Of a stretch of 64,000 nt of DNA, positions 1 through 64,000 are shown piece after piece. The notes below the pieces were generated by a model. That model worked only from the letters and a program-made list of their open reading frames with translations. It had not been told where the DNA came from and ran no database searches. Origin of the DNA: Jaminaea rosea (Eukaryota > Basidiomycota > Exobasidiomycetes > Microstromatales); NCBI RefSeq assembly GCF_003144245.1, contig NW_020289975.1, positions 2,685,496 through 2,749,495 of the forward strand, written 5' to 3'. The stretch's first letter is position 1, and each line of letters begins with the position of its first letter. Both the position numbers and the translations under genes were made by a program.

Positions 1-1
1 C

Positions 2-319
2 GAGGTGCTGTGTATTGTAGCCATGCGCCAGGCTAGCGACATCTCCGGCTCGTCTAGAGGTCTACTGTTGCGTCTACTAGGCGAAGCTGTCGCTGGTCTG
101 CAGGCGCGATCGAGCGCATCAACGAGGTCTGCCCTGAAGGGTGAGGTGTCTATTCTGGCCGGCAAAATCTTGGAGAGCCTGTTGACCTTGCGAGAAGGTG
201 AATCAGAGGAGCAGAATAGGCGGCAGATCGGGGCTTACTTTGCACAAGCTCTCGGACTCGCAGTATCGGGGGATGAGCAGAGATGGAGACGAGAGCATGT
301 GAGGATGTTGCATTCGTGA
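2..319 (+). CDS. C-terminal end of an unknown protein (cut by window edge)
   Basis: The reading frame is open from the left edge of the window and closes with a TGA at 317-319, so only about 105 C-terminal residues are visible. The segment is mostly helical in character: many Leu, Ala, Gln and Arg residues, no Cys pairs, no membrane segment and no signature motif. It stops about 200 bases before the next gene on the same strand. I do not recognise the family. The frame could be the last exon of a longer spliced gene, and its identity depends on sequence upstream of this window. Confidence 0.5.
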   Translation, partial: EVLCIVAMRQASDISGSSRGLLLRLLGEAVAGLQARSSASTRSALKGEVSILAGKILESLLTLREGESEEQNRRQIGAYFAQALGLAVSGDEQRWRREHVRMLHS

Positions 320-518
320 CCAGACGACAAGGATGTATTTTGCAATGCTATCATGAGCTTTCCCCGGGGTCTAAGATGCTTTGTGCCCTTCCGTCCCGAC
401 CGCGATTCTCTGCCACGCGACGCTGGCTCTCCCACGGGAAAGGCGTCCGCGATTGGTCGACCGTCCATTACTACTCATCGGCTTCGCACCACTACCCCTC
501 CTTCACCACTCCCTCACC

Positions 519-1164
519 ATGCGCCCCACCTCTCTGCTGAGCGTCTCACGCTCGCTGCCTCTGCTCCAACAGCAGGCGGCTTCCTCATCGTCATCAGGAG
601 CGGCTTCATCTCCCTTCACGACGGCGCATCGCAGCTATGTCAAGTCGCTCTACAAGCGATACCTCAAGAACGAGCTTGACTGGGTGATTAGGAGGGACAT
701 TTGGAGGGACAGGGCGATTGAGATTCGTGCAGAGGTAAGTTCCAGGCTCGAACTCATCAGCATGTGCGGTGATAAAGGACAGGCAAGGCAATGTAGCGCC
801 CTTGGACAAGGTCTTCTGCCTGGCGTCTGCAGCTCGTCGAGGCGCATCTATGCTGCTGCCCCCGAACAAGGAGATCGGACATTGGCTCACCGCGTGCGCC
901 CTTCCCCTCGCTTTCGTAGTTTGAGCGCAACAGGCACATTCGCAACCCCCGTGAGCTCGCCAAGGTCCTCGAGGCTGCGGAGGAGCGATTGGCCAGCCTC
1001 GCCCACCCGGACCCTTACAGGCGTGAGTGCGAGGACGAAGAGAGGATTGAATTGTGCAGTACACAGCGTACTGATGTTCCGCATCCTCACTTTAATACAC
1101 CGCAGCGCCCCTCGCCGAGGATGGAACCAAGTGGGAGCGTAACATGCCGCCGCCGTACGTATGA
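519..1164 (+). CDS. NDUFB9: Mitochondrial complex I LYR subunit, NDUFB9/B22 type (3 exons)
   Basis: Accessory subunit of NADH:ubiquinone oxidoreductase in the inner mitochondrial membrane. Likely exons are 519-734, 920-1022 and 1106-1164, giving about 125 residues in frame. The first exon has a Ser/Arg-rich leader (starting MRPTSLLSVSRSL), then the motif SLYKRYLKNELDW, which is the LYR-type tripeptide region of the family. The second exon reads FERNRHIRNPRELAKVLEAA and ends HPDPYR, matching the helix and the HP(Q/D)PY element of NDUFB9. The third exon ends EDGTKWERNMPPPYV. The start is the first ATG in this frame after a pyrimidine-rich leader. The family usually continues past this point. 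A GTACGT at 1155 could be a fourth donor, so the 3' end is the least certain part. Confidence 0.8.
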
Positions 1165-1562
1165 GGCGATTAGGCCAAGCTGGGCAGTCGGATCGTCGGA
1201 GGAATGGGAGGGGGGCATGGCCGGCTCACGTACGACAGCGTCGAGAAAATGTAGGCAGAGGCAGCCAGGTCAGATGCAAAGGAGATACTCAATTCGGCAT
1301 TGTGTGGGGTGAGGACGAAAGCGTGCTTTGCTTCGTGACAGTCGGCGCTCCTGCGTGAGGACAGCATCAACTCGATGCAACACCACGAGGAGGCTTTGTC
1401 AAGGACGAAATGATCAGGTCAAGGTTGCTTGAAGATCAAGATACCGCATTGCGTGCAGAGGTATTGGCGGTAGCATAAAGGGCGAAAGGTGTATCTCAGA
1501 GCGCTATGAACAGATTGATTACCCCTCCTTCTCTCCCCCCTCGCGGCCCCCCTCGCGCCGCT
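1165..1562. other. Gap between complex I subunit gene and EOS1-like gene
   Basis: About 400 bases between two convergent genes. It holds the 3' untranslated parts of both and possibly a last small exon of the NDUFB9 gene (see the GTACGT at 1155). No convincing separate gene, RNA or repeat is visible. Confidence 0.4.
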
Positions 1563-4500
1563 TCATCGCGCCAACAACAACCCCCAAAGCGTCACATAAG
1601 CTAGTGCGCCAATGGGCGCCACATTTCTCCTTACCGCAACCTCCCAATGAAAGACCCTCCTGCTTCTGATATGCCACGACCCTTTCATCGTAGCGGCGGC
1701 CACAGCGGCAGCCCTGTTACTCGCAGCGGCAGAGGCTGTAAGCCCCCATCCGGAGACGGCCCATACCTTCTCGCGCATACGGCGTCGGCGGCGACGTCGT
1801 CGCAGAGCGAGGCGAAGACGACGCAGGGCTTCAGTGGGCGTTTCGCCATCCTGAAGTTGGAGCGAGTCGTGCAGATCTTCATCGTCGTCATCGTCGTCAA
1901 GACCTGTAAGGCCAGCGGTGGTGAGGCCAGGGTCTGTTGTCTCGCCTTCCAGAACGGAATCTTCTGCGCCAGTCACGCCACCACCACCATCGTCCGTTGT
2001 AGCCGCAGCGTCTTCTCGAGCGGGCGATGTATTCTTGCGCCCCGCAGCTCGCATACCCCTCAGTCGCCTGAGGAGGATGTTGGTCATCCCACTTCGCCCA
2101 ATGGAATCGAGCGCACTCGTCTTGATGAGGACACCGTTGCGCTCTTGTTGACGTTCCTCGGCCGCAAGCAGGGCGCCTTCGTCCACCGGCCCTTCGTCTT
2201 CATCGCCGCTCTCTTCGTCGGAGGTAGAGGAGTCGAAGGGTGCTGAACCCATGATCGCACGCCAGAAGCGCTGCCCTGCTCGTACGCGGCCTGGTGTGTA
2301 GGTAGGGCGAGAGGGACGGATGGCTGGACCTGACTCTCCGCCAGCTAGCGTCGAGGCTGGGGTGCGCTCCCTACTGCTGGCGCGCGATCGGGACGAGCCC
2401 ACTGTAGGCGTGTGGAGCGCCGAGGCCCTAGAAGAAGATCCTTGCATCCTTCCATTCCTCGTCGAGCCGCCCGATGGTGGCGCCCTCTGCGTGGGCGCAT
2501 CGGCGATGTTACTCGTGACCCATCTCGCCACGACGTCACTGAAGGCGGTGAAAGACGCAATGACGATCCACGCTTCGACCGGCCTGTCAGGGCCAGCGAC
2601 GAAGATCGTCAGGCGAACGAGCGGCCAGCAGATGGCCTGCAGGGCGATCAATCGGATGAGCGAGGGGAAGAGCGAGTAGTAGATGAGCCACCTGCGCAGC
2701 AAAAGCGTGGTGAGGGAGAGGGCGTGGTACGCCGTGCACAGGGCCCACAGGCTCGCCAAGAGGAAGTCGAGCCCGCAGGTAGCGCGCGCGTGCGGGTATT
2801 CGGCCACGTTGAGGAGTCGACCTTTTTGCAGAAGAGAGCCGCGAGGTGTAGAGCGCGACATGTGCAGCGCGGTGTTGCGTAGAAGCCAGAAGGTGCCTAC
2901 GAAGCCGGGTACGGCGGCTAGCATGCGCAATGGATGGAGAAGCAGGCGGAGAAGCCAGGGTGAGAAGCCATCGTCATCGCTGTCGTCGTCTTTGTCTGCG
3001 CTGACTTCCGTGACTCGTCGCGACGATGTTGCGGGCAGTCGGCGACGGTGATCGTTGGCTGTCGAGCGCCCTTCACTTCTGGTTGGTGGACGACGTTCCC
3101 GCCTCGATCGAGTGGACGAGGTCGTTCGAGAGTGTGAGACCTCGTTTGCTTCTTCGCCTTCGGTGTCGCTTTTCGGTTGCCAAGCAGGGGGCTGTGCAGC
3201 CTCCTCGGCGTCTGGAGCTTGAGCTCGCGTTGGCGGTGCTGGAGTTGTAGAGATTCGGCGCCGCGCCTCACCGATGGCAGATGAAGGAGCTACGCCATGC
3301 TGTTGGAGAGGGACGGACGCGGAGGCAGAATGCCCCCTGTTGCGCCTTGTCTCGAAAGCCAGACCGTCGTCATCATCCATGTCCGCAGCAGCCTGAGCGT
3401 TGATGGAAGCTCCGTCCACCGCATTTGCGGGGCGAGGCGGTGGGAAGTCTGCATCGTTGGCCTGGTACGGCGGAGGAGGCGGAAGCATCTCGCGCACATC
3501 CGCGGGCATATGGTGGGGCGACGCCGCGTCGGAAAGACCATTGACGGCGGTGTCAAGCCCAGCTGCGGCGCCTAAGGCAGCTGCGTGCAATTGCCAAAGG
3601 CGGGGATCCCCCGGAGAAATTCCCCCCTCTCCGCCACTGGGACTGATGCCAAAGTAGCCCACTGGGGAGCGCTGAGCTGCATCCATTACCATAGTCTGCC
3701 AGGCCCCATCGTACGTATGATTTCCTGTTGAAGACGAGGGTAGCCCGATTGGCAAGGATGCGCTCTGAAAGTGGAGATGCGGGCTGCTATGAGTCCGACC
3801 TGGACGGACTGGTCGTGCATTGCCATTACAGCGAATGCCTGTCCCTTCTCCAGCTCCCACCTCGACGTCGCCCTCCTCGCCAGTATCACTCGCATCAGAT
3901 TCTGGGAAGCCTTGCGAGGACGTAAGACTGGCGCCCGAATTCGAGCGGTGTCGCGTTCTCCGGCGGGAGGAGGATGAGGTCGCGACTGAGCTGAAATGAC
4001 CGCTATTTCGCCGCGAGCCTGGAGCACTTCCTCCCGCCACATCGGATGATGAGCGCAAACGATTTCTGCTAGATGAATGCTGCTGTTGACGACCGCTGTG
4101 GCTGCGCGAGCCTGACGGCCGAGCTGAAGCAGACGAGCTAAGGCTTCCACTACCTGCAGAAGAGCCGCCAGCTGCGGCTCGCACGGGAGCTGGCCACGAG
4201 CCTGTCTCCAGAGGTGAAAGCCGCGGCGACTCCATCGCTGGCGGAGTAGTCGCTGGCGTGAAGCCTGTACCACGAAAGTCATGAAAGGGCGAGAGCCGCC
4301 TCTCAGAGGAGTGAGGGAAGAGGGAAGAGCTGGGTAGGTTGGTCATAGAGAGTGGAGAGAGGGGCGAGATCATGGGCAGCGCAGATGAAGGGGATGCTGG
4401 GGATGATGACGTCGACTCGGATCGTATACGCCGGTCGATGGATGTCCGCGACTTTGGTCGGCGAAGACCTCTCGGTGTGGATGATGAGGACATCGATAGG

Positions 4501-4742
4501 CGTGGGGAGGATGGAGAGGATGCCGACGAGGATGCGCGTGGGACAGCCTCATCGCTGATTGGAAAGGTATGTGCGCTTTCGTCGAGGTCGAGGTCACCGC
4601 TGCGCATAGCAATGGAGTTGCGCAATACCTCGAGGCTGGCAAAGCTCGCCGAAGGAGAGACGGGCGCAGACACCGAAGATGTCGTCGGCATCATGGCGCG
4701 CCTTTGCCTCTGCGGCGGCGAATCCGGCGGGGATGTGGCCAT
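1563..4742 (-). CDS. EOS1: EOS1-like N-glycosylation/ER membrane protein with long disordered N-terminus
   Basis: A single 1059-residue frame starting at an ATG whose complement lies at 4740-4742. Residues 1 to about 590 are Ser/Pro/Arg-rich and probably unstructured. The folded part is roughly residues 590-740, with hydrophobic segments containing LLRNTALHM, LDFLLASLWALCTAYHAL, RWLIYYSLFPSLIRLIALQ and EAWIVIASFTAFSD. This order (a first membrane helix followed by LLRN, then three more helices) resembles the yeast ER protein Eos1, which is linked to N-glycosylation and oxidative stress tolerance. After a second disordered, acidic stretch and a run of nine arginines, a last hydrophobic helix (APIGALAYVTLWGLLLA) ends the protein. 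Fungal Eos1 proteins are much shorter, so the flanking low-complexity regions are an expansion. The assignment rests on the membrane core only. Confidence 0.68.
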   Translation of the reverse strand: MATSPPDSPPQRQRRAMMPTTSSVSAPVSPSASFASLEVLRNSIAMRSGDLDLDESAHTFPISDEAVPRASSSASSPSSPRLSMSSSSTPRGLRRPKSRTSIDRRIRSESTSSSPASPSSALPMISPLSPLSMTNLPSSSLFPHSSERRLSPFHDFRGTGFTPATTPPAMESPRLSPLETGSWPAPVRAAAGGSSAGSGSLSSSASARPSGSRSHSGRQQQHSSSRNRLRSSSDVAGGSAPGSRRNSGHFSSVATSSSSRRRTRHRSNSGASLTSSQGFPESDASDTGEEGDVEVGAGEGTGIRCNGNARPVRPGRTHSSPHLHFQSASLPIGLPSSSTGNHTYDGAWQTMVMDAAQRSPVGYFGISPSGGEGGISPGDPRLWQLHAAALGAAAGLDTAVNGLSDAASPHHMPADVREMLPPPPPYQANDADFPPPRPANAVDGASINAQAAADMDDDDGLAFETRRNRGHSASASVPLQQHGVAPSSAIGEARRRISTTPAPPTRAQAPDAEEAAQPPAWQPKSDTEGEEANEVSHSRTTSSTRSRRERRPPTRSEGRSTANDHRRRLPATSSRRVTEVSADKDDDSDDDGFSPWLLRLLLHPLRMLAAVPGFVGTFWLLRNTALHMSRSTPRGSLLQKGRLLNVAEYPHARATCGLDFLLASLWALCTAYHALSLTTLLLRRWLIYYSLFPSLIRLIALQAICWPLVRLTIFVAGPDRPVEAWIVIASFTAFSDVVARWVTSNIADAPTQRAPPSGGSTRNGRMQGSSSRASALHTPTVGSSRSRASSRERTPASTLAGGESGPAIRPSRPTYTPGRVRAGQRFWRAIMGSAPFDSSTSDEESGDEDEGPVDEGALLAAEERQQERNGVLIKTSALDSIGRSGMTNILLRRLRGMRAAGRKNTSPAREDAAATTDDGGGGVTGAEDSVLEGETTDPGLTTAGLTGLDDDDDDEDLHDSLQLQDGETPTEALRRLRLALRRRRRRRRMREKVWAVSGWGLTASAAASNRAAAVAAATMKGSWHIRSRRVFHWEVAVRRNVAPIGALAYVTLWGLLLAR

Positions 4743-6197
4743 GCCTCTCTGCGACTTTGAACTCTAGGCGCGGTAGCGAGAGGCTATCATGGATGCGATG
4801 AGAGCGGGGGCTGTGGTGGTAATGAGGGCAAGGCTGGTTGACGACGACGTGGCGTGGGTGAGAAATAGACCACGATTGCCAGGAACAGGCTAGAGATAGA
4901 GTGCCGCCGCTGCCGCCCACCGCCCGCCGCCCGTCGCCTGGATGGAGGCCGCCCACCACGCGGCAGCAACGACGCTCCAAGACTACGACGACAACGACGA
5001 CGAAGACGCTACTTTGAGCTGAGCGAACCAGGGCCGCCAAGGTGTTGATCAACTATGATCTCGACGCGACCTCGTATAAGATATTACGATAGCAGCTCAC
5101 TGATACCCGTGAGACCTGGATCCAGATTCGCCATCACCGGCAAGCCTGTTTGCACCCGTTTCCAATCTGACCTTCCCGCGACAAGCAGGAACCGTCGGCA
5201 CACTGAGACCAAGGTGTTTGCTGCTGCTGCGGGTGACAATGGCTCAATTGAAGCTAGGCTACTCAATCTCGCGAGACAGCCTCCAATAGGCTTTGTTTGA
5301 GGAAGAGCCGTGGGAGATGGAGACGGCATCGCCAAAGGCCACGCGACGAGGCACAATTCCAACACCGCGACGCCGCTGCGCGAGAAAGTCCCGATGGACG
5401 AGGTGCATCAACCTTCGCATCGCCCCCGTTTCAACGTCTACGCGACATTGAACGCGGCCATGAACCGCCCATTTACCGCCCGACTTGGTACGGCAAATCA
5501 AGGTTGCGCCTCAGAAGGCATGCAAAGTGCGAAGGCCGGGGCCCGTGGCAGCCAGCAATGGACGGCAATAGCAGCGGCTTGCTTGTTCCCTCGACCGGTC
5601 CACCGTCATCGATCACAAAGCTGCTGTGTGGAGTCCGAGGTAGCGAGCCAGATTTGGCTAGACGTTTGAATGCTGCTGCTTGCCTGAGCCGGAAACTCAA
5701 TCCAGTCTACGCCAGTTCCAGCTTGGACACGGGTTTCGGTCGGGTGACATCTGCTACTTTCCTTTCCTCACCCCACCTACTTTCCCTTTATCCTCTCCAC
5801 GCACGCACCAACGTCTGTGAAGCGGCTCATAGAGGACAATCGTCTTGACTGGTTCAAGTGATTGCCTTCCTCGCACCTTCCTCCTCCTCTCCCTCTTCAG
5901 ATACTCGAATCGCCCTCTGTCCGGGAGACAGCAGGAGCGAAACCAGCGCCTTCCAGGATAGCCTCTTTGCGGAGCTCTTGCTCAGGCCGAGCAGCCTTTC
6001 AACATTGCTCTAGTCTTCACGGCTTCTATACGCACAGAGAAGGGGTCCGTCTTCAAGCAAGCGTTCTCTGTTCGTTCCCTCTCAAGGCGTCAATCATCGA
6101 CAAAGGACTTCAGTGGCCGGCCACCTTCGATCGTCCTCGTTCTATCCCCTCTTCCACCTTCCCTCCCTTACCTCTTTCCTTCACGACATCCTCCAAC
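4743..6197. promoter_or_regulatory. Divergent intergenic region between EOS1-like gene and a low-complexity protein gene
   Basis: About 1.45 kb separating two genes read away from each other, so it must hold both promoters and 5' leaders. The last 60 bases before 6198 are strongly pyrimidine-rich (TTCCACCTTCCCTCC type), as expected for a fungal transcript leader. Scattered open frames here have no protein character. No TATA box or known operator can be defended. Confidence 0.45.
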
Positions 6198-8810
6198 ATG
6201 CCTTCTCGTAGGCAAACTCCCTCCGTCTCGCAGTACTTTGATCAATGGCTCCCTTCGACGAGCGCTTCGCCGAGCCTCTCGCCAACGATGGCGTTTGGGT
6301 CGCCCATTCTCTCGGCTGTCAGCAAAGGCTTCAAGGGCGCCTACGACGCCTTTGCTAGTCCTATGCTCGGCACTTGGGGACCCTTGCTGGGGGGCGTCAA
6401 GGGTGATGGTATGTGCAACCGGGCAGGTCATGATGAGGGACACCGACGATTGACCCCATCTCCCCCCTCTCACGCAGGCTCCTTCTTCGGCGGCCTTATG
6501 AGCGACGACAGCCCAGTCCCCTCTGACATGGGCTCGTGCGCAACGTCGTCACCCTCGTACACCTTCCCCATTGCCACGGCTCAGATCGATTTGCCTGCGT
6601 GGTGCGCCGATGCCACCGCCCTTTCCCCCTCGGAAGATGACCTGCGTGGCCCAGACGCAGCTCCTAAGGCGGAACCCATCAGGAAGCTGCGTCACACAGG
6701 TAATCGCCGAAAGAAGCAGTCGATATCGGCCGCAACGGCCCCTGCTTCGCCTGAGTTGGAGGGTGGAGCAGGCGATGTTATTCGCTCGCACGTCGTCGAC
6801 CCTTACCTGAACCCCATCCCAGCCAATCGCCTCCCTCTGCGCCAGTACGTGAGTGCGCCGGAGCTTCACGCTCAGCGATACTCCCAGGCAGCACCCGTGC
6901 AAAAAGCAGGAGAGACGCGCGTCGGTGGTGGTTTGATGGCTTCGGCGTCGATGGACGATCTACTCAGCGAGCTGGGCTGGTCGTCAGCGCAGGACTATGG
7001 CAGTGGCGGTGCGACATCGGACGCCGGGCCTGCGGTCGCGCAGGCAGCTGGCAACGCTCCGGAGAGCGGCTCTCTCTTCCAGCGTCGTGCGGCGCAGTGG
7101 AGGGATGAGATGCCTGCGCCTGCTCCCATTCAGACTTCCAACGAGGCTTCCGCCGTGACATCGTCCTCCTTTACGAACCCGGAGCCACACACTGCGGAAA
7201 GTAATATCCGACAACAGCAGCGTCGCCTCGAGATCGAGCAGATCCAAGCTCAGTACGCCGCCACACACGCCGGATCATTTGGCATGCCTCTCCTCAACGA
7301 CTTTGTCACCCCAGCAGCTCAGCACACAGGCGACGAGTCGTGCGAGAAGACGGCACGGACTGTGCAAGCGGCGTTGCTGTTTGGCTCAGACGCGCCCGAG
7401 CGACGCAACAGCGTCGAAAACCTGAGCGTATTCGGCTTCCCTACTGACAGCAATGGGCGACAGTATCATGCGCCTCAGCAGCAGCAGCAGCATCCCTCAG
7501 CCAGCCCTTACGGTGGCCACTACCTGCTCTACAGCGGCGGTCCTGCCACGGGACCCGGCTTCACCTCTACCTTCCCTCCATCGTCCGACCCTCGCACTCC
7601 CCGTCAGCGTAAGCAATCTATGCCGGCACAACAGCAGCAGGCTAATTCGCTGCAGCTCGAAGGAGTGCCGTCGTACGCCATGCGACCGCAGTCCTCGGTC
7701 ACACGCGGCGCAGCGGCCGAGACAATCAACCCCTCGACTGCATTTGCAACGCCTCAACAACAGCGCACCTACGCGGCCACGGTACCGCTTATGCCCGTCT
7801 ACCTCCCCCCTACCGACCCAATGCACCAGCACCAGCATCAAGGACCTCCCTGGTCAGCCCCTCGCCCCTCGTCAAGCGCCTCTTCGCACCCAGGCAGCGG
7901 AGGGTCGACGCACACTTACGCTAGCCTGCCCTCGACAACTCACACTTCGCAGGGCTACGCTAGCGTGCAACAGGCCCCCGTCAAGCTCGAGCCTCAGCAA
8001 CAGCGCACGATGCCCAAGACTCCCACCTCTGCCTCCTCCTCAATGGCAAAGAAGGCGCGATCTACGCCCAACCTCCGCAACACACCACCGAGCAGCGCCG
8101 ACGTCACTCATGCGTCGTCGAGCAGCGCCGGTGGCAGTAGTGGAGCAAGGCACGCATCGCCAACCACGCCGACGAGGAAGATCGCAACGAATCGCCGCGT
8201 GCAGTCCAACAAGGATTTGCGTGGTAGCGCAGGGCTGGGTTCGCCCATTGGTTTGCACAAGAGAAAGGCTGCTTCAGGTAGTGCAGGCAGCGGCTCGGCG
8301 GCAGCGGAGATGGCTGCTGTGATGGGTGAGGGTGTCGATCCTTGGGCCCCTGCACCCGGCGGGTTCAGCTTCGTCAACTACGGCGTTGAAGATGCACAGG
8401 AGCTGTGCGCCGCTGTGGCTCCGAGTGGAAGCACGAAAATTCCCTTGAAGGGCTACGTAGCAAAGGAAGGACAAAGCGCTTCGGGCGCGACGGCGGCGAC
8501 GGCAAGCAGTGCATCGAGCAGCAGCGCCGGTCACAGCCACAGCGGTGGACTCCCGCACAAGGCTCCTTCTGCTGCCATCAAGAGCAAGCCCCGCCCAAAG
8601 GCTACGGTTGACAACTCGCGATGGATCCAGGAGACGGGCGAGGAGACGGATGACGAGGATGACGATTCGGATGGAGAGGATTTCGATGACTCTGGCGCGG
8701 GTGCATCGCCTGCGAAGAAGAGGAAGAGCATCGGTGGCGCAAGTGGGACGGGTGTGGGGGCCTCGCCCGCTAAGAAGGCAACGCCGAGGAGGAAGGCAGG
8801 GGTTGCGTGA
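6198..8810 (+). CDS. Large Ser/Gln-rich low-complexity protein, unknown function (2 exons)
   Basis: Start chosen at ATG 6198 because a pyrimidine-rich leader precedes it and the conserved-looking part begins MPSRRQTPSVSQYFDQW. A likely intron at 6409-6477 (GTATGT to CGCAG, 69 nt) leaves 847 residues. Visible features are Ser/Pro-rich tracts, several Gln runs (residues around 7470-7500 in DNA terms), a basic patch KKARSTPNL, and an acidic tail (TDDEDDDSDGEDFDD) followed by lysine-rich SPAKKRKS and SPAKKATPRRK repeats near the C-terminus. That composition suggests a nuclear, perhaps chromatin- or transcription-associated protein, but no folded domain is recognisable. Function is unknown. Confidence 0.7.
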   Translation: MPSRRQTPSVSQYFDQWLPSTSASPSLSPTMAFGSPILSAVSKGFKGAYDAFASPMLGTWGPLLGGVKGDGMCNRAGHDEGHRRLTPSPPSHAGSFFGGLMSDDSPVPSDMGSCATSSPSYTFPIATAQIDLPAWCADATALSPSEDDLRGPDAAPKAEPIRKLRHTGNRRKKQSISAATAPASPELEGGAGDVIRSHVVDPYLNPIPANRLPLRQYVSAPELHAQRYSQAAPVQKAGETRVGGGLMASASMDDLLSELGWSSAQDYGSGGATSDAGPAVAQAAGNAPESGSLFQRRAAQWRDEMPAPAPIQTSNEASAVTSSSFTNPEPHTAESNIRQQQRRLEIEQIQAQYAATHAGSFGMPLLNDFVTPAAQHTGDESCEKTARTVQAALLFGSDAPERRNSVENLSVFGFPTDSNGRQYHAPQQQQQHPSASPYGGHYLLYSGGPATGPGFTSTFPPSSDPRTPRQRKQSMPAQQQQANSLQLEGVPSYAMRPQSSVTRGAAAETINPSTAFATPQQQRTYAATVPLMPVYLPPTDPMHQHQHQGPPWSAPRPSSSASSHPGSGGSTHTYASLPSTTHTSQGYASVQQAPVKLEPQQQRTMPKTPTSASSSMAKKARSTPNLRNTPPSSADVTHASSSSAGGSSGARHASPTTPTRKIATNRRVQSNKDLRGSAGLGSPIGLHKRKAASGSAGSGSAAAEMAAVMGEGVDPWAPAPGGFSFVNYGVEDAQELCAAVAPSGSTKIPLKGYVAKEGQSASGATAATASSASSSSAGHSHSGGLPHKAPSAAIKSKPRPKATVDNSRWIQETGEETDDEDDDSDGEDFDDSGAGASPAKKRKSIGGASGTGVGASPAKKATPRRKAGVA

Positions 8811-9181
8811 GCGGGGCAAATGGTCAAGGTGGTGGGCAAGGGCCCCTGCTCGAACAGGAGTGAATCCATGTGGGCCTCTGTGTGAGGGTCATGGGCATTT
8901 GGCATTTGGCCGTTGGGTATTTACAGCGGTCGCAAGCATGCAAGCGGGCAGTGCGGCAGGGCAGCGGCGTGATACAGAAGCAAGCGCTGTCGAGCAGTGC
9001 GTTGTGGAACCTGTGCTATCGCAGTGTCTTTGGGATGATCGTTTGTACCTGGAGTAGAAGGCCAGTGTGGCCTGTCTTGCTGGAAGGCTGTCTCGTTCCT
9101 TTTGTTAATACCATCTTTATCACTTCATCCCCTCCGAAGAGCGCCTGAAGTCCAGCTTGTCGTGCTCGTTGCATCGTCCCC
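8811..9181. other. Convergent 3' region
   Basis: About 370 bases between two convergent genes. It should hold both 3' untranslated regions and polyadenylation signals. I see no gene, repeat or structured RNA. Confidence 0.4.
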
Positions 9182-11534
9182 TTAGTCGACCAACGATACG
9201 CGAACATTGCCCACTCTACTCGGTCTGTTGAGCCTTGCTCGGCTTTTGCGCCGTGCGACTACGTCAATCTGCGCCGCTGTCAACCGAGGTCGCGACGGTC
9301 GATCAGCGACGCTGCTGTTGGAGCTCGAAGGGGCGCTGCCCTCGTTTCCCCCGCTCTCCGCCGCATCAATGAGACTCTGCGATGTGGGATCGATGTATCG
9401 CTCGTAGCGATAGGGCGGTGATGCGCGCGATGTTGTTGGCGTAGCAGATACTGTCGATGCTGACGATGGCCGTGAAGAGGTCTTGGCATCCCGTGACCGT
9501 TGTACTTGCTCCCTTTTTGCCCCCTTGCCCTGTGCCACTGAGCTACCGCTGAGCCTGCCGGCCGAGTCCTCCTCCTCCTCTTCTGCCCATGCATTGAGCC
9601 AAGCACCACGCCCACCCCTGCTCCACACCTTGACGTCTCCCTTCCCACTGGCCGCATCTGCGTCGATGAGTGCGAAGCGTATTGAGCCGCCTGGTGAGAG
9701 GAACATGACTTCCAGTAGCAGCGACTCGAGAATGCCGCGCAGCCCACGAGCACCAGTAGCCGTGGTCGTGGACGCAGAACCTACGCTAGCGGCGCTTGCG
9801 TCCACATTGCCCGTCGCAGTCTCCTCGCGCTGCTCCCCATGCATGGCCGTCTTTGCAATTTCTCTCAGCCCCTTCTTGGTGACCTTGAGCTCGACGCCAC
9901 TCAGCGCCAACAGGCACCGGTACTGCTCGACCAAGCTGTTTCTTGGCTCGATGAGGATGCGTACCATCTCGTCTTCACTGAGGGGGAGCAGAGGGCAGAT
10001 GGAAGGGACGCGACCCAAAAATTCGGGGATGAGGCCGTACGAGAGGAGGTCGGCCTCGGCGAGGTGACGCGACAAGAGTGTCGACGTCGACGTGCTTGCG
10101 TCGACGCTGCTACCGAGACGCTGTCGGATAAGGTCTTCGATACCGACAAAGGCGCCGGAGAGGACAAAGAGGACGGAGGAGGTGTCGAGATTGTACGTTG
10201 TTGGCTGGCCGCTGCTCATCGGAGAGTTGATACTTGACTCAGATGATGAGCTTGATCCGCCGGCCACGCCTGCTTCCGCTGCGCTGCGTCCCTTGCCCTT
10301 GCTGGGCGAGCTAGACGGAGGCGATGATTTGAGGGAGCTGGAACCCGGGCGTGGGGCTGGACCTTGGACTTGTAGGATGCAGCCCTCGAGGATACGTAGG
10401 AGCGCCTGCTGCACTGCTTCGCCACCGATGTCGCGTCCTCCACCTCCAGAAGCCGCAGTGCCTCCGCCGCCGGCGCCACTCCCTGCTCGCCTGGCTGCCA
10501 GCTTGTCTACCTCGTCGATGTAGACTATGCCTCGTTGCGCCATCTTGACGACATCTGACTCCTCAACGGTGATCCCCGTCTCCGATGCCTCTTGCTCGCA
10601 GATGCGTCGAGCCTCGGCAATAAGCCTGCGGCCAATGACATCGACGTCTTCACCGACGTAGCCGCTGGCTGTGAGCGGAGTGGCGTCAATGGAGATGAAT
10701 GGGACTCGGAGTGTCGAGGCAAGGGTCGAGACCAGAAGTGTTTTGTCTACGCCCGAAGGTCCAAGAAGGAGCAGATTCGACTTCGAGTGACGAGGGGGAA
10801 GAGCGGCCGAGGAGTGGGATCGAGGATGGGGACGTAAGAGGCGAATCGGTGATGAGGCCGCATCTCCATCGTCGTTGTCTCTCTCTGCGCGGCCTCTTGA
10901 TCGAGTCTCCGTCTTTTCCGCTCTCGAATGAGCATGGCGTGATTCTTCTTGCGGGGTGACACTGTTGCAAGTGCTAGAGCTACTGCGTGGGAAGCGAGGA
11001 TGTGATGGCGAAAAGTAGGTGCTGGGCAGGGCTTCGCCGCCTGAGACAAAGGGTAAGCTTGCGGCGCTGGCTTAAGGAAATCGCGGCGCTCAGCTCACTT
11101 TTTTCTTCTATGCGTGGAGCACTGCGCTGCTCCCTCGAATGCTGATCTCGATGCCTGCTGTGTGACGCATGCTGCGTACCAGCTTCAAAGTCACCTGCTT
11201 GGTCGTTCTCCTCGTTGCTCAGAACCCGGACGTAATGGTTGAAGAGCGCGACCGCGAGGTATTTCTTGGCACGCTCTTGCCCAATTACATGGTCGTCGAG
11301 GTGAGCTACGAGCTGTCGCGGTGCTGGAAGGCCAAAGGGCACCAGTGAGGTGCGTGCAGCCGCTGGCTTGCGAAGCGGCTCGACGTCGTCCAGCCAATTG
11401 TCAGCACGACGCTGCGCAGCTGGAGCCTTCTGAGTGCGCGTGTGGGCGTATCGATGGACGATCGATGGCGATGAAGCTGGCCTGCACCGCATGGCTACAG
11501 CCAAGCTTCTTGATGCGATCATCTTGGCGGCCAT
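9182..11534 (-). CDS. MCX1: Mitochondrial ClpX-like AAA+ ATPase (2 exons), altered Walker A
   Basis: Exons are 11534-11180 and 11040-9182, giving 737 residues. A basic, acid-free leader ([18 protein letters not shown]) fits a mitochondrial presequence. The ClpX core follows: [20 protein letters not shown], then after a Ser/Arg-rich insert LLLLG and the P-loop, the pore loop GYVGED, Walker [11 protein letters not shown] (residues 290-299), the GAFVG sensor region, LIPEFLGR with the arginine finger, and sensor 2 GARGLR. The P-loop reads GPSGVDKT, with Asp217 where ClpX normally has Gly before the Lys. No N-terminal zinc domain and no IGF-type ClpP-docking loop is visible, which fits the ClpP-independent Mcx1 branch that acts as an unfoldase, for example in haem synthesis. 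The last 120 residues are Ser/Arg-rich. Confidence 0.85.
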
Positions 11535-11771
11535 CCAGGGGATGATGGATTGAAGTGCAATCAGAGGCTCGGATTCCACCTCGAGGGCTACTGAGTCCGT
11601 GCGCCGTGCGCCGTGCGTCGTGCCGTGTCTCCGGCGGGTTGCAGCGGAACTGACGCGGCAAAAAGCCATCGTTGGCAAACGACATTTGGCGCTTTTGTAG
11701 CTTTGCCTTCTAGGACTTCACCCATGCCAGGTATGACCTGAGCGCTCTCCAGAAGCTCATCAACTGGAGCA

Positions 11772-13769
11772 ATGGCTTATTTCGTCCGCGATCAGCCCTC
11801 GCATCACTCTTCTCCTCTCCATCCGCCAGCATACATTCCCTCCTCGTCGTCGTCTTCGTCCTCTTTTGTCCTCGTCGACGTGCCACTGCGCTATCCCCTC
11901 TTTGGCTGCTTGCCTTGGCCCGCAACCCTACAAGATCAGATATCTATCAGCATCGCACTCATAGCTGTAAGCACGCTCGTCATGGTCGCTGTAACCGGCC
12001 TCCGATCAGGTGCATACGATCTTCTTTGGAGGTTCGGAAGACAGGAAGGGGAGAGCAATGAAGCCGGTTCATCGAATGGGTCCTGTCGACGTCGAAGAGC
12101 AGCACATACACACGAGCCCGACACAACGTCAGGTGGTGATTGGTATCCTGGCCTAGTCAACACGGGCAACACCTGCTTCTTCAATAGCGTCTTGCAGTCA
12201 CTCGCATCGCTGCCGTCGTTTGGAGACCACTTGCGCGCTCTGCATTGCAAAGCCGAGCAAGCGGATGTCCCCACGCCCGTCTTGGACGCTCTGCTCGATC
12301 TGATCATCTTGCTCAACACACCAAGTTTCAAGCGGCGGCGAGCTGTACGGCCATACGAGCTCACGCAAGCTCTGTCAAAGCGAAATCCTCAAGGAGGCAG
12401 AGGCGCCCTCCGTAGCCTGGTGACCGCACACCAGCAGCAGGATGCCCACGAGCTGCTTGTCTTGCTACTCGACGCTCTGTCACAGGAGCGAGACGAGGTC
12501 CTCAAGTCGCTCAGTGGGCCGTCTTCTCGCCCTGAGCAGGGAGGCCTGGCAGGCCTGTTAGGACCGACGCTCGATGTAGTCCGCACGCCCGCTGCCGCTC
12601 TGCCGAACCCATTCGACGCTCTCGTTGCGCAGCGCACAGCTTGCCTCACCTGCGGCTACTACGACGTCATTCGCAACTATGCCCAAGAGGAGCTCACACT
12701 CAATGTCCCCTACTCACGGACATGGGGCGGCGTGCGATTGGAGGATTGCCTGGCCGAATGGGCGCAGCTCGAGGGCGTCGAGTGGAGATGCTGGGCATGT
12801 ACGCTGCGCGGCAATGCTGCCAAAGTGGGAGCAGATTTCCAGCGTCTATCGGTGGATGCAACGAGCTCATCGGCCAAGAAGAGGCTCAAAGAGCTGCGAA
12901 AGACGCAAAGTGCGCTTCAGGATGCAATGAAAGAAGGCGCCAGCGAGGAGGATTTTCGCACTCAGCACCCCAATATCAAGCTCGCTGCGGCACTCGGGAC
13001 AGGTAGAGGGCCAACAGCCACTAAGCAGATCGTCTTCTCCCGCCCGCCAGACGTGCTCGCATTGCATCTCAGCCGATCACTTTTCGCCGGCTTCGGAGCA
13101 AGTAAGAACGACACGCGGGTGGCCTTTGGGGAGTGGCTAGACTTGAGCGCCGTTTGCCTCGGCGACGGAGGCGTCGAGAGCCAGCCGGCACGCGGTATGA
13201 ATCAGCTGAGTGGCAGCGACGACGAGGAGGACGAAGGGTGGACCAAGATCGCGGGGCCCCATGCCGCCACAAACGGCAATGGCAACGGGTACAGCAATGG
13301 CAACGGCGGGCCGCACCCGCCGCCGCCGCCGCCATCCTCACCGCCGGTATACCGTCTCTGCTCGGTCGTGTGCCACTATGGCGGGCACTCATTCGGACAC
13401 TATGTTGCCTATCGCCGGGCTCCCACCGCGACGCGCACTCCCGCGACTCTTGATACCTATCTTGATGGGAGTGTCAGCGATGCTTGGCTTCGCATTAGCG
13501 ACGAGTCGGTGCAACAGGTGACAATAAAGGATGTCCTCGCCGAGGGAAAGGGGGCGGTAGTGGTATTCTATGAGCGGGTGGGGAGTGCAACGCACCAAGA
13601 GGCCAGAGATAGGAGCTACCTACCCGGAGGGCCGGCGGGCAAGGTGTTTGCCAATTTGGTCGAAGGCGAGGTGGTGCGTTCAGGCAGGAGACCGCGACAG
13701 GTCGAGCGATGGCAGATCCGATCTTCAACATCGTCAAGAGCGGCGACGCCAAGCGCGACGCTGCCCTGA
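11772..13769 (+). CDS. Membrane-anchored ubiquitin C-terminal hydrolase (USP/UBP family, Ubp1/USP30-like)
   Basis: Single-exon, 665 residues. A hydrophobic helix at about residues 57-77 precedes the catalytic domain, so the enzyme is probably tethered to a membrane with its protease in the cytosol. The Cys box is GLVNTGNTCFFNSVLQSL with catalytic Cys135. The His box near residue 540 is HYGGHSFGHYVAYRR. Two CxxC pairs (CLTCG and CWACT) in the middle form the usual zinc ribbon of the fingers subdomain. Together these define a deubiquitinase that removes ubiquitin from substrate proteins. An N-terminal anchor occurs in yeast Ubp1 and in mitochondrial USP30, and the sequence does not separate the two. 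A poly-Ser tract near the N-terminus and a Gly/Asn/Pro-rich insert before the His box are low-complexity additions. Confidence 0.85.
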   Translation: MAYFVRDQPSHHSSPLHPPAYIPSSSSSSSSFVLVDVPLRYPLFGCLPWPATLQDQISISIALIAVSTLVMVAVTGLRSGAYDLLWRFGRQEGESNEAGSSNGSCRRRRAAHTHEPDTTSGGDWYPGLVNTGNTCFFNSVLQSLASLPSFGDHLRALHCKAEQADVPTPVLDALLDLIILLNTPSFKRRRAVRPYELTQALSKRNPQGGRGALRSLVTAHQQQDAHELLVLLLDALSQERDEVLKSLSGPSSRPEQGGLAGLLGPTLDVVRTPAAALPNPFDALVAQRTACLTCGYYDVIRNYAQEELTLNVPYSRTWGGVRLEDCLAEWAQLEGVEWRCWACTLRGNAAKVGADFQRLSVDATSSSAKKRLKELRKTQSALQDAMKEGASEEDFRTQHPNIKLAAALGTGRGPTATKQIVFSRPPDVLALHLSRSLFAGFGASKNDTRVAFGEWLDLSAVCLGDGGVESQPARGMNQLSGSDDEEDEGWTKIAGPHAATNGNGNGYSNGNGGPHPPPPPPSSPPVYRLCSVVCHYGGHSFGHYVAYRRAPTATRTPATLDTYLDGSVSDAWLRISDESVQQVTIKDVLAEGKGAVVVFYERVGSATHQEARDRSYLPGGPAGKVFANLVEGEVVRSGRRPRQVERWQIRSSTSSRAATPSATLP

Positions 13770-13979
13770 CGTCTCTGTTGCGGCGACACAATGAAAACCT
13801 CTTTATCCTATCGTGATGTACGACGGCTGTAGAACACGATTCACGGCCCGGCAATGGAGATGCGAGCGCACACGACCGTGGGTATGGTCACGCTCGTCGA
13901 CTGTCGCTACAGCCTTATCTTCCAGCTACCTCGTCTCCTCTTGTCATCTAACCCCACCTTCGCACCATTTGCCTCGCGC

Positions 13980-16847
13980 ATGATGGCAGGCTCGTCGACC
14001 ACACCCTCTGCGCACGTCCTCTTGAACCAAGATTCGAGGCCCACAGACACCAGACCGAATACGGGAGACATGGCTGCGGAAGATGAGAAGAAGAAAGTAA
14101 CGAAGGGCGATGCCGTTGACGAGGAGCTCGTGCAGGCCAAGCGTGAGGACGCTGATGTTGAGAAGCCCAGCGTCACCTCCGAGGAGCATGCAATGGACGG
14201 CGGGCACTTCGCAAGCAGACCCACACAGTTTGACCGCAATGGCGACCCCATCATCAACACGGGATACGACGTCTCACGCTACCTCATCTCGCTGCGAGAC
14301 GATGGAGATGAGGCGCTCACGCTGCGTTCCTGGGTGCTTGGCATCCTCCTCGGGCTCGCGAATAATCTACTAGGCGTGCGTTAGTTACAGAGCCCTATCA
14401 CGTCCAGTTGTTCACGGACATTTTTGACACCTTCGACACTCCGCGACAGGCACTGTTCAAAGCCAAGCCCACTTCGGCATCATTCACGGACATCTTTAAT
14501 ATGCTGCTGCTCTACATCATGGGCTGCACCTGGGCCTTTGTCCTTCCAACCGCCGAATCGTTCCACCAAGAAGGCAAGGCGTGGGACAATATTCGTCGCG
14601 TCATACGCGTTGTCAACCCGTCCAAGACATTCGGTCTCAAAGAGCACGCCATCTCTCTGATCATCGCCTCAATTGGATTCCTCGGCGGATACGCCGTCGA
14701 CGCCCTCGCCACGGCTAAGCTCTTCTTCAATGCTCACCTCAATCCGGCGACGGTGATCCTCGGGCTTTTCTCACTGTCGACAATTGGCCTGGGCCTCGTT
14801 GGCGTTCTCGCCCCAGCCATTGTCTATCCCAGCGAGCTGGTCTACTGGAATGGCATCCCAACCTGCCACGGGTTCCAGGCCCTTCACTACTCGAAGGGCG
14901 ATCAGGTTGACCGACGGCGCAAGACGTTTGGCTGGTGTCTTCTAGCCGCCTTTACGTGGGAATTCGTCCCTGCCTATATGGCGCCCTGGCTGAACGGTAT
15001 CAGTATCCCCTGCCTGGCGTCCATGCACGCCTCGGAAAACAGGCGCAAGACGATCAGCCGCATCTTTGGAGGAGCTAGCGCAAATCAGGGGCTGGGCCTC
15101 TTCAGCATCTCCCTAGACCCGCAGTACGTGCCATTTTCTACATTCGCGGGCTCGCCGACCAAGTTCCTCATCCCCTACTTCTCCGGCGCAATTCTGGGCG
15201 CGTTCATCCTCATTGCACTCTACCAGACCAACGTGTGGAATGCCAAGGCCTACCCCTTTATGAGCTCAACCCTTTACACGGCCACGGGAGACGCGTGGGA
15301 CCAGAATGCAGTCTTTGATCCGCAATACAGGCTGAACGAGACCGGTCTGGCCGAGCAAGGCCTGCCGCGCATGGCAGTCAGCGAGGCTTTCTCCATCAAG
15401 ACAACTGCTCTCGGCTTAGGCGCTCTCATCGCTCATGTGCTCCTATTCCTGTCCAAGACGGTCATTGAGGACTTTCGCCGCGTCAGGAATGGCTCGCTGG
15501 ACGACCCACACTACCAGGCCATGAAGAAGTACAAGGCCGTACCCCAGAAGGTCTGGCTGCTGTTCATGGCGCTCGGCGTTCCTGCAGCCTTTGTGACCAT
15601 CTACGTAGGGCACACCACCCTTCCTTGGTGGGGATTGGTCGTAGCCTTGGTCTTCGGAGTTTTGATGACGCCCATCTCTCTGAGCATATACGGACGCTTC
15701 GGTTCGGCAGTGCCGACGATGATGATAAGCAAGATGATCTCCGGAGCCTGCCACCCTGATCACCCTGTGGCCAATCTGTGGTTCGCTCTATACTCACACA
15801 ACATCGTTGAAGTGTCGGGTACCGTAGCTGGCTATCTCAAGCTCGGGCAGTATCTCAAGCTGCCCCCGAGGCTGAATTTGGCTGCTCAGCTCACAAGCGT
15901 CCTGCTTGGCGCCTTCACGCAATGGATCATGACAAGCTCCATCATCGATCGGCACGCGGATATCCTACGAGATCCACAAGGTGACGCCTACTGGTTTGGA
16001 GGCTTGTGGCAGGACGCAAACGTGGAAGCGACGGAGTGGAGTATGGCCTCTAGAGTCTTTGCAGTCAGCTCTGGTACCGACTATGAGTGGCTGCCGCTAG
16101 GCATCATGATTGGCGCCTGCTTCCCTCTCGCCCACTGGTTGCTCACCAAGCGCGTCAAATTCATTCGCGACTTGGGTGACTTGATCGTGAGTACGCGGGG
16201 ACGAGGGGGTGCAGAGTGCGTACCCCAACTGCAGCTGCGCGCTCACCCTTCGCCTGTCCCGCAGAACCTGCCGATCTTCCTATATTACCTGGCAACGCTC
16301 AGTGGCGGCGTAAACTCCGCGTTCTTCAGCTCCATGCTCCTAGCTTACGGTAGGTCATCGCCAGCTGCGTCTCTGCGCACGTAGTCTGATCCTCATCCCG
16401 CCCTTCACTCGCAGCCTCTCAACACTGGCTCCGCACTCATCGGCCCAAGTGGTTCATCGAGGTGCGTTGCCCTCAAGTGCCTGGCTCTCGCTCCGAATGC
16501 TGACCCCCGCCGCCTGCCGTACGCAGTTCAACTACCTTATCGCTGCTGGCGTGAGTCAGAGCCTTAAGGACAAGGTGACGTCGTCTTCCCCGACTGACCT
16601 GCCGTACTTTCCCGCGCTCTAGGTCGACGGTGGAGTTGCTATCATGGTCTTCTTGCTGGCCTTTGCGGTTCAAGGCGCAATGGGAGTAGCCCACCCTTTC
16701 CCAACTGTGAGTGCGCTCGCTTCCTCCATTGCACTCGCGTGACTCGGTCCAGCTAATCACCTCTCATGCTCCACTCTTTGCTCAAAGTGGTTTGGCAACC
16801 CTGCCGCACCGGAAGCCCCAGACCACTGCCTGCGTGGGGATGCGTGA
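13980..16847 (+). CDS. Oligopeptide transporter, OPT family (7 exons)
   Basis: Likely exons are 13980-14375, 14450-16186, 16265-16349, 16415-16461, 16527-16550, 16623-16706 and 16788-16847, giving 810 residues in frame. A hydrophilic acidic N-terminus of about 110 residues is followed by LRSWVLGILLGLANNLLG, the first membrane helix of OPT proteins, and then roughly a dozen further hydrophobic helices. The C-terminus reads HRPKWFIEFNYLIAAG, then VDGGVAIMVFLLAFAVQG, then WFGN, as in fungal oligopeptide transporters that import small peptides with protons at the plasma membrane. The second intron is 74 nt if the acceptor at 14449 is used; a closer acceptor at 14407 would give an implausible 32-nt intron. 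The 24-nt exon at 16527 is unusually small. Confidence 0.85.
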
Positions 16848-17454
16848 AGGAGAGGATGAGTTGAATGAGTGCATTACGGCGAGGTGAACCGTACAGTTTC
16901 AGAAGACAACCTTGATCTCCACCGTCTCATCCTCTGCTCTTGCCTGCTTCTCCTTTCTCACCGTCTATCGTTCCGTGCGTTTAAGAGTCCTTTCCCTAGT
17001 GATGTTGGTTGTGTTCGCGGCGCACCATTGAAATCTCCGTTACGCTTTGTTCTTCCTGTGCCTACGGCAAAACATACCGATCCTTCGGTCGAAGAAGTCG
17101 ACGCACTGCAGTGACCGCACGTTACTGCGCATCATCGACCTCTTGTCGCGTAAGGCGTCGAGACGAAATGTCCCTTTCTCAGGAGGGCGAGGTGATGAAG
17201 TTGACGACAAGAAGGAGGTGATGGTTCTGAGCTGGCGAGACGTTGGGAGAGGATGGAAGGATTTCAAAGGGAGAGCGACGCGAGATCCAGTTGTGCAGGC
17301 AGGGCTGGCCGAGCAGCAAGCGAGTCTCGCAGCGGGGGCGAGCAAATCTACCGTCGCAACTGCACCCGAAGCCAGCGCGGAAATACGAATTGCATTCTGA
17401 GATATATGTGAGCTACGACGAAACAGCAGACAGCTCGGCCACTCCCGCCTCACA
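16848..17454. other. Convergent gap with one small doubtful ORF
   Basis: About 600 bases between the OPT transporter and YPP1, which converge. A plus-strand frame with an ATG at 17221 (59 codons, to 17400) reads Ala/Gln-rich, has no family resemblance, and may be chance coding in a 3' region. I cannot support a gene here. Confidence 0.3.
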
Positions 17455-20400
17455 TCAAATCGGCACTGCCCCTTCCATCCCTCTGACGCTTTTGCTCTTC
17501 TCCAGCTCGTAAGCAAATCGCAGCGACTCTCCTGCCCTCTGTCTCCTGCCCGTCTTCATCTGCACCTGACCCAAGAAGAGCCAAGCTTCCGCACAGTCCC
17601 ATCCAGATCCGCTTGTGGTCGTGGCGACGAGAAGGCCCTCAGCAAGGGAGAGAGCGGTAAGGTCGCGCGCTGACTGGCTGGATTGGGCGTCTGCTGAAGA
17701 TTTGAAGGCGTTTTGCTTGCCGCCAACACTGATCCCTTTGGGTTGCGCATCGGCCCCAATGCTGCGGCTGCGCGTCCCATCATCGAGCGGTGTCTGATGC
17801 TGAGGGTGAGGCAGTCCTGTCCCTGCGGCGTTGACCTTTTGCACTTCCTGCGCAGCCAGCAATGCGTCCTCATGCGTGAGGAAGATCCTTGCCAAATGCA
17901 CCGCAGCAGCAACGCTCTCCGCCTCACACGCCAGCGCCTTGTACAACGAGTTGACGGCCAACCGACGATCACCGGACTCTTCACTGAGCAAAGCCAGCTG
18001 AACCCACACGTCTGACCTGCCGGGCGAGACCTTCTCCGCCTCCTGTACCGCGGCTCTCGCCTCATCGATTTTGCCGGCCCGACGGAAGGAGGCGGCAGAC
18101 ATGAGCCAGAGGGAGCAGAGGGTGGTCACCTCGCGTTTGGCTTGGTAGAGACGACGCATGTCTGCTGGTGAAGCGGTACGAGGCTCAGCGGAGGAAAGGA
18201 CTCCGCCGCCCGTGTTGGTTGAGGGGGGCATGACCGCCGGCACGCCATTGGATGAGCCATTCGTGGCCAGGAGATTTCCGCTCTTGGTGCGCTGCATCGC
18301 TGCAGGGCGATTAGCGGCACTCCCACTCAGACCGAGACCGGTAGAGTTGACGTGGTCAGCCGGCAATGCAGTCTTGCCTGGCAGGAGGGGTGCTGCGCCA
18401 CGGCTCGCAGTAGGAGGGACGTGCTGGCTGAGGGTGCGGTGGAAGAATTCAAAAGTCTCCTTCTGCGACTCCAGCGCTACCTCTGCGCCAGCAACGATCT
18501 CCTCAAGCGCATTCTGCGTCATCATGAGGGAGAGGATGGCTTCGGCTCGCTCCGTTGCGCTGGGCGGGTAGTCCACGCTGAGGAGAACGGTGCGGGCGAC
18601 AGGTTTTGATGAGTCGCGACCGTTCGGAGTGGAGAGCGGATTGGGATTCGTTGCCTGCGCATCAGCCTCATCGTCGTCCTCTGCCTCATCGAGGGCCACC
18701 TCTGCCAGCTTGAAGGCCGCCTTGTGGTCCTTTTGCGCCGAGACCAGCAGTACGAGGAGATGCCACGCCTGCACGTCGGCCGGCTCGAGTTCGATAGCCT
18801 TGCGTACCTCGACAATTGCAGGGTTCACCTCTCGCATTTGACCGAGCAGCCTGGCGAGCTGGTAGTGAGCCTCCGAAGAGTGAGGGTCGAGATCAACCGC
18901 CTCCTTTAGCATAGCCAGGGCCTCGTTCTGGAGCACGGGCAGCTTGGCAGCGCTCGGTTGACGAACCGCCAATGCGGCACGAGCCTGCCCGCTGACACGC
19001 AATGCCCGAGCCACCAATTCTCGCTGCGTCTGGCTCCCTGTAGTCAGCTTTTGATACGGGACTAGCGCAAATGCCTTGCGAGCCATCTTGTCCGCTCCCT
19101 CTGCATCGCCGAGATACTTGGCAAGTACGTGAGCGCCGTGCAGGAGCGTCGCAATGAAGGTCTGGTCGTCATCCGCGTCGAGCAGAACCTCTTCGCCAGT
19201 CTCCTTTGCCTTCTTGGAAATACCGCCTTTCCCAGCAGCGGCGCGCTTCTTCTTCTTTTCCTCCTCAGGCTTCTCTTCTTCCTCCTTCTCCTTTTGTTTG
19301 ATCTCCTCTAGGTCATACCCCTCTTCTTCCTGCTTCTTCTCGCGCAACTTGCTCTCCTCCACCAGCGCAGCAGAGCCTGCTGCATCGCCCTCGCGAGCCT
19401 TTTCGACGATGGAGACGTAGAGCTGCAGAGCCTCGCGTGCTTCGTCGTAGGCTTGGGCGGCAGTGAGAAGGGTGAAAAGGTGGCGAGAGATACGCTGAGA
19501 GTGGAATGTGAGCCGGGCTAGCGTGTAAAGGCCGTCGATGACGTCATCTGCGTGCTCCCCGCCAAGTTCCCCATTGAGCTGCCAGCTGCGGACGAGTTCG
19601 TCGGAGAGGAGTAGAGCCGAGACGTTGACCTTGCCTGCACGCGGGAACTCGCTGGAGCGCTGCACTGTGGCAGCAGCGGCGTGAGCGATGGTCTGAACCT
19701 CGTTGGACCATGAGATTGATGCCGGTCTGAGGGAGCGGTGGGCGTGCGGGCGACGCTGCGAAACCGTCCGGGACGTGATCCCCTTGGCGTCGATCCCAAT
19801 TGGCCTCTTGACTGATCCGAACTTCGGTGCTCGCTCGACTTCAAAGTCGCGAATCTTGAGACGGGATGCAACCCCAGCAACTACACTTCGCTGGTAGGCC
19901 TGAGAGCGCCAGTCGTCCGTACTCTTGGCCGGCGGAGAAGGGAGGGGCACATAGTTGCCAGCTTCGACTGCGCGGTTGAGGGTACGCAGGTAGACGCGGC
20001 TGATGGTGGTGCGCTGAGGAAGTCGGAAGTCGGCGGGCCAGCGGGCTACATGGGCTTGGTAGGCGCGCAGGGCGTTGAGACCTAGCGAGGCGTCGCCTTC
20101 CCGTACGCTGAACAAGGCGTTGCGGTACAGAGCCGTCTCCGCCCATCGTTCAATTTCATCTTCCGGCAGACCGGGCAAAGCGCTCGCTCTCTTGCCACCT
20201 CTGACCTCCTCGTGAAGCTCGATGGCGCGGGCATACCCAGCAAAGGCAAACGGGCTGTAGCCTGCGGTGGGTCGCTGCAGGTGGAGTCGCTCGTTTGCCA
20301 GGCCATAGGTGACGAAGCCGAGCAGGAAGAGAGCCGTCTGATATTGCTCGCCTTGCTCTTCTGGTCGCAGTTGCTCGGTGTTGACAGTCTGCAGGAAGCG

Positions 20401-21249
20401 AGACTCGTGGAGTAGGCTCACAGCCTCTTCGTCTTTGCCCAGTGAGACGAGCGAGTAGGCTTGGATGGCTGTGATGCCCTGCAGAGCGGCATCATGGGAG
20501 CCAGCACGCTGAGCGAGGTCCTCTAGTTGCAAAGTTGACTGCTCGAACTTGGGGCCAGACCATCCCTGTCCCTGGCGGTTCAGTGGCAGCAGCGGCGCAA
20601 AGGCCGTCTTCCCACTGCCTGGCGCAGCATCATCATGCTCGTGCGACGAGTCTGTGTAGCCCTCCTCTGCATAGAAGGCAGCGAGAGAGCTCCTGATCTC
20701 CTGCTCTGCACCGCTGACCGCTGGCGTGACTGACTGGTTGGGATTGTGCTTGGAGTACTTTCGCAGCAGCTCTGCCCAGGTGTTGTTCTTTGCCTTGCCT
20801 GCGAAGTGAAGGTTGTCCGAGCTCCAGTGTCCGCGCAGACGAGCCTTGTCGAGCTCCTTGGCATACAGCTCAGCTTTCTGCTGCTGTACGCGGCGAGGGA
20901 GGAGAATGGAGGACCAAGAGGATTGGGAGCGAGTGCGACGAAGCCGGCGCGGTGGTGGTCGAGATGACACCGAGGTGGATGAGATGGGGGAGGAGGGGCC
21001 GGCGGAAGTGTCGGATCGCGAGGCGATCAGAGTCGCACCGTATCGTTGGGGCGGTGGTGCGAGCAGCGATGATGTGCGATTGCGGGTGCGACGAGGTAAA
21101 GGCAGGGAAGCGGACGCCGATTCAGGGGTGTCAGGGCGCAGAGATGCCATTGGAGGGAGCGATGGAAAGGGAAGGGAAGATGGAAAGCGGAGCGGAGCCG
21201 TCAGCATTCTGTTGTTGCTCTCAGTTTGCGTAGATGATCGCTGCGCCAT
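17455..21249 (-). CDS. YPP1: YPP1/TTC7-like TPR protein of the PI4-kinase complex
   Basis: A single frame of 1264 residues starting at the ATG at 21249. The N-terminal 110 residues are Ser/Pro-rich. The rest is helical and contains recognisable tetratricopeptide repeats, for example NEALAMLKEAVDLDPHSSEA, AIVEVRKAIELEPADVQAW and, near the C-terminus, SDVWVQLALLSEESGDRRLA. The extreme end (AEAWLFLGQVQMKTGRRQRA, then LRFAYELEKSKSVR) is the final repeat typical of TTC7/Ypp1. In that family the protein joins Efr3 to recruit the Stt4/PI4KA phosphatidylinositol 4-kinase to the plasma membrane. A Lys/Glu-rich insert near residues 630-690 is probably a disordered loop. The family call rests on the TPR pattern and the C-terminus, and no intron is needed. 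Confidence 0.75.
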   Translation of the reverse strand: MAQRSSTQTESNNRMLTAPLRFPSSLPFPSLPPMASLRPDTPESASASLPLPRRTRNRTSSLLAPPPQRYGATLIASRSDTSAGPSSPISSTSVSSRPPPRRLRRTRSQSSWSSILLPRRVQQQKAELYAKELDKARLRGHWSSDNLHFAGKAKNNTWAELLRKYSKHNPNQSVTPAVSGAEQEIRSSLAAFYAEEGYTDSSHEHDDAAPGSGKTAFAPLLPLNRQGQGWSGPKFEQSTLQLEDLAQRAGSHDAALQGITAIQAYSLVSLGKDEEAVSLLHESRFLQTVNTEQLRPEEQGEQYQTALFLLGFVTYGLANERLHLQRPTAGYSPFAFAGYARAIELHEEVRGGKRASALPGLPEDEIERWAETALYRNALFSVREGDASLGLNALRAYQAHVARWPADFRLPQRTTISRVYLRTLNRAVEAGNYVPLPSPPAKSTDDWRSQAYQRSVVAGVASRLKIRDFEVERAPKFGSVKRPIGIDAKGITSRTVSQRRPHAHRSLRPASISWSNEVQTIAHAAAATVQRSSEFPRAGKVNVSALLLSDELVRSWQLNGELGGEHADDVIDGLYTLARLTFHSQRISRHLFTLLTAAQAYDEAREALQLYVSIVEKAREGDAAGSAALVEESKLREKKQEEEGYDLEEIKQKEKEEEEKPEEEKKKKRAAAGKGGISKKAKETGEEVLLDADDDQTFIATLLHGAHVLAKYLGDAEGADKMARKAFALVPYQKLTTGSQTQRELVARALRVSGQARAALAVRQPSAAKLPVLQNEALAMLKEAVDLDPHSSEAHYQLARLLGQMREVNPAIVEVRKAIELEPADVQAWHLLVLLVSAQKDHKAAFKLAEVALDEAEDDDEADAQATNPNPLSTPNGRDSSKPVARTVLLSVDYPPSATERAEAILSLMMTQNALEEIVAGAEVALESQKETFEFFHRTLSQHVPPTASRGAAPLLPGKTALPADHVNSTGLGLSGSAANRPAAMQRTKSGNLLATNGSSNGVPAVMPPSTNTGGGVLSSAEPRTASPADMRRLYQAKREVTTLCSLWLMSAASFRRAGKIDEARAAVQEAEKVSPGRSDVWVQLALLSEESGDRRLAVNSLYKALACEAESVAAAVHLARIFLTHEDALLAAQEVQKVNAAGTGLPHPQHQTPLDDGTRSRSIGADAQPKGISVGGKQNAFKSSADAQSSQSARDLTALSLAEGLLVATTTSGSGWDCAEAWLFLGQVQMKTGRRQRAGESLRFAYELEKSKSVRGMEGAVPI

Positions 21250-21884
21250 CTCACCTGAGCCGCCATTGTGATTTCACTTGTTCCGATGAGACTAGCGGCG
21301 AGTGGGTAGCGTCGTCCAGTCGTCGTCGTCGAGTGGAGCAGCACAGCAACACGCGGGCGAGAGGCAGCTGAGACTCAGAGGCGGAGGGAGATCTCGGGTC
21401 ACTGATACACGCTGAGATGGATGAAAAATGAGCGTGGGTGAGGGTTGATGACAACGACGACGAGATGTAGTGGGTATCGTCAGCTGAGATGGGAGTGGGT
21501 GCAATGTGGGGAAGAGGAGCTGGAGTGGGACCTGGGGACAGGCAGAGCTTCTCAGGCAGCCGTGTGCCGAGCGAACGGGCTGAGAGGCGAAGCGGGCGGG
21601 CCATCCCATCCATCGGGGCGGCCGCCTTCCTGGGCTGGATTGGCGCCCGCCAACCAGTCAATGACGAAGGCGGCAGCGGCAGCAGCAGCAGCAGCACAAC
21701 GCGAGAAAGCAGGCAGCCTCGGTCGCATCGAAGCGTGAAAGTCGAGTGCGGGGAAGAGGCAGGGCGTCACGACGAAGAAGATGATCACAGATCGAAAAGC
21801 GAGAGGCTCGAGCGATCGCCAGACAAGAGCGTTGAGATTCGCTACACTAAAACAAAAGCGAGTGAGAGCCTGGGGTGCTCGGCC
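21250..21884. promoter_or_regulatory. Upstream region of YPP1 and 3' region of SPT3
   Basis: About 635 bases lie between the YPP1 start and the SPT3 stop; both genes are on the minus strand. The part nearest YPP1 should hold its promoter. A run of CAG/GCA triplets lies at about 21673-21698. Nothing else is recognisable. Confidence 0.4.
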
Positions 21885-23746
21885 TCAGATGACCAATTGC
21901 CTCGACTTTCTCAAGCCGCCAATCGGCCCTCCCACGCTAGTACCAGTGGAGAGCATAGGCGTCGTCTTGTCCCGTTGCAAGCGTGCGAAAGCTTCGCGGA
22001 CGTGGTGGAGGAGGAGTATGGGCGTTTCTTCAACCTCGCGATTGGCGTGAGCGTGGCCATCGCCCTCGCTAGCTTCGCCTTCTTGACTATCTTGCTTCTT
22101 CGCAGTGGCTTCACCTTCGCCGCTGCTCTCTTCGCGCTCCTTCGCAGTAGCGCCCGCTTCTGCTTCGCCCTCCTTGCTCGCAGGTGGCTGGGGATGCAGA
22201 GGCGCTGGCTTCATATCCTTGACGCTCGGCAACTCCTCCATCGCTGGCGCGAAGCCGAAGAGGCCGCAGAAGGACGTAGGCTCGGCATTGCCCCCTCCAA
22301 AGGGACCTCGTGGGTATAGTGCTGCATAGTCGATTTCAGGCTTCTCCTCCTCTTCCTTCTTCTTCTTCTCTCCCTCGTTCTCTTTTCCCTTTGCGGGGCT
22401 CCCTTTGGTCTCCTTGGAGCGCATTTCCTTCGTCGGTGACGATGATGAATGCCGTGAGACGGGAATGCGAGATCGGCCCCGCCTCACGTCCGTATCTCGC
22501 TCTGATCGCGCAGTATCCTCACGCTTGATGTCCCGGCTAGCTTGCTCAGCCTCGCTCGACTTGTGTCCCCTTGACGAACTGGTTCCAGCGCCCCTTTCAC
22601 TCCCATCGCTACCCGTCTTGCGCCTCTTGACCGCACTTTCACCTCCGCCAGACGATCGTCTCCTCTTCTCCTCCCCCGCCAGCATCTTCCTCTGCTCCCT
22701 CCTCTCCTGCTCCCACGCATAGCACGCGCCAAGCGTGATCTCCCTGACAACCTCGAATGCCAGAAATCCCAAAATGTCAACAATATCGTCGTTGGGCTTG
22801 ACGTCGAGATAGTTGCTGGATGCGATGAACTCGCGAAACTTCTTAGCCTTGCGGAAGGTGAAGCTAGCAGTACGACAATCGGCGTAGTGCTCGTACTCCT
22901 CGCGGGTCATCTTCAGGGTGGCTTCGTCCGCCTCCTTGAGTCTCTTGAGACTGTCCCGCATTGCTTCTTCGTCGTCTTCGTCTAGCTCGTCGTCCATAGC
23001 AGCTACGGCGGCGGACCCCGCTGCATCAGCTCCTACTTTGCCGTCGGAATCTTCGGCTGCTGCTGTCGCCTCTGCGTTGATGGTCCTGATCGTACTGCTC
23101 GTTGCACCAGGCACGACATAGTCGGTGTATACCGAGCTGATCTCCCATGGAAGCTTGACCTTCAGCTTGCGATTGATGCCGCCTTGCGCCTTGGCCATAT
23201 CCGCATCATCTGCTCCGACGTTGTTGAGGTCGACGTCGCCTGGCCCGCCGCCGTCTTCTTTAGCATTCTTGCGAACTTCCTTCCATGAAAGGTAGGTGCG
23301 TAGACGGTTCACTTTGGCTCGGTCGTAGCGTACGAGAAAGATGAAGTCCTCGGGAGACATCGTGCGTGAGTGGCGGAGCAGTGAGATGTGACGAGCTTGC
23401 ATCGTCTGTAGGCGGGCGAGTAAGAGGAGGGTGAGCTGAGGTTAGGACGTTGACTCGCGCCGCGACCACATCGCCTTACCATCTGGATGACTTGGTTGCG
23501 CACTATGTCCTCGACTGCTCTCAGCACCTCGACAGGAGGATCCTCGACCTTGCCAAAGACGAACATCTGAGTGCGGCGAATGGCATGTAGCGTCAGTAGG
23601 AGATGCTCTGTTCCCTTGGATCGCCCGCGCCTCACCATCTGCCCAATTTCCTGCGTGTAGCGATACTGCGAGCTCCCACTCCCAGATGCTGCCGCAGAGG
23701 TGGACGACATGCCGAGAACATCGTCGTTATCGTCAGCGTCGGCCAT
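21885..23746 (-). CDS. SPT3: SAGA/TFIID-type transcription factor subunit SPT3 (3 exons)
   Basis: Exons are 23746-23636, 23566-23480 and 23405-21885, giving 572 residues. Joining them restores the histone-fold sequence of Spt3: YRYTQEIGQM, MFVFGKVEDPPVEVLRAVED, then RTMSPEDFIFLVRYDRAKVN and LRTYLSWKEVRKNAKE. The second histone fold lies near residues 250-330 (FREFIASSNYLDVKPND and ILGFLAFEVVREITLGA). Spt3 is the SAGA subunit that helps place TBP on promoters. The C-terminal 240 residues are charged and low in complexity, with a conserved-looking island (YPRGPFGG, FCGLFGFAP). The first intron is 69 nt and has no stop, so unspliced message would add 23 residues. The gene is divergent from SNF1, and 445 bases separate the two start codons. 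Confidence 0.93.
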
Positions 23747-24191
23747 TTTCTGATGAAGGAGGGCCAAGCGTGGGTGGTGGACAAAGTGGTGCCAATCAAT
23801 TCACAGCCGCGAAGCCGCCCATCCCATCCGCTCTTGCCGCCGCTTGCTTGCCCTTGCTCTCCGCTCGGACCAATTGGACCCCGTCGAGCAGCCCCGCCAG
23901 GGCTGGCTGACGACTCGCAGATTGCTCTCTGCTCCCGTTCTCACCACCACAACGTCGTCATAGCGATCTCTATTCATCCGGTCAGGGCCACGATTGCTAC
24001 GAAGTACGCAACATCAGGCACTCTCACACCTTCGGCACCTCGCTCTCGATCCTCACGTCGCACGCAGCGCAGCACACCCTGCGATTGATAAGACGTCTGA
24101 GAGGCTCTTCCTCCACTGAGCCTGGCCAGCTCTTCGTCCTTCCTTCCTCCCTTTCCTTCCCTATCTTATTACCTCCCACTGTGCCACTGCG
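23747..24191. promoter_or_regulatory. Divergent promoter of SPT3 and SNF1
   Basis: A 445-base region between two opposite start codons must carry both promoters. The 60 bases before the SNF1 ATG are pyrimidine-rich (CCTTCCTTCCTCCC type). No defined factor site can be supported by eye. Confidence 0.5.
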
Positions 24192-26889
<2,698 letters not shown>

Positions 26890-27034
26890 CGAGGAGCCAC
26901 ACATCACCATAGACGTTGGAACTGGCGCTGCGGCAGCGCATTGCGAGCGTTTCGTATTTGTCCTTCTCTTCACATCTGTCTATCGCCGGATATAGAAGGT
27001 TACGATGCTCTGACTGCGGCGTTTCTGCTTGATT

Positions 27035-28684
27035 TCATCTCCACTCCTTCTCGGATTCTACCACCTGGTCGCCCTCGCCCCACAATCCGCACTTCTCCCA
27101 AATCCCTTGGCTCAGGCCCATGCTCTGCTGTACAAAGTCATCACGCCGGTCCTTCATCTTGCCGTAGCCACCTTGGTTGCGCTGGAAGAGACGTACCCGA
27201 ACCGGCTCGATGTCCTCGCACGGATCGCGCGGGGCGCCGTATACTGAGTCAAGGCCGTCGTCGGCGACTTCGCTGCGGGCGGTGGCTGGGGCTGCTGTCG
27301 AGCCTCCTCTCCTACGGCCCCGCTCAACGACGACTTCTGTGAAAGCCCGTTCGAGCTGACGCGGTGCGTCGGCATGCTTGCCAGCGAATTCCCAATGCAA
27401 GAGGCATCGCAGATGCTCATCTTCAAGGATGGCTCGCAGCCCTAACGCGAGGTTAATAGGCTGCTGTTGCGGCGCACCTCTTCTGCTTCCGACTTGCCTA
27501 GCATTCACGGCGTCCCTCCTCCTCATCGCCTCTGCCTGCTGTGAGTTGAATGGCGGCAGACCCAGCACGAGTGTAGCATGCGTCGAGGACAGCTTGAGTC
27601 TCTCGAGAGGGCTTCTGACTAGATGACTGACCAGCCAAAGTAGTTTTGGCGCGTGCGCTGGCACGGGAAAGTGGCAATCCAGGTATTTGCAGCGCGAGAA
27701 GACGAGCATGCTGGCAAACAACGCCGGCTCCTGATTCTCGAAGAGCGGCAGCGAGAGGATGATGGACAGACTCGTGGGTCGACACCCTTTAAGTTGTCGT
27801 TTGTCCTTGCGCGAGTTGACGGCGTGTTGGGTGAGCAAATCGTCCGAAGTTCCCGTTGCAGCGGCGGCTACGGCTGCGTCTACGTCGCCATAAGGGGCGA
27901 GATGGGCGCGATGTGTCCTTGCGACTTCTGCTACGGGCTTGGTCTCGAGCTCCCGACGAAGCCACTGCGGCATCTTTTGGCGGGCACGCTCCCTCATTGC
28001 GGCGAGCTCAGCCGCCGAGTTGATGACCGCTTTCGAGCCTGTGCCATCCTCTTCCTCTTCGCTTGCATGGTCTTCCTCGTCATCGCTTCCTCGCACATCT
28101 TCAAAGTCATCCCCTTCTCCCCATGCCCACGCCGGGCCCAAAGCACCCAACCGCCTATGACGTCCCCTCACTTGCCCCGCATCCCTAAGCAATATTCGAC
28201 TTTCCGAATGCCAAAGACTCAAATGACTGATGCCCGGGCCGAGGATGTGCAACATCCTCAGGAAGCAGCTTTCCCATCCTGCGCTGGTATGGGTCAAGCG
28301 ACTGACGTCGTCTAGCGCACAAAAGACCGCATGAGTGGTCCCCACACCAGGGAATCCGGCATTGCGTTGTCGATCGTACCATTTGCGGAAGTCTCGTACG
28401 TGGCGTGGGAGGAGGAGAACTGACTGAAGATGTTCTTGGGCACAAGCATGGGTGAGCCGTGAGACGAGAAGGAGTGCTTGGAGAGTTGTGTGGGTCAGAG
28501 GAGAGGGAGAGAGGATGGGGGAGAGGTTCGGGGACAGGAGGATCTGGAGTAGCAGTTCCGGAGGCAGACGAGGCAGGGCCGCAGAAGAAGCTACTGGCCC
28601 GTTGTGGTCGTTGCCATTCGTCGTTCCATAATCCCTGCTGTCAAGGGAAGTTATCGTCTGGTCATCGTCGCCGTGCAGCGTCAT
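27035..28684 (-). CDS. F-box-like protein of unknown target
   Basis: A 549-residue frame starting at the ATG at 28684; the frame is open further upstream but without ATG. Near the N-terminus the sequence ALPRLPPELLLQILLSPNLS, followed by a Leu-rich helix (TLQALLLVSRLTHACAQ), has the LPPEL..I pattern of an F-box, which binds Skp1 in SCF ubiquitin ligases. The remainder (an acidic insert GSDDEEDHASEEEED and several Leu/His-rich helices) shows no WD40 or clear leucine-rich repeats, so the substrate-binding part is unidentified. The F-box call is from motif shape only. Confidence 0.6.
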   Translation of the reverse strand: MTLHGDDDQTITSLDSRDYGTTNGNDHNGPVASSAALPRLPPELLLQILLSPNLSPILSPSPLTHTTLQALLLVSRLTHACAQEHLQSVLLLPRHVRDFRKWYDRQRNAGFPGVGTTHAVFCALDDVSRLTHTSAGWESCFLRMLHILGPGISHLSLWHSESRILLRDAGQVRGRHRRLGALGPAWAWGEGDDFEDVRGSDDEEDHASEEEEDGTGSKAVINSAAELAAMRERARQKMPQWLRRELETKPVAEVARTHRAHLAPYGDVDAAVAAAATGTSDDLLTQHAVNSRKDKRQLKGCRPTSLSIILSLPLFENQEPALFASMLVFSRCKYLDCHFPVPAHAPKLLWLVSHLVRSPLERLKLSSTHATLVLGLPPFNSQQAEAMRRRDAVNARQVGSRRGAPQQQPINLALGLRAILEDEHLRCLLHWEFAGKHADAPRQLERAFTEVVVERGRRRGGSTAAPATARSEVADDGLDSVYGAPRDPCEDIEPVRVRLFQRNQGGYGKMKDRRDDFVQQSMGLSQGIWEKCGLWGEGDQVVESEKEWR

Positions 28685-28895
28685 ACGGCAGCGACGATGA
28701 TGGCGACGATAATGGTAATCGAGGCGAAAGGAGTGCCAGGGCTCAAAATTCGCGGCATACACAGAGACAGAGGTGGAGGCGCAATCGGGCGGCCTTCCGC
28801 TCCTCCAAGCGCGAGCCTCACGGCAAGCTTGAGATGTAACGACTCCCTACGATGGCATTATCGAGAAGTGATCGAATTAACAAGTCCATAAATGA

Positions 28896-29612
28896 TCAAT
28901 TCGCACCCCTCGCAGCCTCCAAAGCCTCCGCATCAGAGTCACTCAGGATCTCGACCGTCTCACCCTGATCCACGCCATCTTCGAGAGCCTTTCTCCCCAC
29001 TCTCACTCGCCCACCCTTCTCCCTCACCATCTCTTCCACCGTCTTTGCCTCGCCAGCATCCTTGAACCATGAGAGATGGTCGGCGATGAGGTGGCTGCAA
29101 GACGTGATGAGCAACGTAGAACGAGGCCGAGTGGCAAGCAAATATATCAGCGACCTGCCACTTTCCCCATCATTCGCTCGCTCGGCAACTCACCGATTCT
29201 TGCATTCAGGGCATTGCACAATGACGATACCCTTTTCGTAGGATCGCTTGGCAAACTCGTGCGTGGATCGATGTCCACAGCCCTCGACTGCGCAGGTAAA
29301 GGTCAGGGAGAGACGCTGCTCAATCTGCCCGATGGGGGTGCCGCTGCGAGCCTCTTCGCCGGCGCCGGCGTTGCGACGAGGCAGTGTCGCAGTGCAGAAG
29401 GCACGGCCCCTCCATTGCTGATCAAAGTGAGGAGGACGGTGTAGAGGAGGAGGAGCAGCTGTCGTGTGACCAGAGTGCCTGAACAGGGTCGAGACTGAGG
29501 GGTTCACCCTTACCGCTTTGAGGACCGATGCCGATGATGACGACGATGCTGTGCCAAGGCGTGGAATCAGAGTCCTAGTCAGACTTGCCGATGCACTAAT
29601 TGCTATTGTCAT
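28896..29612 (-). CDS. ZIM17: Mitochondrial DNL zinc-finger protein, Hsp70 escort (ZIM17/HEP1, 2 exons)
   Basis: Exons are 29612-29194 and 29094-28896, giving 205 residues. An N-terminal Ser/Thr/Arg-rich leader fits mitochondrial import. The zinc finger is LTFTCAVEGCGHRSTH, then VIVQCPECKNRHLIADHLSWF, with a CxxxxC pair and a CxxC pair. The family signature Asp-Asn-Leu appears here as Asp-His-Leu in DHLSWF. Zim17 proteins keep mitochondrial Hsp70 soluble and support matrix protein import and folding. The C-terminal part is acidic (ETVEILSDSDAEAL), which is usual for fungal members. The intron falls just before the DHL motif. Confidence 0.9.
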
Positions 29613-30389
29613 GGCTGCTAGTCGATTGGATGAAATGGTGAGTTGCTCGGATCAAAGGTGGAGTTGACCCAAAATCTGGTCTGTCTCATCGAGCGGGAAA
29701 GTCGGCAATTTCTCGGCTTCGCCCACGCGAGGACTCAAGGAATGCAAGACGCCGAGCGCGATATGCCTCGGTGCTCGAGTCCAACCCATCCTGCCTTCTT
29801 ACCGCTGCCAGCAAGCAAAGCAACAATGAGAGATGAGACTTCGCCGGGCAACGCACGATCCACCTCGCTACCGCGGCGACGACTGCAAGGCGCTCGTACG
29901 ATCGTCCTCTCTCCCCGCTGCGTAGATATCTCACCACCGATGCACGATCGCACCCGGCCGTGGGATAGGGAGCAGCGAGCATCTACTATCTACCAACGCC
30001 GATGCGATTTGGCTTACCCAGAATGGCATCGACGGACTCTTTGCACTCATTGAGAGACTGAATAAGAATGCGGCCATGTCCGCAAACTCTGCCTCTCCTT
30101 TCCCTTAGCTACGCTCACCATCCTCACCTCCCCCTCACCTTCCCTTCTCCACCGCAAGACTGCTGGTCCAGTCTTGACGAATCCGCTTTACTTCCTCTAC
30201 CTCATCATCTCTATCCGCCCTTGCTCTCACCTTTCACGACTCACCTTAGCGCCTACACACCCAGCTTGCTGGCACAAGCGCTCCTCACTGTCATTTCCTC
30301 ATCCTCTCGCTTCTAGACCGGTCTCATTTCACATACCTACCGCCGCTCTCCTCATATCCCACCTCCATCTCACGATACAGTAGCCCAAA
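29613..30389. promoter_or_regulatory. Divergent promoter region between ZIM17 and the secreted repeat protein
   Basis: About 780 bases between two opposite start codons. The segment 30085-30389 before the secreted protein is rich in C and T (CTCACCTCCCCCTCACC, then many CCTC and TCTC runs), typical of highly expressed fungal leaders. No gene with protein character is seen. Confidence 0.45.
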
Positions 30390-33300
30390 ATGTTTCGCGC
30401 CGCACACTCTCTCTATTTCTTCGTCCTCATGTCGCTCTTCATGGCGACGGCGAGCCAGGCGGCAAGCCTGCCCATACATCAGCAGGTGAGTACGGGCTAC
30501 GCTAGCAGCAGCAAAGAATTATAGCTGACGTCCCAGAACATGCTTTCCACCAGGCTGCATTTGCCATCCGCAACCCCTCAGCTCATGTCGGGCGAGCTGT
30601 GGCCTCTTTCTCTCCCGACAGTGAGTTGTCGACCCATCAATACGCCCGTCGAGGCCTGATTGGTGACCTCGTCAACGTGGTAAACGACCTCATCCACCTC
30701 AACTTCACAGGAGTCGGTGAAGAGCTCAAGAATGCTCTGGGCGACCTGACGTTCGACCGCGTAGACAATTCGACGTCGTCTTCAACCGCCTTGCCTGGAG
30801 CTTCGACCACTCCTGCCGTCCCGGGTGCGCCGCAGCGTTCCGAGTCGTCATCAATGATGACTCGCACTCAAACCTCAGTCTCCGCCGCGGCCACACCCAC
30901 CGCTGCGCTGCACGCCAGGATGCAGCGCCGCAGCCTTATCGGAGACATGATCGACCTGGTGCAGGATTTCAATGGCAACCTGACCGAGGTCGGTCAAGAC
31001 ATTAAGAACATCCTCAAGGACCTCGGCGTCACAGCTCTCGCCCGTCGCAGTGACGAGCTGGTGCAGAATTCCAAGCGCTCGCCTTCGTCTCCTGCCGAAG
31101 CCATTGCCATGCGTCGAGGGTTGGTCGATGACATCCTTGGCATTCTCAACGACACGCTCCATCTCAACCTCAACGAGGTGGCGACTGACGGCAAGGCTTT
31201 GCTGCGCAAGATTGACATCAATGTAAAGCGCAATGAGGCCTTGCCTGCCACGCAAATGCAGCGTCGTGCCCTCATCGGACACATCCTCAGCCTAGTGAAC
31301 AATTCGATCCACTTCGACTTGCCCCAGACCCTCTACGATGGCAAGAACCTCCTCCACAAGCTCGACATTAATCTTAAGCGCGACGTCAACGAGGACCATG
31401 CAGTGGCGCATGAGCGTCGTGCACTTCTCGGCCACGTCTTGAGCTTGGTCAACCATGCCATTCACTTTGACAAGAACGAGGTCGCCACAGACGGCAAGGC
31501 CTTGCCGAAAAAGATCGACATTAACCTCAAGCGCAGTATCGATGAGGCTGCCACGCCAGCTGATGCGATCCAGCGTCGTGCCCTGGTGCAGAACATCATC
31601 AACCTGGTCAATGATGCGATTCACTTCAACAAGACAGAGGCTCGCAACGATGGCAAGGCTTTGCTGCACAAGATGAACATTCATATCAACCGACGCGATG
31701 GCGATGAAGAGGCTCTTGCCCGCCGTGGTCTCGTCGACGACATCATCGGAATCGTCAATGACGTGCTGCACTTGAACATCACAGAGACCGCTGATGATGG
31801 CAAGAAGTTGCTCCACAAGCTCAACATCGACGTCAAGAAGCGCGACGAGACCCCCGGAGAGGCTCTTTCTCGCCGTGGGCTCGTGGACGACATCCGCGGC
31901 CTCATCAATGACATTCTCCACCTGAACCTTACCGAGACCGTGGATGAGGGGCGAAGCATGCTCCGTAAGATCGACATTCATGTCAAGCGCGATGGCGAAG
32001 ACGCCGACGCTATGGCCAAGCGCGGCCTCGTGGACGACATCATCGGCATCGTGAACGATGTGCTACACCTCAACCTTACCGAGACGGCCGACGACGGGAA
32101 GAAGCTCCTTCATAAGCTCAACATCGATGTACAGCGCCGCGATGATGGCCATCAGCATCCAGTGCCTAACTTTTCAGCTACGGCTACTGAGCCTTCGTCC
32201 GCTGGGACCTCGGCCCAGCCTGAGCAGACTGGCAAGTCAAAGGCCGCGAGCAAGGGCAACAAGGGCGATGACGGCGAGGAGGGTCACGACGCCGATTCGG
32301 TTGCCTCGGCTGTAGCTCAGGCGGACAGCACAAGCTCGATCTCCTCCGGCAAGCCAAAGAACAATGCTGTGCAGACGGGTGCCGCTGGCCTTGACTTCGA
32401 TCGTGGAGCGTCAATGGTCACGCACGTCGCAACTGCCAAGGCAGAGCCTACCGCTGCCTCCTCGGCAGCCCCCAGCGGATCGTCCGACTTTCCTACGCAG
32501 CCTGCCCTCTCCGCCGGTGACGCATCCTCCGCCGCCTCCTCGTCGATGAGCGCCGAGCCTTCGGCTTCCTCATCTGATGCAAAGGCTCCCACCTCCGCAG
32601 CGGCCGCAGCTGCTGCTCCTGAAGGCACTGAGGTCGTCATCATCGTCAAGGCAGAGGAGGCTTCGGCCACCAAGACATTGAGCTTCCCTGCTGCCTCGGC
32701 ATCCGCGGACGCTTCCGCTCCTGCCTCGTCATCGTCCGCAGAATCCTCGGCACCATCGGACGTGGCTAACAAGGGCTCAGCAGCGATGAAAGTTCAACCA
32801 TTCATGGGCAACGTCCGCATTTCCTCTCGTGCTGCCGCAGCCAACCCGACAACGACTCCCGCAGCCAACGCCGCCTCCGCCAGTGAGTCCGTCGAAGCCA
32901 TCACGCCTACAGGGACTTGGACTTACTTCCCCGGCGCGTTTGGCTGCCTCGATCAGGCCTCCTCATCTAAGGGCAATGGACGTCAGGCGGATGCGGAAGG
33001 GCATGAGCTGAAGAAGGGTCACTACTCGACTAGCGCGGACAAGGCTGAGCATTGGTGTACTGCGTCGGCTACTGCCAAGGCTCAGGCTTCACCCACGTCT
33101 TCCGGCAGCAGCAGCAGCAGCAAGCCCGTCTCGAGCTCTACCGCCGCCAACGCCAACGCATCTTCCTCCTCCGCACCCTCTTCTGGTCCCCTTGCTCGAC
33201 GCTCTTCCCATGGCAGTCAGCGCTCTCACGGTAAGCATGGCAAGTCGGCAAAAGCCGGGGACGAGAAGGACCGCAAGGCCAAGGCGAAAAACCAGGTTGA

Positions 33301-33400
33301 GGCGATTGCGATGGCCCAGGCGCATGCTATTCAGCAGGCTGTGATGGGTACCGAGCATGGCATGAAGCGCTGGAGCGCTTCGCAGAGGAAGGATCACTAG
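30390..33400 (+). CDS. Secreted tandem-repeat precursor with dibasic (Kex2-type) sites (2 exons)
   Basis: Exons are 30390-30485 and 30554-33400, giving 980 residues. Exon 1 is a signal peptide (MFRAAHSLYFFVLMSLFMA, cleavage likely near SQA-AS). Exon 2 holds nine imperfect repeats of about 35-50 residues between 30647 and 32140. Each begins after Arg-Arg or Lys-Arg with [GA]L[VIL]..I..[IL]VN..[IL]H[LF] and most end with DGK.LL.K[LIM][ND]I. Most repeats carry an N-glycosylation sequon (NFT, NLT, NIT or NKT) at the same place. The layout of signal peptide plus repeats bounded by KR/RR matches fungal kexin-processed precursors such as the repellent precursor Rep1 of Ustilago maydis, although the repeat sequence itself is not one I recognise. 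The C-terminal 400 residues are Ala/Ser-rich with a short WTYFPGAFGC island and a basic tail. The mature peptides and their role are inferred. Confidence 0.85.
30647..32140 (+). repeat. Nine in-frame coding repeats in the secreted precursor
   Basis: Units of roughly 105-160 bases begin near 30647, 30926, 31110, 31258, 31414, 31570, 31718, 31868 and 32015. Units 3, 7, 8 and 9 are the most alike at protein level (GLVDDI.GI.ND.LHLN). This pattern suggests partly recent duplication with older, more diverged units at the start. Confidence 0.85.
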
Positions 33401-33670
33401 GCGCACTGAGTGATGTAGATAGGTAGCGGCGTTGTGTGTAATGCAATCTGGTCACCTACTTTGTTCGCGCCTGTGTGTCGCAAGCGTCTGATAATTCGAA
33501 TGAGGCCCTTAATTGCGATGGGGTTGCGATCTAAGCGGAGGCGAGGGCTGCTGCTCTCGCCCATCTCTCTACTGACACTTGAAGCTGCATTGCATTGCGT
33601 TGCGTTGCCTGGCTGGTAAGGCCTTTTTGACGAGTCTGTATCCCCTCCTGTCAAATCATTATCATCACGT

Positions 33671-36146
<2,476 letters not shown>

Positions 36147-36355
36147 GGTTGCAAAAGGATTGTTATGGAGCAGAGGCAACGTCGCAGTCAGTGCGGAGGT
36201 CGAGCAAGAATCGATCCACTTCTTCCCGTCCCTCGACTTGACTTGACTTGACTCCGCTCTCTGCGCGGCCACAGGGGAGGGCGGACTGCGAACAAATCGG
36301 TCCACACTGCGCTACGCTGCGAGACATTCTTTCCTCGCTCCCACCACCACTCAGC
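36147..36355. promoter_or_regulatory. Short divergent promoter of SPE3-LYS9 and TyrRS
   Basis: Only 209 bases separate the two start codons, so both promoters share this space. It contains three ACTTG units in tandem at 36236-36250. Both genes feed amino-acid or polyamine metabolism and translation, so joint control is possible but is not shown by the sequence. Confidence 0.5.
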
Positions 36356-37693
36356 ATGGCGTCCATCCCGAAATTGAACGCAGAGGAGACCTTCACTCTC
36401 ATCACGCGCGACCTCGATGAAGTCTTGGGCGCAGACAACCTCAAGGCCCTCATCGCCAAGAACGACAGACCGCTGCGAGCCTACTGGGGAACTGCTCCCA
36501 CCTCGAGACCGCATATAGGCTACTTCGTAGCTCTGACCAAGATCGCCGATTTCCTGCAGGCTGGCGTTCAGGTCAAGGTCCTTCTTGCAGACATCCACGC
36601 CTTCCTTGACAACCTCAAGGCACCCATCGAGCTCGTTCGACATCGCGTCGACTTCTACCAGCGCATCCTCATCTCCGTCTTCAAGGCCATCGGCGTACCG
36701 ACCGAGCGCTTGACCTTCGTCGTCGGGTCGAGCTACCAGCTCACTCCCGAGTACACAATGGACGTCTACCGAACGGCTGCCCTCACGACAGAGCACGACT
36801 GCAAAAAGGCGGGAGCAGAAGTCGTCAAGCAAGTTGCCTCGCCCCTCCTCTCCTCGATGCTCTACCCGGGTCTGCAGGCACTTGACGAGCAATACCTCGA
36901 CGTCGACTTCCAATTCGGCGGTGTTGACCAACGAAAGATCTTCACATACGCGGAAGCTCTGCTTCCAAAGCTAGGTTATGCGAAGCGCAGTCACCTCATG
37001 AACCCGATGGTGCCTGGCCTCAAGGGCAGCAAGATGTCATCGTCTGACCACGGATCCAAGATCGACTTCCTCGACCCGGCAGAGAGTGTGCGCAGCAAGA
37101 TTAAATCGGCCGTCTGCGAACCGAAGTCGACGCCTGCGGATGGCAACGGTGTATTGGCCTTTGCCAAGGCGGTGCTTTTCCCCGTATCGAGACTGAGGGC
37201 AGAGGCGGCAGGAGGGGAGGGCATCGCCGAGCCCTTTGTCCCTGCCGATGCGCCAAAGGGTACACTCTTCACCATTGCCCTTCCCGAGAAGTTCGGTGGC
37301 GGTGTTCTCAACTTCGCCGAGTACAGCGAGCTTGAGCGCGCCTTTGTCGCTGGCGAGGTTCACCCTGCCGACCTCAAGAAGGGAGTGGCGGACGCACTTG
37401 TCAAGCTGCTGGCGCCCGTCCAGAAGGCTTTCTTGGGCGACGAGGAGTGGCAGAAGGTGGAGAAGCTGGCATACCCGCCACCAGAAGAGCCGGAGAAGAA
37501 GAAGAAGGCCAAGAAGATCAACCCGAGACATGTGCCCGTCAGCCAAGGAGGCCAGATGCCTGACCCAGAGCCGCAGCCGCCCAAGGCAGGGGTCACGACT
37601 GCGCCTACGGATGGGCAGGCGGCGGAAGTTAGCAAGGAGGGGGCGGAAGCGTTGGCGAACGGGGTAGAGAAGATGGGTGTCGACGGGAAGTGA
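36356..37693 (+). CDS. TYS1: Cytosolic tyrosyl-tRNA synthetase
   Basis: Single exon, 445 residues, starting at ATG 36356 after a C/T-rich leader. It is a class Ic aminoacyl-tRNA synthetase of the eukaryotic type that charges tRNA-Tyr with tyrosine. Visible landmarks are the HIGH-box region TSRPHIGYF (His53), the tyrosine-pocket stretch LLADIHAFLDN, the helix QFGGVDQRKIFTYAE, and the KMSKS box as GSKMSSSDH near residue 225. The C-terminal 60 residues are Lys/Pro-rich and disordered, as in other fungal TyrRS. No mitochondrial leader is present. Confidence 0.95.
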   Translation: MASIPKLNAEETFTLITRDLDEVLGADNLKALIAKNDRPLRAYWGTAPTSRPHIGYFVALTKIADFLQAGVQVKVLLADIHAFLDNLKAPIELVRHRVDFYQRILISVFKAIGVPTERLTFVVGSSYQLTPEYTMDVYRTAALTTEHDCKKAGAEVVKQVASPLLSSMLYPGLQALDEQYLDVDFQFGGVDQRKIFTYAEALLPKLGYAKRSHLMNPMVPGLKGSKMSSSDHGSKIDFLDPAESVRSKIKSAVCEPKSTPADGNGVLAFAKAVLFPVSRLRAEAAGGEGIAEPFVPADAPKGTLFTIALPEKFGGGVLNFAEYSELERAFVAGEVHPADLKKGVADALVKLLAPVQKAFLGDEEWQKVEKLAYPPPEEPEKKKKAKKINPRHVPVSQGGQMPDPEPQPPKAGVTTAPTDGQAAEVSKEGAEALANGVEKMGVDGK

Positions 37694-37799
37694 GTGGGGG
37701 CGCGGGCGAGTTGTCACACTAATGAATATCGAGAAGATGCTTTCTCATGCGCATCAATGAGTGCGGTGACAATAAGATGAGGAATCAACGCGCTGGCCC

Positions 37800-39700
37800 C
37801 TAGGCCTCTTGACTCTGGCCGGCGGCCACCTCTTCAGGCGATGGAGCTCTTGCGACCACGTAGGCTGGCAAGGAAACGGGCAACGGGAGCAACACGTTAG
37901 CTGAAGACTGGTAGAGGCAGAGTAGGTTCCGCGATACTCACTCGCAAAGCTTTTCCGAGCGAACACCTTCTCCATCTCCTTGAGCTTCCGATACTCGGTC
38001 GTCCCAGCCTTGTCCTCTCGACTCTCTTCCTTCTCCGTGCGGGCAAGGAAGGCCAGATCAGCGTCCGGGTCCTCCCCCGAATCGACGCTGCTCGCGTCTG
38101 ATCGATCCTCGTCCTCATCATCCTCTGCGAGACCGCGGTCAAGAACTTGCGTCGAGACGTCGACGAAACCTGCCTCGTCCATTGCTTCGAGGACTTCGGC
38201 GAGCGTCCAGAAGCGGAAATCGTACGAGAAGAAGTCGCGAGTCCAGGAGGCTGGCAGAGGGAGAGGAAAGTCAGCAAGGCTCCACGTCTCTCGAGCGGAG
38301 GGTCTCGAGCACTCACCATCCTCGCTGAAGCGGAAGCTCAAGCTCATCCTGAAGCGATTGGTCACCAGATCCACTGGCGCGTCCTCCCTCCAGTATTCAA
38401 ATGCGACATTCCGTCCCTTGGCAGTCGGATGAGGAACAGTGCCCTTTCTCACCAGGCTCAGTCTGCCTCTGGGCCATTGACTTGCAGCCGCGCCATCCTG
38501 CGAATGAGCAGCCGCGTGCTGACGGGCGTGCGGCTTCCAGACCTGGATACCCGCGACAGTAGCATCGAGTGGCTGCGGTAGGCTCTCGTACATCGTCTCG
38601 CCCCTTCGCAAGAAGCCCTCTTCCTTTGAGAACTGTCGCCAGAGTGCCTCCTGCTCCTCGTGTTCCTCTGTAGCGCTCAATTGACGTGCTCCTCGCCCGG
38701 CTCGTACATGTGCCGCTTCCCCTAGCGGGCCTGCGAACTGGTCGCACACTAGCACGCCAGTGCCCGGTCGCAGACTTTTCCGCACGCCACGTAGGTAGGT
38801 GAGCAGGTCACTACGCTTGTGGAAATAGCTGAGGGCGTAGTTGAGTGAGGCGACAATATCCGGTGGGCAGACGTCGGCTGGTTGGCCGTGATTGTGCGAT
38901 TTGGTTGATGAAGGGGGTAAAGGCACGGGAAGGGAGAGGACTGACGAGTGTATGCAGAGCAGGTGCGGCGCTTCAAGCTCTTGACGATCAACGTGAGCGT
39001 TGCCATTGGTGAAGGAAAGGGAGGACAGGCTGTCGATGCCGTCATGATCCGAGCGGTCCTCCTCGTCCTCATGTCCGCCTCGCTGCCGTCGTCGCACCTC
39101 GCCAGCCAGCTGCAGCTTCTTCTTGTCCTTGCCTTTTTGCTGCCTCGCCATCCTTGCCTGATACTTGCGCTCGAAACGGTCTGAAGTAGCTCCTTCTGCC
39201 CAAGTCGTCGAACGCTCGCCTGACGAAGAGGCGCTGTTGCCGCTTGCTGGCTCGTCCTGCTCGTCCACAGCCAGCCATCGACTGCTTCCTCCCTCCTCAT
39301 TGAGCTCTCCGTGCTGTAACAACTTCGCCGTCCACCTCTCTCCTCCCGGTGCGCGATCGCGCTCCTGTCTCAACAGCCGTCGCCTCGCGATCCTGAGCGC
39401 CTCCAAGTCCAGATCAACTGCCTGACTGCGATTCCCCTCGGCCATGTTCACCCATCGAACTGCAACGGCTCCCGTCGAGGAGAAGTCTTCTCGCAGTACG
39501 CGAGCCTCAGGGCGCCGTGAGCCGATGGGCTGCGCGTTGTAGTAAAATGAGGCGAGGTTTGCGCACTCGATTGCGGGGGTCTGGACCGCTTGCTCGTAGA
39601 CGGCGAAGGGATCGATGGTCTTGGCCAGAGACGAGGCAGGAGTGGAAGAAGGCATGGAGTGGATGGGAAGCCGTGAGTCGTTTGGCGGCCCTGCCATCAT
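37800..39700 (-). CDS. Class I SAM-dependent methyltransferase, substrate unknown (3 exons)
   Basis: Exons are 39700-38317, 38250-37942 and 37864-37800, giving 585 residues. The N-terminal part YEQAVQTPAIECANLASFYY, then VLREDFSSTGAVAVRWV and AVDLDLEALRIARRRL resembles motif I of class I methyltransferases that bind S-adenosylmethionine. Later PPDIVASLNYALSYFHKRSD and GTGVLVCDQFAGP supply motifs II-III. A second conserved block (SYDFRFWTLAEVLEAMDEAGF) lies near the C-terminus. Family members of this shape are found in bacteria and fungi with undefined substrates. A highly charged Lys/Arg/Glu insert sits in the middle. The first intron is 66 nt and stop-free. The last exon ends VAAGQSQEA. Confidence 0.75.
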
Positions 39701-39926
39701 GTGCGTCTGTGTCGAGGGCGAATAACGATCAAGGGCACAGAGATGGAGGGCGAGGGGGATTGATGAGCAGAAGCGTAACTCGAGGAGGCCCGAGCGAACG
39801 GACGGACAGACGGACGGCCTTTGGTTTGCGAAGGCGGACTGAGAACGATTTTTGTCAGAGCGATGCAGTTCCGTCTGTGCCTGGTCTTCTTCTCAATCAT
39901 TCCAAACACTCCATCACCGCCGCACG

Positions 39927-41019
39927 ATGGCAGACTCCCTCGACGGCAATTACGTTCTCGAATCAGACAGTGATCATGACGCTGCGGCGACTATCTCAGG
40001 CCCCTCGTCTTCACGCGGCGTCGCAGGGACAAAACGAGCCCGCCGCCCCGACGATGACCACAGCGACGACGACGACGACATCACCGCAGCCAAGACGGCA
40101 GCAGGTGCCTCCTCCGCCGCCAAGAAGCAGAAGCGCAAGCAGCGTGAAAAGGCTCGCAAGGCCCGCCGAGCAGAACTGCGGAAGGAGGAAGAGGACACGC
40201 GGCAGAATCCAGCTTTGCTCCCACCGGAATTCCAGGCCGATTGGTTGCGCAAGGAGTTGAGGGGCGTCAAAGGGTGGAAGGAGTTAAGTGAAATGGAGAT
40301 GGATGAGGTTGCGGTAGGCAAAAGCAGGCTAGTGGATTCCACTACTTGGAAAGGAGGGAGGGAGGTGAGCGATCTCGCAGGCTTCTTGAGGGATCGTGAG
40401 TGCAGCGCAGCCAATGGAGGTGGAGTTGACGGCAAGCTGACGTTCCTTTTGCTTCTACATCACAGTACTTCCGGATCTTGAATCGCTGGTCAACGATGCG
40501 GGGTCGCCGCTTCGCAGGATCAAGGGCGCGCCCGCTGTCCTCGTCGTGACGAACAATGCGCTCAGAGCAGTGGACCTTGCTCGGGGCTTGCGAGGCCTAC
40601 TCAGTGAGAATGACCAAGCATCATCAGCCGCAGCGGACAAAAAGAGCGTCAAGAAGGGCAAAAAGCCTAAGGTCTCCCGGGACGACGAGGAAGAGACGAC
40701 GCAAGACAAGAAGCCATCCACGAGCGCGGCGCCCCTGCAGATCGCCAAACTCTTCGCACGTCACTTCTCCGTATCCCAGCAGACCGACTTCCTCTCCGCC
40801 AACCACGTAGCCGCAGGAGCAGGTACAGCCCAGCGTCTGGCGACCCTCCTTTCCTGCAGGGCTATCAAGCTGGACAATTTGCGTGCCCTCGTCATCGATG
40901 CTGGCTGGCGAGATGAGAAGATGCGCGGCATGATGGACGAAGAGGCGGGGCGAGAGGGACTCAAGGAGGCTTGGGACTGTGTGAGGGGGAACGAGGGGGT
41001 GAAGGTGTTGCTCTTCTGA
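39927..41019 (+). CDS. CMS1: CMS1-like ribosomal small-subunit biogenesis protein (2 exons)
   Basis: Exons are 39927-40395 and 40466-41019, giving 340 residues. The N-terminus is acidic with a Lys/Arg-rich helix (AKKQKRKQREKARKARRAEL). The folded part reads PEFQADWLRKELR, then APAVLVVTNNALRAVDLARGL, FARHFSVSQQTDFL and LDNLRALVIDAGWRDEK, resembling the DEAD-helicase-like half domain of the Cms1/CMSS1 family, which associates with the small-subunit processome in the nucleolus. The C-terminus GNEGVKVLLF is typical of the family. It shares a 226-base promoter region with the divergent methyltransferase gene. Confidence 0.8.
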
Positions 41020-42630
41020 TCAAGATGACCAAGCACAGTCGACTGTGAGGGAGCGAAAGATTACGGTGATCTTGTCGCCGTGCACTTTGGACCAATCGAT
41101 GGGTCCATGTCCCCATTCCTGGGTGCCGGGCGGGCTGCCCGAGACGTCCCAGACACCGAATTGGACGCTGCGGCGCGTCGCAAGGAGCCCAAGGAGGTCA
41201 GTCGACAATCTCACACCACGGCTGAGGCGTCCACTCACGTCTGTCCATGCGTTGGCCAGAAACTCGCGTTCTTGACACGTCGACTATCGTGCACCGTGGC
41301 GCCATCGAAGCCGAAACGGATCACTTCATCGTCCCAGGCGTACGAGTAGGAGTGGAAACCGTCTGAAGTTTCAGACCCGTCAAGCTTGGACGACTCCCAA
41401 CCAGTGCCGGACTGGCCCTTGCCGCCTACGAAGTAATTGGTGCTGCGGCGTCGAAGCATGGGTGAGGTTAGCATCGAGCCCAGCTGGTGTCGCGGGCGGC
41501 GCTACGTACTTGCACACCCCTCCCGGCAATTCGATATCAATCTCATCCTGCCCCGGATGATACATAGTCAAGGTACTGACCGCCCCTCCCACGCCCGAAG
41601 TCTGCATCTCCGCCGTCACCTTAGCGCCCATCTTGAGCACAAACGTTGTTGACATCGTGGCTGCAAGCGCGGCGGTCCCGCTCTCCTTGGGCTTGACGAG
41701 GTAGAGCTCCAGGCCTTGGCTGGTCAGAGCCCACGTCGTGCCTGCGGGCGTGCCGGAGAGGTCGATGAAGTCTGCGAGGGAAGCGGCAGCGGAGGTCGTG
41801 TCCCAGTTGGAGATGATCGAGGAGCGAGGGAGGGAGCGAAAGTCCCAATGCGAGGAGCGGCAGGGCTGCTGGCCTGGTGGAGAGGGGTGCGGTGCACGAG
41901 AGGACGTGCTGCCAGTGGTGTGAGTTGACGAGGTCGCTGAGATGCCTTTGGAGGACGCCTGCGGAACCGACACTGTCGAGCGTGTGGCAGTGGTGCTGGA
42001 GGGCGCCCTGTGCGTTGAGCTGGGCTGTTGGAGGGAGGAAGAGTGCACAGTCGGCGATGTGGTTTCGCTGACAGCTCGAAGTGACGACGTTGAGAATCTC
42101 GCAGGCACCGGATGACCGTTTGTCGAGCGCGTGGAGGACGTCAAGGCCAACGTGGTGTATGTCGAGCTTGACACGGAGCTCGAAGATGATTTCGACTCGC
42201 TTGCAGGTGGCACAGGGGAGGAAGAGAATCCTGACGGCGTCGGATGACCATTGCCCACGGATTGATAGCTATGAGTCATGATCGTCGTACTGACAGGTCT
42301 GTGGATAGGTTTGGGCAGATGGCGATGCATGCTGGAAAGCACGCTGCCCTGAGGCACCCAATGACCGGGCGATTTGGCTGCGTTACCTTCGGTCTTCGCG
42401 CCCTTGTGAATCGTGGCACTGGTGAGCGGTCGAGTTGATGCCGTGGCGGTGGTGTGCTGATGGGAGGGGTGGGGGGCATGATGCTCCTGGCGGCCAGCGC
42501 CAACTGCTTGGAAGTGAGGGCCCGAATGTCCCGAATGATAGGCATGGTGAGCGCGACACCGCCTGGCGTCCGCGAGGAACGAAAGAGAGACGAGGATTAA
42601 GGCAAAGGCAAGGAGGTTGAGGAGCTTCAT
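41020..42630 (-). CDS. Secreted GH16-family glycosidase/transglycosylase with long Ser/Thr-rich stalk (3 exons)
   Basis: Exons are 42630-41510, 41442-41239 and 41167-41020, giving 490 residues. A signal peptide (MKLLNLLAFALILVSLSFL) leads into a ~230-residue His/Ser/Thr-rich stretch likely to be O-mannosylated. The catalytic jelly-roll follows: VTAEMQTSGVGGAVSTLTMY and then DEIDIE, the GH16 nucleophile/acid-base motif ExDxE. After the splice the sequence reads NTNYFVGGKGQ, FHSYSYAWDDEVIRFGFDG, and after the next splice VQFGVWD and GPIDWSK. These are the elements of Crh-type fungal wall enzymes that join chitin and beta-glucan. Unlike Crh enzymes, the Ser/Thr region is at the N-terminal side and I see no GPI signal, so the protein is probably secreted. 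Confidence 0.82.
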
Positions 42631-43517
42631 GACGGACAGTGGACAGGTAGGGAGCGAGTGAGGGACAGTGATGACGACTGGGAGTGGTGTCAAAGGTTTT
42701 GTGGTAGACAAGAGTGTTTGCGAGAGAAAAAAGCTACCTTATACCTCATACGCCTCCTTTGTCCTCACGACCGCAGGCGCCGTGGCAGGCGGCGCGGCAG
42801 GCGGCGCGCTCCTTTGTTCGGCAATGACAAAGGCGGTTCACTGTTGAGAATTGCCTTCTCCACAGGGAATGCGAGTCTGAGTCGGGTACTGATCTCGGTG
42901 ACGAGTGTTACGTACCTGTGATGAGATGTCAGTCGCTAAACTTCACGCCTCTCAACATGACCAGCCCCATCCCATGTCCGAGCCTCGAGCTGCTTGTTGC
43001 CTTTCGCGCGTGCACGTCTTTGGGGTTCGCGCGTCGATTTCAAGCCGCTTGTTCGTCGCTCTGCTTCGCTCCAGCCACTTATCTACTGTGATTTGCCAGC
43101 TCATCCGCTCCAACGTGCCAATCACACCCAGTCCATCATCCGCATCGCTGCGTTTGCTATCCTCCCCCACTCCCCTGTGCAGATTCGCCTCCCTCGACCT
43201 CAACTTACCGCCTGATTGCAGTCGAACATTGGCTCACTTTGGGACTTCTGCATCATCGACATCAAGGCAGAGGGCTCATGCCACGATCAGCCGGTGCGCA
43301 CTACTCCGCCTTTACCCATTGGCATCGTACCCATTGCACTCGAAGGAAAATCAGCAGAGTCGTCAAGACTCATGGTCCTGACTGAACCGTGACGTCTCGG
43401 GAGGCTGTAATGTGGAGCACGTCGTTTCAAAGTGATAGATCAAAAGGAGGAAGCTGAAGAAGACAGAGACTCGAGCTCAACAAACCAGATAGGGACAAAG
43501 AAGGGGTCTGAGCGCAG
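42631..43517. promoter_or_regulatory. Promoter region of GH16 gene and 5' part of a plus-strand gene
   Basis: About 890 bases. The half nearest 42630 should hold the GH16 promoter; it includes a 12-base direct repeat (GGCAGGCGGCGC twice, 42784-42807). The half nearest 43517 should hold the start of the next gene, whose first exon I could not place. Confidence 0.4.
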
Positions 43518-44385
43518 GCTAGTCTAGCCGAGCTTTGCCTCAACAAGTACGACGCTGGCTTTCGCGGCGGCGCCCTCACCGAGGCCCATGGTAACAGCGT
43601 AGGCCCAGACGGGGAGGATCTCACATTCCTGATTGTTCAGGGCGACGTCCCCTCGCTCGCCGACATCCACAAACTACCTGCCCCGAACCGAAAGGCTTGG
43701 GCCGCGACGTGAGCATTTCTCTGATTCTGATCGCTCTTCCAGGTCACCACTCACACTCTCTATATCCTCATCGACGCAGGGCGAGGAACCGTCAGCAGGC
43801 TCTACAAAAGGCAATCGACGGCAGAGGCTTAGCGTCGTACATTCGGCTGTACAACCGACGCCAGGCTTGGAAGGCGGTCCCCAACAAGCCTCCCATCGAG
43901 CTCCTTCCCGCCAACAACAACTTGGCTCCCGCTGCCGTCGCCCCTCCTAAACTCTCTGCCGACGAGCTCAGCAAGTTTCGCTCTCGAGACCGACGTAGGC
44001 GATTCCTGGAGGCGCAGAGCGCCGAGTACATTGCCGCCTTCAACAAGGTCGTCAACGAGCGCAAGAAGCTGTGAGTACCAGAGACAGTGTCAGCATCTAT
44101 CGCCTCAAACCCGGACTCACCCTCCTCTTCCTTCTTCGCAGCCGACGTGCTCTCATAGAGGACGAGGAGGACAAGACGGAGGAGAAGGCGTCGCACAAGG
44201 CATCCCACCTGCGCCACGCCCAAAAGGGCCAGCAATTTTGCGACGAAGCCATTGCGGCAACGCGCACCGGGGCTTACGAGGCCACCCTGGAGAGCGATGA
44301 CGAGGAGGACGAGGAGCTGTTCGAGCTCGTCGTGCCGAGGGACGAGACTTTGGGGGGCGATTCAGATGACGAGGAGATGGAGTAG
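43518..44385 (+). CDS. Unknown protein, basic middle and acidic tail; first exon unresolved
   Basis: Three consistent exons are visible at 43518-43708, 43780-44070 and 44142-44385, joined in frame by ordinary introns. They encode a protein with DAGFRGGALTEAHG, then DLTFLIVQGDVPSLADIHKL, a basic helical part (ASYIRLYNRRQAWK, FRSRDRRRRFLEAQSAEYI) and an acidic end (ESDDEEDEELFELVV). There is no ATG in the first visible exon, so the true start lies upstream. One possibility is ATG 43411 with a weak donor at 43433 and an acceptor at 43527, which also keeps the frame. I do not recognise the family. The composition would fit a nuclear or ribosome-assembly factor, but that is a guess. Confidence 0.55.
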
Positions 44386-44486
44386 AAGGATAGGAAAAAT
44401 GCAGAGGGGAAGGGACTCGGCATATGTAGTCGCAGTTCTCAGCACACAATTCAATCAAACATCATCATCGAAGAACAGATCTCGCA

Positions 44487-45560
44487 TTAAGCCTCGTCCT
44501 CCCACTCCGAGTCAGGCCCTGCGCCAGAGGTCCATTCGTGAGCAGTCTTCAAGTGCTCTACAACACGGCTCTTGTCCGTCTTCTCAGAAGCGACTTGAAA
44601 TGCTGGCACTGGACCCTCCATCCGAGGCAGCAGGAGTTGATCTTGCCCGGATGGCAGGACCTGTAGCGCCTCCAAGCACATTCCTCCTGAGACTCTCGAG
44701 GCTGGCGATTCTTGTCCTCGTCGCCCTCGTTCTGAAGAACTGCGAGTAGAGTAGGCAGAGAAGGCTTAACGGTCAGCTCATTGCATCTCTGCACCGTAGA
44801 CGTACAGGCAGAAGATACGTACTGCAGCGCTGGTCGCCGTACGGGCAGACGTGCCACTTCTCCTTGACGGTGCGATGAGGAGGGCGAGACCCAGAGGATG
44901 AACTTGCCGACGATCGCTCCATGACGAAGCTCCTGCCCTTCTTTGAGCGTCCCAACTCCGTGCGGGTGAACGACGTAGGGCCTGCGCCGGACGAGGATGA
45001 CTGGGATAGGGACGTCAGCTACTGTGGGAGCAGTCGTGAAATGTTGGCCACTCACGGATCCGGCCGGATCACCGTCGACGTTCGTGAACGTGCGAGGGCA
45101 AGCAAGGTGGCCGTGGCGGTTCACCTCCCCGTTGATCGCCCCCGCAACGGCGAGTAGTCGGCGATCACCCGCACCGCGGCGAGCCAACTCGCGCACGTCG
45201 CTGAACCCCTGACCAGACCGCAGCATGTCTAGCAGCTGTTGCTGCGAGCGCACGATGTACACTGCCCGTCCCCCCTCGTCCCAGCAAAGCACGTAATCGG
45301 CCAGGGTCTGCTCCACAAAGGCAATGAGAGAGGGGGCATCTGCTGCCAGAGACTCGCGGGCGAGGAGGAAGATGCGAATGGCGCTGCGTGCCGTCGGCAG
45401 GATCTTTTCAAAGACCTGGTGGACGCGCTGACCATTGATGATCTTGAATCCAGCGATCGCAGAGCCGTTGAGCTGGCGAGCCTCGAGGTTGCACTTGGGG
45501 TACTTGAAGCCATTGGCAGGGTTGTTGTCTCCTGTACCAGAGCCTCTGCTGCGTCGGAGT
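44487..45560 (-). CDS. Unknown protein with possible C2H2-like element (several exons, 5' end unclear)
   Basis: A coding-like stretch on the minus strand runs from an acceptor near 45555 to about 45054 (GFKYPKCNLEARQLNG, VFEKILPTARSAIRIFLLAR, DYVLCWDEGGRAVYIVRSQQ). It then splices (donor GTGAGT near 45056, acceptor near 45000) to a Ser-rich exon ending EKWHVCPYGDQRC, and splices again into the last exon, which ends VVEHLKTAHEWTSG and an acidic tail with the stop at 44487. The Cys pair followed by His-x4-His could form one zinc finger, but the spacing is unusual. An exon upstream of 45560 is needed for the start. Family unknown. The coding nature is supported by consistent frames across the introns. 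Confidence 0.45.
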
Positions 45561-46869
45561 AGTCAAGGTATGGCTGACTCTCCTCGCTGATGCGCCTCAG
45601 TGCAAAAGGCCGCCTGGTTACCCCTTTGGCAATGGATGCGGCTGGCATAGGCCTACATGGGCAGCTTTTGCGAAGGTGATTGCTGATGCTCTTCCGCAAG
45701 GTTTCAAAGGCGATGAGTGCTATAAGGCCTCATAGCTACCTGGATGCTTTAGATTGCGATGCCCGTCCCCGTGCGCTTGAGACTAGCGTGTAAGGTGGGC
45801 AAGTGAATCATGGCTGTCTGCGTCGGTGACGGGAGTGTGCGCCGACATCAAGACTCGTAGCGTTTGCGTGCGCTTGGCGAGTCGAGAATAGCAGTAGCCA
45901 GCTGTTTCGAAGAGCTTGATACCCTGCGATACCATAGTGTGCTGGCAAGCCGCGCCGCTGACCATGGTAGGAGATTGCTGAGTTCAGAGCGTACTCCCGG
46001 GGTAGCGCCGACTTAAATGTAGGCTGAGCCAATACTTCGACGAAGATGTAGAACACATCCACGGCAGTGCAAGGGGATCGCAGCTGTAGCCTTTGACTGT
46101 TGACTAGACGGACACTTTCAGCCTCCTCTGGGTGAGGGCTCGACAATGTCGAGTGGATGCTGGGCGAACCGGATAGGGTCGCCGTCGCTCACGCTGGCAA
46201 GCCCTTTCCCACTACCTTTGACGAGGTGCCTGAGCACACCTTGCCTACTAGCAGAGGCCAATGGCATGTCTGCGCGACCGACGCATCCTCGCCGCCATGA
46301 GACGGCGACGTGGTGGACGCGCGCGTGTAGTGAGTGATGGTTATGAAGGCAAGAGCGGAGCGCTCTGTCGCGCACGGACAAAGGAGCGGCCGCTCTGTCA
46401 GTATCCAAGTGGCCTAGCACAGTAACGTTCCTTTCATCCGCTCACGTAGGGATCCTCGAACCTCACGACCTCATCGAGCTAGAGAAAGGTCAATCAGAAG
46501 GCACGCCGGCAGCAGAGAGGCCTTGCAAAAGCATGACCCCTCCATGGGAGCATGCTGGAGCCACTTGAGCATGAATGCCGACGGAGAACCAACGATGGGC
46601 CGCACTTACCGTCTCGGCACGGCCGCGAGATGAGGTCGTGACACGTCTGACAATACTGAGAGACACCGCCGGCTGCATAAATGAGGTAGCGTGGTCCTGC
46701 TGTATCGTCGCTTACGTCTGTACCTCCTCCATCCATCCATGCGATCGTCCCTCACGGCATGTCCCATTTTGCCTCCTCTCAGCGACCCACGGCCGTCTTG
46801 AGCCTGAAAACCGCGGCCTCCTTCCTCGATTGAGGCAGTGAACGACGGACAAGCGCGCTGAAAGCCAGG
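45561..46869. other. Stretch without a gene I can support
   Basis: About 1.3 kb. Short open frames exist on both strands, for example a minus-strand frame with ATG at 46736 containing CQTCHDLISRPC, which ends at a good donor (GTAAGT near 46612). I could not join it to another exon in frame. It may be the missing 5' end of the neighbouring minus-strand gene or of a separate small gene. No repeat or RNA gene is evident. Confidence 0.3.
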
Positions 46870-47867
46870 TTGCTGTGGAGCGCCGGTGGGAGGAACTCAT
46901 CCCACTACTCTTGGGATCTAATTGCTGACATCAAGCTGCAGTATGCACACAAGCTCAGCCAAGGCGTATGCCGCTTCACCTTACCCTACAGCTTGACGGA
47001 AACAGGTTGCGACAAGACCCGCTTCGACTCAATTGTCCAAGACCTGACGGAAGAGCTACACCAGGTATTTCGTTACTCGGCAAGGTGGTGTCAGCCAAGA
47101 GTCGTGGGCTCTATGCTCTGCTTCGACCTCTCTGAGACAAAAATTGGGCCGCAACAATTGCTGAAGTGGGCCTGCAACTTTCATTTTGGTCATCAGTGGG
47201 ATTCAGTCAGACTCGGGAGCCTACCTCTGGTGACGCAGCCAGTGCTGCCGAGGGACTTTTCGTGCTCACAATGTTCGACGTTCCCCCAGAGCTACAGGAG
47301 GACATTGCGGGCAAGATGGAGCAGATACTGAGGCCTGCAATCTCTCATCCGGAAGATCCCGTCGACTATCAGGTACTTGACGTCTGGGGGCCACTGCGCG
47401 CCCAGACTCACGGTGTCGAACCACTGTCACAACTAGTCGCAGTGATTCGCCTCAAGCGTTCTGGACACGACGTCGAGCGACGAGCGAAACGATGGGCCGG
47501 CTTTGCCTTCTCCCGTGCGACGGGCAGGAAGCACAGTCTGTACTTCCCAGGCCGCTTTGATTATTGCGAACATCCCGACTGCCAGGTTGTCAACGCCGAG
47601 GAGAGCAGGCAAGACAGGGCCAAGTGCCCCCACACCTGTCTGGCGTACCCCAAATGCTTGCAAGAGCATACAGGAGCGTCGTGTCCCGTGTGGCAGAACA
47701 TGGTTCGCATCGATCCGAAAAATGCGCACGCGCGCCTCTTGGAGCGGCATTGCAAGGAGGCAGCAGATGATATGATGCGCGCAAGGCAGCTTTGGGAGGA
47801 ACGTAAATGGGAGGAGCCGATGCCGTGGGCATGTTGGGGAGAGGGGTGGCTTATGGAAGACAAGTAG
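46870..47867 (+). CDS. Unknown Cys/His-rich protein; 5' end unresolved
   Basis: Two frames with protein character can be joined through a possible short intron at about 47189-47238. The first reads LIADIKLQYAHKLSQGVCRF and FDSIVQDLTEELHQVFRYSA. The second reads EGLFVLTMFDVPPELQEDIA, HGVEPLSQLVAVIRLKRSG, KRWAGFAFSRATGRKHSLYF and a Cys/His cluster: FDYCEHPDCQ, then AKCPHTCLAYPKC and EHTGASCP. It ends ACWGEGWLMEDK at 47867. The Cys/His cluster resembles a zinc-binding nucleic-acid knuckle in spacing but is not a standard one. The frame enters at an acceptor-like CAG at 46867-46869 without an ATG, so an upstream exon is expected. I do not recognise the family. Confidence 0.45.
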
Positions 47868-48511
47868 CAACATCGCGCTCGACTGCCCGCCCTCAAGGGA
47901 AGCGACATTTAATACGACATCGCCATGCGCTTTTGCACAAGGACCTCGACTACTGCGCATGGCGCCGCGCCAAAAATGACCTGAAAGCGTCAAGGCAAGC
48001 AGCGTGCCGTCTCGATGGCATCGGAGACGAGTAACAGCGGTGCGCTGGAGGAGCTCAGATTCGCGCGTTCGGCTGATGCTGGGCGGTATCAATGTGAGCC
48101 GCGGGTCACCAGTCCACCAAGGCTGAGGGCGTGGATCCACCGCCGCACAGAGCAAAGAGATCAGACAGAACACATGACTCGCTGGGCGGGGCGCGAATGA
48201 TCCAGCTTCTATGGTCAGGAGAAGCCCAGCTCAGCGCATCGGCGGCACTGCTGCGGCTGTCCCTCATGACGCGTCACGGCAACGTAGACGCTCCTAGACC
48301 TCTTCAATGTGGCGCACAGCATGCGGCAGGCTACGCATAGCAATCTGGTATCAAACAAAAGTGGCAAATCTTCGGTGGGGTAAAAGGAATGGATTGGAGC
48401 GAGTAAAGAGGTGGGGCCGAAACAGTGCCTGCGGTCACGGCAGGCAGGAATAGCACGTCGGATCAAGAGCAAGAGGTGAGAGACTACGCGAACCAGTGAG
48501 CTATGGAGCGC
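47868..48511. other. Convergent gap
   Basis: About 640 bases between the Cys/His-rich gene and the glycine-rich secreted protein gene, which converge. Only short frames without protein character are seen. Confidence 0.35.
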
Positions 48512-49500
48512 TTACTGGGGACCGTTGGGCTGGAAAGGGCTGCTCTGCCCGCCACCAGCACCAGCAGCGCCTCCAGGGCCTGCAGCGGCACCTCCGCCTC
48601 CCAAGCAGTTGCCTGTAAAGGTGTGAAGGGGATGGAAAGAGTCAGTCATGTGGCACGGACTGGTAACATGAAGAGGACACTCACCGAGCAGGCAGCCGCC
48701 AAGACCAGCGCCACCGCCTGCGAGGAAAAGAAGATCGAAGTATTGAGTCAGTAGAGTCCCTTTGACTGCTAGACACAGCCTCCATTACGCACCAAGTCCG
48801 AAAAGGCCACCGCCGTTGATGCCAGCGCCGCCGTTACCATCAGCCCTGGCCTCTACGACCTCAGTCTCCCTCTTGGAAGGTCCATTTGGGCGGAATGGGC
48901 TCGAAGCACCTCCACCTGCTCCGGCGGCGCCACCAGGGCCTGCTGCGGCACCTCCGCCTCCCAAGCATTGGCCTAAAAAGGATGTAGAAGGGGCACAGTA
49001 ATGGTCACGGTCAGCGACGCGTTCGAGGATGGTAGCACGGACAGGAGACTCACCGAAGAGGCAGCCACCCAGGCCAGCTCCGCCGCTGTCATGTCGAGAA
49101 GGTAGGAACTCAGTCAGTGTGCAGGCTCGCCTTCGCAGCGAGCGACTCTACTCACCCAAGTCCGGCCAGTCCACCGCCCACGATTCCCGCACCGCCGTTG
49201 CCCTGCTGACGCTCGACGACGACCCCAGTCTCGCGCTTGGAAGGTCCATTGGGCTGGAAAGGGGATGCGCTGCCTCCCCCGGCTCCGGCGGCGCCACCAG
49301 GGCCTGCTGCGGCACCTCCTCCTCCGAGACAGTTACCTGTATACGTGAGGAGAGGTGAGCATGGGGTCAGCCACGTGGCCAGTACTGGTAACATGGAGAG
49401 GGTACTCACCGAAGAGGCAGCCGCCGAGACCGGCACCTCCGCCGAGACCCAGAGGGCCGTTGCCTACGATGCCGGCACCACCGTTGCCATCAGCACGGGG
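48512..49500 (-). repeat. Three tandem gene modules, each about 290 bases including introns
   Basis: The same exon-intron-exon unit recurs three times within one gene. Coding parts are nearly identical over CLGGGGAAAGPGGAAGAGGG. Flanking introns are more diverged. The first module lacks the intron that splits GLGG/GAGLGG in the other two. Confidence 0.85.
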
Positions 49501-49563
49501 AGCGACGGGGGCAGCGACAGCAGCGCTAGCCATAGCGGCGACGACGAAGACAGAGAACTTCAT
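48512..49563 (-). CDS. Secreted glycine-rich repeat protein built from duplicated exons (6 exons)
   Basis: Exons are 49563-49410, 49336-49156, 49085-49054, 48972-48793, 48717-48685 and 48612-48512; they join to exactly 226 codons plus stop. A signal peptide (MKFSVFVVAAMASAAVAA) precedes three copies of one module: GNGGAGI.G..L.GLGGGAGLGG, then CLFGNCLGGGGAAAGPGGAA, then GAGGG.[AS]SPF.PNGP. Copies 1-2 and 2-3 are linked by SKRET plus a short Arg-containing spacer, a likely Kex2 site. Each module has one Cys pair with four residues between. Exons 2 and 4 (181 and 180 nt) and exons 3 and 5 (32 and 33 nt) are duplicate pairs. Such a protein could be a wall structural protein or a precursor of small disulfide peptides. 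I know no named family. Confidence 0.85.
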
Positions 49564-51486
49564 GTTGATTTGAGTAAGGGGTTGTAGGGTTGGGGCTGGA
49601 GTGAGGGGCGAGTGGAGTGATGGAGAGGACAAAGGAAAAGACGAGGGACAGAGGGGTTCTTATAATTCTCTTACGAAGCCGTGACGTCGCGCTTGAGATG
49701 CAGCAGTGCCCTAGCGCGTCCCTCCTTTCACAACTGTCGAAGTGTAGCAAGGTTCGCTAGAGCGGGCACCGATCAGGTTGCGGAGGGGCATTGCGGGGTA
49801 GCAGGGTCGCTGGAAGCTCTCTGAGAGAAACCAATTCTGGCGGACCTTCGACGAGGTTGCCGTAGAGCGAACGAGGTCACAGCGGGGACGAATAGCGAAG
49901 CGGCTCTGCGGTGGTGCCAGACTACAGTCATTCCCATTAGCAGCGTCACTGTATGCGAGACACAGGCATCAAATCATGGTGCGGGGCATTGATCTTGAGA
50001 AGCCTGAACAATGGCTGGGTGTCTTCGAGGCCAGATGCTCAGGGACAATGGACGCGACGCCGTGGCGAGGCAGTCGCATAAATTGACTGGCGAGCCGATA
50101 TTAGCGAGCTTGGCAGCCGACCGCACCTTGGCTCGACGACAAACACACGGACCATGCGAGTCTAGGTGGCCCATCTGTCCTCGCCCTCAATCGAAGACGT
50201 ATGGCCATTTCCTTTGTCTCGCTACGACGAAGCTGTTGGCGACTGAGCCAACAAAGCCTTCTGGGGCAGTGTCGTTTTGACGAGTCGTTGGGTTCTGTGC
50301 AGAGATTGGCCGTAGAGGGCTGGGCTGCGCGCGCTCGTGCGAGAAGCTGCTTTCTGGGCCTACCTCGTCCTCTTGCTATGATCACAATTGCCCAAGTTGT
50401 TACTCAATACGAAATGAATGAACAATTTCCTCGCGCCGAGCGGAGTCGCTCCCAAAGAAGCAATCGCAATCATGCAAGCGGGATGGATGATCAGCAAGTG
50501 TGCTTTCACGCCTTCAAGGGCCAAGCTTCGCAGCCACGGGGTATGGGAGGAAGGTTTGAATCAGCGCATGGTACCGCGATGTCGTCGATCGAGGTCGTCG
50601 AAAGATCGGGCGTTTGTCTCAGTGGGTACTGTGCCTTCAAGCTGCTGGTTGGCAGGAGCAGCGAGGATTCACGATTTTGCCTCTCGTCTCGGGTCAACAA
50701 CGAACAAAGGACACTAGCTCGCGTTTGGGGACCCCGCACTCTTCCTCTGCTTCGCTGCACAGACACTGCAGCGGCTCCCCCGCACTTCTTGCCGCTCGCT
50801 TCGATTCGCGTCCCGCGCGCCGCGCCTGCCTTTCGCTCCGCATCACCATCATCATCATCATCGTCGCCAAAACAAGAGAGACGGCGGGTCGGGGTTGCGG
50901 GAGGAAGTTAACGTATGTAACACTGAGGTGTTGATGAAGTGAATTCCGCCAAGGTCTTGCGCTGAGGGAAGCTTGGAGGGTCAAGCTCGAAATTGGAAGC
51001 TTGGACGCTGCGTTGCCGCGCGGCAGAATGCTTTCTGGCTGTTGAAACGCACGATCACGCGCACAAGCTTCTCTGTAAGCACACTGGCTGCAGAGGGGCT
51101 CCGCGCAGGTTCGTCTGTGCGCGACGACGCCCCTTCACCACACCTAGGATCAATATGTTGAGAGCCTGACGGGGCTTTCCACGTTGGTAGTGCCACATCG
51201 TCTCCGATCATCGCCGGGGAAAGACGGACGAGCGGCCATGGTCAGGTCCATGGCCTACTTGACTTCCCCTGACTTGTCTCAGTCGTCAGCAGAAGGGAAG
51301 GCAGGGACGATGACACTCGAGGTCACGCTAGCTGATGATAGGTCGTGGAGCCCATCAAGACGAGTCACAACGTGCCAGGAGCCATCGCGCTCACTCCGAG
51401 CACCGGATCAGTCTACATTAAGCATGATCCATTACGTAGTCGAAAGAACGAGAGTGCGAATCCTCCACGCCTTCGAAACCTCCGTC
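49564..51486. promoter_or_regulatory. Long intergenic region upstream of the glycine-rich gene
   Basis: About 1.9 kb between the start of the glycine-rich gene and the stop of the next secreted protein gene, both on the minus strand. The first few hundred bases should be the promoter. A plus-strand frame at 50201-50911 has no family resemblance and mixed composition, so I treat it as chance. No repeat or RNA gene is seen; the region is a little less G+C-rich than the genes. Confidence 0.35.
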
Positions 51487-52365
51487 TCAGATGCTCTTGT
51501 CCGTGCCTGAGTCGAGACGTCTCCTGCATCGACGTGCTTTTCCCGTTCCATCACCACCGCCTTGAGCCTGAGAGGCACCCTGTGCAGCACCATGAGCACC
51601 ATGAGCCGCGTCTTGAGCGCTGTTATTCGCACTCCCCTTCGCATTTGATGCTGCCGATCCTACCGCCCCCGCCGCTCCTGAAGTCGACGTCGGAACTGCA
51701 GCCTTGGATGATGACGCCGTGCTTCCCGCTTTGACTACGCTGCTCGTCGATGACGATGACGACGCCGCAGTGCTCGCCGCTGCTGCCACCTTGCTGGCAG
51801 ATGAGGGGTGAAGTGCCCCCCCAACGGCTCCCGCCTCAGCATCTCCCAACCCGAGCGCCCCTCCACCGCCAAAGCAGTTCCCAATCAAGCAGAGGTTCGC
51901 CGCATCAGCCGCAGCGATTCCATTTCCGTGGACCTCAGCTTGGGCTACGCTCCCCTGCGTACCCTTGGCTCCCGTAGCTTTCCCTTCGCCAACAGCTTCA
52001 TTGCCCAGCACCCCAGCAGCAACGGCTCCCGCGTCACCTAGGCAGACGACATCCCCTGCTACGCAAATCTCGACGGAGCCGGCGAGGCCCCCGCCAACGC
52101 CCTGGCTATTTCTTGAGCCGCCGAAGGAGGAGGATGTCTGCAATCGAGAAGATGAAAACAGGTAAGCGCTGGTCGTGCCGGTGGGACATTGACATTGCGA
52201 GCTTACCACGTCAATGAGAGAGGGGTCATTTTGCGTCGCTGCAGCTCCACCGCCTCCCTGAGGCGCACCATTGGCAGAAATGAGAGGCGTGGCCGCGACA
52301 TTGTTACCGTGAAGCAGAGCCAAGCACTGTGCAAGTGAGAAGAGAGTGACATGAGAGCGACCCAT
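51487..52365 (-). CDS. Secreted Gly/Ala/Ser-rich protein sharing a Cys-Gly motif with the 49-kb protein (2 exons)
   Basis: Start at the ATG at 52365, where the frame begins MGRSHVTLFSLAQCLALLHG, a signal peptide. A probable 69-nt stop-free intron at 52206-52138 leaves 269 residues. After TPLISANGAPQGGGG the chain contains ICVAGDVVCLGDAG and, further on, NLCLIGNCFGGGGALGLG, which parallels CLFGNCLGGGGA of the glycine-rich protein two kilobases away. The C-terminal third is Ala/Ser-rich (likely O-glycosylated) and ends in a basic tail KARRCRRRLDSG. No GPI anchor signal is evident. It is probably a wall-associated or secreted protein of the same loose family as its neighbour. Function unknown. 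Confidence 0.75.
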   Translation of the reverse strand: MGRSHVTLFSLAQCLALLHGNNVAATPLISANGAPQGGGGAAATQNDPSLIDVVSSQCQCPTGTTSAYLFSSSRLQTSSSFGGSRNSQGVGGGLAGSVEICVAGDVVCLGDAGAVAAGVLGNEAVGEGKATGAKGTQGSVAQAEVHGNGIAAADAANLCLIGNCFGGGGALGLGDAEAGAVGGALHPSSASKVAAAASTAASSSSSTSSVVKAGSTASSSKAAVPTSTSGAAGAVGSAASNAKGSANNSAQDAAHGAHGAAQGASQAQGGGDGTGKARRCRRRLDSGTDKSI

Positions 52366-52813
52366 CGGGGGCGACGGTGACGATGAAGGAAAGGGTGAGG
52401 AGCGAAGAGGGAGATATTGACGATAGTCAAGACGAAAAGAGAATGGAAAGGGACCAATGGCTCGCATTGAGTGGCTTCCATGAACCAATCTATCTACCCT
52501 TTGCCTCGCCTGCCATTCGCCAAGGACGGCTGCTCGTTCCTTGATGACCTTCCAACACTGAAAAGCCCCTCTCGCGTTTCGCCCTCTTCGCCTGCCTCGC
52601 CTCGCGAATGGGCGTAGGTGCGCAGCCTGAGACCGCCCTAGCCGTACTCGCCTCAATGAGTTGCATCGGAGCGCCCGGCCGCCATCGATTGGCCTTCCGT
52701 GCTCCGCTCGCGCGGCCAGTCGGTCGACTCGGCGCGATGGCCATTTGAGAATCATCTGGCCTTTGTCCATCCTCTAAGGAATGCGAACAAGAGGTCAATA
52801 GCATGCGTACGAG
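52366..52813. promoter_or_regulatory. Upstream region of the secreted Gly/Ala/Ser-rich gene
   Basis: About 450 bases between this gene and the stop of MOG1 on the same strand. The 60 bases next to 52365 are purine-rich on the plus strand, meaning pyrimidine-rich on the coding strand. No other feature seen. Confidence 0.4.
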
Positions 52814-53535
52814 CTACTGAAACAGACCCCAATCTACAATCTTCAGACTTTGCGCTGCCCGCCTGAAGGCCTCGGCCACGTTGGCATCGCCTCGTGGCGT
52901 CTCCTCTGTCCTTCCATCGCTGCTCTTCAGCGGCTCGTTCCAGCTCATGACCAAGTCGACGTCCTTCCTCGGCGCCAGTCGATACAGCGCAAAATGGATC
53001 AGGACGTTGTCAAGCGGCTGATCTGGCTTGGCGAATTTTCGGACTTGCTGAACGCCGGTGAGGAGGGAGGGAGAAGGAGGGTCCGAGTCGCTGGAAGACG
53101 CGGACGCTGGTGAGGGCTGAAGCGTGAGGATACGTGATGACTCGGCGTCATTGTCGTGCGCCAAAGAGGAGAAGTGGAAGCTGTACGAGAAGAGAGCGAG
53201 GGGGAATCAGCGTCTCGAGCTGGATTCGATGCCTCGCTCCAGTCTCACCGCAAAGCCGCCTCGGTATCATCTTTTGCCTCCCCCTCTTTGACGCTTTCCA
53301 AAACCTCGACAATGCAAGTGACATCCGAGCTCGGACTCAGAAGTACCTCTTGATTGTCTGGTATCTGGCGAAGGTCGCTGCGACGCAGAGGGGGCTACCA
53401 ATCAGCTGGCTGAGCCCATGGCTCTCCTCCTCCTGCTCATGCTCACGAAGCATCGATCAGCCCTTGAGGCATGTCCAAAGTGATCGCACCACCAAAGAGC
53501 TCTCTTTTCTCTGTCTGCTGATTTGAGATGGCCAT
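52814..53535 (-). CDS. MOG1: MOG1-like Ran-GTPase interacting nuclear import factor (3 exons)
   Basis: Exons are 53535-53447, 53377-53249 and 53180-52814, giving 194 residues. The N-terminus KRELFGGAITLDMPQGLIDA and, after the splice, SDLRQIPDNQEVLLSPSSD are the signature of Mog1, which binds the Ran GTPase and releases nucleotide during nuclear transport. Next come CIVEVLESVKEGE and, in the last exon, VLIHFALYRLAPRKDVDLVM and RRAAQSLKIVDWGLFQ, matching the beta-sheet and last helix of the fold. A Ser/Pro-rich insert near residues 105-120 is not conserved. The family assignment is firm. Confidence 0.92.
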
Positions 53536-53802
53536 GCTGACGAGGAAGAAGTGGAATCGATGGTGTGGAGCAGCAGCAGCTCAATGAAATCTATTCGTCC
53601 CCCTCGCCCTCAGTCCGCCTCGACCTCCCTTTCGCTCCAAAGCAAGCGACGGGCCAACCGATTCGGGGTCGGCAGGCGGCCTGTGTCAACTCGGACTCGC
53701 CGTGAGCCCTGACGCGGGAAACCAACCAACATCACGCCGGCGGCCTCACCTTCCCATCGCTACCACCCTACCACTCCCTCATACCCCAACCCGTAAGCCG
53801 GA

Positions 53803-55308
53803 ATGGACGACTCAATGGATGCCTCGTCCTCTTCGGCCGTCCTTTCGCGCCTCACCCTTGACCTTCGTGGCACACGCTTCGTCATCGAGCGTGAGACGCT
53901 CATGCACCTCCCTGAATCGGTGCTCCTCTGCTTGTTTCCCAATGGTCTCGTGCTGACGAGGCAGAATCAGGGACTGGGCGGGTTGGATGACCCAGAGGAT
54001 GAAGAAGAAGAGGAGGTGTACATGGTCGATGTGAGTTCTGCGAAGGCGAGGCAGCATACAAGCATCATTGCGCTGACCATCCTCGCTCATCATCCTTGCG
54101 TCCCCAGTTCGACCCACAATGTCTCTCCTACGTCCTCTCCTTCTTCAAGTCGGCGCAAGAGGACTTTTATGGTACGCCGAACCGCCCGGGAAAGTATCGT
54201 GGGCTGAGGCAGCAGCCTTCATCTGACTTCAATGACAACAGTTTCATGTCCGGCGGAGGAGGAGCAGGATTGAGCTCGAATCCGTTGCTCAATAAGCAGG
54301 CTATCATCGTGCTGAGGGAGGAACTGGTGGGTCCACGTACGGGTCAGTGCGTTCACCCCGCTCATTGCTGACATCTTCACCACCCGCGAGTCGCCAGGAA
54401 TACTTTGTCATACCGCCCAAGGCGACATCCAAGCTTGATGGGGACGGGCGCGAGGGCACAAACTTAGAGGGCAAGGCGACGAACGCTCTTCTCAAGCTCA
54501 AGCATTCAGCCGGAGAAGCCTTGCTCCAGCGTAGACACATCTTTACGGCCCTGCAGCGCAATGTCAACAAGGAGAATAACATGGCTGAGCAGCACCTCAT
54601 CGACATGTTGTGCATGAGGTGAGCGCGAGGGAGGGCAGTGAGAGCAGTTGGGGATGTGAGCTGACTATGTCCATTCGTTTGCACACACAGTGGCTTCTCT
54701 CGCGATGATCTCTGGGGCTTCAGAGCCGTCGAGCCCACACGCTGCAGCATCACCTCAATTGCCCTCGTCCTGCTCAAGACGGTGAGCGGCCAACCGCTGC
54801 TATCATACACTTCTTGTCTCTCCGCTGACCATCAGATTCCCCCACGCTCGTGCGCAGGGCATCCGCTTTGGCCCCAATGATGGGCCCGCGAACCCAAACG
54901 AGGAAGAAGTCGACTTCATGGACGGGGTCCGCGTAGACCACACGCAACTCAGCACGGCCCAAAAGCTCCTCCTCTTCTGGCGCAAGCCCGCGCGTAAATG
55001 CTGGTGGGACGGAGTAGACATTGTCGTCCCTCACACGTCGGCGTCTGCCTCTTCAGCAGAGCAGGATGGGTCTGCTGCTCTGGCCCAACAGGCCGCGGAT
55101 GAGGCCGAGGGAGCGGACATGAATGCTACAACGGCGGGGATGACGGGCAAGGAGGTGGAACTGCTGAGGAGTAAGGGCGGCAGGAAGTGCAGAGTCTGGG
55201 CGAGGAGGGTTTGGACATTGGAGTTGAGCCTGGTGAGCTGCCCTCGCTACAAGTCGAATGGCTGCTTCACCTGAGCTGACGTCCGACTGCCTTTCATCAC
55301 AGATCTAA
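53803..55308 (+). CDS. WHI2: WHI2-like BTB-fold growth regulator (6 exons)
   Basis: Exons are 53803-54030, 54108-54326, 54398-54618, 54691-54781, 54858-55232 and 55303-55308, giving 379 residues. The BTB-like core reads LTLDLRGTRFVIERETLMHL, PESVLLCLFPNGL and, after the first splice, FDPQCLSYVLSFFKSAQEDF. The rest contains EYFVIPPKAT, RDDLWGFRAVEPTRCSI and KLLLFWRKPARKCWWDGVDI. This pattern is found in the fungal Whi2 family, which with Psr phosphatases restrains TORC1 and acts in stress and growth arrest. The last exon codes only Ile plus stop, which is unusual but follows from a good acceptor (CATCACAG) and keeps the frame. An acidic loop (PEDEEEEE) interrupts the BTB core. Confidence 0.82.
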
Positions 55309-55598
55309 ATGCATGCAGAGCATATGGCGCCTGCTCAGTCCTTATGCACCAGCATCTCTCGCTACCTCGATCCCCCCTTGCGACTCTCATATACCCCTCG
55401 AGGCAGATCTAGACATCGTCTGCTACCGCGCCTGGACACTAGCTTCCCATCTCATCTCACTCAGCCTCCATCTGCTATCCTCGTGCGTGGCTAATCAATC
55501 TGCATTCCATCGGTAACTGTGAATGGCTTCGTTATGAGTTAAACCGCAGCTTCCTTTCTTCAACAACCCTCATCACCGATCTGATCCCCTCTTGCGCC

Positions 55599-56137
55599 TC
55601 AATCGAGATCTGGAGGCGGCAGGGGTCCCCTCTCCCTTCCTCTTCCCAACGTGTCCGCCTTCTGATCAATGGCACCCTTGGTGCTCTGCCCCTTCGGGTC
55701 CACCTCAGCCTCCGGGTCGTACAACTTCGGTACGTCCAGCCCTACTCGGCGAGCCGTCGCCTTGACTCGCTCTTGCTCTGTCAGGTCGTGAAGCGGGGAG
55801 TAGCGATGCAAGAGTTCCTGTGTGACGAGGGGTGAAAGGACATCAGCAAGAACGCAAACAGATGTGAAAGTACAGTGGGAGCAGCGTTACATACCCTATG
55901 CACCCTGTTGCTCCTCAGGTACGTCTCCAAGTCCCTCATCTCCCTCAATGCACCTTCTGTTTCCTTTGCCTTGCCATCGCGAAACGTTGTCCTAACATAC
56001 GCCACAATGGGCTGACTCTTGAAGGCTGGCGCGAGAGTGGGCTTGGGTGGATTATTCGGATTTGAGCGAAGCTCCCGGAGGAGTGTGCGGTATAGATGGC
56101 GCGGTGTTGCCGTTGATGAAGAGGCAGCGGCTGACAT
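55599..56137 (-). CDS. FMC1: FMC1-like mitochondrial ATP synthase assembly factor (2 exons)
   Basis: Exons are 56137-55895 and 55817-55599, giving 153 residues. The N-terminal helix HLYRTLLRELRSNP is the LYR motif. The middle has IVAYVRTTFRDGK and the second exon begins ELLHRYSPLHDLTEQERVKA and TARRVGLDVPKLY, close to the conserved YNP..T..ERV..TARRVG element of Fmc1. Fmc1 helps Atp12 assemble the F1 sector of ATP synthase in mitochondria. The last 35 residues are charged and probably disordered. Short LYR proteins are easily confused with each other, but the ARRVG element favours FMC1. Confidence 0.8.
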
Positions 56138-56414
56138 GGTTAAGTGTGAGAGTGGGGGAAGAGTGAGAGGTGCCGAGAAGAAGTTGAAATGAGGGAGCGG
56201 ACAGACACCAGACGGACAGAAAGGCGGAGAGCGGACCACGACGGAGGCGCACCGAGCCAAAGCGGCGGCTCTGAGATACATAGTCAGGGTGGAGCGCGAT
56301 CAGATGCCATTAGAGTACAAGGCGAGGCGGTATGCGGCTCGACCAAAGGAGGTGCAGAGTACAAGGAGAAAGACCTTCGGGGCAGTCGGCGTGCGGGCTG
56401 GGGGCGCTTGCCGG

Positions 56415-57260
56415 TCAACCAATTGGCTTGAGGCGGAAATTGAGGCTGAGAAGAGATTGAACGAGACACTGTCGAGCAAACACAAGATGGAGTCAGAAGT
56501 CAGCCTTCGTGAGCTTGATGGCATGGGCATCATCGGGAGGCCGGGCGCGGAGCTCACCTTGAGGTCCTGCACCAAGTAATACATGACCCTCAACCCCTCT
56601 GGATCCTCGCTATCCTGCACCTCAACGAGGGACCCAATCTTTGCCGTCTCAAAAGAGATGTGGTCATTGCCTAGTCGGACTTCAAGCTCTTGACGGCCGA
56701 CGACGTTCTTCTTGGGCCACTTGCTATCGTCCTCGCTGGGCATCACCGAGAGGGACGAGTGGGAGGGTGGTCAGTCGAGACCCCTCAATTTCGATGCAAA
56801 GAGATGGCGCACTCACCGCATAATTTCGCTCTCCTCAATGATACGTCGGAACTCGTTGATCATGGCTTGGGAGACCCACACTGAGGGTGAAGAGGGGAGT
56901 CGGGGAAGGTATGTCAGTCCTGATGCCAGCCCCTCCTCCTTCCATCCCGCCGCGCTACCCACTCTCTTTGCGGATGAGCGAGTCCCGGCGATAGTTGGAG
57001 TTGTTGGCATAGCGCAGTCTCCCCCTGCTTAGCTCCCATTCGAAGAATTCATGACCATGCTAAGAAGGAGGGGAAGGGGCGAGGTTGCGAGGTCAGTGGT
57101 GCATACAGCCAGGCCAGGCCAGGCCAGGAGCGACGGCGCCTCACTTGTCCCTGATGGCCGGTACTGCGAGCGAGACGAAATCGTCAGTACTAGTCCTGTC
57201 TCGTCATGCTCATCGCGCTTGCACTCACTAGTACCGCACGTAGAAGTCGTTGGCCGACAT
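56415..57260 (-). CDS. MAGO: MAGO nashi, exon-junction-complex core protein (6 exons)
   Basis: Exons are 57260-57229, 57163-57145, 57059-56963, 56880-56817, 56735-56558 and 56468-56415, joining to exactly 147 residues. The protein begins [20 protein letters not shown], then [88 protein letters not shown] and YYLVQDLK, all standard Mago positions. With Y14 it clamps eIF4A3 on spliced mRNA. The second exon is only 19 nt. The C-terminus reads [17 protein letters not shown], more diverged than the usual CLVFSLI.LHFKIKPI. The start codon lies 242 bases from that of SMC2 on the other strand. Confidence 0.95.
57108..57127 (+). repeat. Tandem GCCAG pentanucleotide (4 units) inside a MAGO intron
   Basis: Four perfect GCCAG units lie in the intron after the 19-nt exon of MAGO. 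Read on the coding strand they are CTGGC units. They do not touch the splice sites. Confidence 0.8.
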
Positions 57261-57502
57261 TGATGGTGAGCGAGCGGACGGACGGCAAGAAGCTCTCAAT
57301 TGCCCGCCCGTCGTCGATCCGCCTCTGCCTACGACGCCAACCACGTGTCGCAGCCCGTTCGCGACTCGACCCTCAACACGGACTCGCGGACCAAAATACG
57401 GAGTCCAACACCTTGTCCCTCGTCCCTCGTCCCTCGTCCCTCTGCTCCTCATTCTCACCTCACCACCTTCACTTTCGAAACTCTGCGGCTGGAGCGCCCG
57501 CC
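57261..57502. promoter_or_regulatory. Divergent promoter of MAGO and SMC2 with heptamer repeat
   Basis: 242 bases between two opposite start codons. At 57414-57441, about 60 bases upstream of the SMC2 ATG, four tandem heptamers occur (one TGTCCCT and three CGTCCCT). They could lie in the leader or be promoter elements. Confidence 0.5.
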
Positions 57503-60500
57503 ATGCGCATCGAGGAGCTCATCATCGATGGCTTCAAGTCGTATCCAGTCCGTACGCACGTCTCTGGCTTCGATGAGTCGTTCAACGCCATCACGGGCCT
57601 CAACGGCAGTGGCAAGTCAAACATCCTCGACGCCATCTGCTTCGTCCTCGGCATCACAAATATGAGCGCAGTGAGAGCGACAAATCTTCAAGACCTCATC
57701 TACAAGCGTGGACAGGCAGGCGTCACGCGAGCATCGGTGACCATCGTCTTTGACAACACAGACAGAGCCCGCTCGCCCGTCTCGTTCGAAGCCTACTCGC
57801 AGATTACCGTCACGAGGCAGATTGCTATGGGCGGGATGAGCAAATACCTCATCAATGGACACAAGGCGACGCAACAAGCCGTACAGAATCTGTTTCAATC
57901 TGTTCAGCTCAACATCAATAATCCCAACTTTCTCATCATGCAGGGCAAGATCACCAAGGTGCTCAACATGAAGCCCGCCGAAATCTTGAGCATGATTGAA
58001 GAGGCAGCGGGAACGCGCATGTTTGAAGATCGAAAAGACAAGGTAAGGGTATGAGGTGGGATGCCTGGGTATGACGAGACTGACATGCTCTGATCCTCCT
58101 CGCAGGCCATCAAAACCATCGCAAAGAAGGAACTCAAGGTCAAGGAGATCAAGGCGCTTCTGGACGAAGAAATCACGCCAAAGCTCGACAAGCTGCGTGA
58201 GGAGAAGCGCTCCTTTCTCGAGTACCAGAAGGCAACCTCTGAGCTCGAGCGCCTCACTCGACTGGCCAAAGCCCACGAGTGGCAGACGCTAAAGTCAAAG
58301 CACGAAGAGAAGAGTGCGTTGGGCGATGCGAAAATGCAACGTGTACTGTGTTGACTCACCTCTCTCTTTGGCGCGCCCGCAGGCCAGTATGTCGACCAGC
58401 AGTCATCCGAAGTCGACCGCCGTCGCAAAGACGTTGAAGCCCTGCAACGCCAAATTGCAAGCATCGACGAGGAGCTGGCGCAGATCGAGCGAAAGAAGGA
58501 AAAGGAAATCGCAAAGGGCGGCAAGCTCAAGGCGCTCATCGAAAAGAGCAAGACGCTCCAGCATGAAGTCGTCAAGGCAAAGACGTCCCTCGACTTCAAG
58601 GCTACGAGCGTTGAGGAGGAGCAAAAGAAGTTGGCCGCAGACGCCGAAGCTCTCGAGGCGCTGCAGCAGGCGCGCGATGCCAAGGCGGAAGAGCTAACCT
58701 CGCTCTCAGAGTCATTTGCCAGCCTCAAGGCGGAGCACGATGCGGCCACATCAGAGCTGTCCAAGAACGATGAGCTTCTTCAGTCCCTCTTGACGGGTAT
58801 GGCGTCGAAGAAGCAGGCAGGAGGAGGGGGACAAGGTGGATACATGGGTCAGCTGGCGGACTCACGAGCAGCAGAGGCATCGGCCCGCACCGAGGTTGAG
58901 CAAGCCAAGCTTCGCATCTCAAGTCTGGAGAAGGAGGTCAAGACAAAGGAGCCGCAGGCGCGCAAGGCGGAGAAGGAGGGCGCGGGTCTACTCAAGCAAC
59001 TGGAGACGGCTCAGGCTGAGGCTGAGAAGCTGGCAGCGAACCTTTCCGCCAGCGGCTGGGATGAGAGCAAGGAGCGAGCATCGGCTCAGCGCAAGCAGGA
59101 GCTGTCTCGCTCGCTCAATGGCCTCCTTGAATCCCGCGACCGCCTCAAGTCCCGCCTCGCGGGCGTCGATTTTTCCTACTCAGATCCCGAGCCCAACTTC
59201 GACCGCTCACGCGTCAAGGGCCTCGTTGCCTCGCTCATAGACCTCGCAGAGGATCGCCACCAATACAGCACCGCGCTCGAGATCTGCGCAGGCGGACGCC
59301 TGTATAACGTCGTCGTCGAGGACGAGGTGACGGGTTCTAAGCTCCTCTCCAACGGCAAGCTCAAGAAGCGCGTGACGCTCATCCCGCTCAACAAGATCAA
59401 TGCCTTCGTCGCTGCTTCGCAGCGCGTCGGTGCTGCACAAAAGATTGCAGGAGATCCGAGCAAAGTGAACCTCGCCCTTTCGCTCGTCGGCTACGACGAT
59501 GACGTGTCCAAGGCAATGGAGTACGTCTTCGGCAACACACTCATCTGCGCTGATGCTCAGACAGCGAAGCGTGTCACTTTCGACAACGCCGTCAAGATGA
59601 AGAGTGTCACGCTGGACGGGGATGTGTACGACCCGGCAGGCACCCTGTCCGGTGGAAGCAAGCCGCAGTCTGGCGGTCTCCTCGTCAAGCTGCAGGAACT
59701 CCGCGGCATCGAGCGCCAGATCAAGGCTGCTCAGCAAGAGTTGGCCCAGATCGAGCGTAGCGAGGCGGGTGACGCCAAGCACGCAAAGACGAAACGCACC
59801 CTCGACCTCAAGCGGCACGAGGCTTCACTTCTTCAACAGCAAGTCAGCGGCAGTAATGCCACGCGCATCCTCGGCGAAGTCTCTGCGGCCCGCAAAGCCA
59901 TCGCTGAACTTCAGCAGTCCATCGTCGACGCACAGGAGCGGCAAAAGACTGCTGCATCTGAGGCAAAGAGGTTGGAGAAGGAGATGAAGGAATTCGAGTC
60001 GAACAAGGACTCGAAGATCGACGAGCTGAAGGCCAAGGTGAAGAAGATGAAGGCCTCCTTGCAGAAGCAGAGCGTCTCTTTCCAAACCAAGCAGACCGAG
60101 GTTAGGACCACAGAACTCGAGTTAGAAGGGGCGAGCAAGGAGGTTGAGGAAGCTGCCGCAGCGCTTGAGGAGGCTCGCTCTGCCTTCACCGCCTCGCAGA
60201 CGAGCTTGGCAGCAATGAGCAAGGACCTTGAGCAGCAGCAAGCCGAGGCGGATGCCACCGAGACCATGCTCAAAAAGGAGCGAGCAGCCCTCACGGCCTT
60301 CGACGAGGAGTCTGCCTCGCTACAAAATGCGGCCAAAGCCAAAAAACAAGAAGTGGCCGACTCGGATCTCGAAGTGAAACAACTGCTCCACACTCTCGAA
60401 AAGGCCCAACAAGATCTCCTCTCCCTCACTCGCTCCATCTCCTCTCTCGAATCAACCCACGACTGGCTCGTCGCCGAGTCACCTCAGTTTGGCCAACCGG

Positions 60501-61270
60501 GCAGCGCCTACGACTTCCGCAAGCACAACATGCCCGAGGTGAGACGCAGCTGCAAAAAGTTGGAGGAGCAGCATGCTGGCTTAAAGAAGAAGGTGAACCC
60601 AAGAGTACTGGGATTGATCGATTCGGTCGAGAAGAAGGAAGGAGAGTTGAAGACGATGTTGGGGACGGTTCTCGGGGACAAGAGTAAGATTGAGGAGACG
60701 ATCGGAGAGTTGGACAGGTACAAGAGAGACGCGTTGCAGACTACTTGGCAGAAGGTCAACGGCGACTTTGGCGAGATCTTCGCAGAGCTTCTGCCAGGCA
60801 ACTACGCCGCCCTCCAACCCCCGGAAGGCCAGGACGTCACCCAGGGTCTCGAGGTCAAGGTTCGCCTTGGTCAAATCTGGAAAGCCTCGCTGACCGAACT
60901 CTCTGGCGGTCAACGCTCTCTCATCGCCCTTTCCCTGATCCTCTCACTGCTCCAATTCAAGCCTGCACCCATGTACCTCCTCGATGAGGTCGATGCGGCC
61001 CTCGACCTCTCCCACACTCAGCATATCGGACAACTCTTCAAGAATCGCTTTGGAGGATCCCAGTTCATTGTCATCTCGCTGAAGGAGGGACTGTTCAACA
61101 ACGCTAGTGTCATCTTCAGGGCCCGCTTTAGAGAGGGCACGAGTATTGTTGAGAGAACGAGCAACAAGGCTATGGCTGAGCAGATGGCGTTGAGTGGGCA
61201 GAGAGCGGCGGCAACGTCTAGGAGCGGGTTGGCAGGCGCTGCGCCGCAGAGAAGGACGGCAGTTGCATGA
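57503..61270 (+). CDS. SMC2: SMC2 condensin subunit (3 exons)
   Basis: Exons are 57503-58042, 58106-58313 and 58383-61270, giving 1211 residues, the usual SMC2 length. The N-terminal ATPase half begins [20 protein letters not shown] with Walker [20 protein letters not shown] and the family motif [17 protein letters not shown]. Two long coiled-coil arms flank the hinge (about residues 520-680, with [12 protein letters not shown] and [13 protein letters not shown]). The C-terminal half has the signature [20 protein letters not shown] and Walker [13 protein letters not shown], then [15 protein letters not shown]. The protein forms condensin with SMC4 and compacts mitotic chromosomes. The chain ends in a short Arg/Ala-rich tail. 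Confidence 0.96.
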
Positions 61271-61369
61271 AGGACTCCACCCACTCTTTGGCTTCGTTCA
61301 CGCTGCGATCGGTGTAATATTATTGTATCAGGTCCTGTCCCTCGCCACCTTTGCGCTCCCCTCTTGTCA

Positions 61370-62974
61370 CTAGTACATCACCTGGACCTCGACAACATAC
61401 TCCCGCATCCCTGAGACTACCTCTCCCTCTCTCGCCCTGTATCTCTGTCGGATCCTCCCGTTTGCAGCCCCGCTGCCAGCACCGCTCGCAGAGTCCTTTT
61501 GCGCGTCCGAGTACAACGGCAACCCATACTCATCAACCTCATCCAAGAACGAATCATGACCTCCCCTTACCTCCCCCTCTACGCCTTCGCGCGACTCGTA
61601 CCCCTCAATGTCACCCAACAACAACCCCTCCCCTTCCGGATGATCAGGTCGCGAGTACGAGTAGTTGCGCTCACCTTGCGCATCACTTCCCCCGTATCGT
61701 GCACTGGCGGGCATAACGTTCCACCGACGTGCGTGCAGTCGACGAACGAGCGCGTGAGCGTGTGCAGGGCTGGCCAGACGGATGAGGAACATCGTCGTCT
61801 TGGTCGAGGCGTGGAAGGGGCTGCTGAACAGGTCCTTGACGTCACTGCCATTCGATGCAGCTTCCGCCGCTGCTGCGGCTCGTGCTTCACGGGCCTCCGT
61901 GGCACTGCTGGCCGCCCAGAGTTGAATTATCTGCTCTAGTTGCACGGGTGCCCAGGATCCTATGCGTTTATCCCACAAGCTGGTCCTGTTGCGCGGACCA
62001 CCGGGTGCAGCCAAGGTGTAGCGGCGTCCAAATCGTCTTACGAGCAACTCTGGTCGGACACCTGGTGGCAAGCCTCGCAAAAGAACGACGGAGCCTGATC
62101 CGCCGCTTGAGGTGCCCCATCCACTTGCCCTGTCATTGGTCGTACTGTGCGAAGAAGCTGCCGAGCTTCTCGCCACAATCGCCCTAACAAAGTCGGTCAC
62201 GCTGCCATGCGCTTGTGGGTTGTACGCCTTACTCGAGCACGCAACTAGGTTGCTCCCCAGCAGCGTACCAGCACCGTCTGCGTGATATTTCAATGCAGAC
62301 AGCTCATGACCCGCGTAGAGTCGGCCGTTCAAGTGGTGGAGTATAGTGGGAAGGTGGCGCTCGTGCAGAAGGCGAAGGAGGAACCGGTCTGTGCCGCGGA
62401 GAGAGGTGGGTCGATACACCGGGAGGACGTCGCTGATGAAGCGGGAGAGACCTACGGAGGAGGAGGGCGAACCGCCAGCGCTAGCGGTACTGGAAGTCGA
62501 GTCGAGGACGCGGACCACGTCCGCTGGTGTGGCTGTGGGTGGCATGCCTTTGATGCAGATCCAGTGCTGCTCGCCTTCTAGGGCGTCGCTGGGCGTCCAC
62601 GGTGGGGGACGCTTGTTTTTGCGGGGGCGGTCAGATGTAGCGTGAGCCGCAATGTCTCGCGGAGGACGGATCGATCGATCTGTGGAGTTGCTGGCCTCTG
62701 ACTCTCTCGGCGATGACCATGACGACGTAGGGGGCGTCGGTGATGGCGCAACATCGCTATAGCTGCGCGAAGGTAAGCGAGATGGACCTGGTGCACTGCA
62801 TTGGGGCAACGGTCTGTGTGTCAGATGGCCACTTTGCGGGCGAGGCTGCCTTAGTAGGCAGGCAGGCAAGGAGGTAAGTAGCGGAGGGAAGCCAAAATGT
62901 TGGTAGCCTGAGCTAGGACTCGCTCCCTTGGTGTCGACGTTGTCTCTTGCCCTGCTTGTTACTCGTCGCTCCAT
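61370..62974 (-). CDS. RRM-like RNA-binding protein, possibly mitochondrial
   Basis: A 534-residue frame starting at the ATG at 62974. Two segments have RRM-like pattern: HWICIKGMPPTATPADVVRV with a later RFLLRLLHERHLPTILHHLN, and GSVVLLRGLPPGVRPELLVR with FLIRLASPAHAHALVRRLHA. In both, the expected RNP1 octamer is not canonical, so the domains are weak or diverged. The N-terminus is Arg/Ser/Pro-rich and could be a targeting leader. The C-terminus is acidic and Gly-rich. The start overlaps the end of the upstream gene by 62 bases in another frame, so the true start may be a later or spliced one. The function is not known. Confidence 0.6.
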   Translation of the reverse strand: MERRVTSRARDNVDTKGASPSSGYQHFGFPPLLTSLPACLLRQPRPQSGHLTHRPLPQCSAPGPSRLPSRSYSDVAPSPTPPTSSWSSPRESEASNSTDRSIRPPRDIAAHATSDRPRKNKRPPPWTPSDALEGEQHWICIKGMPPTATPADVVRVLDSTSSTASAGGSPSSSVGLSRFISDVLPVYRPTSLRGTDRFLLRLLHERHLPTILHHLNGRLYAGHELSALKYHADGAGTLLGSNLVACSSKAYNPQAHGSVTDFVRAIVARSSAASSHSTTNDRASGWGTSSGGSGSVVLLRGLPPGVRPELLVRRFGRRYTLAAPGGPRNRTSLWDKRIGSWAPVQLEQIIQLWAASSATEAREARAAAAAEAASNGSDVKDLFSSPFHASTKTTMFLIRLASPAHAHALVRRLHARRWNVMPASARYGGSDAQGERNYSYSRPDHPEGEGLLLGDIEGYESREGVEGEVRGGHDSFLDEVDEYGLPLYSDAQKDSASGAGSGAANGRIRQRYRAREGEVVSGMREYVVEVQVMY

Positions 62975-63572
62975 CCCCTTGAACCCGCCGCAAGCCCTCG
63001 GCTGCCATTCTGAGCAGCTCAGGCATAGGCGTATCAAGCGCCGGCCGATGGATATGCGCAACAAGCAGAGAGCTATCCGCGCGAGTGAGGCCTCGATGGA
63101 GCGGGCTCTCGTCTTGATCTCCTTCATCGCGCTGCAAGCACCACTTTAAGGCCCAGAAGACTCTCCGCGCGGCTCTCTGTCTCAGCACGGCGTCGTTGCT
63201 GATACTCTTTTTGGACTTGATGGCCATGATCGCCACACTTTTCCCGTCTGCTCCGGGAATGAAATCGCGTAGCTTGGAGGTGGTGTGGGTCTCCTTTGTG
63301 ACTTGTCGAGGCAGGAAGGATGGGAAGAGCCGTTGGGTGAACTTGGTGTAGTGTCGTCGCTCAAGACGAAAGGCAGGACACTGGTATATGCCAGACCCGG
63401 GGTAGAGCTTGGAAGGGGACTCGTTGCCCGTGTGGAAGTGGGTTACGTGGATGCGGTCCGAGGGGAGACGGGATGGCTGAGACAGGTCTCCTGTGCTTAT
63501 GGAATGGGAGCTGGAGCTGCGACGAGGGTTGAGGCGGGCGATCAGCATACTCTTCCAGTGACTCGATGGCAT
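62913..63572 (-). CDS. Candidate bacterial-type RNase P protein (RnpA-like), probably mitochondrial
   Basis: A 219-residue frame starting at the ATG at 63572; the frame is open upstream but without ATG. The N-terminus is Arg/Ser-rich with its first acidic residue at about 29 (MPSSHWKSMLIARLNPRR), consistent with a mitochondrial leader. The conserved-looking part reads FRLERRHYTKFTQRLFPSF, then SVAIMAIKSKKSISNDAVLR, QRAARRVFWALKW and, after a short insert, SSLLVAHIHRPALDTPMPEL ending LLRMAAEGLRRV. Bacterial RnpA has the same order: SKK.(G)NAV.RNR.KR..R, then VVIARP and a last helix. RnpA is the protein that helps the RNase P RNA trim tRNA leaders. Similarity is by motif only; the central RNR is RQR here. 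A basic Gln/Arg tail ends the chain. Confidence 0.5.
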   Translation of the reverse strand: MPSSHWKSMLIARLNPRRSSSSHSISTGDLSQPSRLPSDRIHVTHFHTGNESPSKLYPGSGIYQCPAFRLERRHYTKFTQRLFPSFLPRQVTKETHTTSKLRDFIPGADGKSVAIMAIKSKKSISNDAVLRQRAARRVFWALKWCLQRDEGDQDESPLHRGLTRADSSLLVAHIHRPALDTPMPELLRMAAEGLRRVQGDGATSNKQGKRQRRHQGSES

Positions 63573-63647
63573 GTCATCCAGCTGCAGGTATCTTGTCGTT
63601 GAGCTGCTCACCTTCTTATCCTTTCCAGCTCGGCATGACCTGCTTGA

Positions 63648-63667
63648 CTGCCTGCCTGCCTGCCTGC
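63648..63667 (+). repeat. CTGC microsatellite (5 units)
   Basis: Five perfect CTGC units just upstream of the RnpA-like gene. Likely part of its leader or an upstream intron. Confidence 0.8.
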
Positions 63668-63695
63668 TTACAAGGACCGGATCAACACTCACCTA

Positions 63696-63923
63696 CTAGA
63701 AGAGGCGGCCGAGGTTGGTGCCAGTGATGTGGTTGCGGCCGAACGACTTGCCCTTGCCACTACCGTCCTGATCATCCTCATCGGTGTGAGATGAATTGAT
63801 TGTGGTGGAGCGGAAGGAAGCGCACAGGCTGCGAGGCTGCGAGGTCCTCAGCCAAAATGTCTGCCTCGGCTCATTCGCCGCTGCCCTCGTCTCCGCCTTC
63901 CGTCGTCGATCCGTGCGGGCCAT
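63696..63923 (-). CDS. Doubtful small ORF, possibly a first exon
   Basis: A 75-codon frame from the ATG at 63923 to two adjacent TAG codons at about 63696. It begins MARTDRRRKAETRAAANEPR and ends GKGKSFGRNHITGTNLGRLF, Arg/Ser/Thr-rich with one acidic patch. A GTAGGTGAGT directly at the stop could be a donor, in which case this would be a 5' exon of the RnpA-like gene. I do not recognise it and it may be noncoding. Confidence 0.25.
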   Translation of the reverse strand: MARTDRRRKAETRAAANEPRQTFWLRTSQPRSLCASFRSTTINSSHTDEDDQDGSGKGKSFGRNHITGTNLGRLF

Positions 63924-63981
63924 CAGTTCAACTCAACTCTTCTCGACCTCACCACTCCATCCCACTCAGACGAAGGCAACG

Positions 63982-64000
63982 ATGGATCTCGATGAGGCAG
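63982..64000 (+). CDS. Start of a plus-strand gene cut by the window edge
   Basis: ATG at 63982 follows a C/A/T-rich leader (CACCACTCCATCCCACTCAG) typical of starts in this genome and reads MDLDEA before the window ends. It is divergent from the small minus-strand ORF. The product cannot be judged. Confidence 0.4.

What the first reader, a model, noticed from the sequence alone, without database searches (positions are those of the whole stretch)
30390..33400. Nine-repeat secreted precursor with dibasic sites at every repeat boundary
The sequence shows a signal peptide, nine diverged amphipathic repeats, an Arg-Arg or Lys-Arg at nearly every junction, and an N-glycosylation sequon kept at the same position in most units. 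Known fungal kexin-processed precursors include the repellent precursor Rep1 of Ustilago maydis and several peptide precursors. The repeat sequence here does not match those I know. I infer that it is cut by Kex2 into about nine related 35-45-residue helical peptides, perhaps surface-active or signalling peptides.
Basis: partly seen in the sequence, partly recalled or inferred. Interest (0 to 1): 0.75.

Follow-up and report, generated by a model that had tools for sequence, protein, structure and literature searches.

The report
Fungal secreted multi-peptide precursor with nine repeats
This fungal gene very probably encodes one long secreted protein that is cut into about nine similar short peptides with one oily and one watery side, in the manner of the known peptides that coat the hyphae of corn smut, so it looks like a new example of a known kind of system.

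Summary
A 980-aa gene (exons 30390-30485 and 30554-33400) has a signal-peptide-like start, nine related ~36-aa units and a 419-aa Ser/Ala-rich tail. Eighteen [KR]R sites lie in the 499-aa repeat region; 0 of 20,000 shuffles reached 18. Repeat 1 has no closing site. The sequon is in register in 6 of 9 repeats.

The peptide is under strong selection: of 41 codons, R7 and R9 differ by 20 silent and only 4 residue-changing ones, three of these at or beside the cut sites. The genome has one kexin hit. Closing-site contexts fit reported Kex2 preferences well, opening sites only in part.

Best reading: a Kex2-processed repeat protein (KEP) with Rep1-like architecture, releasing amphipathic, possibly N-glycosylated peptides, perhaps a hyphal surface coat (inferred). 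No homologue was found, but no fungal collection could be searched; homology to Rep1/Hum3 is untested. New member of a known kind.

The parts
30390..33400 (+). whole gene, 980-aa secreted repeat precursor (two exons)
30390..30485 (+). exon 1, with putative signal peptide (30390-30461)
   Evidence: signal peptide by hydropathy only
30486..30553 (+). 68-bp intron, GT...AG, contains an in-frame stop
30653..30925 (+). repeat 1 and the stretch to the next dibasic (91 aa); core-like part 30653-30757; no closing dibasic
30932..31042 (+). repeat 2 core, 37 aa, RR before, RR after (31043-31048); extra KR at 31073-31078
31118..31225 (+). repeat 3 core, 36 aa, RR before and KR after
31268..31375 (+). repeat 4 core, 36 aa, RR before and KR after
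31421..31528 (+). repeat 5 core, 36 aa, RR before and KR after; no sequon
31580..31690 (+). repeat 6 core, 37 aa, RR before and RR after
31727..31837 (+). repeat 7 core, 37 aa (36 if the extra Lys is trimmed), RR before and KR after
31877..31984 (+). repeat 8 core, 36 aa, RR before and KR after
32024..32134 (+). repeat 9 core, 37 aa, KR before and RR after
32141..33397 (+). 419-aa Ser/Ala-rich C-terminal part holding the protein's only two Cys (aa 830, 867); no Pfam match over a cut-off

Best explanation
It is a Kex2-processed repeat protein (KEP). The precursor enters the secretory pathway; kexin cuts after the dibasic pairs on both sides of each core; a carboxypeptidase of the Kex1 kind trims the basic residues; eight 36-37-aa peptides, one 91-aa R1 product, small acidic spacer peptides and a large Ser/Ala-rich C-terminal fragment are released. 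The cores are amphipathic, probably helical, mostly acidic and perhaps N-glycosylated, and most likely act together as surface-active coat peptides of the hypha or cell wall, as Rep1 repellents do. Shown: the sequence architecture, selection on the core, presence of a kexin gene. Inferred: secretion, cleavage, trimming, glycosylation, helicity, surface role. About 0.85 for kexin processing into peptides (lowered from 0.88 after re-checking the opening-site context), about 0.45 for the surface-coat role given processing.
For: Dibasic excess: 18 against 5.0 in shuffles. Fixed core length (36-37 in 8 of 8 bounded cores) with pieces of 8-13 aa between; mean identity 0.52 for cores R3-R9 and 0.29 for the six spacers after R3-R8. 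Five codon pairs encode the nine opening dibasics. R7/R9: 17 identical, 20 silent and 4 residue-changing codons of 41; of the four, two are in the dibasic pairs (which stay dibasic), one just before the closing pair, one I/L in the core. dN below dS in 31 of the 33 repeat pairs with a defined dS, of 36. Site context: closings have Asp at P1' in 5 of 8, Ser in 2, Asn in 1, and an acidic or Gly P2' in 6 of 8; openings have Gly/Ala/Ser at P1' in 9 of 9 and acidic or Gly P4' in 8 of 9; Bader 2008 (PMC2515848; passages and first part of the discussion read) reports acidic or small residues over-represented at P1', P2' and P4' of sites cut by Kex2. One P_proprotein hit in the genome, with yeast kexin as best solved match, E 1.4e-123; DPAP and S10 carboxypeptidase families also hit. 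Surface role by analogy: Rep1 has amphipathic Kex2-separated repeats of 34-55 aa plus a long terminal part unlike the repeats.
Against: No peptide, transcript or mutant data. Bader 2008 found one third of selected candidate substrates uncut, and cites a Pir4 mutant in which KR/D changed to KR/A was not processed; here three of nine openings (R4-R6) have Ala at P1', and all nine have Leu at P2', which does not fit the reported preference. Five of the seven closing sites listed use the same codon pair, so codon turnover is seen mainly at openings. Helical moments are modest: shuffle fractions 0.04-0.21 for the first segment and 0.002-0.23 for the second. AlphaFold2: one core, single helix at mean pLDDT 72.9; three repeats, 38.4. 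Rep1 peptides are reported to form amyloid-like fibrils, whereas these cores look helical. R1 lacks a closing site. dN exceeds dS in R2-R4 and equals it in R2-R9. No homologue seen, so conservation of the sites between species is untested.
Confidence: 0.6

Rival explanations
1. Same processing, but the peptides are secreted signals or act on other organisms (host plant, competitors) rather than coating the hypha.
For: The functions of KEPs are largely unknown (abstract of PMC9769878), and the Hum3/Rsp1 double mutant of U. maydis is halted in planta (review table). The near-fixed R7/R9 peptide would suit a ligand.
Against: Several diverged versions of one peptide in one precursor suit bulk material better than one ligand (inference). 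The 36-mers have net charge -4 to +1, unlike cationic lytic peptides. No XA/XP Ste13 dipeptide directly follows any of the nine opening or eight closing sites; the extra KR206 is followed by Ser-Pro.
Confidence: 0.3
2. An intact secreted or wall-bound helical repeat protein; the dibasics sit in linkers but are not cut.
For: Repeats are predicted helical; one third of candidate Kex2 substrates were uncut in one study; opening-site P2' Leu does not fit the reported preference.
Against: Dibasics are kept at both ends of 8 of 9 cores while the spacers vary in length and sequence; the three-repeat model shows no confident packing (three-row alignment, weak).
Confidence: 0.12
3. A dikaritin/ustiloxin-type RiPP precursor whose cores are cyclised by UstYa-type enzymes.
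For: Shares a signal peptide and Kex2-bounded repeats with that class (abstract).
Against: Only R4 of the nine 36-mers has a Tyr; no UstYa (PF11807) hit in the own genome, but no control genome rang either; none among the 19 of 40 other window ORFs of 150 aa or more that were scanned.
Confidence: 0.03

Closest known systems
Rep1 repellent precursor of Ustilago maydis (UMAG_03924)
   Same: Secreted; amphipathic imperfect repeats of 34-55 aa separated by Kex2 sites; long terminal part unlike the repeats.
   Different: 652 aa with 12 repeats by one review, ten strongly conserved by Bader 2008, against 980 aa with nine here. Here eight cores are bounded twice with short spacers between, and eight of nine carry a sequon somewhere. 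Sequence homology not testable. The neighbouring fusion gene is UMAG_05818 in U. maydis, far in gene number from rep1, so this is probably not the rep1 locus, if gene numbers reflect order.
Hum3 of Ustilago maydis (UMAG_04433)
   Same: 17 amphipathic imperfect repeats of 31-36 aa, 14 separated by putative Kex2 motifs.
   Different: In Hum3 a hydrophobin domain follows the repeats; this protein has two Cys in all and no hydrophobin match.
KEPs in general (Le Marquer 2019 PMC6339444; Umemura 2020 PMC7329392; Vogt 2022 PMC9769878)
   Same: Signal-peptide-like start plus three or more similar fragments between Kex2 sites (criteria). Le Marquer notes longer peptides in yeast-like Basidiomycota.
   Different: I did not run their pipelines and could not open their supplementary tables, so whether this protein or an orthologue is already listed is unknown.
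Ece1 and CA0365 of Candida albicans
   Same: Bader 2008 likens both to Rep1 as precursors with Kex2-separated repeats; CA0365 has an additional internal Kex2 site in each repeat.
   Different: That paper says they resemble Rep1 without sequence homology. The cores here are acidic to about neutral. No sequence comparison was made.

Membership tests
KEP (Kex2-processed repeat protein) | signal peptide, no membrane span | tested here: inconclusive
   Hydrophobic N-terminus, 2.29 over 12 residues; best other 19-residue window 1.21; SignalP and TMHMM not available
KEP (Kex2-processed repeat protein) | at least 3 similar fragments between KR/RR sites, repeats at least 15% of the protein | tested here: met
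   eight bounded cores, 292 of 980 residues, 29.8% (criteria; the published FIMO and seed steps were not run)
KEP (Kex2-processed repeat protein) | actual cleavage by kexin | not testable with these tools
   kexin gene present; cleavage needs experiment
Rep1-type repellent | Kex2-bounded repeats of 34-55 aa followed by a long unrelated terminal part | tested here: met
   cores 36-37 aa, 419-aa tail
Rep1-type repellent | amphipathic repeats | tested here: inconclusive
   helical moments moderate, shuffle fractions 0.002-0.23
Rep1-type repellent | sequence homology to Rep1 | not testable with these tools
   no fungal sequence collection; the Rep1 papers tried are not held
Rep1-type repellent | surface-active amyloid-like fibrils on hyphae | not testable with these tools
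   needs purified peptide
Hum3 / hydrophobin | hydrophobin domain (8 Cys; Cys count recalled) | tested here: not met
   2 Cys in the whole protein, no hydrophobin Pfam match
Dikaritin RiPP precursor | UstYa (DUF3328) genes near by | tested here: inconclusive
   none among 19 of 40 other window ORFs scanned, 7 of which match no family; none in the genome search, controls silent
alpha-pheromone-type KEP | Ste13 XA/XP dipeptides directly after the Kex2 site | tested here: not met
   none after the 9 openings and 8 closings; Ser-Pro only after the extra KR206

The most novel reading that the evidence does not exclude
A repellent-like family not related by descent to Rep1 or Hum3, in which each cassette is 'opening dibasic - 36-aa amphipathic core with a central N-glycan - closing dibasic - acidic spacer', giving N-glycosylated surface-active peptides in a fungus that may lack hydrophobins altogether.
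Probability: 0.15. Interest if true: 0.6.

Novelty: new member of a known kind. Interest (0 to 1): 0.4.

Why it matters
[quoted passage not shown] A second precursor of like architecture, with exactly predicted products and strong selection on the peptide itself, would let that idea be tested by peptidomics and a single gene deletion. If the sequon is used, it would also ask how an N-glycan fits with surface activity.

Tried and rejected
These collections hold viral contigs and prokaryote genomes, so absence says nothing about fungi. Solved structures with R7-R9: one chance match, E 1.5. Pfam, whole protein: three matches under the cut-offs, best E 0.12. Own-genome paralogues: four protein queries hit this locus; other places gave only weak hits (E 0.20; 0.028, 0.21 and 0.79; none); of these only the C5 one was read and looks unrelated by eye.

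Synteny with U. maydis: the fusion gene is UMAG_05818, rep1 03924, rep4 04517, hum3 04433, so no support for a rep1 or hum3 locus; the neighbour by number, UMAG_05819, is listed as uncharacterised in the one paper found. I had thought a barwin-like domain might hide in the C-terminal part; Pfam gave no match for that 76-aa piece and the solved-structure search only chance matches, best E 0.48. Hydrophobins: no hit with two families, but no control genome rang, so absence is not shown. Fold search was not run because the models are too poor. A search for the small-subunit rRNA to place the organism failed and was not repeated. Binomial tails treat repeats as independent, which they are not; I do not rely on them. 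Paper searches. Wosten 1996, Muller 2008, Teertstra 2006 and 2009 are known here only as cited by others.

Full report
What is there. The window lies in an unnamed 16.6-Mb genome of 21 contigs. The gene has a 96-bp first exon, a 68-bp intron with an in-frame stop, and a second exon to 33400, giving 980 aa. Of 40 other window ORFs of 150 aa or more, 19 were scanned and 12 match a Pfam family, mostly housekeeping. The next gene downstream, on the minus strand, is a spermidine synthase - saccharopine dehydrogenase fusion, which a review ascribes to Basidiomycota (passages read). Nothing here fixes the sub-phylum.

The repeats. Nine units; R1-R6, R8 and R9 are 40, 33, 67, 42, 33, 54, 61 and 95% identical to R7. 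R2 to R9 have a core of 36-37 residues bounded by [KR]R on both sides; between a closing and the next opening site lie acidic pieces of 8-13 residues (net charge -1 to -4; after R2 two such pieces split by KR206). R1 opens with RR but has no closing site, so its product would be 91 residues. The repeat region holds 18 [KR]R sites; shuffles gave 5.0 on average and never 18 in 20,000; the 419-residue tail holds 2. Nine are openings, eight closings, one extra.

Selection. R7 and R9 are 75% identical in DNA. Of 41 codons including the dibasics, 17 are the same, 20 differ silently and 4 change the residue: one I/L in the core, one just before the closing pair, and one in each dibasic pair, which stays dibasic. 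The dS of this pair is undefined, which I read as saturated (Nei-Gojobori in a module flagged experimental). So the duplication looks old and the peptide nearly fixed; recent copying or gene conversion would have left the silent sites alike. Over all 36 repeat pairs dS was undefined in 3; dN was below dS in 31 of the other 33, equal in R2-R9 and higher in R2-R4. Cores R3-R9 average 52% identity, the six spacers after R3-R8 29%.

Cut-site context. Closings: Asp at P1' in 5 of 8, Ser in 2, Asn in 1; acidic or Gly at P2' in 6 of 8; acidic at P4' in 4 of 8. Openings: Gly, Ala or Ser at P1' in 9 of 9, acidic or Gly at P4' in 8 of 9, but Leu at P2' in 9 of 9. Bader 2008 reports acidic or small residues at P1', P2' and P4' of sites that Kex2 cut, and cites a Pir4 KR/D to KR/A mutant that was not processed. 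The closings fit well; the openings fit at P1' and P4' but not at P2', and three have Ala at P1'. The genome has one P_proprotein hit; the gene's best solved match is yeast kexin, E 1.4e-123. There is one DPAP hit and there are 13 S10 carboxypeptidase matches, which are exon pieces in part and not gene counts.

Physical character. Net charge of the 36-mers is -4 to +1 and the helical moments are moderate. AlphaFold2 with the nine repeats gives one helix over residues 2-31 at mean pLDDT 72.9; a three-repeat stretch gives helices at mean pLDDT 38.4, with 134 of 138 residues under 50. The sequon is in the same column in 6 of 9 repeats, earlier in R3 and R4, absent in R5. It may be a used glycosylation site or partly a helix-start signal; sequence alone cannot tell.

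How it most likely works. Secretion, kexin cutting at both ends of each core, trimming, and release of a set of related amphipathic peptides. The closest described architecture is Rep1 of U. maydis: amphipathic Kex2-separated repeats followed by a long unrelated fragment, whose peptides form fibrils at the hyphal surface (review table and passages; Bader passages). Hum3 has repeats of similar length but a hydrophobin domain that is missing here. A surface-coat role is my first choice, at about 0.45 given processing; signalling or interaction peptides are the main rival.

What was read. PMC6339444: abstract, results, pipeline section, passages. PMC7329392: abstract, detection method, section on diversity, passages. 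PMC9769878: abstract, first part of results, passages. PMC2515848: passages and first part of the discussion. PMC4617103, PMC9172201, PMC7409079, PMC5923269, PMC5082525: passages only. Others: search listings only.

Limits. No fungal sequence collection could be searched, no Rep1 or Hum3 sequence was available, supplementary KEP lists could not be opened, and I had no expression data. Whether the protein is already listed as a KEP somewhere is therefore unknown; the searches could not show that it is not.

Noticed in passing
window 33671-36311 (minus): Spermidine synthase - saccharopine dehydrogenase fusion, described as a Basidiomycota feature, next to the gene.
   Followed up: partly
G000:C12:101833-102093 (in L009): Kexin gene; by eye a signal peptide, at least one intron and a C-terminal membrane span; only P_proprotein hit in the genome.
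   Followed up: yes
own genome G000: No hydrophobin hit with either Pfam family; controls silent, so only a lead.
   Followed up: partly
window 1566-4763 (minus): ORF with an EOS1 domain, described as N-glycosylation protein.
   Followed up: no
window 14366-29651: Neighbours with Pfam matches: OPT transporter, TPR protein, TFIID-18kDa-like, SNF1-like kinase, DNL zinc finger.
   Followed up: no
window 31292-31981 (minus): 229-aa open frame antisense to the repeats; most likely a by-product of the repeat codons.
   Followed up: no
U. maydis UMAG_05819 (literature): Gene numbered next to the U. maydis fusion gene, listed as uncharacterised in a table of a salicylate study; could be an orthologue to check.
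   Followed up: partly
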